Part shown: positions 1-64,000 of the stretch, piece after piece
Position numbering within the stretch: position 1 is the stretch's first letter
Layout: each line of letters opens with the position of its first letter
From: Tubiluchus corallicola
Taxonomy: Eukaryota; Priapulida; Priapulimorpha; Priapulimorphida; Tubiluchidae
Length of the DNA stretch: 64,000 nucleotides
Reading direction: 5' to 3'
NCBI GenBank assembly: GCA_030141605.1
Contig: JAQGDQ010000017.1
Span: 1,212,001 to 1,276,000, forward strand
Made by a program: the position numbers and the translations under genes
The notes under the pieces: model-generated
What the model was told of the DNA's origin: nothing
What the model saw: the letters and a program-made list of their open reading frames with translations, nothing else
Databases searched by the model: none

Positions 1-440
1 TGTTAAACTATGTCCTAAAAAACTTTCCCTGCAAATCTATATTATATAACATTTCGCTTACCTGTTGGAAAGACTTCTGTGCTAGAAATAATAATTCAAA
101 ACGTACATGCCAATTGGTAAAATGTCGCTGGCTCACCCTCCAGGGTGCACCACTCATATTTTTAATCTTACTGACAAGATACAGTAATTCAAAATTTTAC
201 TTAGTTATCAACATGTATGCTGCAAATACTCCAATTATTTTTTCAAACTTTACTCAGTGTTACCATCAACGAGTTACCATCAAAATGGCTGTGCCTAACG
301 GTCATCGCGGGAGTTTAAATTTCCGCATTTTATACAGCATTACAGCAAACTTAAACCCTGCATGCAAAAAAGGCAGTATGTAAGTGGTATAAAATTTTTA
401 AGCTTTATGTAAGTGAGGGTTTTCTTGTGCTTTAAGATTT
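1..440. repeat. Dispersed repeat, copy 1 (cut by window edge)
   Basis: This AT-rich stretch matches 8287-8770 nearly end to end and 58455-58850 more weakly. Shared landmarks include TTTCCMTGCAAATCTATATT, a GGTGCACYACTCA block, a GGAGTTTAAATTT block and GCAAAAAGGCAGTATGTAA. No open frame is conserved between copies, so it reads as non-coding interspersed repeat. The left end is outside the window. Confidence 0.6.
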
Positions 441-1356
441 GGCAGAGAAACATCATAAACATATATACCCCTTCTCCTTGTTTTCCATTTTGATTATTTT
501 TCATATCCACAGACTGTCTTCTAATTTCACTAGAAGATACAATGATAACCAACATTATTAAATTATACGCCTTATTACTATACTTTACTTTTCATTTTTT
601 ACACGAACTATATTTCATCATATAACTGCACGAAAGTAATACAAAATTAGAAGTTTTTCACCTCCATTTGGACGTTAGTTTCTGTCCAAAGAGTTAAACA
701 AACAAATTTGAGAAATGCAATTGCATAGTTTTCTTTTAATGTCAACAAAAAACTTCAATAATCTAAAAACTTTTAAAGTTTTTAATGGAAAAAAGTTTTA
801 CAAGAAAATTTTTGAGAGTTATTAAGAAAATTTCTTGAAAACAGTATAATTTATTTTTGTAATTATTCTCAATTGACTATAGTAGCAAGTGGTACATACT
901 CAAACTCGAATGTTACCACAGATTTTCTTTCTGCTTGCTTTGCTTGCTAAAACAAAATAATTGCACTTTAATTTAACTGATTTAAATGTTTTGTATTAAA
1001 ACATATTAAAACATAATATTAAAATAGAACATGTATCACTATGTATTACATATAATGTGTTTTGTTAATAAATATGTTAATATCGTGTTTTGTTAATATT
1101 GTGTTACACTTGAAACTCATAGTGATCTTGGAAAATCTCAGTTAGTTGACATGCTAGTTAACTGGATCAAGCTAATTACTGAAGTCAAACTCCAAAGCTT
1201 TATGTAACTAACTAACTACATAAAGCAACGTGCAAAATTTTATTCTTGCTTCTTCGACCTTCCGACTAGGAAGTAATTCACTAGCACATACGACACGGCA
1301 AATAAATTCAATATTTTACACTAAAACGTATATATTTAACTGGTTTCAACTCATAC
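441..1356. other. AT-rich stretch with no recognised gene
   Basis: No coding similarity was seen on either strand. If the CFAP100-like gene continues past its exon at 1357-1447, this is intron sequence. Confidence 0.4.
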
Positions 1357-9166
<7,810 letters not shown>

Positions 9167-9289
9167 CTGTAAAATACAAAGACTATAGGATAGGCCTATA
9201 TGGTTATATATCACTGCAGGGTGGAAGGGGGGGAGACTGCTCACAAAATTGTGACTTGTATCAATTGAATTTCAAAATGTGTTTTTTCA

Positions 9290-11960
9290 AATGCACAGGG
9301 TATTTTGAAAGCTATTGAGCAATATGTACTTGAAACAATACCTTATCCAAAGAAATAAGAACCTAGATGGTAACAATCTCTAAATGGTCCTGATCCAAGA
9401 ATACCTTATCCAAAGAAATAAGGACCTAGATGGTAACTATCTACAAACGGTCCTCTCTCATATGCCTTTTGAAACTGTCTACTGATAAAGCACTGATGGT
9501 TGTTGATGAAATATGATTCCACGGTTGAACTACACGGTGCCAAAAGAAGTGTGATCTGATGTTGGTTCTAACCGGTTGCACAAATAATTTAGACTCATGA
9601 CCATGAAGAACTCTCCGAAACCTGGAAAAAAATCTGTCTCAGTCAGAACAATATTTCCACTAATTATTCTGAAGCAGTTCACAAAGTCTTGCTTGCTTGT
9701 GAAGTCTTGGTTATTAACGGTCTCTCCTCAACAATTTGCGAAATTGCGGCAGATTTGATGCATCAACTGTTTCACTATTAAGTGAATGCCAAGGGCCCAC
9801 AACATGACAAGAGAAGAAATAAGCTATGATATTAGTGCGAGAGTATTGTACAAATAATATAGAATTGTGTCCACGTAAATCATGTAGTGGTCTAGAAAAA
9901 AATTGTCACAATACAAAATAGAACTACCACAAATGACTTTATAACAGTTAATAAGATCTATTTTATCACGGCGTTGTTCAAGAGAAGATACAGAGTCAGG
10001 TTGAATATCAGAGGCCAGACTAATACATCTCCACTGAGTTTTTTCTAAAGCATTTTTAAGAGTAGCATATTGTGGTGACCAAAAAACGCAGGCATATTCT
10101 AGTATTGGCCCAACTACAGCTTTATAAAGAGGTACAATAATTTTTGCACTACGTGATGAAATGCAGCGTTTAATCATTGCAATGTGTCTGTTAGCCTGAG
10201 AAATAATATACTCAGTATGTGAATTCCACTTCAGGTTGTTTGAGATTAATACACTCAAATCACATACAATTGATTTTTCTTCCATAACACCATCTCTCAG
10301 ATAATAAGGTACTGCAGAATTAGAACGAATACGTAGCATTTACTACATTTCAGGGACATTAACCAGTAGTTGTCACACCACCGCTCAATTTCAGATAGGT
10401 CAGCTTGTAAAATCTCTTGATCAGAGGAATTTCTAATTGGATGGTAAAGTTTTATATCATCAACAAAGAGTGGTATACGTGTGTCAGGGGATACACAATC
10501 AGTAACATCATTGATAAAAATAAGAAAACAATAAGGTCCCGACAAAGTCCCTTCAGGAAAGACACTGGTTACATTTCTCCAGGAAGTGGTTACACCATTT
10601 AAAACTACTCTTTGCCTTTTGTGTGTTAGAAAATAATGAAATCGCTGGAGTGGTTTCCCTCTTATACCTGCAAATTCCATTTTCAACATGAGACGACGAA
10701 GAGGAACGGAATCAAATGCTTTTCTAAAATCAATATCAGTTGATCAGTTGATGGGAGAAAAGGGTCATCAAAGAATTGGGAGCAGTCACTTAGGCATTCG
10801 AGAAAATTTGTTACTGTGGAGTGTTGTGGTAATGAGCCGTGTTGATTATTATTGAATTGGCTAAAAAATAGGTGGAATTTTAGTATATCGTCCCACAAAA
10901 GAGATTCAAGACATTTAGAGACAACAAAAGATAGAGAAATAGGGCGTAATTCGTCACATGTCAAGTTGGTGCTAATTTTTTTGGAGATAGGGGTAACATT
11001 ACAATCTAACCAGTAGAGAGAGACTATAGCACACGCTAAGGAGTTGCGAAAAGTAAGCAAAAGAGAGTTGTGAGGCGCATAATTTCAATATAAAACCGTG
11101 AACATTGTCAGGGCCAACAGCTTTAAAAGGTTTAAGTTTGGAAAGTTTATCATAAACATCATTCACAGTAAATTTAACACTGAAAATACTATCGTAATTC
11201 CAAGACAAGGGAGTTGGTAAGGGAGCCACCATCAGGTTCATTAGTGAGGAAAGAAACAAAAAATCATTAATAGTATTAGCAATTGTGATAGAATCAGAAA
11301 TAACATGTTGATGATCATCAATAGTAGTAATACGATTAGGAAGTTTAAGGAAGTGTTTACCATAATGGTAAAACTCTTTACCGTTCTTACTTAGTCGATT
11401 TGCAAGACGCTCCTCATATCGCAAGCGAGCAGAATATAAAGCTGATTTCAATTCCTGCAAGGAGCGAGTATATTCATCATGAATACTGTTAAAATAAGAA
11501 TAGCTCCATTTTGACCATAATTCGCATTTACCAGTTCTTGCATTAATAATAATGGGGTCATTTAGCCAAGGGGAAGATACAAGTTTGCACTGTTTAGCAG
11601 AAGTTCCTCTTAGGGTACAAATTGGTCAACTGCTTCATTATATGCAGACAAAATGTAATTCTAACAAGTAATGATGCCAGAATTGTGAAACTGAGCTTTC
11701 CAGTCAATGTTTTCAAAAAAATTTAGTAACGAAGTTAATTTACAACGATGAAAGTCATGCCAGGGTCGATTTACAAATGGTTAGTAATTGTACTCATCAT
11801 CAAAACAAATGCTAGTGTCACGATCACTGGTTGAAAATCCATGCTAAGGAGAGCAATTCGTAATTCGTTCAAGACAATTAGTTAAGACTAATTCTAGGCA
11901 ACTGTTTTTGCGAGTACTAAAATGAACTAACTCAGTAACTGAGAAAGCAGGTTATCATGT
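9290..11960 (-). pseudogene. Degenerate CR1/Jockey-like LINE (reverse transcriptase ORF)
   Basis: Read right to left, broken frames give a non-LTR reverse transcriptase: LKPFKAVGPDNVHGFILKLC near 11.1 kb, RPISLSFVVSKCLESL near 10.9 kb, the LFVDDIKLY active-site motif near 10.45 kb, then ISNNLKWNSH and PILEYACVFWSP near 10.1-10.25 kb. The C-terminal RGH-type block (HGHESKLFVQPVRTN, FFWHRVVQPWN) is near 9.5-9.65 kb. Frameshifts separate the blocks, so it is inactive. A roughly 60-bp tandem duplication at 9339-9460 (ATACCTTATCCAAAGAAATA) marks the 3' end. The clade assignment is inferred from motif style only. Confidence 0.8.
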
Positions 11961-12700
11961 GAAACTGAAAATAGCAATAATTTTGTACTTGAAACAATGT
12001 ACTTTAAGCAATAATATTCGACGTACAGTGATATATATATTACAAAAACGCAATGCAAGATAAATATAGGTTGAGATCACACTAACAAATATGTGCAAAA
12101 ATATTAGTTAAGTTCCATTTCAAGCTGCCTTTGCAGCTGCTGTTAGGACGGTTGCTTAGCAACAGTCTTTCTAAAGTGTTTTGGGACTTTTCATAACAAT
12201 ATAATCTTCATCGCCTAAGGTTATTTAGAAATATAAAAAATTAAAAGACTTTTTTATTTGTGTAACTTTTGCGTTTTAACGCCTTCGCAAAAAAGAAATG
12301 TTTGAAAATTTGTCATTTAAAATATAAGAGGCGATTAACAGAGGGCGCTTTGCTTGTTCATAATTTGCACGTGTATATAATGTACAAAAAGAGTGAAAGG
12401 ATCAGTAGTGATTTATGAGTTGTAAAAGTATTGTTGTGTTTTGATATTTTCTTCTTTTTACGACTGATCATTTTTGGTTATCTGTCACCTTTTCTTGTTT
12501 TCAGTTTTTACTTTTTTTCATCTAAATTCATGTCGATATAAAGTTTGTTTTACACTTCTAAGCAATTATCCAAGTCCTAAGTTCAGCTTTACGACTAGTA
12601 CTAGGTACTAGATTTAGGATTTACTTTAGTAAATGGAACACCTAGGTCTCAAGACATAAAAGTTCTCCACTCAACAACTTCAACTTTTACTGATACTTAC
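11961..12700. other. Intergenic AT-rich sequence
   Basis: No coding similarity or clear repeat ends were seen. It could hold upstream exons or the promoter of the CFAP100-like gene, but no signal decides this. Confidence 0.35.
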
Positions 12701-12715
12701 TGACGACCAGCAACT

Positions 12716-13010
12716 TCATCCAAATCGCAATGTAATCGGTGTCGTTCGTAGCTGGGGCTGTAAGCTTGAACAAGTGCCCTCATTTTTCTTCAAGAACTCC
12801 TCCAAGTGACTCTTGAAAGAATTTACACTGGTAGAGTTCACCACTTCCTTCGTTATCCGTTTCCAAATATTAATAACTCTGGCTATAGTAGTTAGTACTT
12901 TGTCATATTTCTGTTTTTTCTTCTTTAAATTAAAGTGGATAGGCATGAGTCACTTCCATGCCAGTAATTCAAAACTAGTTCTTGCTGGGCATTATCATTC
13001 GTAAAACCTT
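12716..13010 (-). pseudogene. LINE ORF2 C-terminal fragment
   Basis: The minus frame reads INIWKRITKEVVNSTSVNSF followed by KSHLEEFL, the usual end of CR1/Jockey-like ORF2 proteins (W..LP..VV.S.S...FK..L..). Nothing upstream of it is recognisable, so it is a 5'-truncated remnant. Confidence 0.6.
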
Positions 13011-13361
13011 GACCGTTTATCTCCTGGAGGGAGGATGTATATACATCTAACTCTGCAGGATACGTTTGACAATTCAGTGGCTTATCTTAGAGGGATGTCT
13101 TTCATAGTGAGGCAGTCTCCGGTCATGCCATAAAGTCTCTGAGTAGTCTTTGCCTTGTGTGGTAGATTCTGACTTACAGTGTGCCATAGTGTATAAAAAT
13201 GAGCAAGCTTACAAAAATTACCTTTTGTGTATCCCTATGTATTCAGAACAAATAAAATCTAAATGAGCTAGTTTCAGCAATAATTTGTGAGGTGCTAGTG
13301 TTGTAAAATTTATATCTTCCAGATAGTTGTATTCAACATCTAACTGACGTAGTAGCTTAAT

Positions 13362-13839
13362 ATGGGATCATATATATCAAGAGATGACAAGTTTACCTAC
13401 CAAAATGACATGCAGCGCAACCGAGGTGGACCGTACAAAACTGAGCCTGCAACAGATCTCACTAGGTGGCGCCTGGAGTGTGTCAAAGGACGTCAAACAT
13501 GGGTGTACATTGAAAATGATGATGAAAACAAGGCATGTCCACAAACATTACTGGAATTGCACTCCCTTGGTCTAGACACAACACATCTAGCACCTGACTT
13601 ACCAAAAGCAGAAACATGTCGTGATGCGCTGACCAATGGCATGAAATTTTACAGTAAATTACAAGCGGAGGACGGGCATTGGGCGGGCGATTATGGTGGA
13701 CCATTGTTTCTGATGCCAGGTTTAGTAATTGTTTCGTACATAACAAGTTTCCAATTCACTACAGCTCAGAGACTGGAAATGATCAGATATTTGCGGTCCA
13801 TTCAGTGTCCGGATGGTGGATGGGGTCTACACATTGAAG
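13362..13839 (+). CDS. LSS: LSS exon 1
   Basis: Residues 1-159. It includes [37 protein letters not shown] and [12 protein letters not shown]. The roughly 20-residue lead [11 protein letters not shown] is specific to this gene. Donor is GTAAAG. Confidence 0.93.
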
Positions 13840-16800
13840 GTAAAGTGCAAGCTTATTATTTTAAATGTATGCATACTTTCTTTCTGCATTGTAGTTTAAC
13901 ATTTTAGTTTTTTCTTGGAGCTTTCTGTCTTGCTCAATTAGTCTATATATTAAAGGAAACAACAAGTTGCTCATCATGCTGGGTTTATTTTATTGTTATC
14001 ACTTAAACTTAGAAAAATGTAACAAAGAATTTGAAAGAAATTTGCAAACAAGTTAAAAAGTTTGTCACAAAATTTTGCATCACCTACTTGCTGGCTTTGT
14101 GCATGCAGAGCTTATGTTAGCAGTAGTCTGTATAAACTTGTAAATTTAAACTCCCATGCTGATGGTTGGGTACACCTGCTTTTGACGGTCAGTCGTTTAG
14201 TAATAAACCTAAACGAGTTTCGACAATATTGCATGAAGTTTAAAAAATAATCAGAGCATACGTAGTGCACACTTCACTAACTAAACAAAAGTATAATATT
14301 ACTTTATCTTGTATCAATAAGATCGATTTATCAATAAGATTATGTGTTTTTTTTTGGTGAGCCTGTGACATTTTTTGTGCACACTGGGATAGTGAACCAA
14401 TGACATTTTAGCGGGCAGTGTAAATATTTTAAATTACTAAAAATTTTCCTTTCCGGTTATTTATGTTTTTCAAAGAGGTAATGCTAAATAATATAACTTT
14501 TGTATGGAAGGCGTTTTGGGATAATTTAAAATTCCCTTTTCTTTCCCTTTAAGAAATGAACAAAACAAATCCATATGAGTTTCATTCAAATAAAAATTTC
14601 AACACAGCAATCTACATGAGACACAGTTACTTACATATGTTCATAAACATCATTAACTAACAAAATTTAATGTGTTGATTTATCCTAGAATAGTTTTGTA
14701 TTATATGAGTCATTGTGCTTGTGTTTCTTGTAATTTTTTCTTCATGTATATGAATTCTGTTTTAATTGTACATCCTTTCACATTTTACATATTTTGGTTT
14801 ATCCAAATTTATAGCTAAATAATTTGCTTCTACTTACAGGTCCACCAACTGTATTTGGCTGTGCACTTAACTATGTCACCATGCGGTTGTTAGGCGTCGG
14901 TCCTAATGATCCGGACCTCACTCGTGCACGTCACCTTCTACACGCACTAGGTGGTGCTGCTGCCATTCCTTCATGGGGGAAATTTTGGTTGGCTGTCTTA
15001 AACGTTTACAGTTGGGAAGGCATGCATTCCCTTTTCCCAGAAATGTGGCTTCTTCCAACGTGGTTGCCGTTTCATCCGTCTAAATTGTGGTGTCACTGTC
15101 GTCAAGTAAGTTTGGTTCAAATAAATATGATGGATTTTGTCTATTTCAACTAACTTGATTAAACAAAAAAAGTTGCATAGTTGAAAACTTGTTAAGATAA
15201 AAAATGAAGTTTTGGTTCTGACATGTATAGAGTTTTCCAAAAGAAACCGTGCAGCAGGAATACAATAAAATGAATCTAGACTTGCGTTGTGACATCATAA
15301 TGACGTAAAATAAAAATGATACAATTTTTACATCATTATTGCAGACTGTGTATCATACGTCTTGTGGTATTGCTAATGCACTACTTGTTTTAGGACACCT
15401 TGTACATGGAACGTTACTTCCAACAAATAAGTGTAAAATACTAAGGAAAATAACAAATATTATATAGCAGCATGGGAGATATGTAAATAATCTGATTCGA
15501 ATGCTGTCGTTTTATTGGATTGCTTGTTGCTGAAAATATACTGTATCTGTTTATGTACGTGTACATGTGTGCATCTGTCTCTATGAACATGCAAAGCTTT
15601 TCCATATTTGCTTGCTATAAATAAGTTCTTGTGAAACATTTTCATTTTTTGTGCTTTCAAACTATTTACATTAATTTCCAAGATGTTAACTTCTTTGCAT
15701 TTAGGATGAAAATTACCTTCTTGAATAACTAGTGTTGCATGATTTTAGTAAAACTGGGCAAGGCTCCTCAGTTTTACACAGTAATTCTATTCCTAATTTC
15801 AAATCATTGACTGGTTACTTATTCTGGTATTAGACGTTTCTTTTACTAGATCTCATGCAGGTTAATGCTACTCATTATTAGGGGTGAGCATCGAACGTCC
15901 GAATAATTTTAGCCACAGCCACATTCATTCTTTATCATTAAAATGTTTGAAACTGCATGCAGTTAGCACAATTTAGCTATAGAATCTGTGCAAAATTTTT
16001 AACAAACCTATAGTGGTTTTACTGCAGAACAAGATTAAATAATATGCATGATTTTTGTAAGACCACTTTTTACTAGTGGTTCGAAAACTTGTTCGAAAAT
16101 CTCTCAAACTCAATTCGAATTCGATTAGGATTCGAAATGTTGAAATTCAGTTCAATTCCCATTCGAAAGTCACAAATTTGGTTAGATTCGAATTTGCTTT
16201 CTGGTAAAGAATGCTCACCCCTACTCATCATTGATATTTTAAATGTTCGATTAATTCACCTAGATTTGCTTGCTGTAGGTCTATTTACCCATGGCATATT
16301 GCTATGGTGAAAGAATCCAGGCAAGCGAAACTGAGTTGATACGACAACTGAGACTTGAACTTTATACGGAAAATTTCGAAGGTCAGTAACAGTGGAACTG
16401 TGACTCTGTGAGCTTTAATTACTTAATTTATCAGTTAGTGTGTTTGCGCTATGCTAGTAAAGTTGAGATTAAATTGCTTCATGCAATGATGAACTAATAA
16501 AGTGGTACAACAGCTTAACTTATTTAAGCAGCCATAAGCTCATCACACAATATTTCAATTCCTGGTCCGACTCCTCGATTGTATGCCTCAAGACTCAAGT
16601 AGGGGGCCTATAGGGCCTAATGCTGAGAAATGTGAGAAAAGAAGAAATTTTAAGAATGTAAAACAGGTGAACACATGAAATAAACACTTTATTCAAATTA
16701 AATATAAATCAACCCCATTTATTAAGTTCAGTCCTCCAAACGAGATTTCCTGCCAGAAAATACTTGAAGTACTTCATTTTTTACATCAGCTGTGAGGAAT

Positions 16801-19800
16801 TCTTTTTCAATGCTGATTAAAGTTATGTTGTTCAGTCGGTCTTGTGATGTGGAAGTCCTCAGATGTGTTTTTATTCATTTCAGTTTTGAAAATGACTTTT
16901 CACAACTTGCGATTAAAAATGCGATAGCAAGCAGTAATCTGTGTAGAACGTACATAATATTAATCTACTTACGCTACTTTACATTGTCTTAATCGGAATT
17001 GTGCACAGTATTTAGATGTAACAGATTTTCTACTCCAATCTCGCTTATCAAAATACGAATCCACATTCACACTGGCTTGTGGGACTGTAGGGTGCTTGTA
17101 CAATGAAATTAACAGAGACAGTTTCAAAAAGTGAATTTTTATTTTACTCTTTGATTGCATGCCCTCGCGATATGGATGCCTGGGGCCATCGTACCCTCTG
17201 CCCTCCCCCCTCTGCATGCTACTGACAGCGCCACTGGTAAACTTCACACAAATGCTTTTTGTGTAGCAATGTTGTGAAAATCACTAATAATCTGCTGATA
17301 AAACAGCTTTTAAAAACATGCACTAAATTGCATAGAATATAACTGATGTCAATATTGCGGGCTTAATAATACCAAATGCTGTGTTTGGCAGCAAATACGT
17401 TTGTTCATTTTGTGACACCAATTTAGTCAATGGTTCTATTAAAGCATCTGTAAAAATTTGCTTAGTTTTGGCCTCTATTCTGCTACAATTCTTAACTACA
17501 ACTATCAGTAGCATCTTATGAATTAACGAAAGTTTTCTTTTTCCTTTCTATTTTTAATAATATGGAAGTTCTCATACACAAACACTATCTTGCTGTTTGT
17601 GAATTTATGCTGTTCGTGTTGTCGTTTACTGTTTATAATATTTAAACTCATTTTGACAATTGGCTTTATCATTAATCTTGATCTGTACAAGTTTACACAA
17701 ATCAGCTGTTCGTCTTATTTTTGTAATTCACCTTAGTGCTATCTCGTGCTGTTGTGTTATCAAAATATGGATTGGTGCATATTATGTCTGCCCTTTATTT
17801 GCTTAAACTTTGGTATCAAATTAGTGTGCAGTCAGCCTAATGACGACTGAGAATTTTTCAATATAAGTTGCTTGCTCAAAGTAGCTGAATGAAATGACTA
17901 CACAGTGTCGCACAAACAGCACTGAACTAACCACACAGTGTAGTGTTGCAGAAACAGTGCGATTACATACATAATTTTTTCTAACTATGCATCTCTAACT
18001 TTTCGAATTGCAATAACAGTTGGCTTTAATGTTACCCTGTGGGTATATGATGTAACTGTTGTATTCGTAAGTTTGGGTGTAGTAAGAACGTGCAATCTTA
18101 CACAGTTTTAGATATAAAAAACATGTTGAATGTGATGTAAGAACCCTTAACAGTCCTCTTAATTTTTAAAATACTATAGTTGTTACATTCTAGGCATTAA
18201 CTGGCATGCACAGAGGGACAATGTTTCCCGCGCAGATCTGTACACTCCACATTCGAAATTACTCGACTGGGCTTACTCTGTTCTAGACTTTTATGAAAGC
18301 TATCACATTCCAAAACTGCGCAAGGTTGGTACCAAAATGAATTCATTTTATTTGTAGTGCAGTCAAATCTCGTTATAACGCCGGGTCTGGGACACCGCTG
18401 AATATGGTGCTATAATGGGGTTAGCGGTAAGACGAGACTCATTAATATGAAAGCCTTTCTACTGAATAACCTCCATTTTGTATTCTAGTTATTTTTAACA
18501 AATGATAAATAGTAAAATATTATTATACTTACAACAATAAGTGTTACACATTGCAGGTGTAGTTCTACAGCGGTACCTTGCAAAACTTTTATGCAGCGCA
18601 ACATGGAGAAGAAATCATGTGAAACACTGGTTAATTAGCCTATTACTGAGAAGACAAATATGCAGCCACACAGTCCACCCATGCTCCCAATGTAATATAA
18701 CTGGACAGTTAGACTATAATTAGCCACCGCTAGTAACTTGACTTTGACTCAAGCAACTTTAATAGCAGTTAAATTCAGTACTGAACCTTAGTTATGCAAC
18801 TCTTATACTCTTAAAATGCATACTCCTTGCTCAAAACCTCAGCATTCACTTTCATACAGTCACTTGCTGCAAAACCTAAATCTTAATTTAAACACCACCA
18901 TTGTTTTCTTATCAAAGATCATTTTTACAATATTATGGCTGTTTTTCAGCAGTAATTCATTGTGCTTTATCTTGGTTGGCATTACAACTGGGTTGATTTA
19001 TTGTGTAAAATGGACTCTTGGCAAAGCAGATACGTTGGCGTATATCGGTAGGCGAGGTTGGCGGTATTTCCTATATTTAACGTGTTATGGAAATTGGGAC
19101 AGGGCAAAAGTTGGCATTATGGCGAGGTTGTTATAATGAGGTTTGACTGTAATAGCACATCAACCACTACTGCAGGATACAACCAAAATGTCAAGTCCTG
19201 TGAATAAGTAATTTTCCATTTAGCAATGCTTCATTTAAGTGACACCAAACATTTGGCATCTTTTCTTGCTTAATGGCTAACATTTTAAACTTCAATTTTT
19301 TTAGCATTATTTTAAACATTGAAGCTTTGTTCCTTGTGTTACTAATTTGTAGGGATATTGCAGGCCTTCGACTAACAGTAATTAAAAAAGCCACTTGTCA
19401 GAAACTGCTGCAACACCCTGTCATGTCAGATTGGTTCATGTCATTATGGTGTGATTATATTGCTGCATCTTACTGTAGTAGAGATATGTGTAGCATAATA
19501 CTGTCCCTGTAACCTGGCTAAATTATATAAAAAGTTATCGTATTCAAGAGAAGCTAAAGTAATGAGTCACAACTGCTGTATTACCACTTGTGATTAAAGT
19601 TTTGCCACAGAACGTCTAATCACTAGTGTTACTGGAACAAGATTTTACAAGATAATATCACATTTTGCTGGCCACATTAGTATCCTCAAAGGGGCTTACT
19701 GTGTTGACTTCTTTGAACTAGAAATGAAATTTTAATGTGAGTTGTTGAAGAAAATTTACTGAGCACCTTTGTTGTATTAATATTACAACTTAAGAATACA

Positions 19801-22800
19801 GAAGTTCTGACCTCTAAATCTGTTATTTTTGATAATCATTTTACTATAACTTTTGAAATCCATCATTGAAGTTTTGCTTTGTTTAAACACCCAGCTCTAT
19901 CACACTTTTTGCGTCACTAAACATGTTCCATACTGTATTCATATTTTCCATTTATTTACTAGATGGCGCTAGCCGAGTTGTATGGTCATATCTGTGCAGA
20001 TGACAAGTTTACAAAGTGTATCAGTATTGGACCCATCTCTAAAGTCATCAACATGCTTATTAGGTTAGTGTTTTTACATTTGTACATGGAAGAAGACACA
20101 TACGAGTTCGCATCATGTTAATTTAAGATTTTGCAAGATTTTTGCTTGTTATATTAATTTTGTTGCAGATATTTTCAGGCTGACCTATTTATAGTATTGA
20201 AAAGAAACAAGTTTCACCAACTACATTTACCACAGTTTTTTTACTAATTTACAAAACTGCTAAACCTTTCTATCATTTTATGAGATAACTACAAGTTATT
20301 ACCTGCTATGTAGAAGTGGTAATGTGTAACTCCTACTTCCTATTTTGTCATAAATTATATTTGTTGTACTCCTGGTTAATAGACATTGATCTTCTTGAAA
20401 TGGCTATTGCATATCTTTAAGATATGGAAATGGTTAAACCATTTTTTAATTGAAACCGTTACATTAAAGTTACGTTCATTCATTGTCTTCCCTTGCCTTG
20501 CTTAACAGAATTCGTATTTGTAAATAGAATTTCTGTTTTTTGACATGTGTGCCTGAGGTTTATTTGTGCTTATTTTTCTGGAATTTATATACAATGAGAG
20601 CATGCTGACATGAACCGGAAGCTTCAAAAGAGACCATTATTTAAAAAAGGGAATCCTAAAACAAAAAACTGGAAGGACTTATTATAGAGAAATGTGGTTC
20701 AAAACATTAGTTCTAGGTATGCATTATGCAGAAATGTCACAGGCTATTTATTGTTTTTGAATATTCTCGGTACTCTTATTTTCTACCATTTAGCCGGTTA
20801 CTTTTTTCATCATATTACTTCCTGTATAGGCATATCATTCCCTTATGTCCAAAGTCCTAAATAACATTTTTCACACAGTCCTGCATTCACCAATCACTGG
20901 GATTCTTCATTCAATTCATATATATATATATATATATTGCGGAAGGACCGGAATCTATTTCATTATCAAGGATGATCCTTTAAAATTGAACTGTTAGCGA
21001 ATGACAATCACCATTTGAATTCGGTAAATATTTTTAGTAAATTGCAGTAAGTGAAATTAAAAGTTTTCTTGCATCTACTGTATAATGTTTAATAGTGAAC
21101 AATTACATGCATTTTGAGAAGCAGGACTGTTCTGTTTCAGGTGGCACGTTGAAGGCAGCGACTCATCAGCATTTAAGGAACATGCTTATCGTGTTCAAGA
21201 CTATCTGTGGATTGGCTTGGACGGTAACTAAAACTTTGCAATGAATCATTTTATTAAGTCTCTCCCCAAGGCCAAATAAGTGACAAGGTCAGCGGAGGAC
21301 AAAAGTTATTTATTATTATAATTTTGATCATTCACTGAAAATGTGGCACATTTTGAAACAAAAAGTTTGATGTTCTGAATGTTGTGCTGGTTGGGATAAA
21401 AACACTCTTATTTATTGGGCACAAAATCTGCTAACTCAATCTCCGATCTCCTGACAAGCAAATACAGTCAGGCACCGCTTAATAGACTCACTTTTGGACG
21501 GAAGTGTTTTGACCCAATTAACCGACTGAGTCAATTAGCCGACGAGTTTAGTATATTGTTACTATACAAGTATGAGTCATCAGTCATCACCTTAGCATGC
21601 ATTGCAAAGGCTTTAGATGAAGTTTAGAAATGAATTAATGTCGAAAATACATACAAAATTCAAAGCAAAACCGCTATGCTAACATATTAGCGCATATGAT
21701 AAACGTGCTGTACCTAACAAAGCTGTACTTAATGTGACTGTAGCATGCATTGCAAAGGCTTTAGATGAAGTTTAGAAACGAATTAATGTCGAAAATATAT
21801 ACGTACATGCAACTGTTTTAAGAAACGTAATTTATATAAGTGAATTAATAAAAAAGAAAAAAATGGCAAAAATCTGATTATTACCATTAAAAATTACAAA
21901 AATTACATGCAAGGTCGGTGGTTTCATTTGTTCACGAATAAGTTGGTTCATGAAATTCTCATAGTGATAAAAACATTGAAAATACCGTTTACTGTACATA
22001 TTCATGCAAAACACCTAATCACCTAATGATTTAGCTGCAGTTGGTGATGACCTTGTGAAAAGCAGCAGGAGCCTCAAAAGCAAACCGCTGGGCACTTGAT
22101 TAAATGTTTAGATTCCAGAAACAACAAGGTTAATTGCAGTGGATAAGCGGGTGACAGATTCAAAGCAAAACCGCTATGCTAACATATCAGCGCATGTGAT
22201 AAACGTGCTGTACCTAACAAAGCTATACTTAATGTGACTGTTTCTAAATATATTATAGTGCTCAAAATCAACCTAAAGATGACACAAAAGCAGTAAAAGC
22301 TGTTTGGGTACACACAAGTATCTTATTTTAAGTGCACGAAGCAAAAATATTGAGTCAATTATGCAGAGTTATTTGAGTCAATTACCGACAGTTTTTATAT
22401 ACAATTGGATATGAGCAGCCTGTTTCCAGGTGTTTTTGAGTCAATTAAGTAACTGAGTCTATTAACCGTGAGTCTAATAAACGGCACCTACTGTATATCA
22501 GTTTATTCCTAAGGCTGACATGAGGCTCACCATGCAGTTAAACATCACTGAGGCTAAACCTAATGTAAGCTGTAAGCAAGGTGTGCAGTAACTTATATTG
22601 GTATCAGTAGACCTATCCTCATTTGCATTTATTTTTTGCAATTTTTTGTTGCTGACAGGGAAATTATAGAGTTTTGCCACTTGTATAGATATAAACATGA
22701 ATTGTATTTGTTTTTTTGCATCTCAGTATTAAAAACATCTTTTACTTTTTTGCTTCATTTTTGCTGTTATTGCCCTGATATAACAATTTTTGTAAACAGC

Positions 22801-25614
22801 AATGAAGTTTTTGTCACTAGAACATCACCAAACGATTGTTATGATTGGTACCATTTGTAAATGATAATGCAAAGCTTACTGGCTTTTAATTTACTCGTCT
22901 GTGCTGTTCTGCTCTACGTCTATGTCTGTCTATCACTTGCCAGTTACAACTGCTGTACTCTACACATTGTGCATAACAGCTGAGATTGTTTTTGCTTGAA
23001 AGTTTACCATGGCCATGCCAGAAAACTAAACTGTACTAAATGGTTATTGACATGGTAAAATCAACAGTACTCAATGTACACAGTACCAGAGCACCCATAA
23101 GTAAGACACTAACAATGTATTAAATGGGAGGGAAAGTTTCTGCTTTTTGAGAGGTATGTAATAATGATGCGTGCGAATTATCTCATACACGCAATGATTG
23201 TATTCACCTGTATCATACATTGATAGTTATTTGCATAATATACCTCAATTTGCTCAAGTCATGTACCAAAAAGAATGCATAGTTTTTGTTCTTGTTCATT
23301 GCTGACATATTGTTCTGAATATACGATCAATTAATGATTTCATTTCTTATTGTTTTGCCACTTTATAGCGTTGTTTTTTATTTTTCGCTTTCTTTGTGAA
23401 TCACGAATGCTGGTTCCAGTATTTGTACAAAGTTGGGGCAAAAAAAATCATCAAAGCTAGCTAACATACAATTTTATATTCATAATCATTTGTGCTCTTG
23501 TTTTGTCAGGAATGAAAATGACGGGCACCAATGGTTCACAGTTATGGGATACGTCATTTGCCGTACAAGCTTTGCTGGAAGGTGGCGCCGCTACGAACTG
23601 TGATCTACATAATTGTCTACAAAGAGGTTATACATTCCTAGATGAAACTCAGATCAAAGTGAGCATTTAATTTCTCACGCATGTTTACTGTTGATCAGGT
23701 TTATTGGAGCACTGATTATGTTTTTGTTCCTCCTAAATATACAGCACAACGTGTCTTCCAAAGTTGTGAATTTTATCATTATAAAAGTGCTTCAGCATCT
23801 GTCACATCTACTAAAATTATTGTCAAATCAATAGAGAGCTTTATAAACATGGTTTCATTAGTGCAACTTGTCACGAGAAGTAGTGTTAAAAGGAGGTAAA
23901 TACGATTCGACACTTTGCAAGTTGAAATCCAGCACTTAACAATTCGGCCTGCTTATTCGATTGACTGTGGCAGGATTGGAACGTAGCGTATTATCAAGGC
24001 AATCCTCTAAGCCACAGTCGGAGGTAAATGCGTCCTCCTTCCTTTTAGCGTTAACATTTTTCACTTGTTTTACAACTGATATATGTTCTCCCCTAGTGGG
24101 AGCAAATGCCAGACAGATGAAGAACAATGGTGACCACAATGTACAAAAAATATTGCAATAAATATGAACATTACAATGTAACAAAAGTAACAAAGTTACT
24201 ACTATTTAAAGCGCTTGGTGTTTGAAATAAAACACTGCACTAAAATAAAAATTTGAGTGTTCACAAAATTATCTAGGGTATGGTTCCCATGCAGGAACAC
24301 ACTCACAAGTTCATTTGATGCAAGACTGTAAACATTGAATCTAAAACCTGACAAAAGAGTGCAGAGATTTAGAAATAAGTCATGTCTGGCCTGGTGGCAA
24401 AGAGAGGGGGTTGAAATGGGATCTGGAAATGAGCAATGTTGCATTTTGTCTATTGCATCACAGAAATAAAATTATAGATTGCTTTTTAAAATTATTGTTC
24501 TGCAAAGTCGGTTAAACAAAGACTGCAATTGGTGCATGAATGCACATGAAGTATTCATTTATTAAAATTCCAATACCATCAGGCTTTTTATATATTTTGA
24601 GTTATTACCTGTATATATTTAAAAACCCCACTCAAAAGATTGTATTGAAAATATTCTATTTTAAATGTATTTGTACAGGAAAATCCACATCAGTTTGAAA
24701 AGTATTATCGTCATCCGCCGAAAGGTGGGTTTCCATTCAGTACATTTGACTGCGGTTGGATCGTAGCCGACTGTACAGCCGAAGGATTGAAATCGCTACT
24801 GCTGCTTCATGAGAAGTGTGATTTCATCACGAAAACCGTTGATCAGGAACGCATTTTTTCGTGCATCGATTGCTTGCTGACTTTTCGCAACCACGACAAC
24901 GGTATAGCCACCTACGAGCAAAAGCGTGGTGGCATCATGTTAGAGATGCTGAACCCGTCGGAGGTTTTCGGCGACATTATGATAGATTACACATATGTGG
25001 AGTGCACATCTGCCGTAATGCAGGTGCTTTCTCATTTCCAACGCAGCTTCCCGAAGTACCGCAAAGCCGAAATTCAGTCGTTTCTTCTGAAAGGGTTGCT
25101 TCTTATAAAAGAGAAGCAATGTACTGATGGTTCTTGGGAGGGAAGTTGGGGGGTGTGTTTTACATACTGCACTTGGTTTGCCCTGGAGGCATACGCATGC
25201 TTGGGCTACCGGTACGACATGGAGAGCAGCGCAGAAGTCGAGTTAGGCTGCGAATTTTTAGCCTCGAAGCAGATGAGTGATGGTGGTTGGGGAGAGAATT
25301 TTGAGAGCTGCGAGCAAAGGACTTACATTCAAAGTGACACGTCTCAAGTGGTGAACACTGCCTGGGCGCTTCTTGGCTTGATGGCCGTTCGCTATCCCGA
25401 CGTGGAGGTAATTGAAAGAGGAGTGCGGTTAATTATGAGCCGGCAGATGCCGAATGGGGATTGGCCGCAGGAGAATATCAGCGGCGTGTTCAATAAATCG
25501 TGTGCCATCAGTTACACTAGCTATCGCAATGTTTTTCCAATATGGGCGCTGGGTCGCTATTGCGCATTGTATCCAGATCGCATGCTTTCTGGAACACTTT
25601 GGTCTGGACAATGA
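13362..25614 (+). CDS. LSS: Lanosterol synthase (oxidosqualene cyclase), complete
   Basis: Known role: cyclises (S)-2,3-oxidosqualene to lanosterol, the first committed sterol step, on the ER membrane. Exons are 13362-13839, 14840-15105, 16279-16381, 18194-18324, 19963-20063, 21141-21223, 23510-23658 and 24679-25614. All junctions are GT-AG with matching phases, giving 748 aa (human LSS is 732). Family hallmarks: [13 protein letters not shown] near residue 21; QW repeats at Q101-W107 and Q148-W154 plus three in the last exon; CHCRQ with the conserved His at 245; the protonating Asp in DCTAE at 468; and a C-terminal [17 protein letters not shown]245 and D468 match human H232 and D455 at the same 13-residue offset. 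An in-frame TAG lies just upstream of the ATG. The last 312 codons are a single exon. Introns hold a hAT remnant, MITEs and a SINE. No break is seen, so it should be functional. Confidence 0.97.
14840..15105 (+). CDS. LSS: LSS exon 2
   Basis: Residues 160-248, starting in the split Gly codon. It includes [38 protein letters not shown] and the active-site CHCRQ at the very end. Donor is GTAAGT. Confidence 0.95.
15879..16223. mobile_element. Short non-autonomous hAT-type element
   Basis: 345 bp with inverted ends TAGGGGTGAGCA and TGCTCACCCCTA (perfect 12 bp) and flanking 8-mers ctcattat / ctcatcat (7 of 8). The interior carries several ATTCGAAT-type motifs. It ends 55 bp before LSS exon 3. A related, incomplete end (GTTGAGCATTGAACGTTCGA) occurs near 26137. 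Confidence 0.8.
16279..16381 (+). CDS. LSS: LSS exon 3
   Basis: Residues 249-282, beginning [20 protein letters not shown] and ending LYTENFE. The acceptor is CTGTAG and the donor GTCAGT. Confidence 0.93.
16735..17236 (-). pseudogene. hAT transposase remnant with one terminus
   Basis: The minus strand at about 16735-16935 reads [11 protein letters not shown], a stop, then [20 protein letters not shown], which is the hATC dimerisation signature. At 17222-17236 the sequence ends AGCGCCACTG, so the minus strand opens CAGTGGCGCT, a hAT-like terminus, followed by a G-rich tract. The opposite terminus was not found and the transposase body is missing, so this is an internally deleted, dead element in LSS intron 3. 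Confidence 0.65.
18194..18324 (+). CDS. LSS: LSS exon 4
   Basis: Residues 283-326. It reads [20 protein letters not shown], then a leucine-rich helix ending IPKLRK. Acceptor CTAG, donor GTTGGT. Confidence 0.92.
18360..19149. mobile_element. Tc1/mariner- or pogo-like MITE
   Basis: Ends are CAGTCAAATCTCGTTATAAC and, inverted on the right, CAGTCAAACCTCATTATAAC. A TA follows the right end and TG precedes the left, consistent with a TA duplication with one change. The 790 bp contain no transposase frame. It starts 36 bp after LSS exon 4. Confidence 0.75.
19963..20063 (+). CDS. LSS: LSS exon 5
   Basis: Residues 327-359: [19 protein letters not shown] then [14 protein letters not shown]. It matches the [20 protein letters not shown] block of the family. 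Donor GTTAGT. Confidence 0.93.
20918..20938. repeat. (TA)n microsatellite
   Basis: A 21-bp alternating TA run in LSS intron 5. Confidence 0.85.
21141..21223 (+). CDS. LSS: LSS exon 6
   Basis: Residues 360-387: [20 protein letters not shown] then YLWIGLD. Acceptor TTTCAG, donor GTAACT. Confidence 0.92.
21465..22493. mobile_element. Pogo/Tigger-like non-autonomous element, about 1 kb
   Basis: Left end CAGTCAGGCACCGCTTAATA and right end, inverted, CAGTAGGTGCCGTTTATTAG are a TIR of about 26 bp. TA flanks both sides (21463-21464 and 22494-22495). Inside are two direct duplications: TGCATTGCAAAGGCTTTAGA at about 21598 and 21750, and GCAAAACCGCTATGCTAACA at about 21664 and 22163. No transposase frame is seen. 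It lies in LSS intron 6. Confidence 0.75.
23510..23658 (+). CDS. LSS: LSS exon 7
   Basis: Residues 388-437: [20 protein letters not shown], then LLEGGAATN and FLDETQIK. The WDT.FA.QALLE block is family-diagnostic. Donor GTGAGC. Confidence 0.95.
23905..24019 (-). mobile_element. 115-bp tRNA-derived SINE with target-site duplication
   Basis: It is flanked by 13-bp direct repeats GGAGGTAAATACG (23892-23904) and GGAGGTAAATGCG (24020-24032), 12 of 13 identical. On the minus strand the head starts GACTGTGGCTTAGAGG, with TGGCTTAGAGG fitting a pol III A box. It carries GTTCCAATCC (B-box-like), a TTGATAA anticodon-loop-like stretch, and closes with GCCACAGTC, pairing perfectly with GACTGTGGC. A tail of about 55 bp unrelated to tRNA follows. 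Inserted in LSS intron 7. Confidence 0.75.
24679..25614 (+). CDS. LSS: LSS exon 8 (terminal)
   Basis: Residues 438-748 and the TGA stop. It holds the active-site DCTAE (Asp468), [20 protein letters not shown], three QW motifs (QCTDGSW, QMSDGGW, QMPNGDW) and [16 protein letters not shown]. At 936 nt it is far longer than the other exons and more G+C-rich than its surroundings. Confidence 0.97.
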
Positions 25615-25945
25615 ACTGATGTTAATTCTTTGGTTAATTATAAAGCTTTTGCACTATATCTCATCAGTGTCGTGTCAAAATGTTCTGCTGCTGCTGTATT
25701 GGTAAACCTGATAGTGAAAAACAGTATGCCTCGTCTTTACATTAGTATCTCGCTGTTTTCTGGTTGGGGAATTGGTAAAAACTAAAAGTGATGAAATCAC
25801 TTTTTGATTTCTTGCAATTTTTTTTCCACTTTTCCACGTTAAACTCACATAATTCTATTTGGAAATACGTGTGAAACCATTTTTTCTTGGCACACGCATT
25901 TCTACCAATATATTTGAAAAAGATTTTGCCAGAATCCATATGCCA

Positions 25946-25951
25946 AATAAA
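25946..25951 (+). promoter_or_regulatory. Candidate LSS polyadenylation signal
   Basis: A canonical AATAAA lies 332 bp after the LSS stop. No transcript end is visible from sequence alone. Confidence 0.4.
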
Positions 25952-26538
25952 TATCAAGATTTGCAATATGTGACAAGGTTACAATTTATTACCAGTCCCA
26001 TCTGTTTATTAAAACTGCATATTTTGTTTAAGCAAATTAGGGTGATGATGATGCAAGAACAATGTGTTCATCACAACAAGTTTATCACACTGCATACTGG
26101 CATTCAGCACTTGGTGACAGGCTTACTTAATGTTAGAGTTGAGCATTGAACGTTCGAGTCAAATTCGAACAAGGGAAACAGTCATAAACAGTATGGTGCT
26201 TGAAACTACCCAGAGCGAGTATTAAACATCAGAGTCACTCAGCCATTTACTCACCCAGCGGTGTTGCTTAACTTCGGTCATGAAACATGCCACAAATACA
26301 TGGCTTTTACCCATGCTGCACAATGCCTTGGAAGTTTCGTATTAGTATTAATTTTATTACTTCGTTGTATGGTCATTGTACTGGTGATAGCACTGGGTAT
26401 ATTTGTTGTTTACACATTGGATCGTGGCTGCTGCTTAAGTGTACTGACTGTGGGTTTAATCTAGTCTATGCTGCACTCTAATCGGCTTTGCTTTCTAGTC
26501 TATTGTTATTAATGAAGTTAGAGAGATGTTGGCAGAAT
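25952..26538. other. Intergenic, with fragment of hAT-like end
   Basis: Apart from GTTGAGCATTGAACGTTCGA near 26137, which resembles the end of the element at 15879-16223, no repeat end or gene is recognised. The open frames here are short and lack similarity. Confidence 0.35.
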
Positions 26539-26892
26539 AAGCCTTTTCACAGTTTCATTGTGCGCATGCGCAGTTGCCGTAGGTCATAGGTTAAGCGAAT
26601 CACAGTCTTAACTACAACCGTCACGACATGTGGGTGAAGCAAAGCCGTCTGCCGCATCAGCTCAGTAATTTCAGTTGTTTTATGTGGAATTAATTCTGTC
26701 TGTGTGTAAAGTTATTTACTAGCAGGATCTTACTTGGGAACAAGGCAAAATGAACTAGGTAAGGTTCTAGCTAGCTGTTACTGCCGAATGGGCTGCGAGG
26801 CGATGTCAAGTGTAGACAAATGCATTGTCTGGTACACTTAACCTTTCACCTTTTCATGATCATCATTAATTAATGGAACTGTGAAAAGGCTT
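26539..26892. mobile_element. AAGCCTTTTCACAG MITE, copy A
   Basis: Ends AAGCCTTTTCACAGTTTC and GGAACTGTGAAAAGGCTT are inverted. The interior shares CTTAACTACAACCGTCA, GTGGGTRAAGCAAAGCCGTC and ACTTGGGAACAAGG with the copies at 42344, 53902 and 55354. No coding capacity. Confidence 0.8.
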
Positions 26893-29591
26893 TTTACTCA
26901 AAGTCTTGCATTGGTGGTTGTCCAAGACTTGAGTGTTTACCTTGATCATGATGAAGTAACTGTTTTATGTTACCTCATTTGCTGGACATTTCACAAAAAC
27001 CACAGCAAATTATTGTTGTAATACTAATTTCTGAGATGTGAGATGTGTTGTAATCTGCCAACGTCTCACAGAACGTACCTCTACGTGTATGCGGCAAATG
27101 CTGTATAATCACTGTGATACTAATTATATACATAATTATTATAAAACTGTACTTAATAATTGGAGTGTAATGATTAAGACTTAGTATGGTGTATGTGTTA
27201 GAATGTTAACATGTAAATGATAATCGTGGAATGTACATACGTGTAACACCCTGGCAAAAGCATGATAAGTAAGAAAGAAGGTAAAATATTAAAGACGATT
27301 AAATTTGGAAAAAACTGTTACACTGGTTTCGAACAAAAATTGTTACTGAAATTATTTGGTCTATATACTAGTTAATTTTGCTATTTTTACTTACAAGAGA
27401 ATTAGATTTTGTTATTGATATAAATAAACATTAGTAAAATCTAAAAATCATAAAAAAATTTGTTACTGTATTTTCTACGTGTGGTGCAGTTAAAGTTTCA
27501 AGAATCCCTCTGCTGAAAATTATTATAATTTAACCTCAATGGCTACTCCTGGTGAAACTTAATTGAGTGTAAACATAGTGAATAAATAATTACAATGCTT
27601 GTGACTAATTTCTGATAATTTGTACAAACATCCATATGAACAAACACTGTTTCGCTTCAATCCAATTTTTATTGGAATTATAAATTTACGAAAACTGCAT
27701 CAAAAAATTATTCATTAAACAAAACACTGTTGCATTCAGTACACGTTTCAATTGAATTTACAAAACCTGTTACTGTTACGAAAACAGCATCTAAAAACTT
27801 AATTTTACATTTCCTTAGGCTGTGTACTATAATTTTAACAGACATCTTCAGTTCATATGTTTGCCAGCTAATAAAATTTATAATCTTCATCAGTTATTTT
27901 GGAAGATAGATGTTTTGTGCATTGCATTGTTTTTAAGTTTTCATCTAATTCTGTCAGGTGATTCAAAAGTACGAGAATATTTAACTGGACAGGCAAATGT
28001 CAAGTGTTAAATGTATGCAAAAGTGCCTGCTTGAACGAATGAATGAAAATTGAAAAGTTTGCTTGTAAAATAAGTTGTTTTTCATCACAGCACATCCTGT
28101 CAAATACAATTTATAAACTCTCTTCAAAATTTTAGTTGAAGTTAATTTCCTGGCTAAAAAAGAGGGAGTTATAAAAAGCTAACAGTTATAACAGCTAAAC
28201 AGTGTAGGACTTTAGTTGACTTTCCTGCCAGCACTATTACCAATACAACACCAATTAGTCCTAAATTTATGCATGGCATGTTATATTACTGAAAGTCAAT
28301 TATCACACCAAATAAAAATGCTAAATACTGTTATACAATATACAAGTAAATAAACATGACACAACAGTTAAACAAGTCCACAAATTGTGCGAATTAAGCT
28401 AATGACATAATGAAGCATCAGTTACAGACTAGTTTTAATAATAATGACTACTACAATTATGTATTTCACTGCTCAGCAGCAACTTCGCTAGCTACTTCAA
28501 ACAGAATATCAGTACAGTAAAAAATATATATACTTTATAAACATTCAAGGATTTCCATTTTCTGTTTAGAATGATGTCTTATACGCCTTCACAATCCCTA
28601 GATCAAAACATTAAGTTGTTACACTGTATATCCAGCAAAGTCCATTACTACTACTGAGCTGCCATATCTGAAGGCCTGAACTAAGTGAACTTTAATGGTT
28701 AACATACTGACAATTTTCTTTTACTGACTCCTAGGTACTTGTCCTTCATAATTTTTTAAATGGAATCAGATTCATAACTATATTGTTCCAGTAGTTATTG
28801 TGCAGTGTTTTAACAATGTACATTTTTGAAATCATAAATCGCATGAACAGTGCACATTGTTTGAATCATGAATTACAAGAACAATGCACATTGTTTGAAA
28901 TCAAATATAAATCACATGAACACTAAACCAACAATGTTTTTGCTTAAATCACCTTCATAAAGCATGCAGATGCTACACAGCAAATAGAAAAGCCATAAAA
29001 AACTAAGTGTAATCAATAGGCTTAAAATGTTGCAGGCTTGCAGCACACTGTTCGTGGATAAAACTTCGAAGTGTAGTACATGTATTAATGTTGATAGCCA
29101 AGGCAAAGTCTGTTTCATATATTTCCAGTTTTAAGAAATGTGAAAACCCTAGAGCTAACAAATCAATTGAAAGCCTTTTTTATTTAAATAAATATTCATC
29201 TTGAACATCTTGGAAACCTTCTATTTTCCACAAAAAACTATAATATAATTCCTATTAACAAATCTTCCAGCACCGGTATTCATGATAGTCGTGTGCAGCT
29301 TATAACTCCTAAACATTGTCTTCAGCAAATTAAAAAGACAAGCATAATCAAAATATAACGACCTACTTGCGAAATTGAAAATAAACGGAAAACTAGAAAA
29401 TGTTGCACAATCTACAACAGAAAAAACTTACAAGTACCATGATGCAAATAAGACAAAGTGTAGATGTTTAGAAAATATGAAATAGAATGCTTAGAATCTG
29501 ATCAGCTAGCCCACCCTTGCTACAGCTGACGTACAAAAGAAAGGCAGAATCATCAAGTAGCACATTATATAAAAAGAAAAGAAAACTAAGA
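26893..29591. other. Intergenic AT-rich sequence, nothing coding recognised
   Basis: Both strands were read for conserved motifs and none was found. The only structure noted is a short two-unit repeat with GCACATTGTTTGAA at 28831-28922. Confidence 0.4.
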
Positions 29592-29599
29592 AGTTCAAC

Positions 29600-30138
29600 C
29601 AGTGGCGGCTCGTAGCTAAGATTAGTAGGGGTGCTGTTCAGAAATTTGTTACCATTGTTTTAATACTGTGTATTAAATAATATATACATATTCTTGGGGA
29701 TGCAAGGAGGCCATGAGTAAGTTATTTAAATTTTCTGTAAGATAAAATAACCGAAAAAACTATGAACTAAATAACCGAGAATAACTGGAAGCATGATAAT
29801 CATACAATTCTACAGAATAATTCTACACTTCATTACTTTGAAGAATGTGATATGTGGTTTTTACACACAACACACGCTGAGTCAAAAAGAAACGCTACTT
29901 GCGCAACAGGATCGGTACTGCATGAGCGACAGTGCTCTCTCTACCTAGCATGCACAGCTTCTTATCTCGGACATGTGCGCATGCGCACAACAGCCAAACA
30001 CTGCGTCCCGTCAGGTTTTGTGGTTCCATAAAGAACAAATTAAAGAAAAAAGACTCATTATATTGAATGTTAACGATAATATCGAGTGAAAATAAGGATT
30101 GCTGCAGTTCCATAGTGCCTATACACGAGCCGCCACTG
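29600..30138. mobile_element. Short non-autonomous hAT-type element
   Basis: Inverted ends CAGTGGCGGCTCGT and ACGAGCCGCCACTG (perfect 14 bp) bound 539 bp. Flanking 8-mers agttcaac (29592-29599) and agttcgac (30139-30146) match at 7 of 8, a typical hAT target duplication. The frame at 29895-30164 crosses its right end and is not a gene. Confidence 0.88.
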
Positions 30139-30624
30139 AGTTCGACAGTCTTCCTGCAAGGCATGCATGTATTTAGCTATTCTGATACAGTAAACACAAA
30201 AAATGTACAATAATACAAACTAGCAAACAAATCATGGAACAGTACGATGAGTAGTAAATAAATAGAAAACTAAAAAAGTGCTACAATAACACAGCAAAGT
30301 TCAGAAACTAACTGTAACAGAATGCGGATGAGATTCATATCATATCACAGTTAGAAGGCGTAAATAAAAATCATGATTACTTTCCACAATAAAAAAAGTC
30401 CAATATAAGTTTAAAACATTACATATATCACTGTGGTATCTTTCGAATGTCTTATCTAGTCTCAACACTAACCATTCTTGCAGCAGAAACTGTAAAAAAT
30501 ATTGAGTAATACGGATCGTAGAAACAACTAAGTAATTCTGCATCAGGAACATGTTCTACAGCAAATTTCTCCAGTTGTGTGGCATTCCATATTCATTTAA
30601 TACCGCAGTCTACATACTACACAC

Positions 30625-31007
30625 TAGTGTTGCTCCGGATATCCGATTCATATCCAAAAATGGTGATATTCACGAGATTCTGCAGGCATTCGCGATGTGA
30701 TTTTCGTAATGTGCAATTGAAAACACTTTTCGAATAATTTAACAGCCCCAAATAAATAAATATTACAAAAAAAATTAGAAATTCTTTTAGCCTATGTTTG
30801 TGTTTTCAAGACGAAAATTCTGCACATATCTTTTTTCGTTTGTGTGTAGTAATACGGTGCATCTTCCGGATAGGTCCTTTAAGATGATATTCGATCTGAA
30901 TTTAGCCAAGCTATCCAGTTATAATCCGAATCCGGAAGTCAATTTTAGGAAATATTTGACGATATCCGGTATTCGCCATCTGGCAAAAAACATCCAGAGC
31001 AACACTA
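30625..31007. mobile_element. Short non-autonomous hAT-type element
   Basis: 383 bp with ends TAGTGTTGCTCCGGAT and, inverted on the right, TAGTGTTGCTCTGGAT (15 of 16). Flanking 8-mers ctacacac and ctgtacac match at 6 of 8. The interior is rich in GGATATCCG-like motifs. Confidence 0.75.
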
Positions 31008-31364
31008 CTGTACACCTGGCTTCGTTATGTCATTCAAAATCCACCTGTCGTTACTACAATAAGCTTCAAAGACAATTCTTCTCACTATGTTATTGATTTA
31101 GGTGGTGTCAAATACAGGAAACTGTGAAATAATTTCAGATTCACAAACAACACAGTACACACAGGATGATGCACCATTGATAGATTGTGCTGACTACTGT
31201 GCAAAATAAAGACTAAACTGAAGACAAAGATCAGCAGCAAGTGCACATTTTAGGTGCGGTTAATAGCCTCTAAAATTAAATAAAAATCTGAGACATATCG
31301 ATGTTGTTTATCATCACTATCCACAACCTGATAAAAGCATCTTAATGTTTCTCTCACTCAAAAA

Positions 31365-31721
31365 ACACTGTATTTCGGTTTGCTCGTCCTCGCTTTTACA
31401 GATATCGGAAAAATGGGAAATCTGGATCGTTAAAAATCCTGCATACTACGGACACAGTCTGCTGTTTCACAAGCTAATTGGCGGGCCGTCACTTTGTTTA
31501 CATCAGTGCAACCAAGCAGAGTGTAACGACACGCGGGTAGCTTGTATGTCCGGAGCGGCCCATTATAGACGTTTTTGAGACAATTAGGCAATTGATTCTA
31601 CAATACCATGAGTCTAACACACGACGCCTACTGTGTTAGCTTAGTAGCGGTAAATATGGACAATTGGCAAATTCGGACCGACGTCTTCTTGCTTTTGTCC
31701 GGCAAACCGAGATATGAGTGT
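31365..31721. mobile_element. Inverted-repeat MITE, copy 1 of a pair
   Basis: About 357 bp. Ends CACTGTATTTCGGTTTGC and GGCAAACCGAGATATGAGTG are imperfect inverted repeats followed by TA. Its reverse complement aligns along its whole length with 49459-49822, including GTTGCACTGATGTAAACAAA and TTGTCTCAAAAACGTCTA. Confidence 0.75.
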
Positions 31722-31849
31722 ATTGTTGTCTCACTACTTATAGCAATAGTAGGTTAAATTTTTAGCAAATGCTTTCAATTCAGTACAACAAAAACAATAA
31801 TATATGCATACTTACATATACACTTAATGTTTGATAAATGATGTGCAAC

Positions 31850-32701
31850 TTAAATGGCTGTTCCGTTAATGTCATTTCTTCTTCTACCTGTTCGCGCTGG
31901 TGTCATTACATCCATTTCTGTGTCATCAGCAACACCATCTATAGTGGCAATTTCCAAATGATTCTGCCAGATTGTTCTTAATGCTACGTAAATCATCAAG
32001 ATGTTCTTGATCAAAAATACAGATATGTCTCTATAATATACATGCCAGAGCAGTATTCGGAGAGCTGTGTAGGGAGCATTGACCAGTATCAAGTACAATA
32101 AAGTATGAATAGTTTTTACTCTTGGCAGCACAGTCTTGCGGCCAAAATGTGAACTACTCAGCTGATACAAAGTTGCACTTGGCAGAAAGAAAACCATGCA
32201 ACCAAAAGCTATGATAGTCTTCTCCATGTTGAAAGGAAGTATGACTCGGTTCTCTAGTGTAAAGAGAATATCGAGAAATGTTATGCTGTCGAAAATGTCC
32301 ATGACTACGCTAGTGCTGAGATACGTGATGTAAGCCTGGCGCAAGGTGTTGGGTTCAGCGTCATGATGGCAAACCACAAACAGTAAGAAAATGACACCCG
32401 TCACGGCAAGTACAGTGCGTAGCATGTTTGGCCCAAATAGCTCTCCATGCTCTAATTCATGTGCAACATGTTTGAAAATGACCGCCACGCGTACTACTAG
32501 AACCGTCGCATACACGATCCAACATATGAAAGAGATCGGCAGCTCCACCTGCATATCTGGCGTCTTTCGTTTGCTTCTTAAATAGAAATACGAAATGACC
32601 ATTGAGGAGATCATTGCTGCTACAGCAAACAAGTCAGTCACCACCCAAGCATACCATTTTGCATTGTTGTAGTAAATAAGATAATAATCCAGCATTGCTC
32701 C
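31850..32701 (-). CDS. TMEM121-like exon 2
   Basis: 852 nt after a TTTTTTTAG acceptor; starts GAMLDYYLIYYNN and ends RNDINGTAI with a TAA stop. It carries seven of the eight predicted hydrophobic segments. Confidence 0.85.
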   Translation of the reverse strand, partial: GAMLDYYLIYYNNAKWYAWVVTDLFAVAAMISSMVISYFYLRSKRKTPDMQVELPISFICWIVYATVLVVRVAVIFKHVAHELEHGELFGPNMLRTVLAVTGVIFLLFVVCHHDAEPNTLRQAYITYLSTSVVMDIFDSITFLDILFTLENRVILPFNMEKTIIAFGCMVFFLPSATLYQLSSSHFGRKTVLPRVKTIHTLLYLILVNAPYTALRILLWHVYYRDISVFLIKNILMIYVALRTIWQNHLEIATIDGVADDTEMDVMTPARTGRRRNDINGTAI

Positions 32702-33321
32702 CTAAAAAAACAAAAAGTGCAATATGTTCAATACACTTAGAAGTGACTTGATATAAAACTGCCCACAAGCATGGCCAGGTTATGACCTTTTGGGCTCCCT
32801 AGCCTAATTAAATTTTGGGTTCCCTCAAATGAAGCTACCCTCTAACTTGCCCACACCCATCTTGAATATTTTTACCCGTGATATACTTTTGCGACATTTA
32901 CACTGCTTGAAGTAAGCGTATTGGAAATTCTTTAAATAAACTAGAATAGCTATTTTTTTGTTTGTCAACAAAAATATTCTAAGAAATTTGATTTCTTAGA
33001 CCATTATTTTACTATTTATTGTAAGCCTGATTAGCACATATTTCACAACCATTGCGAAAAATAGATTTTTTACAAAATGTTACCAAAGCGTGACGGGTCC
33101 TAGGCTGCAGCGTATACTAGTCTATGGGATCATCTGGCCCTGCCCACTAGAGAGAAACTATGAAATCCAGTAGCTTTCTGGGACATTATAACAATAAACC
33201 ATCATGTAAGGGAAAAATATCCCGTAACACAAACCTGACAAACGACGAGAGCAATGCATGTGATTCGAGCCAGAACATCTGTCATCTGTATGCACATCAG
33301 ATCAAAGATTCGTAGAGCCAT
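31850..33321 (-). CDS. TMEM121/CECR6-family multi-pass membrane protein
   Basis: Two exons, 33321-33235 and 32701-31850, join in phase 0 to give 312 aa, close to the roughly 319 aa of vertebrate TMEM121. Hydrophobic stretches lie near residues 14-34, 45-70, 84-104, 120-140, 150-172, 190-212, 222-245 and 258-275. The family resemblance lies in an N-terminal CQGAMLDYYL (family pattern G..MD.YL), a central MDIFDSITFLDILF (family pattern LDLLDL) and a C-terminal ALRILLWHVY..DISVFLIKN (family pattern R....F.D..VS.IFV.KN). The tail is polar, with a basic GRRRN near the end. An in-frame TGA 15 bp upstream of the ATG supports the start. Function is poorly known in the family, so none is assigned. Family placement rests on motif pattern; another orphan membrane family remains possible. 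Confidence 0.75.
33235..33321 (-). CDS. TMEM121-like exon 1
   Basis: 29 codons, MALRIFDLMCIQMTDVLARI followed by TCIALVVCQ, ending at a GTTTGT donor. A TTCTAG acceptor about 21 bp upstream of the ATG suggests a further 5' non-coding exon. Confidence 0.75.
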
Positions 33322-33343
33322 CTGTCCAGTAAATCAAAAGCCT

Positions 33344-34340
33344 AGAATAAAATATTCACATCATAATTGCAAATCAAGATATACAATAAAAACCTAAAAA
33401 ATACTTCACCAGAATTTTACATAAATGTTTTACCAATTGTTAGTAATCAGCTTCATAACCAATGTAAAAAAGCGATGCAACAAAAACACAAAAGTTATAT
33501 AAATAGTTCCAACTGTTACATACACACTAAACTTTTTCAATAACAAATTGTAATTGTGAATACTAGTGTAACCTGAAGCAAATAAGTTGATACACGGTGT
33601 TTTCTGAACCTCACATGGAAGACACTGAGAGAGCTAAACATTCTGGCACTAGATTGCTATAGCAAAAAATGTTCTACATTTCTTCATCGAAAAATCCGGG
33701 AGCTCACATCGGGCAAAGATAAAAAAATCTCCGCAATATATTATTAACAATTTGCTGGTTATAAATGGGCCTTAAAAGAATAATGCTATCAAAGCAGTCT
33801 TCAGAAGCACAGGGATCAAGACACAGCTTCTTCTTTGTCACTATTGGTACTGACTTCAGCTGTCCTAACAGACTATAACCATTTCCTCCTTTAGTAAAAG
33901 AATCCATCTTTGCCTTTTCCACCTTGCTGTATCCCCTTTGTCATGAGTCAAACGGCCAGATTCTCTCGATTCTGAAACTTTTTCTCAATTTCAAATCCAT
34001 CCCTCAATGACTCGACATTAAGAATTAAGATAAACTATTGCAGATTGTCATCCGCAATAATAAAATCATAGCCTGTCATTTTTGAAAAGCCTGACTCATA
34101 TCATTTCCATTTGCAAAATTTATCTTCTGCAGTTTTTTGGAGGCTTTCGGACAGGGAGTTTTTGAGCCATGCTCGATGTCACCTTTGGTTATGACTAAAG
34201 CTTCATAATGTACAGAAGACGTATAGTTACAGCTGAATGAATGACCCAGTGGGGGGAGGGGTGTAATTTTCAAATTACTCCAATGAAATTAGCAATAAAG
34301 TTTCAAGAATTTATCCATCCAATCTTAATAAAAAAAATAT
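33344..34340. other. Intergenic, no recognised feature
   Basis: Short open frames only, none with known motifs. Confidence 0.35.
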
Positions 34341-34341
34341 T

Positions 34342-34640
34342 CTAAACATTTGACAGCAAATTTTTGGAAACCAGTGTGAAATAGTCACATTCAACTAGTT
34401 GTTGATATGACGAATTAGTCATTTTGAGAGACTTATAATGGTGTTGGGAAATGTACATATGGACCACATTGTGAACATATTCATGGCTAGGAAGTACATA
34501 GTCCTTCAAACTTGACTGTATGCCCCATAGCATGATGTTGAAGACTTGGTATGACACAGGTATAAGACTTAACCAACAAAGCTTCTTAAATGTTGCGGTT
34601 AAGTTCTGAAATGCCGTACACAAAAGTGCTAAAGCATCTG
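34342..34640 (-). pseudogene. Possible LINE ORF2 fragment
   Basis: The minus frame LTATFKKLCWLSLIPVSYQV followed by FNIMLWGIQSSLKDYVLP resembles the L..LHWLPV.YRI.FK.L....L....P segment near the end of CR1-type ORF2. It is a single weak block. Confidence 0.35.
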
Positions 34641-35179
34641 ATCTGATGTGTTTAAAATGAAGTTAGTGCCTAAACTAGATGGATTTTTATCAACTAATAA
34701 TCTGAGTTCTGCTCTGACGCCTTCATGGTGTGTCAACAGACTCTATATCATGAACACGTTATTTATGTTCTTACTACACCTTGCTCAATTGAGTACTGAC
34801 TCAAAATAGTTTACATTGTACACAAAACGTGCTCTACAGTTCCAAATTACCAATACAAGTTTTATTATAATTCTTTAGTGGGTGCTAGACACACTGAGTC
34901 ATACCACTAAGGGAGAGGAATATACCTCTTTCAGTAGTGCTACTGAACTCGCATAAAAGTTTAGAAAAGTAAGCTAAAAAGAGGAAACAATTTCGTATCT
35001 AAGTAAAAGCCAAGTTACTTTTATAACTAATATTGTAATAAGCACAAAGCAATACAGGCATGGCTACTACTACTGTTAAACTAGTAATTATGGTACTAAT
35101 ACTAGTAATATCTTGCTGCTAAAATTCACGATTTCAATAAATTCGACAAGAGACACAAACTTTCAGTCTTTCACAATGA

Positions 35180-35470
35180 ATCTGGCTTCTTAAAGCATTA
35201 CTATCGTGATTGTCTTAATCTCTTTTTAAAGAGGTTTAAATTCGGTGCACTAAGCACCCTCTCTGGCAAACTGTTCCACTTGCTTACTGTACATGGTGAG
35301 AGAAAAGTGTACTTTTGTAATTAGTTCTTGCATAGGGTTTGAACAATTTCTTAGAATGACCACGAATGGACAGTAGAGCTGCAACCTTAAATAGTGTATC
35401 ACAGCTAACACGATTGTCTCCATTTAAGTACTTAAATGCTAGTGTTTCTATCGGGTACCCAGGCAATTAC
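35180..35470 (-). pseudogene. LINE ORF2 C-terminal fragment
   Basis: Minus-strand reading gives IRGHSKKLFKPYARTNYKST, then after a frameshift KWNSLPERVLSAPNLNLFKK, the typical RGHS.KL..........F..R....WN.LP end of CR1/Jockey-like ORF2. Truncated and frameshifted. Confidence 0.65.
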
Positions 35471-36147
35471 CCGCATTGTTTATTACCTGAGCTTTATATT
35501 TGTACCTGGTTCCAACAAGAAAATGCTGATATTATTAAATTTTGTAATACGATATCCATTGTTAAATAATTTAAAATTTAAATGCCACCTTTTGCTGTGG
35601 ATTTCTATAATAGTAGATACCTACTAGCAGACTACTAACTGCTGCTTGGTGCCATGCCTACACCCAGGAGGGAAATAGCAGACCAAACTATTTTTGCAGT
35701 AGGGGTGACTGACAGAATTTACAAACTATGATCCCTTTGCCAAGAGGTTAATTATCCATACGAAATTAATTATTGGCCTTTAAAAACCTATTTCTGGCAA
35801 CTTAAAAAGATATGAATAAACGGATTGTGAAGTTTAATAGCACACAACAAGGATAATGTAGATTATTATATTCCCCCAAACCCTATGCTGTATTAATAGT
35901 GTTCAGCGAGGTACCTAGGCTGATATTACTGAGTAATTGACAAAGTGCAATTAAGTCTGGAAGATAAAAACTCCGTCAAATGTTTGTGTGGGAAAACAAT
36001 AACTTTTGCAACTTATGTGTTCAGGCTATCAGCAGGTAATAAATGAATGCTTATTGTTAACATAACAGTGCAGTTAGTTAAAATGCACCAGCAGTTATTT
36101 TTATTTGCAAATATAAATGATTACAGTTTGTTCACTGCTCCTGGATC

Positions 36148-36960
36148 TTAACAATCGGGTACCCAATGCGTATAAGGAACAGTGTACCAGAGTCTGATTT
36201 TTGCTGCCCGTGTAAATGCTATTAAATGCCTTGTATCAATCAACTGTTTCTCTTCTCTGTTGGAGTGAACATATCTCAGGACACAAATCTGCTGCACAAC
36301 AACTTGAATTTTCTCCAATCTCTTTATGTCAGACTGTAGCAAGGTGACCATGCTATGCTAGAGTATTCCAAAAATGATTGCACATAAAACTTCTAATCAA
36401 ACCAATCATCTGATTTACATACACATGTTAGTAATATGTGCAATGGGCTTCATTATTAGTTATTAGATATAATTACACCAAGGTCTTTTATGTTCTGATA
36501 CATGTGTTAATTCACTGCCAGACAGCTAGTGATGTGATGAAACTTGTGCACTGAGTCGTAAAACGACATGTTTATCTGTATTAAACTGTAACAACCATTT
36601 GTCCGAACAGGGTTCAAGTTAGAATAAGTACTGTACGGCGTACACAAACATGAATGTGCCATCAGCAAACATACTAATTTGAAAGGAAATATGGCAAATT
36701 ATTGGCGAAGAGCAGAAATAAAACAGGACCCTGCATAGATCATTGCAGAACACTGCAAGAGATTTAGCACCACCTTGAAGGTGTACCAAAAATTACTACT
36801 CATTGGCTACATTTGACAAGAAATTAGAATACTTCAATTCACTTGAGCAGTTTGCATCTGATACTTGAGTAATGTAGTTTGTCAATTAGTCACTCGTGTG
36901 CAACTGTGAAGTTGAAGTTTTATTATTATCATATTCAGTAAAATATAGCGACATTCAATA
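36148..36960 (-). pseudogene. Degenerate LINE reverse transcriptase
   Basis: Minus-strand fragments read MFADGTFMF near 36.65 kb (the catalytic ADDT changed to ADGT) and DIKRLEKIQVVVQQI near 36.3 kb, plus a later block ending at 36148. Frames are broken throughout. At the right end the plus strand reads GAAGTTGAAGTTTTATTATT, which looks like the 3' tail of a different minus-strand LINE. Confidence 0.55.
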
Positions 36961-36999
36961 CATGGTAACATCAAAACTGTTACAAAATACTGTAATAAA

Positions 37000-37970
37000 T
37001 CATTCTGTTTCATACACTATCGTTATCAAAAAAGATTAATTATACTGCAGCAAGAGAAGCAAACAGAGAAGCAAAGGCTTGTATAAGCCCACTGTCAAGT
37101 GAACCAGATACAAAAGGAATTGATGCATGGACAAAAAAGAACAGGGAGAAAGGTTAGATAACACAGGACAAGAAGAATAATGTGTTAGTGGAAATAGTAG
37201 GACAAAAGACAGTAGATTGTGTGATGTTCACATCAGCTCTAAAGATTTATCAGTGATGTCTTGTTTTGTATAAATCTGTACTAGAATTCTGGTATGACTG
37301 CTGCAGTAGGTGTAGGATATTAAGAAGTGTTGTATTTGTTCGAAAATCGTTGCTCAATATTTCTTTCTAAATTTTTGAATGCATACAGATAAATCACGTA
37401 AACGCGTTCTCCCAGATTATCCTCCACATAGCAATATTCAGTTATCAAGAGCTTTCACGAGGTTGGTACTGCATAACTTTATTGTCTGAAAACCATGGTT
37501 CCAAGAAATAATAATATTTTCTTCAATGCAGAAATCCATAAATGGCTATCGAATTAAACGTTATAGTGTATTAATGACAATGCTAGATAAAAGGACGATA
37601 ATTATGATTAGTGAGTACTCGAGGACCTTTCTTTGGCATAGGAGATAACATTGACATCATACTCACGAAGTGTAGTACGAGTTCAGGCAAGAATGACTTT
37701 GACGAGATGACAAGAATATTTGCCTTTAAGCCATTAAAATTTTAGGCATTTCCAGAATAAAAAGTAAATCGTAGATCAGCAGCTAAAGATTAATAATTTC
37801 CAGCAAACAGCTGACAGGCTTTGTTCGCGATACTGTTCACTTGTTTTAGCCAACGCCGGCTAATGCGCGTCTGAAAAAAATTCGATTTCCCATGTTGAGT
37901 TTTTCTAAGCAGACAAAATTGGGTAAAGTTGCTCAATGTCTACAATGAATGGAATCAGACCTTGAAGAAG
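37000..37970. other. Intergenic, nothing recognised
   Basis: AT-rich with only short frames; no repeat ends identified. Confidence 0.35.
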
Positions 37971-37977
37971 AAAAAAT

Positions 37978-38095
37978 AAAGAATACCTTATCTAAAGGTC
38001 CTAGATGGGAACTATCTGTAAACAGTCCTCTCTCAAATGCCATTTGAAACTGTCAACTGATGGTTGATGATGAAAGGTGACTCCACAGAAATTTC
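37978..38095 (-). repeat. Fragment of the 9.3-kb LINE 3' end
   Basis: It matches 9398-9525 (GAATACCTTATC..AAGG..CCTAGATGG, CAGTCCTCTCTC, TTTGAAACTGTC). It is the terminal piece of another copy of the same LINE family. Confidence 0.7.
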
Positions 38096-38099
38096 CCTA

Positions 38100-39213
38100 T
38101 AAATAATGAGCTGGTAGAAAACTTATTGTAAAATAATCTTAATTATTTTTTCGTTTAATAATTAAGACGCACCTTAAATTTATAAATTTGTAATGTAATT
38201 CAAAAATTGTTGAGTCATACATTGTACATCTGTTAGTGTTACCTGCAAATTTGCAAATTTTAAAGTTACAAAAAATGAAACACCAGTCTTCATTCTTTCA
38301 ATAAAATTTTTTGTTGTACTGTTAACTGATATACCAATTAATCAAAACGACAAACAAATTTCTTGTATGCCTTAATTTAATTGTCCAAGTTGTTACTTGG
38401 TTGTTTATTACGTGGTACCTATAATATAGCACTCACATTTATTTATACAGACTACATATTGAAGTGTTATTTTCTTTTGAGACTTGTAATCCGCAAAATA
38501 TATTTAATGGAATTATGCAGGTTTAGAAGTGGTACAGTACGTTCTGAGGTTATTATACTCGTAATGCTTTAACTTTTTCACTAATTCCTAATAATGTATT
38601 ATAAACAGACCATTAAAAATTAGGCCAATAGTTTCTCAAGGTAAACAACTATGATTAACACTACGATGACAATTTTCTTGAATGTATTTAATAATGCATT
38701 GAATATTATTAATATATATATTTAGTAATAATTAATATAAATAATATAATTTAACAGGTCAAAATCCGGCCCTGATTATATATTAAACATAGGCGTAGAC
38801 ATTGACGCTACCTTGGTCATATTACTATAATTAGTCATTTATATTCAATTATAAATTAAAAATTATATTTTTAACTAACCTTGTGTATTTAACTTGTGTA
38901 CAGTGAAACAGAATTCTAGTTAGCTCGCTATAGTGATACGAGATATTTTTTCTTGAAATACGTGACGTCGTCATTGTCAGGGAAAATTGCTCTTGTAGGA
39001 AACTTCAAGCATAAAGGGGCGAGGGAAAAACGGATTTATAATTTTAATGGCCGGTAATTGCCAGACGTCAAGAAATGTAACATCCGTTACGCTTGGCTTG
39101 AGCGTATTTTTAAGCGTTGAAACGTCCGAAATCAATGGCTGTGTGGACGCAAAACGCGAGCAAAGTTACGCTGAATCAGGTGCTTTGAATTTGAAGCCCT
39201 TCTGCAGCCAGCC
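38100..39213 (+). promoter_or_regulatory. Upstream region of the alpha-2/delta gene
   Basis: The last 300 bp before the start are less AT-rich than surroundings. A TGACGTCG at 38963-38970 is one base from a consensus CRE. No TATA box was convincingly placed. The rest is plain AT-rich sequence. Confidence 0.25.
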
Positions 39214-39225
39214 ATGAAAAGATGA
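39214..39225 (+). promoter_or_regulatory. Minimal upstream ORF overlapping the CACNA2D start
   Basis: ATG AAA AGA TGA: a three-codon frame whose stop overlaps the main ATG (39222-39224) as ATGA. The upstream ATG has G at -3 and the main one has A at -3. Confidence 0.6.
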
Positions 39226-39298
39226 AGGCTTGTTGTTGTTGCTTGTTTTTCTTATTTTTTCTGCATTTGGCTTCTGGTTTGTTTCCTGACGAATACAC
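39222..39298 (+). CDS. CACNA2D: CACNA2D exon 1 (signal peptide)
   Basis: [19 protein letters not shown] followed by LFPDEY. The GTACGT donor is chosen because it alone keeps exon 2 open; the GTAACT four bases on would give a stop. Confidence 0.75.
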
Positions 39299-42200
39299 GT
39301 ACGTAACTATGGATTAGTAAAAACTTTGATTCAGTATTGTTGTGTATTCGCTGCGTACTGTTTATACGTACGATTAAGCATTAATAACGTGATTATTTTG
39401 CCACTTTTTAAAATTTGCTGCTTTTTTTACATTGCAATAATACTTGTAATATGGTATTCATTGTCAGATAATTGTGCGGTTTATTATTTATGTTTTCAGA
39501 CATTCTGTGGAGATCAGTGTTAAATGCACAGTAATATAATTAATATGTACTGAATATTGTGTACGTCTTATTTTAAGCTTATAATCTTTTTTAGCCTACA
39601 AACTGTCGATGCACATTTAGTTTATTATCTCTCCAGTCTAGCTTAGCTGGGAACATTTTCGTAGTGTTATAATTTTTTTATGCTTTTTACAGGTTCTCCA
39701 CATGGGCTGGTAAAATTGGCGAGAAGTTACAATTAAAGAGCAATGCTGCCACTAAGTATATTGCCATCCAGGAGGTAGATTATATAATAATTATGATAAT
39801 TATTATATCAACGTATTATTATTATAGCCTACATTTTCGTTTTTTCTTTTACTACTTAATTTTTTTGCAGAAATTGCCAGTGGCCAATCGGCTGCAGTAG
39901 AAAGGTGTAAGTATTAGGTGTAGTATTAGGCTGCAGTAGAAAAGTGTAAATATAAGGTTAACACTAATGTGCTAGTAAGTAAGTTTATTAGTTTATCACC
40001 ATTTTTTGTAATAGCAAAATTCATAACTAAGTGATTTATAATTTTGTACCACATTATATAATTTTACAAAGTGTAAAAATGATTGTTGATTAGTGGTGAA
40101 AGGGTGGCAAAAGAACTAGTTATCGAGGTCAGCCACCCTCCCAGAATTCTTACTAATATAATTAATGTACCAGGTAATTAAAAATTAACAGAATTTACAT
40201 TAAGACGATTCTTGATTAAATTATAGTATAAAAGTTTTAGTTTCTAATATAATAATGTTCAGTCACGGGAAAGAAAATATGAGACGTGACTGTCTTTAAA
40301 TATTAAGTTAAACTTGGATTATTTTACGTAACTAAGATTACTAATATTATTAATAATTATATACTAAAAAGAAAGATATTCATTTGTAGTTATATCCTGC
40401 TAGTGACAGGATGTACCAGTTAGCCTCTTGGGCAGATTATAGATCTAGTTAACAGCAGTGGAATATAGATAAATTGCAAATGACTAGGATGTATGTTAAT
40501 GAGCTGTTGAAACTAAAGATGAATGAACAGTAAATTCATATGGTGTGATTTTGAAGTCAAGTTGATCGGTGTCATTGATCTCGCAAACAGACATTTTTTA
40601 TTGATGTCTGTTTGCTCTCTACTGATGGTGGAGAGGCTCGAGTGTATCCACAGTAGCATATATATATAAGAAGCACTAGTTCTGTTAATGAATTCCTCAG
40701 ATGAGAGACCCTAAGGAAAAACTGGATTTATAAATGGCTTGAATCAGTATTCTCCATTTAATGATCAGTCAACAGTATAATGGATACTATAAATCTGTCA
40801 GTTGGCATTTAGGGTCCAGTGACTTAAGGACTTCCAAAAGGGCTTTCCCTTGAAGTAGTTGCAGGGTCGATCCCAAATCTGACACTGCCAGGTTGACAAT
40901 ATGATTTAGAGTAGGTTAAGGTAATAAATTGATGCCTCAAGTGCTCCGCATATGGTAAGATAGTTAATTTGCCATGAATATATAGCATATCTATAGCATT
41001 TATAGTATACATATCTGTATGTATGATTCATGCACACCGCTCTTTGCCATTTTTATGAAATCCCATCTAAGATTTGAGCACAAGTCAAGTCCCAAGCAAA
41101 CAAATATGTTGAAAAGAGCAGCAGCAGCCTTCTAATACATGCTCCTCCGAACATAAACGCTTATAATTTAAATGGCTTGGACTTTTTGGATTAGTGATTT
41201 ATATCACATAAATCCGTAACGTATCCGTAATCTTTTTAAGGCAATTTAATCCGGACACAGACATTATCAAACGTTATTTTAACTACAAATGTATTTTTTT
41301 ATTAACATGAATTGTAGTTTTCACTTAAAATAGTAATAATAATTATGCCAAATCTCTATGAAAAGGACAGTTGCCGTCATGGAGCTTGTAGATTTAATTT
41401 AAAACATGTTTCTGATTGTTGTTTTATAACTTCCTAATGAATCGTGATCTGCTGGTATTCGTGCATCGTGTGTAGTTTAGCAGATGACACATTGCAGTAT
41501 AGTAATTATAAGATTTGGATGTTTAAATAGCGGTTGATAATTATAATTTATTCTAATTAACCCACAAATCAACAGACGTTGAATTTGACCCAAACTTACC
41601 ACTGTGCAAGGCTACCAAGTTCCTAGACTACTCCACGGCCAATAAAAAGTGGCGACAGACAGACAGACCTGATTATTCTATAGTCACTCACTTCATAGGG
41701 GCAACTATAATAATACCTGACGTGGATAAATATTAAAATAACTACCGTTTTCGCATACAGGATTATGCATATATATTTGTGTATACATTTAAGTTTTTTA
41801 AGTTTTTAATTTACTGACACATTGCATTTTTTGCTTTTATGTACAAAAATTTGCGAATAAATGCTAAATATAATATTACCGGAAATTGCAAAAGTATACC
41901 AAAGCAAGTTTTATTCATTAAGCAAAGTAGGTATATGAAACTGGAATTGCCAGTTGTGCTTCTATTGTTATTGCTAATTAACGTTAGCAGTTTGATTGCT
42001 CGGAGCAAATTATAGCCCCTTGTGAGACAGAGAGTCTGCTTTAATGGCATCCTGTCTGTTGGTTTCCATGGAAACATTGAGAAAATAGGCTGTAATAAGA
42101 TAATAAAATAACTACATTATCTAATTTGATACACTTGAGTGCATAATTAGCAGTAAAATTTGATCTGATTCCAAAAGATTACAACGGAAGGCTACTAATG

Positions 42201-45200
42201 TTGCTCTGAGTAATGAAATTGCAGTACACCATCATTTTGCATTTTACTTTCCATTGTTTGGTTAAGGGGTTAGGAATTGAAAAGCGCATCATCCCGTTGT
42301 CTGTCTATAGAAAAATTTTGCATTATACCTTCTAGACAGTAATAAGCCTTTTCATTGTTTTGCTTTGTGCATGCGCAGTTGCTGTAGGTCAAAGGTCACA
42401 GCAGCGTGTCTTAACTACAACCGTCATGTGACCCTGTGGGTAAAGCAAAGCCGTCTGCCACTTAGTTGAACTCAGTTATTTTACATGGACCTTATGTGTA
42501 CCAGACAACTCATTTGTGTACACTTGACAATGCCTCTCAACCCGTGCTATTGTAATAGTAACAGTTTTAAGATTTAATTAGAACCTTACCTAGTTCATTT
42601 TTCTCGTTCCCAAGCAAGATCCTGCTAGTAAATCAGTCTTCGCACAGACTAATGCATAATTAAGTAAAATTCACGTAAAACAACTGAAGTTACTGCTGTT
42701 GCAGACAGCTTTGCTTTACCCACACGTCACGTGACGATTGTAGTTAAGACGCGTTGGTGTGGTACATTATGTGACACCTTTGACATACAGCTTCTGCATG
42801 TGCGCATAACGAAACTATGAAAAGGGATACTAAGATTAGTAAGTAGTAAGGCACGGTCAATGTTCAAAGTCCTTTATCTTTAGGAGCACGAGTCTTTGTC
42901 TCTGTCTGAAACTTGTTTTTGCTGTTTTAGTAGCATCAGTGTCATACTATTTAAACTTGTAATCTAGTTAATCCGAGTCTTATTGTAACGTTGATTTTGA
43001 TTTATTCTGTAGGAGTACAGGAGGTATGACCCCAGCAAGGTTAAGTTTGATAGGACTGACTGCCCGAACCTCGTGAGCAAAGCCGCAGTTGCCATCGGAG
43101 ACAAATTGAAAAACAAATTAGCAGCCCTTAAGGTAAATTTGAAGATAATTATTTCTCTAACTATAGTCACCAGTCTAATGATTTCTCACATTGAAACATA
43201 TCAAACTTTGGGCATCAAGGCAACAGTTGGGTTACAAGTTGATGATGATGATGATGACGGTGTTTTTATGTTGCAGAAATCAGTGGCATTTGCTGAACAA
43301 CTTGCCGAGAATTTCATTCCAGACAAAAAAATTAAGGTAATTTATTTTATTATTTACTTTAATTAGCTGAATTATTACACATTTTAATGCTGTGAAATAG
43401 TGTAGATCAGTTTGTGATTAGTTTGCTTTATTAGCTCTTTTTTGTTTAATTAACTAATTGGCTATTTATTTTAATTTTTTAAACTTAGTGCAAACTAAGC
43501 AATTTTTATTGAATGTAAAGTATACAGCTAGTTGAATGCATTATTCACAGGTTGTGTTTGTTTAATCTATTTCTGTATTTGTAAGCAAAAAACATTTTTA
43601 TCTTCCATTAGTCCCAACCGATATTGATAGCCATATGTATAATATTTACTGCTTTAAGCATTTTTTTGTATACGTAATGTACATAAGCAGTCCAGTCTTA
43701 ATGATTATTTAAAAAACTAATTTTATTTTAATACCCTCAAAAAATGTAGTGTTGTTTCAGTAGTTGAACGCTTCTTTGGTACACACCAATGAGAAAAAAT
43801 AGGGGGCTAGTCCACAAACTTCTCTACTACCAGACAATTAAACAATGTTTCCCAGCAATACTTTAAACTTGTGAACCTATTACAGTGGTCAACCAGTCTT
43901 CTGCCCACCTTAATAATAAAGATTGTTACGATTTCATGTTTCATATCTTGTTTCATGTCTTTTCAGAAAGAGGATATTTGGTTTGTTAACGCTAAAGAAA
44001 TTTCTGCAAATGATGATGACTACATTTATAACGAAAAGTTCAAAGAGAAGGTCAATTTTAATCATTCGGCTGTTCATATACCATTAGAAATCTGGGAAGA
44101 AGGTATCGATTGATCTTGCTTAAGTTTAATATTGTTTAAAGAAAATCGGGAATTAATCTTTATTTGTGAAGATGCTAATTTATAACAGTTTGCACATTTG
44201 TCACTTTAAGGATAACAGTCAAGTTAATAATTAAATTGATTTGCTCTTTAAAAATAGTTTTTGCAAAGAAAATAATTGCAATGCCTGAATAGCTTAACTG
44301 ACACAATTACCCACCATTAACTGCATTTTTTTATAAATGTAGATGCTTTGAAAAATGAACTACAATTCAATTCAGTTCAATTTATTTTTTAACTCTGCAA
44401 AAATTATCAAAATGTAGTGTTAGGAATACATACAATATTTCGAAGCAAAGGAGAAGGGCAACGAAGACCCCGTAGGTTATCTAGTCAGCCACTCTTAAAT
44501 AGCTAGGATTAATTTTGGCACCATTCTTAATTTAAATTTGTATTCGGTTGACATGTGTAATTGGCATTTAAATGATGGGAAAGGTAATACTGTAGAACAT
44601 AATAATTTAAATAGCCAAAAATTTACAAATCTAAAATACTGTGAATCATGCGAAGCAAACAAAATAAAAATAACTTACAATTTTAACATAACAGAAAATG
44701 CATAATTTGAGCATTAACTTCAAAATCCGGCAAAAACAAAAAAACAGTAGAATGATCAACCAAAGATGTCGAGAAAAAGAATATAATAAATTAAACCTAA
44801 GAAAAATAGGCTAAATATAAATCACACAAAAACAAAAAACACAGAAGCAAACCATTTCTGCCTAATATCTGTTCTTATCTGAGGCGTCGTGCAAAAGCAG
44901 TTTACCATACATGTTCATGGAAGTTGCGTATTTACCCCCTGCTATTTCCTATTCATACTAATTTTCTGCTAACAAGTTTCCTATTAGTAGAGTACAAGAG
45001 CACTGATTCACAGTTTTGACTTTACTTATCTCTGACCGCGTCATTATTGATTGGTATCTAGGCTGTTACATTTGCAGATGAGAAAATCTTGAACGGGTTG
45101 AAATGGTCCAGCCAAATCGATGAAGTTTTTAATAAAAATTTGGAAGAAGACGAAAGTATTATGTGGCAGTATTTTGGAAGCCAGTCAGGATTCATGAGGA

Positions 45201-48200
45201 CATTTCCAGGTAAATTATTATGGACACCTGTAGAGATGGGTGATTTTTGAAATTTTGTGATTCGGTTATAATCTTGTTCTTGTATTCCGATATCGCGGTT
45301 AATCTTTTTTGACCATTTTTTAGTGTTTTAACCACATTTTTCAATGACTGCAGTGAAATATGGCCGATAAATTTCTTCACGGCTTTCGTTGCTGTCTTCC
45401 AATTACGTACTCGCCAACATTCATTATCTGCTCTATGATTACATCATTCCATGTATCACGTTGCCAACAAGTTTGAAGCTCTCAGCATGCAACACTGTAG
45501 CTCGTAAATGTGCACATTGTTTAAGGCGAGAAAAGGGTTAAAAAAATGCAAAGAATTTTTTTATTTTTGCTAAAAACACTGCCTTTTAGTCAGTGTGCAA
45601 CACGTATGTTTTGCTTTCGATTAATTGATGATTAATCGATGATACCGATTTACACATTGTAGTAATCTACATTAATTCGATTAATCAGTTAATCGCCTAC
45701 CATTAGACTCCTGTTATTACTGGTGTTTGAAATTTATGCTGTTAAAGAGGGTAACTTTTGTTAAGGAAAAATATTAACAGGTGCCCGTTATACAAATCAC
45801 AATTTATTATCCTTTTCATTTTTTTGAAACCGAATCATTTCTTTACCTTTATGTACATCTTTGTCTTTTCCAAAAAGATCTGTGTCTTACTTTTGGAGAG
45901 AGTTTCTAAAAGTGATGCTTCACAGTTAGTAATGATCTTTAGTTTTGTTGCATACAGTGATGACAAAATTGATAAATTATTGTCAACAAATGCAAATGTG
46001 GTTATGCTTGTAGTACTTAACAGAAAATGCCTTTTGAAAGTACTATGTGTTAAGAAGTGTGTTTTTTAGCGAGCAAATGGGAGGTACCAGCTGGTGAGCC
46101 TGCTGACATGTTTGATGTTAGACGACGTCCGTGGTACATACAGGGGTCAACTTCTCCAAAGAATGTGCTATTGCTCATTGATACGTAAGAATCTTCCTGC
46201 ACTTTTTCCATTAATAGCTTTTCTAAAGCACTCATGAATCAGCTTCTGATATGGATCGCATGTTTTTAGATCTCCGTGGATCAGACAAGTTCAATAACAC
46301 ATGCTTTCTGTACTAGTTGCTATGCATAACATTGTTTTTTTTCAGCAAAATTTGTGCTAGAGCCTTTAGAGAAGCTTTTTAATACTTATTTTTACATTGA
46401 CTGTTTACAATTTTAACTATAGAATTTTAAATTTTTCACAAATTTAATAAAAATAAAATAAAGGCAAGGAGCTTTAAGGTTATAAAGTATATTAATTACC
46501 TTACTACAACAATCGATTTGTTCAGTTATAGATACATCGTCATTCCTCATTCATCGTCAGTTTAGTGAGTAAAATATATCCTAGGTATGTTTTGTGATTT
46601 AAAGGTCGGGCAGCACACATGGACAGACTTTAGAGTTAATAAAAGTCACGACCAAGTCTATACTCGACACACTGGGCGAGAATGATTATGTCAATGCCAT
46701 GTGGGTAAGCACAAAATATCATCTTAGTATTTTTAATATTTTTTTATTGTTGCATTAAACACAAACATTTTAATCATCTGGTGTGTTCTAGTATTTCGGG
46801 ATAGAAAATTAGACGTCGACTTTTCGTAATAAAGTTACATTGACAACTCTTCACAAATCACGTTAATAATTCAGGTAGTAGTAATAGTTAGATGCAACAG
46901 AAATAAAGTGAAGTCCCACAGAATGCATGTGGGCAAATTATAAGACCCACTTGGTTTGTCACTGCTTCGTGGATATTGATATTTAAAACATGATAGTGTT
47001 TTACTTATTTATTTATTTATTTATTTTGATTACCGCTTAGGTTATTTTTGTCACCATGTGACTTTCCTTGTTGATTTTGTAGTTTAATCAGTACCATAAC
47101 TTCACGAGTTGTTTCCGCGACACGTTCGTGCAAGCTAGCAAGCGGAACAAGCAAGTCATTTCTGATGGTGTGGATGAGCTTGTGTCCCAAAACATGGCTG
47201 ACTATTCTCAGGGATTCGAGGCAGCTTTCCAACTTTTTGAAAAGGTAAAATATGAGCATTAAAGCATCGGCACATGTCGTGACATTGTCGGCATATAATC
47301 ACTTTATTCCATAGATGCTTCGGTTGTGACTACTGTCGTGTTCATTTCCTGCCTAGAATAAAGTAATTAGCATTGTAGTATAGTGAATATCCATTAACTG
47401 CATTTAGGGTATTCACCATTACAAGATGAGGCATGGAAATTAACAAGGAATAAGATCGGGTTTCCACGGTCAGGGAAAATCCTGGAAAATCCTTGAAAAT
47501 ACAGGCTCTCCTGGAAAGTCATGGAAAAATCAGGGAAAAGATAATTTGATAAAAAATCAGGGAAAATGATGAAAATGGGGTGAAGTCAGGGAGATTGGAA
47601 AGGGTTACAAAAATAATCACTGTACACTGATATTGTTTCAAACGTATTTTTCGATGATTTGTGGTAATGATTGGATTATGTGATTAGTGTAATTTCGTTA
47701 GCACTACTGCAACTGTGCCGACACATTATATATCACCATATCTATGAATGTCCATACACAAAAATGTTTGAATATGTTTACTGGTAATACAAATTCTGCT
47801 TAGCTTGGTCAAGGAAAATCAATATTTGGTCAGGGAAAAGTCAGGGAAATTTATTTTGAAATTCTGTGGGAATGCTGATCAGACCATTTTAATAGTAGAA
47901 CATTACATTTGGCATACCTGAGGTACATTATGAACACAGTTGGTTACCTTTGAAATACGTATTGGTCTGATTTGACTCACCAACCGAAATTGTCAGAGTG
48001 TAATTACTGATATTAACTGTTATAATTAATTGCATTGATACAGTTAGTGGTACTTATAATTGTTTACTGTTATTTTTATTGTTTTTATTTTGTAATTTGT
48101 AAAGTTTGTTTTGTATTGAGTAAAATGTTAAAAAATAAAATAATAAAAAAGACAAGGAATAGATTTTGAAGTACCGTATTTTCCCGTGTATAAGAGACCC

Positions 48201-51200
48201 TTTTTTGCTCAGAATTTTCACTTTAAAAATAGGGGGTCTCTTATACATGGGAGTAAGTCTTTTCAATAAGATGCATAAATTGTGACACTAATGATTTTAA
48301 AGAAATAAGTGCTCTACAACTGTTTTGCGTGTCGCGTTCGACTATGAAGCGGTTGTAAGCAATACAAGCATCGTGACACAGGCATTATCTCCTCGTTTTC
48401 TCTTTTCCTGTTACAGGTTTGCAGGTGCGCACTTTAATATATACCAGTACTCTTTTTCTACAACACATTAACTGGTTTTATTTTGTTTTCAGTACCGCAC
48501 TGAGTTGAAAAAAGTTGTACTTTACCCTCTAAAAATGTCCGTCTGAAAAAACTTTTTTCCAGAATTTTTGCCTAAAAATTGAAGGGGTCTCTTATACACA
48601 AGGGTCTCTTATACACGGGAAAATACGGTAATTGCCATGTCAGGCTGTTTGTCATTGGGCTAGAAATGCCAACACACATTGCCACTTTGTTGTTGCTTTT
48701 CATATTTTTACTCTAGACATTCCTAGGTGCTGAACAACTGTTTATAATTCTAATTTTTCCTCTGGTCTCTTATCTGTGAATTTCTCCACCATAATATTGT
48801 GTCTTGTTACCTACAACTTCAACCAACCTGCTTCAAGATTTGTGCTACAAATTCTTATCATAGACAAATTAGTTATAAGAATTCAATTTTTTGGCTCGTG
48901 TATGCATTTTAACTTTTTACTATAATTTCTCACCTTGAGTGATCACTAGCATTATTTGGTGATTTGAACTAAAAACATATAAGAAGCTTCTGAGTTTAGA
49001 TTATATGACTACTCTGAAAGTAATCGTACAATACCTAAAAGTTCAGCATGTAAAAAAACAATGTAAAAAGTTTTCATACTCTGAGGGAAATTATGGTAAC
49101 TGCTTGTGCATGTGTTAAACTCATGTCTTTCCGTTTAGTTTCGCATTGAGGAAGCTGAAAGCATGCGAGGCTCAAAGTGCAATGAGGTTATCATGTTACT
49201 GACCGATGGAGGAATGGACTATGCCAAGGATGTCTTTGAAAAGTACAACAAAGACAAAGGGGTGGGTTTTTGTCAGTAGGCATGTCGAAAACAAAGAAAA
49301 GGTGGGAACAATGCATCTTTTATTGTAGACCTGAGAAAAACTACTGATTTAAAATAGGAATAATTATTACGTTAACTAATTTATGCGGTATTTACAATGA
49401 TACAATGACAATGATAAAGATTTGTAAATTACATTAATGTAGCCGAAAAAAGTAGACTACGCTCTAATTTCGGTTTGCTGGACAAAAGAGACGTTGGTCT
49501 GAATATGCCGATTGTCTGTATTTCCCGATACTAAGCTAATACAGTAGGCGCTGTGTATTAGACTCACGGTAATGTAGAATCAATCACTTAATTGTCTCAA
49601 AAACGTCTAGTACGTGGCTCTCCTGACATATAAGCTATACACATGTCGTTACACCCTGCTTGGTTGCACTGATGTAAACAAAGTGACGGCCCGTCAACTA
49701 GCGGTCAGCTCACAAAACAGCAGACTATGTCCGTCGTATGCACGACTTTTAACGGTCCAGATTTTGTCCGATTTTTCCAATATCTGTACTAGCGAGGTTC
49801 GGCAAACCGAGATACGAGTGTACATTAGTATAGTCGGCCGACAAAGTCACGTATAACGCCTAATACATTACAATGGTAAAGATCTTAATTACGTTTCAGC
49901 AAATGTGGTTTAGTGCATGATTACATGAAGTAACAAAAACGATGTAAACTAAAAAGATTTGATAATCTGTAATAAAAATTAATAAATATTATTCATTATG
50001 TATAATAAACATGGTATAACATTACGGGGTAAATGATACGACATAACTTATGAACTGAGGTCTAGATTGTCCTCGATGTGGAGCCTTTGGAGATAACATA
50101 GCGCTGAGCGAAAGCCGCTCTATTAACTCCATGCAATATAGTTATCCCAGTGAATTGAGGTAGAAATAAAGGAAGCCTAACTAGATTGAATAATAAGTGG
50201 CCTGTTGAGGAGTAACTGGGCAGAATACCAGATAATGCGGCCTACAGATTACTCATTCACACAAAATGGTTGTGTGTTCACTCATTAGTGAAGAGCAACT
50301 TGTTTGCCAGGGGAGGTCCCGATAGCCAAGGTTTTAAAAAATTATGATGCCGTACTTCGAGAATGTGTCATGTTGGCGAGTCTCTTGACAAGACAACCTA
50401 GTTTGAGAAAATCCTAGTATTCTTTTTTTTAGGAAACTGAGAACAAGATTTTGGTAGAAAAATGACAACTCTTGTATGTACTCTTTGCTGGTCACAGTTT
50501 ACAAATTGAGCTTTTACTTATGCTGTTAAATGAAAGATGGGACTTCCTCAGACTTACCCTGGTTTGAAAGAGCTTAAAAGTGATTAATTTTTATAATATT
50601 AACGTCGAGATTATTATTATTATCTGTCATTATTATCACTAGATGAAGATTATTATTACAAACCACTATTAGTTAAATTGTGATATTAAATTTGGAAGAC
50701 AAGAATTACAAATGGTTGGAATACAGCCTGGATTTGAACCAGGGATCTTCTGCTTACAAAGAGTGCACTCTACATACTAAAAGTGTTTACCTTCTTCATA
50801 GGTTCGTGTGTTCAGTTTTGCTGTTGGTCCTGCAGCAACACCGATTTCTGGACCGAAAGTGATCGCATGTAGCAACCGGGGTTACTTCACTAAAATTCCG
50901 TCCATGGGATCCATTCGCAGCAATGTCCAGGTAAACGATTGTTTTGCATACATACATACATACATACATACATACATACATACATACATACATACATACA
51001 TACATACATACATACATACATACATACATACATACATACATACATACATACATACAAACATACATACATACATACATACATACATACATACATACATACA
51101 TACATACATACATACATACATACATACATACATACATACATACATACATACATACATACATACATACATACATACATACATACATACAGACAGACAGACA

Positions 51201-51264
51201 TACAGACAGACAAACAGATGCACATTCACACATACATGCATTCACACATACATACATACATACA

Positions 51265-51297
<33 letters not shown>

Positions 51298-52275
51298 GCC
51301 TTATCATTGTAATTAACAAATAAATATAGCTTGATGTCAACTCTTAATAAGAAAGATAAACACTTAAAAAAGGGCATAAAGATAAGCCAAGTGCTGATAA
51401 TTTATCGAGTAACCTCAAATAAATTGCTGGCATGTGCTTTTTCACAATAGTTGTGACATGGAAATTGTAATCTCATTCTGATAGACCTTAGGCTAATGAG
51501 TGTCACGTACATTATTTTAACTTTAACTGTGACATTTTCATGAACTTTGCCTTGGCACTTAGAACAATTTTAACTTGTGCAGTTTTTATATACAGTTCAA
51601 CACTGATTGATTGATTTACTTTATTTCAAACAATTACGCTCATATCTTTACAAATATCCGCAATTTACATATATTTGTGACTACTTGATGATAGTCACCA
51701 CTGACTGGCAAGCCTAATACTAATGTTAAATAGTTGTGACAGGACTGGTACTTCGCTGATTTCAAGAATAATTCTCTAAGATGAGATAATATACCAATAG
51801 AGATGTTTTTGTCATTTGTGGATATACTATATGCCATGCTCAGAGAGTGAAATTTCACTTCTATATTATTTATTTCGATGTTTTTCTGAAATCTTTTTGC
51901 AATTAGTTTCTTCAACCAACGCAATATATTATCTAAGTTAAACTTGCAAATAGGTGTTTGTGCCCATATTGGCACGTCCGATGATCTTACCCAATGCTAA
52001 GTACCCTCAGTGGACTGGAGCTTATCTGTCATGGCAAGGCTTGGTACGATACTGTATGCTCACACAACTAACACTGAATGTTGTGCTTTTAATTTTTAAC
52101 GACAGTGTTGTATTACGTGCATAATTAAGAATAGAGTTGTGTAGGATGCTATAATTAGCCATGCGATGTTTGGCTAGAATAGCTAGTTAATTTGCTGTAT
52201 AGCTGCATCAATGTTAACACAATAATTTTACTCTACTTAGAAACTTGTGCAATAATACTTAGCTCTTCGTTCTTT

Positions 52276-52343
<68 letters not shown>

Positions 52344-55097
52344 TCTCTCTCTCTCCCTCTCTCCCTCTCTCCCTCTCTCCCTCTCTCCCTCTCTCCCTCC
52401 CTCCCTCCCTCTTTCCCCCTTGTTCTGTTCTCTTTTTGTTATTTCTTAATCGTTATTTTATCTTTTTCTTTTTATCAATTTCCACTGAACTTCACAATAT
52501 TTCCAATTACAGTAAGTCCTCTCTTAACGATTCCTTTTAGCAGCAATTAGTGCTTTGAATCTTTTGCCGCGTTGTTTTCACTTGACTACAGGTATCACAC
52601 TTTGATGATGCATTTTGGCATTCTAGGTGCTGAAGTTTCACTATTGTGTCGGCATTTTGCAAACAAGTAAAATTTGTTACTTTAACGAACACTGCTAGCT
52701 ATGCGTATTTTTCATCTTTTATAGACAAGTAATGAATAAATGTTACCAGTGAAACCCATAAAAAGTGAACTAAGTCTTAATGTTTTTTTGTCATTGGAAC
52801 TTGCCTCCATGATTTCACATTATTCCTTATAGAGGGGTTAGCTTGGTTTAACAAAGTTTAATTTGATGCAGCATTTACTGGAATACTTTAATGCTGTTAA
52901 CCATGGACTTACTGTATTAAATTTCCTAAATATCTCATCCTTTTCGCATATTGTGGTCTATATTCAATGCACTTATGACACATTGCTAATTATTAATAGT
53001 GTTGACTGCATCACGTCTTTAGCGATGTTCTGTGTCTCGCATGCTGCCCCCTATAGGAGTATACTGTAGTCTTGTCACGGCCAATGGTGCTCTCAAAAAA
53101 GAAGAATTCGCAGTGGACAAATGCGTATCTGGATGCTTTGGTAAATCTCGTTATACAATCAAACTATATATTCAAATTTCATTGTTTTGTTAAGAATAAT
53201 TTATTTATTCTGGCAGAAGCAGATATATAAAACGTGTGCTTCTGTTTTGATAGTAATGATAATCACTAATTATTTTCAAATAATGTCGATACTTAAAGCA
53301 TGATTTAGACATTGCTTATTTTGCTTAAACTCAATAAATTATTACATCTTTTAAGCACGTAAAAGTTTCTTATGCTTTTATGGGGAAAAATTATTTCTTT
53401 AAAAAGAATGGTTGATAAGATAATGTTACCTTTGAACTAGTTCATTTGAAATAGTTTCTTTAAACAGAATAAATTTGAGTTTTTGCATTGTGTTCATAAC
53501 AACGCTACAGTTTTCAACAAATGACACTGGCGTAGCAACAAAAATATATACAGTCCCTACAAACTTTGCGATATTATAGAAATGTAGAAAAAGTGAAAAA
53601 TCTTTGTTTTGCAGCTGTAGGTAGATTCAAAATTTCTGCTTTACTATAGCAGCATGTCTTCATTGTTTGACGAGAGTCGTCATTCAACTTGAAAGCCTTT
53701 CTCTGGCATTCTATACCGATTAATTTAAAGGCGCATATCGAAAGTGTCATTTGTATAGACGTTGTAGAACGTGTTTGTAGTGATTGTTTGATTCATTGGT
53801 TTACCAACCTGGCATGATTGTGTATTGCATAATAATAATTATGTCAGCATCTCATTGATATAATAGTTGCTAGTGCATGGTTTACAGATTTAACAAGCTT
53901 ACTAAGCCTTTTCACAGTTTCGTTGTGCGCACGCAAAGTTGCTGTAGGGCATAGGTTAAGTGTACCACAGCAATGTGTCTTAGCTACAACCGTCATGTGA
54001 CATACGGGTAAAGCAAAGCCATCTGCTGTGTCACTTCAGTATCTTCAGTTGTTTTACGTGAACTTTACGTAATTGTGCATTATTCTGTGCGTAGAGTAAT
54101 TTACGTGCAGGATCTTACTTGGGAACAAGGAAAAATAATTAGGTAAGGTTCTAGCTAGCTATTGAAACTGTTACTATTACAACAGCAAAGGCTGCAAGGC
54201 ATTGTCAAGTGTACACAATGCATTGTCTAGTACACTTAACCTTTGACCTTTTCATGATCATCATCATGAAACTGTGAAAAGGCTTATTGTTAGAGTCGTT
54301 TTGCAAAGTGAAAATATTTTCTTAAAAGTGGTGATAATGCAATTTTTATTATGTTTAGCTGATAAAGTTAAGTATGTTTACTTGCCGAAAACAAATTTTA
54401 AGAGGCTGGTCATCAAATATGTTTATTTCATTTAGATATACTTTTAACTTTGTATAATATACGTACATGTGCTTTTAAAGATTAAAAATGCTTAATCGTC
54501 ATTTTTTGTTTTTCGAAATCGGATAGTTAAATGGGTTCATGAGACAATTTCCTGATATATAACTCAATATTTCGACCACCTATTATGACAATTTAACCAG
54601 CTGTTCATTTTGCAACTGTTTTATTAAAACTTTTCTTAAATGAAGGACACGTTGTGTGTGTTTATTGTGGCTGGATTAGAGTCTAAAGTTCACATTATGT
54701 ATAGGTTCGTGCCTTCGGGGCATTTAGTTGAATTAACAGAGCTGACAGTGTGCCCACATGAATTTAACGAGTCCTCTCTGCAACATCTGTGATGCTTCTT
54801 ATTTTAAATGAAGGTAGTAAAGCGTGTTTACAATATTTTTCTTCTCTTTGCTAGTATTTACATGTTTAAATGTGTTTTTCAGAATATGGGGATGATTACT
54901 ACAGTGATGCTGCCTGTTTATAACATTTCCACGAAGGGGGTATGTTTTTCATACGATTCACGTTTCTTGTGTTTATGAACGCTGTATTGGGAAATGTAAA
55001 CAAGCAGAGTTGTTACTTGACAATTGTTTATGATTGTAAATTTCTGTCTATTTCGCTATTTATTCATTTGTTCTATCAATTGGGGATCGTTTTATTG

Positions 55098-55138
<41 letters not shown>

Positions 55139-58100
55139 TAGTTATTTCGAAATTGCAGTGCAATTTTCAATTTGTTTGTAGTGTAGAAATATAAGAATAT
55201 TTACACATTATAGTTACTCGAGTACAATAAAAACAGTACATCACTTAATTTAATTTTGACATATCCAATCTGGTATCAGGTTAAGTTTATTTCTGTTAAA
55301 AAATTCAGAATGTTGACGCTAGATTGCATTCACAATATTTTTCATAAATAATATAACCCTTTTAACAGTTTTTTTTTGTGCGAACGTGCAGTTGCTTTAG
55401 GTCAACTGTTAAGTGTACCTCAGCAATGCATCTTAACTACAACCGTCATGTGACATGTGGGTAAAGCGAAGCTGTTCAGTAACTTCACTTGTTTTACATG
55501 GACTTTACTTGATTATCCATTAGTCAGTGTGTAGAGTCATTTACTAGCAAATCTTACCATTATAATAGCATGGGCTGCAAGGCGTTGTCAAGTATACACA
55601 AATGCATGGTCTTGTACACTTAACCTTTGATCTTTTCATGGTCATCATCAATCGCTGGAACTGTGAAAAGGCTTATTAACAATTGGCAGCATTTCGTGAA
55701 ACTCTGTTTTACTGAGCTTGTCTTTGACCTGTAGAATCAGCTTTTTTCATGCATTCGTGAATTGCAGGATAATCAGACTTTACTCGGCGTGATGGGTCTG
55801 GATGTTCCCACATCTGAAATGACTGAAGAAATTCCGCAGCGAATAGTGAGTAACTTAACCTTGTTTTCACCAACTGGGTGTGTCTACTGTTACCCTTTTT
55901 CTATATAATGCTGAACTCCTTCAGAACCATAAGTGTTTGCTGTTCATGAAAAAGTGCTCTCACTAAGCAGCAGTTACATTATATTTGATGTTTTTTGTAG
56001 GTTTCTACTCCTCACACAATGGATTTTCATGCAAAATTATATATGAAATGCAGTTGCTTAGCTTAGACAAATTAAAGATCGATTTTTGACAAACAAATTG
56101 AAATACGCTTTCAGTAACTGCAGTGTACAATATCACTTCTGTGAAATCGTCTAATGCAGTAAATTTCAGTTATCCAGTCACAACACTCTGATGCACTTTG
56201 GCCTCTTGTCTACTCTATTTTTAAAATTTTAATTTAGTCGAGATACTTCTGATTAGAACAGTACCAAATTTGTAATCTTTATTTATGTTTGTGCTCATAC
56301 AGTAGCAGAAAAGTCATAAGTCTTCTAAGACCTATCTTGAATGGTGTGGTTCTGAAGGAGTTAACCTGTTGTTGTAGAGTAGCATTAAAATGAAAATTCA
56401 ACGTGTTCGTAACCGTAGCGAAATGCCATTTTTGGTATTTATTTTAGCTAGTATGCTTTTGTGTGTTCCATTGTTTGCACTCTTTTGCTTTTCAAGATCT
56501 TATTGAATGCAAACTTTTGATTTACATGACCACCAAAGAGGTTCATTAGTTCTTGCATATCCTGAAAATTTATTACTATAAGTACATAAATACTGAGACT
56601 GGACTGTCATTGTAAGTGAACTGTTATAATATATATATGTAACTGCATAGGAAGTGAGTAGTTTCAAAATTCTCAAATTTCAAAATAATTTATTGAGTTA
56701 ACAGATATTACAATCACATTAACTGGTGCGTAGTTTTAAAATACAATATATAAGAAATAAATCCGTATAATAAAAATAATTATGTGACAATAATCACTGT
56801 TATTAAAGAAAAATAATGAATGGTGACCTAAGAAGCAATGGCTTATGGCAGGCCATGCATAAGTATTTTATGAAACAATGTTTCTCAGTTGTTAGTCATT
56901 AGTAATTTTGCACACTACTATCCTAAGATTAAGAACTGCTGCTTAAAAGCTACCCTAAGATCAAAACTGTGTAATTTGCTAAAATAAGCAGTACTCACTG
57001 TATTATTGCCATAATATACACAATGTCTCATTATACTATATTACTCTTGTAAAAATGACAAGAACCGTGTAACTTATGCCTATGATGCACCAAAGCATCC
57101 AGCATCTGGAAGCGAGAAATAACAGGTGCATATTGTCAATAAGTTGAAACCAAAGATTTTGGATGTGGAAGCTGGAAGCCAGACACTGGAAAACAGAAGC
57201 CATTTCCTATTTTTTGAGCACTTGTCATCAGCATCTGGTCCTAACCAGCCAATGATGACTGGGCTTGTGCTCAGGTTGTCTGCGGTGGTAAATTCTTATG
57301 CTAATAAGCAACGGAAAAATATAGGCATTGCAAAAATTAATTTGAGTATGTCTCTTTTTGTTTACGTGCAAAAAACTTGGAGATTGGATTGTGGAAGCTT
57401 TTTATTCTAACATCCATTGAATGCTAAATGCTGGAAACTGACAACCAGCTGTGCGATGATAGAGGATGGACGCTTAGGGTATTGAAGGCATTAGTCTGCA
57501 ACGATTTTAGAAAAATAAATTCCTGGTCTGTGTGTAGATGCAGTTTTAATGAGTTGTTATATACACATCATACATGTAAAAGAAATGGCTGTTGGTAGAA
57601 AAGTCGTCTGTTCATTAGGTAGTGTTACGTTTTAGTTTGTGATTAATTTTCTGGTGATAATTTTCTGTGTTTTTTTTTGTCATTTCAGCTTGGTGCAAAT
57701 GGATATGGCTTTGCTATAAACAATAATGGATTCGTTCTGTTTCATCCACGCCTAAGAGGACAGGTTTAGCTAATAATTCAGTTTTTGTTTAGTTAATAGA
57801 ATCACATTTAACATTCACATAGTTTAACAGTTTGTATCTGTTAATGCCAGTTGCTAACGGCAACAAAATGGGGCAATTTGATGTAAAGTACTGATTATTA
57901 TTCAACAAACGTTGCTTATTTGTATGAACTTGTATGAAGATTCAGATTTTCATTTTTTTTCCATAATAACAATGTCAAATAACAAAAATGATGTAAATAA
58001 CTAATAGAAAGGGAAAAGGTTGGTGAAAAACTAGGGTTATCAAGTCCACCACCCTTCAAGGGTTTCATGTTATTAGTAAAGTTAGAAATTGACAATCATT

Positions 58101-61100
58101 ATAGGGCTTTTGTATTAAGGAATCTGCTTAGTATTACATTAAACTTGTTGTGTCTGTGCGTCATTTCTATAATTCTGTTTTTATGATCCTAATACTTTAT
58201 TTGTGTTTAATGATTATCTAATGCATTTTTAGATGGGATATCTTTCCGATCCACCAAACTTGGACTATTTGGAATTAGAGATACCATCACCAAAAAACAT
58301 ACAGGTATAGACATTATTAATGTTTGTGTACTTACTCTAATGCTGTAATGTTTGTTTCACAATCAAAAAATACAGTTAGCTCCTTATATTTTGGCAAAGT
58401 ATGTATTGAAAACGTCTATGCAGACTAAATTTCTATTAAGACAGAAGACAAGGGAATTTTAAAGTATATCCCAAAGAAATTTCCATACAAAGTTATATTA
58501 CTTAGCACTACTTACCTGTTTGAATAACTATGTAATTGTTAATAATTTAAAATATTGCTCCATTTGGTAAAGTGGCACTGTATCGCCATCCCAGTATGCA
58601 CTACTGATTCACCAAAAACACGTTGATCTTATGGACAAAATAGAGTTACATATGCATTTGCTTTGATGGTGTAGTGTGCACTACAAAAACTACTAAACTT
58701 GTTTCAAACGACTTATCGCTAAAACAGCTGCACATAGAGATCATCTTGGAAGTTTAAACTTAGAAGTTTTATACAGTATTACTGCTATCATGTGCAGGCC
58801 CTGTGTGCAATAAGTAATGTAAGATTTGAAGACGAATTTCTTAAAATTCATGTATGAACAGTGTCTTTTTGTACTTCAATGGTTCTACCATGACTTTTAC
58901 TACGTGATTATGTTGAAAATTGCAGACAAAGTATTTGATCATTAGAATCAACAGTAAAAGTTGCAGCGCTTGCATAAATATGCACCCTTCCTATTTTGCC
59001 ATTCTATTTGGCTCATTTTGAACTCTCTGAATCACCTCAATAGAAATTCTTGCTTATTAACAGTTTTTTTGTAAAATTTATGTGATATTTAGATGAGAAA
59101 GAATATGATAGATAAAAAGACTGGCCACACAAGATATGAGACAAAGGTGGTTTCACCAGATGAATTTCATGTCTCTGAGCAAGAATATACTTACTGCTAC
59201 CATCCAATACCCCACGCCGACTTCAGGTATAGTAAATATTAACATTCTTGTTCACACAATATAATTTTGATATGTTAATATAGTTCACAGAGTACTGAAG
59301 TGTAGCTTTTTTTGTTATTCTTATTGTTTTTTATTTATGGTTTTTTATAAGATGTTTTTTATTTGGGTATAAAGATTGCGGTGCCTGCAAAGTAAAAAAC
59401 TGTGTGCATAATCCTACATGTAAAAAAGAATAAAAAGGAAAAGCAGTTTAAATGTTTCATAGCAATTTTATTGTTATGTTAGAATCTCTCATTTCTGTTG
59501 CCTTTGTTACCTCAGTGCCTCGTTTTTATAACATTTTTAACTTGCTTAGATGTCCCATTGGGGCGTAATTTAGCTTTTCTTTTGCTTTATTTGCATTCAC
59601 TGCAATTGCTGTTGCTTGGATGGAATATTTGCACAAAACAGTTATTGCCAAAAAGCCAACTAACTAACCTTGGAAATTTCTTAACTACATGGCCAGTTAT
59701 TTTTATAATGTGATGATAATTATGTATCTTTTCCGAATATCTAAATTGTTCTTGTAAATATTGGCTTTATAAAAATGAAAATGCTTAGAAAAAACATTTT
59801 ATGGTTGATGGTCATGATGCTTCGTTCTCTGAATTCCTAATGCAGATTTCCTTTACATGTTTGAGTTCAATTTAATCCTTTTTGTTGCCTTTCAGAATGA
59901 TGTTGACACCTTAGCAGTTGTTTTGGTTACATTGTCGGGTTTTTCCGCCAACGCTTACTGTGTTATTGCGAAGGTTACTCTACTAACTTTAGTCAGTTTC
60001 AGTAGAGCAGGCAGCAAATATTTGGGTTGTACATAATAATGCAACGACTTGCTAACATCTTAGACATTGACAGCAATGCAGAGGACCTATTAAGCCCAGA
60101 AACTTGCTTAAGCATTGCAGCTGCTGATGACGTAGAAACATCTCAGTTAAATTTCCTATCCCAATTTATTTCACTTTTTAGTATTTTTTTATACTTATTT
60201 TTACTGTGAATGTATTCGTTGCAGTTTAGGCTTGGTTGTACCAAAACAGTCTGATTACTATGTCACTGTGATGAACTATGACACTTCGAAAGGCTTACCA
60301 TTGCTGGATAACATTATACTAGCACCATGGTAAGTTAAACAGTCGCTTTTATCAATCTTGTACAAATAATTCATTCCTTGATCACATTCAGTTTAGTAGA
60401 AGTTGTTTACTGCAGAACAAACTCCAAAATCCATGAATATGTTTTGAAACAGAGCAAGGCTTTACCTGTGGCCTAAACCGTATATTTTATCACCTATAAT
60501 AATACAAAATTGTTTCCTTCATTATTAAAACATTAGTTGAGGAACTTAGCCTGCCGACAAGAAAGGGTAATTAGTATCGGTAATTGGTGATCATTTATTC
60601 AGCTAACATTGATCATCATCACCATAGACATTGGTCAGAATTTGAAAATAATAATGCCCACAAGATGGGTAAACACAAGAGTAACTCAGCAAAAAAACTA
60701 GACTGCTATGCCAATGGCTTGCCAGCCCATTTCTGTCATAATGCTGATATCATCATTTGATACAGCTTGCAGTGGCGGGAACCTTCCTTGTATACCCTGT
60801 ACATGTTTGCCAATGTGAAGATTGCAATACAATTGTGCTGTGTGACATTTCTTGAAACTCAGCAAGTTTTTTTTCATTCCTGAGAAACTGGTATCTGGTA
60901 GTCACTACCACAAAACTTGTCTGCCATTGTTATTTTTATGGTCCTGGATTGATAGGCCATCATTTGCATTTTATTTCAGCTATGTTTCATACGTTTGCTC
61001 CAGATCCTAATTTGATACTTCATTTTGGGTGTCTAGTAGATACCCAGTAGTAACTGTCATTACATGTTTCAGCCTTCAAGGATAAATTTATTATTACATA

Positions 61101-64000
61101 TCATTTACAAGTTAGTCAGATCGTACCCGCTACATCAATTGTTGTTCCTAATTTCGGGCAGTCCTACTTTTAGGGTGATTGAACCCTGGCCAGTACCACT
61201 TAAATTGTCTGTCATTATTATGATTAAGATCCAGGATTGATAAGTCATCATTTATCTTTAATTTCAGTTGGTACCTTGTTTCCTTGAGTTGCAGTCTCAA
61301 TTTGTTCCTACATTTAAGGTGCCTGGGAGACACTAGGTACCACTTGTAATGTCTGTCATTCTCAAATACATGTTCCGGGAATCATAATGTTAAATTAAAA
61401 TCAGCTGGTGTCTCTTACCTTTGATCTAAGCCATTTTAGGGTCGTTTCGGGGCACTCTAGAGACTACATGTGCCAATGGTACCACAGCAGCCATCCTTAC
61501 CTGAAGATCGCATATTGTTTTCAAACTTCTTATATGACTAAATATTTCATATCTCGCTTGCTTGATTGGCTGGCAGGGTCCTTGAGGGTCTCTTTCTTTA
61601 AACTTTTTTAATGACTACAACAAATGCAACATTTCAGTCCATTCATTTCTAAAAAGAAAACTGATATACTGATGAAGTAAGCTTATATATAAATAAACAT
61701 TATGATTGGCAGTTTTCTTATTAAATCATGACAATCTGACACTTAGCCTTAATTTAAAAAATTCTTTTTTTCTTTCTTTACAGGAAGTATTGTACAGGAT
61801 ATGATGTCATATTGAAAGGAAATGACTCCACAGAAGCTCTCAGCAATCTTCTCATTAATTCTGCACCTTGTATGTAAAAATTATGCAAAAAAAACTGTCA
61901 TTGAGCAGAGTTTTAACTGCAGTAAAGCAGTTTCTGGTTCATAATTACACATGTTATTATTTACGATTGAGAGCGTATATTAAAAGAGAAAAAAAGCAAA
62001 TTATTATAACCTAGATAATAATGATTTGTAAACTTTTTTACCAAGTTTTATTGGATGCAGTCAAACAAGTAAATTTAGCTCAAATTTAATATGACTTATA
62101 CATGTTAATAGTTACTAAAATTATTAACATAAATTGTACCTGTCTTAAACCAAAGTTCTTGCTCATTTTATTGCATTATTTGCGATGCATTAAGCGTTTC
62201 AAGTGGTTGTCTGTTTTCCAAATTTCATTGTCAACGTTGTCAACTGTCGAACCAAAAATGTTTTATTATTATAATGTATCGGGTGTGTCTCTTCCACTTT
62301 ATGTACCACAGGGTGACCAATTTGATAATGTCTCATACACATTCAACAGCCTCAAGTCATTGTTTTGCTTCGGAAATCATTTGCGCTTATTAACTGTTTT
62401 TCGTTTGTTTGTTTAGGTGATGAAGATTTGGTACAGAATCTGATGTGGGATCTTTCCGTCACCAAATTTGCTGATAAGCTTTGCCACATACGACGAAATA
62501 CAGATGAGGTGTTAGGGAGTTTTGTAGCTACAAATGGTGGTCTCACTCGAGCTTGTCCATCAAGGTGTGTGACAATTTGTGATGCATTTGTCTATCCATT
62601 GTTTTTTTTAAAATTGCATCCACTCACTTAAACTGTTTAACTTAAAATACTTCTAACTACAAGTGTTGTGTTTCTATAATATGTATTGCTATGTGGTAAT
62701 GTTATAATGTGTGTTACTATGTGGTAGCATTATAATATATATTGTTGTGTGGTAGTGTTATAATATGTATTACTATGTGGTAGCGTTATAATATATATTG
62801 TTATGTGGTAGCAAAATTTGGGGATTTTCACAGTTTTGAACAAATTGAATTTTTTTATCAAAAAGCCAGCATATAAAAAATTTGCTTAGAGAACATAAAT
62901 CAACCCCAAATTGTAGGGTATATGGTGAAGTTGATCGGTGTACTGTTAATTCTAGAATGTTAAGTTTCTGGGGTGAATCGGCACAGGGGAAACTATAAAC
63001 TATCTATTATTTGGTTTAGTATATTAAACAATATGTATGTTAAAAGTACGTATAAATCAAAGTGACTTATGTCAGTTCGAAATATTTTAGATGTTAGTAG
63101 TGCAGAGTATGGTAGCCGATATTAACATAAAATGCTTTAAATCAGCCGCAGATTTAAGGCTGAGAGATATATTTAAACTCAGTTGGAGTAATAACGTTAA
63201 TATACTAGCCAATTGTGTTGTAGCTAGCGAATTATAAAGGTTGAATTAAAATTTGAAATGTGTTTAAATGTATAGGATCACACCAACACAGGAAGTCTTT
63301 CTAAGCATAAACTGCATAAACATAGCAGTCAAACTGCCCATTTCTGTTGATAAATTCAAATTTGACAAATACATAAGAGACGATATTGATGAAAGAATGT
63401 GTAATCTGTGTAGCTTGCAAAAGCAGGGTGATGAATTCCATTATGTGTTAATGTGTCTGTACTTCCAACATGCCAGGGAAATGTACACTAAAACATACTC
63501 TTGTAGGAGGCCTAATATCTTAAAGTATAAACAACTTTTTTTTCAACTAGTAAATCTAAGAAAGTAAACAATTTGGCAAAGTATGTTAGGGTTATAATGT
63601 CTGAATTTAGCTAGATTACTATAATTTTTGCTGCACTGTATGAGTTATATTGTTCTTACTTAATTGTTGTTATGTTCTCTCCACCCAAGGTGGCAGTAGA
63701 GATTTGAAATAAATCTGAATTTGAATTTGAATATATTGTTCTAAAACAAAAACATTTAAAACAACCGCATTTTCTTATTCTCTGCATTTAGTAAGCAAAT
63801 AAATTGAGTAAAATTGGTGATAGCTTTCATTGACTGCCTCTGTCAAAATCCATAAAATAGCAACAGTAAACACAGCTTTCTAAGCACATTATAGAGATTT
63901 TCATTTTTGTTGTTTCAGCTTCATTAGTGAACTAGAAGATGACAGTGATGTTCACAAAGCAAATTATTATCTACGAGCAGCTGTGGCTGATACGTTCCTG
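39222..64000 (+). CDS. CACNA2D: Voltage-gated calcium channel alpha-2/delta subunit, 3' end outside window
   Basis: Known role: extracellular, membrane-anchored auxiliary subunit that promotes trafficking and current of Cav1/Cav2 channels. Twenty-two exons with consistent phases give about 719 residues before the right edge; family members run near 1,100, so the C-terminal third is missing. Order: signal peptide ([19 protein letters not shown]); VWA_N region including WFVNAKE, HSAVHIP and [11 protein letters not shown]; a VWA domain from about residue 234 with the MIDAS DTSGS at 240-244 and LLTDGG near 350; Cache-type regions with [10 protein letters not shown] and [19 protein letters not shown]; then YCTGYDV and [14 protein letters not shown]. 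The Thr expected near residue 313 for a perfect MIDAS is Ala (MADY). Two alternative exons follow exon 11. The exact paralogue cannot be named. Introns carry MITEs, a LINE and several microsatellites. Confidence 0.95.
39693..39774 (+). CDS. CACNA2D: CACNA2D exon 2
   Basis: [20 protein letters not shown] then KYIAIQE, the W...I...L N-terminal helix of the family. Donor GTAGAT. Confidence 0.8.
40000..40270. repeat. Dispersed repeat, possibly a LINE 3' region
   Basis: Contains GAAAGGGTGGCAAAAGAACT and a CAGCCACCCT block that reappear, diverged, at 57960-58190 and, weakly, at 44370-44600. The three share layout but no frame. Confidence 0.35.
42344..42828. mobile_element. AAGCCTTTTCACAG MITE, copy B (long fold-back)
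   Basis: About 485 bp. Both arms, roughly 130 bp each, carry the same GTGCATGCGCAGTTGC..CTTAACTACAACCGTCA..GGGTAAAGCAAAGC sequence in opposite orientation. The middle lies inverted relative to copies A and C. In CACNA2D intron 2, before exon 3. Confidence 0.8.
43013..43132 (+). CDS. CACNA2D: CACNA2D exon 3
   Basis: [36 protein letters not shown], ending AALK; continues the N-terminal helical region. Donor GTAAAT. Confidence 0.88.
43277..43336 (+). CDS. CACNA2D: CACNA2D exon 4
   Basis: Twenty codons, [20 protein letters not shown], between TTGCAG and GTAATT. Confidence 0.82.
43967..44102 (+). CDS. CACNA2D: CACNA2D exon 5
   Basis: [13 protein letters not shown], acidic [10 protein letters not shown], then [23 protein letters not shown] is a family hallmark. 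Confidence 0.92.
44370..44600 (-). repeat. Probable LINE 3' tail
   Basis: On the minus strand it ends AAATAAATTGAACTGAATTG, the polyadenylation-like signal plus short TGAA repeats seen also at the LINE end near 63.7 kb. A GGCTGACTAGATAACC block precedes it. Confidence 0.4.
45078..45209 (+). CDS. CACNA2D: CACNA2D exon 6
   Basis: [20 protein letters not shown] then [19 protein letters not shown]; matches the L..W...LDEVF..N....LLWQ.FGS.TG..R..P region. Confidence 0.95.
45231..45705. mobile_element. Short non-autonomous hAT-type element
   Basis: Ends TAGAGATGGGTGATT and, inverted on the right, TAATGGTAGGCGATT are imperfect. Flanking 8-mers gacacctg (45223-45230) and gactcctg (45706-45713) match at 7 of 8. 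The interior carries ATTAATCGAT-type motifs. It sits 21 bp after exon 6. Confidence 0.72.
46070..46184 (+). CDS. CACNA2D: CACNA2D exon 7
   Basis: [37 protein letters not shown]. It covers the [11 protein letters not shown] signature and runs into the first MIDAS Asp. Donor GTAAGA. Confidence 0.96.
46605..46704 (+). CDS. CACNA2D: CACNA2D exon 8
   Basis: Completes DTSGS, then [20 protein letters not shown] and [13 protein letters not shown] strand-helix unit. Donor GTAAGC. Confidence 0.95.
47083..47244 (+). CDS. CACNA2D: CACNA2D exon 9
   Basis: [54 protein letters not shown]. It matches the SCF..LVQA..RNK..L..A.. block. The MADY replaces the T-D-Y of a perfect MIDAS. Confidence 0.95.
47450..47890. 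repeat. TCAGGGAAA-rich repeat
   Basis: The motif TCAGGGAAA or close variants recurs at both ends. The outer parts GGGTTTCCACGG and CTGTGGGAATGC are weakly inverted, as in a degraded MITE. Ends are not sharp. Confidence 0.4.
48172..48630. mobile_element. MITE with perfect 29-bp terminal inverted repeats
   Basis: Left TACCGTATTTTCCCGTGTAT.. and right ..ATACACGGGAAAATACGGTA are exact reverse complements over 29 bp (48172-48200, 48602-48630). Each arm has a second, subterminal copy of GGTCTCTTATACA. If the terminal TA is the duplicated target it is a Tc1/mariner-type element. No frame inside. In CACNA2D intron 9. Confidence 0.9.
49139..49261 (+). CDS. CACNA2D: CACNA2D exon 10
   Basis: [47 protein letters not shown] carries the last MIDAS Asp. 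Confidence 0.95.
49459..49822. mobile_element. Inverted-repeat MITE, copy 2 of a pair
   Basis: Aligns in reverse orientation with 31365-31721 along its full length. The right end GGCAAACCGAGATACGAGTG is intact; the left end (ATTTCGGTTTGCTGGAC) is diverged. In CACNA2D intron 10. Confidence 0.72.
50712..50790 (-). pseudogene. tRNA-Thr(TGT)-like pseudogene or SINE head
   Basis: The minus strand reads TTTGTAAGCAGAAGATCCCT, then GGTTCAAATCCAGG: a seven-base anticodon loop TTTGTAA (anticodon TGT) and a perfect CCTGG-TTCAAAT-CCAGG T arm. The 3' half resembles eukaryotic tRNA-Thr. The D and anticodon stems do not pair well, so it is not a working tRNA. It ends about 11 bp before the splice acceptor of exon 11. 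Confidence 0.55.
50802..50930 (+). CDS. CACNA2D: CACNA2D exon 11
   Basis: [43 protein letters not shown]. Matches VRVFTFSVG....G..W.AC.N.GYY..I.S.GAIR. Donor GTAAAC. Confidence 0.96.
50946..51294. repeat. (CATA)n microsatellite
   Basis: About 350 bp of CATA units with an interruption of CAGA and CACA units at roughly 51186-51247. It begins 15 bp after exon 11. It generates long Tyr-Val-Cys-Met and Ile-His-Thr-Tyr frames in every phase, which are artefacts. Confidence 0.98.
51954..52043 (+). CDS. CACNA2D: CACNA2D alternative exon 12 (first of the pair)
   Basis: Thirty codons, [20 protein letters not shown] then [10 protein letters not shown], between AAATAG and GTACGA, phase 0 at both ends. 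It aligns without gaps to exon 13 over 25 positions, sharing L-RPM-L, QWT and AYL. It is the more diverged copy relative to other animals' alpha-2/delta. Confidence 0.8.
52279..52420. repeat. (CT)n / (CCCT)n microsatellite
   Basis: About 140 bp of uninterrupted pyrimidine on the transcribed-sense strand, located in the intron between the two alternative exons. Confidence 0.97.
53057..53140 (+). CDS. CACNA2D: CACNA2D alternative exon 13 (second of the pair)
   Basis: Twenty-eight codons, [20 protein letters not shown] then TNAYLDAL, phase 0 at both ends; acceptor CTATAG, donor GTAAAT. This is the canonical EYL.VL.RPMVL....QWTN.YLDAL block. Confidence 0.93.
53902..54286. mobile_element. AAGCCTTTTCACAG MITE, copy C
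   Basis: Ends TAAGCCTTTTCACAGTTTCG and GAAACTGTGAAAAGGCTTA are near-perfect inverted repeats. The interior shares ACTACAACCGTCATGTGAC, TAAAGCAAAGCC and TTACTTGGGAACAAGG with copies A and B. In the intron after exon 13. Confidence 0.85.
54883..54939 (+). CDS. CACNA2D: CACNA2D exon 14
   Basis: Nineteen codons, [19 protein letters not shown], matching LG.VITGTLPVFNIT. Donor GTATGT. Confidence 0.9.
55097..55137. repeat. (ATT)n microsatellite
   Basis: About 13 ATT units in the intron after exon 14. Confidence 0.9.
55354..55675. mobile_element. AAGCCTTTTCACAG MITE, copy D
   Basis: The shortest and most diverged copy. The left end TAACCCTTTTAACAG is mutated, while the right end GGAACTGTGAAAAGGCTTA is intact. 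It shares CTTAACTACAACCGTCATGT with the others. Confidence 0.75.
55768..55845 (+). CDS. CACNA2D: CACNA2D exon 15
   Basis: [20 protein letters not shown] then EIPQRI; LLGVMG.DV is conserved at the start of the Cache region. Donor GTGAGT. Confidence 0.94.
57689..57763 (+). CDS. CACNA2D: CACNA2D exon 16
   Basis: [20 protein letters not shown] then RLRGQ; the Cache-type NGY.FAI..NG.VL.HP motif. Confidence 0.95.
57960..58190. repeat. Dispersed repeat related to 40000-40270
   Basis: Shares the GGGAAAAGG..GGTGAAAAACTAG..CCACCACCCTTC layout with the copy at 40.1 kb. No frame. Confidence 0.35.
58233..58304 (+). CDS. CACNA2D: CACNA2D exon 17
   Basis: [20 protein letters not shown] then KNIQ; corresponds to the P..DFLD.E.E segment. 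Confidence 0.88.
58455..58850. repeat. Dispersed repeat, copy 3
   Basis: Diverged copy of the family at 1-440 and 8287-8770 (AAATTTCCATACAAAGTTAT, TATGCACTACTGATTCACCA, GAAGTTTAAACTTAGAAGTT). In the intron after exon 17. Confidence 0.5.
59093..59226 (+). CDS. CACNA2D: CACNA2D exon 18
   Basis: [48 protein letters not shown]...G......V.S.DE....... .YT..PI matches the family. Confidence 0.92.
60225..60329 (+). CDS. CACNA2D: CACNA2D exon 19
   Basis: [34 protein letters not shown]; the SL.LVLP...YY block. Donor GTAAGT. Confidence 0.92.
61784..61869 (+). CDS. CACNA2D: CACNA2D exon 20
   Basis: [20 protein letters not shown] then NLLINSAP; corresponds to IAPRDYC.DL. Donor GTATGT. Confidence 0.9.
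62417..62564 (+). CDS. CACNA2D: CACNA2D exon 21
   Basis: [56 protein letters not shown] is a family signature. Donor GTGTGT. Confidence 0.93.
62675..62813. repeat. 28-bp tandem repeat, five units
   Basis: Unit close to TATAATATGTATTACTATGT followed by GGTAGYRT, five head-to-tail copies in the intron after exon 21. Confidence 0.9.
63060..63735 (+). pseudogene. 5'-truncated LINE, ORF2 C-terminus and 3' tail
   Basis: The frame at 63268-63567 carries [20 protein letters not shown] then [11 protein letters not shown], the C..C....DE.H.L..C..Y...R zinc-binding end of LINE ORF2 proteins. The frame is intact for about 99 codons and ends in a stop. The 3' end is AAATAAATCTGAATTTGAAT, a TTGAA-type short repeat. 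The same strand as the host gene, in its intron 21. Confidence 0.72.
63919..64000 (+). CDS. CACNA2D: CACNA2D exon 22 (cut by window edge)
   Basis: After TTTCAG it reads [20 protein letters not shown] then AVADTFL. Open to the edge; it corresponds to the region before the second conserved block of alpha-2. Confidence 0.88.

Follow-up and report, generated by a model that had tools for sequence, protein, structure and literature searches.

A tandemly duplicated exon at the predicted ligand-pocket wall of an alpha2delta gene in Tubiluchus corallicola, with a second such pair in a paralogue

Abstract

In an alpha2delta (CACNA2D) gene of the priapulid Tubiluchus corallicola, the exon aligning with part of the amino-acid pocket wall of alpha2delta-1 is present in two homologous, intact and phase-matched copies (exons 12 and 13). 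The protein motif of the segment is retained in them, and a second such pair lies in a paralogous gene of the same genome. We consider it probable that this is a duplicated pocket-wall exon and that transcripts join either exons 11-12-14 or exons 11-13-14, so that the two isoforms differ in the wall of the pocket. The two pairs more likely arose through separate duplications in the two genes. A similar arrangement has been reported at this place in molluscs, and we compare the two at the end of the text.

Materials and methods

The window, by which we mean the whole stretch of DNA analysed, is 64,000 nucleotides long, and positions refer to it unless a contig is named. The gene model is a codon-level spliced alignment over window positions 38001-64000 plus 14 kb past the window end. 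Its guide was a human alpha2delta-1 sequence, which was checked against independent PDB searches using the raw frames; the downstream model exons at 57823-57882 and 61235-62355 fit poorly, and no reliance is placed on them. The genome (G000) comprises 343,548,820 bases in 2,344 contigs.

Candidate exons for comparison with the segment were phase-0 AG-ORF-GT stretches between 22 and 38 codons long; the window and two paralogue regions, scanned on both strands, gave 3,893 of them. In the context test, the segment between exons 11 and 14 was set against the matching stretch of alpha2delta-1. To assess intron pairing, pieces of the introns of the window gene, freed of simple repeats, were compared in six pairs. 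The criterion for telling the alpha2delta-1/2 type from the alpha2delta-3/4 type (RRRPWY, and Phe at the Ala217 position) was taken from PMC9901441.

Results

The window gene belongs to the alpha2delta family

Judged by its profile matches, the gene on the plus strand of the window is a member of the alpha2delta family. VWA_N (PF08399) scores 64.7 bits against a cut-off of 34.7 and VWA (PF00092) 49.0 bits against 23.8, and the C-terminal VGCC_alpha2 region (PF08473) is found at C716:1280035, about 4 kb beyond the window end, with 27.4 bits (cut-off 22). For the dCache_1 profile (PF02743), whose curated cut-off is 45 bits, the gene falls short with exon 13 (36.2) as well as with exon 12 (34.3); the dCache region aligns strongly with alpha2delta-1 (124.1 bits for 150 aa). 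The gene carries the triple Arg of RRRPWY and has Met, with no blocking Phe, at the Ala217 position, and by RRRPWY it looks alpha2delta-1/2-like.

The window holds two further features recognised by eye. Upstream of the alpha2delta gene, plus-strand exons at 13356-25611 have translations resembling oxidosqualene cyclase (lanosterol synthase), and inside the gene an open frame at 63268-63564 looks like the tail of a retrotransposon reverse transcriptase.

Exons 12 and 13 are homologous copies of one segment

The original prediction described exons 12 and 13 as two phase 0-0 versions of the same segment, and the phase 0 junctions of the spliced alignment bear this out; the coordinates and translations that it gave are exact (Table 1). 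It had estimated about 12 identities over 25 ungapped positions, and 12 of the 25 residues are indeed identical. At the codon level, 7 of the 25 are identical, 5 differ synonymously and 13 non-synonymously, five of the 12 identical residues being encoded by different synonymous codons in the two exons. The pair scores 61, a value reached by none of 20,000 shuffles of exon 12 (maximum 30). Against the canonical segment, where exon 12 has this score of 61, the best non-overlapping candidate exon scores 20. The RPM, QWT and AYL blocks are retained in exon 12.

When the guide, which carries one such segment, was aligned with the gene, the aligner picked exon 13 and passed over exon 12. In PDB searches with each exon alone, exon 13 finds alpha2delta at an E value of 6e-4, and exon 12 finds no alpha2delta chain even at E values up to 10; in their protein context the searches give 124.1 bits with exon 13 and 106.4 with exon 12. 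No further copy of the segment was matched in introns 11 to 13 of the window gene. We regard the tandem duplication of this segment exon as secure and read the pair as an old duplication, some residues of which have been held since, with exon 13 as the canonical copy and exon 12 as the diverged one. The two are tandem homologous exons of equal phase, one of the features expected of a mutually exclusive pair.

Table 1. Positions of the features discussed. Window positions are given except for the two copies on contig C1038.
Feature	Position	Strand	Description	Basis
Exon with motif start	46070..46184	+	Opening half of the amino-acid-binding motif, with the triple Arg, and beginning of the VWA	Spliced alignment
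Exon 11	50802..50930	+	End of the VWA region, closes ...SIRSNVQ, phase 0	Spliced alignment; alpha2delta-1 match
Exon 12	51954..52043	+	Alternative copy, 30 codons, phase 0-0	Translation; homology to exon 13
Pyrimidine run	52280..52421	+	Uninterrupted, 142 nt, largely CT repeat, intron 12	Counted from sequence
Exon 13	53057..53140	+	Canonical copy of 28 codons, phase 0-0; alignment partner of alpha2delta-1 residues 427-456	Spliced alignment; PDB search
Exon 14	54883..54939	+	Begins in phase 0	Spliced alignment
Exon 15	55741..55845	+	Contains LGVMGLDV, its Asp aligned with Asp493 (rat Asp491) of alpha2delta-1, a ligand-binding residue (PMC9901441)	Spliced alignment; PDB search
C1038 copy a	38696-38779		Upstream of copy b; KYFHVLARPMVINEIRHTAWTKQSVDMG; donor strong (4.6), acceptor moderate (1.91)	
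C1038 copy b	42887-42970		28 codons, phase 0-0	

The segment is predicted to contribute to the ligand pocket

Residues of the segment aligned with exon 13 are numbered as in the full-length rabbit chain. Counted directly, the closing YLDAL of exon 13 corresponds to Tyr452, Leu453, Asp454, Ala455 and Leu456. Tyr452 is probably the motif Tyr of alpha2delta-1. The positions of Trp225, Tyr238 and Arg243 in PMC11308618 agree with the rabbit numbering. Ala455 is named as part of the gabapentin pocket in the same source, and Asp454 is labelled in the pocket figure of PMC9901441, in which the second half of the binding motif contains a Tyr and an Asp, the latter being rat Asp491. The equivalents of Arg243 and Asp493 are encoded in other exons of the window gene.

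Exon 13 retains the Tyr, Asp and Ala of the pocket. Exon 12 ends in YLSWQGL; here the Tyr is kept, the Asp is gone, there are two extra residues, and a Trp is among the changes. In copy a of the C1038 gene, Ser stands in place of the motif Tyr and the Asp is retained. The same pocket would therefore be altered differently by each alternative. The difference in charge to which the original prediction had pointed (KKKNS in exon 13, NAKYP in exon 12) is real but lies in a stretch that is variable among the copies, and the more telling difference seems to be in the pocket residues that the 3' end of the exon encodes. The constant part of the gene also has residues unlike those of the alpha2delta-1 pocket, Tyr238 being replaced by Phe and Ala217 by Met, and even with exon 13 this counts against a simple ligand reading.

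Splice sites, frame and introns

Both exons had been credited with good splice sites. On a simple score this holds for exon 13, with an acceptor matched or exceeded by 5.3% of the AGs in the window and a donor matched or exceeded by 4.5% of its GTs, but not for exon 12, the acceptor of which is weak (0.29, matched or exceeded by 51% of AGs) and the donor, gtacga, mediocre (0.6, by 7.7% of GTs). Weak sites of this sort are what a regulated exon would show, and also what a failing one would.

The frame stays open in all four combinations (exon 12, exon 13, both or neither), both lengths being multiples of three. The intron between the two exons measures 1013 nt, not too short for splicing, and the splice sites around both exons are ordinary GT-AG. 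We looked for a device that would itself enforce exclusion, be it a frameshift, a short spacer, a clash of intron classes or competing RNA helices, and found none that was convincing; such a device is not a required feature, and regulated exclusion exists too. Competing intron helices were dropped as a candidate: for five of the six pairs, between 5 and 11 of 30 shuffles do as well as the real sequence. The sixth pair, within intron 12, does better than all 30 of its shuffles.

Intron 12 contains the long pyrimidine run of Table 1. Pyrimidine runs are possible binding places for PTB-type repressors, and this one may be such a site; it could equally be a plain microsatellite. No comparable run occurs in the scanned introns of the C1038 gene, where the longest is 14. 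A long ATAC microsatellite lies at about 50950-51297 in intron 11, and together with the run in intron 12 it flanks exon 12; microsatellites are plentiful across the window.

Fit of the possible isoforms to alpha2delta-1

In the context test, exon 13 alone gives 129.4 bits, exon 12 alone 111.8, both exons 121.0 and neither 77.3; across 50 shuffles of exon 12 the mean is 82.0 and the maximum 92.1. The use of one exon or the other had been proposed as the simplest model. The proposal stands in that either single exon fits far better than skipping; on the other side, nothing tested in the sequence forces exclusion. Double inclusion scores below exon 13 alone yet above exon 12 alone.

A second pair in a paralogous gene

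Matches to the VGCC_alpha2 family fall at four loci of the genome, namely the window gene and loci on C1701, C1038 and C2123. The C1701 and C1038 genes look alpha2delta-3/4-like, by RTRGWY and by the Phe at the Ala217 position, and in both of them the segment is likewise a separate 28-codon exon of phase 0-0. The C1038 gene has a second tandem pair, the upstream member of which, copy a, is diverged and without the motif Tyr; copies a and b score 61 against each other, and none of 20,000 shuffles reaches this value (maximum 36). A match of score 42 just downstream of exon 11 of the C1038 gene was considered as a third copy or relic and dropped, 7 of 200 shuffles reaching it. The C1701 gene has one copy only, no second copy or relic being found in the region scan or the genome search.

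A six-frame search of the genome with copy b, at E values up to 10, matches at least five places, and all five are alpha2delta segment exons: exons 12 and 13, the one in C1701, and copies a and b themselves. The window copies and copy a are individually weak in this search (E 0.5 to 1.9), its force lying in where the matches fall. The same search with exon 12 finds itself and exon 13 (E 0.15), and the paralogues are not reached. Two of the three alpha2delta genes found carry the duplication, three being the number found and not a proven total.

The fourth locus (G000:C2123:174001-182000, frame 1783-5361) consists of one uninterrupted open frame, 1,193 codons long, apparently intronless and CACHD1-like, in which VWA-like and Cache-like parts and a C-terminal hydrophobic, transmembrane-like stretch can be discerned by eye. 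The alpha2delta genes of this genome are, in contrast, intron-rich, and the frame is a possible retrocopy. The joined VWA piece of C1701, used as a query, also matched exons on C1990, C1821 and C954; those on C1821 and C954 are family-like VWA exons, and the match at G000:C1990 77563-77727 is, by eye, an exon of an apparent further CACHD1-like gene (WQYFGSKWGFHRSYPGKQW...YDPRQRPWYIAATSGPKDIVIVLD).

Discussion

Origin of the two pairs

Separate duplications in the two genes are the more likely origin of the pairs. If a single ancient duplication had preceded the split between alpha2delta-1/2 and alpha2delta-3/4, exon 12 and copy a of C1038 would be orthologous, and some features agree with this: in each of the two genes the extra copy is upstream of the canonical one, the extra copies share LARPM where the canonical copies of the genome have LSRPM, and exon 12 and copy a score 35 against each other, which none of 20,000 shuffles reaches (maximum 28). 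Exon 12, however, scores highest with exon 13 (61) and only 35 with copy a, and copy a scores highest with human alpha2delta-3 (63) and then with copy b (61). In the best tree, which is built on 28 to 30 residues and has poor resolution, exon 12 stands beside exon 13 (67) and copy a within the alpha2delta-3/4 group (66 and 75). A tree constrained to unite the extra copies is worse by 5.3 log units under WAG (p-AU 0.037) and by 2.6 under LG+G4 (p-AU 0.116), and we therefore disfavour the single duplication and judge it rather unlikely. Forcing copies a and b as the most recent pair costs 5.6 under WAG (p-AU 0.028) and 2.9 under LG+G4 (p-AU 0.083).

Use of the two exons

In the mechanism that we propose, a phase 0-0 exon for part of the predicted amino-acid pocket wall in the first dCache domain was duplicated in tandem, and splicing would join exons 11-12-14 or 11-13-14, yielding two isoforms that differ in this wall. 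We infer that exon 12 would be used to the exclusion of exon 13 in part of the transcripts, and that ligand binding, and hence the trafficking of the channel, would be changed. Since neither the frame nor the length of the spacer nor the intron class enforces exclusion, it would need regulation in trans; the weak sites of exon 12 would make skipping the default, possibly with the help of a pyrimidine-tract-binding repressor.

The same weak acceptor and mediocre donor could mean that exon 12 is a duplicate in decay that is seldom, if ever, spliced in, and that the gene uses exon 13 only. Its faster divergence (branch length 0.67 vs 0.18 for exon 13), the loss of the pocket Asp and the insertion of two residues point in this direction as well. 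Yet its 30-codon frame is open and both splice dinucleotides are intact, despite synonymous codon changes in five of the 12 retained residues, and the three conserved blocks are kept; moreover, a phase-identical extra copy exists in another alpha2delta gene of this genome, and molluscs are reported to have mutually exclusive exons at this place (PMC5818475), so that we hold decay to be unlikely. Inclusion of both exons, always or sometimes, would give a protein with a tandem repeat of the segment. The lengths would keep the frame, the intervening intron is long enough to splice, and both exons together still score 121.0 bits in context; this score is nevertheless lower than that of exon 13 alone, about 30 extra residues would be placed inside a folded pocket, and the segment is single in alpha2delta-1 and in the C1701 gene, all of which makes double inclusion very improbable. 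One-or-other use of exons 12 and 13 is the reading that we prefer.

A further step is tentative, and we would sooner doubt it than adopt it: splicing might act as a ligand switch, in which exon 13 gives an alpha2delta-1/2-like amino-acid pocket and exon 12, without the Asp454 equivalent and with a Trp-containing turn two residues longer, gives a pocket for another ligand or for none, the same switch being made in the second paralogue through loss of the motif Tyr, probably after a separate duplication. If the switch were real, splicing would decide in each cell whether ambient amino acids act on calcium channels. The purpose of the universal amino-acid-binding pocket of alpha2delta is unsettled; PMC9901441 found that Trp or Phe alone had no effect on surface expression. 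A natural exon swap at the pocket wall, present in two paralogues and reported at this place in molluscs, would offer matched isoforms for testing it.

Comparison with known systems

The closest known system is that of the molluscs. For the first alternative region of alpha2delta in Aplysia there are three potential sequences, and for Crassostrea and Octopus accessions Table 1 of PMC5818475 lists "three mutually exclusive exons" between VWA and Cache. These exons belong to the same gene family as the pair described here and, judged by the printed exon ends (QEY..DSL and QAY..DPR in Crassostrea; QHY..DSH and QEF..DRS in Octopus), lie at the same position; their use is described as one or the other. 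The mollusc exons and the segment exon have in common a Q followed by EY, AY, HY or EF and a D-x-x close. They differ in that three copies are reported in molluscs and two were found in the window gene, and in that exon 12 is without the D-x-x ending. The kind is therefore already known from this report, which answers the question of copies in other animals but takes away the novelty.

In vertebrates, regions A, B and C of CACNA2D1 are also subject to alternative splicing within the dCache domains, and one variant has a lower affinity for gabapentin; these are cassette exons and an alternative acceptor elsewhere, and the portions of PMC9901441 drawn on here mention no duplicated exon at the segment. 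Duplicated exons are likewise swapped one for one in the pore subunits CACNA1C and CACNA1D and in e37a/e37b of CaV2.2 (PMC5740500, PMC5818475). Those pairs lie in the pore-forming subunit, whereas the window pair lies in an extracellular auxiliary subunit, and "CACNA2D" is absent from the main text of PMC5740500, which treats human mutually exclusive exons.

No link of the mollusc exons to the ligand pocket is made in the parts of PMC5818475 used here, and in the literature that we searched, with most subscription papers outside it, we found neither such a link for these exons nor a pair in two alpha2delta paralogues. To the molluscan precedent, the present analysis adds the parallel pair in a paralogue and the placing of the pocket residues Asp454, Ala455 and probably Tyr452 within the exon.
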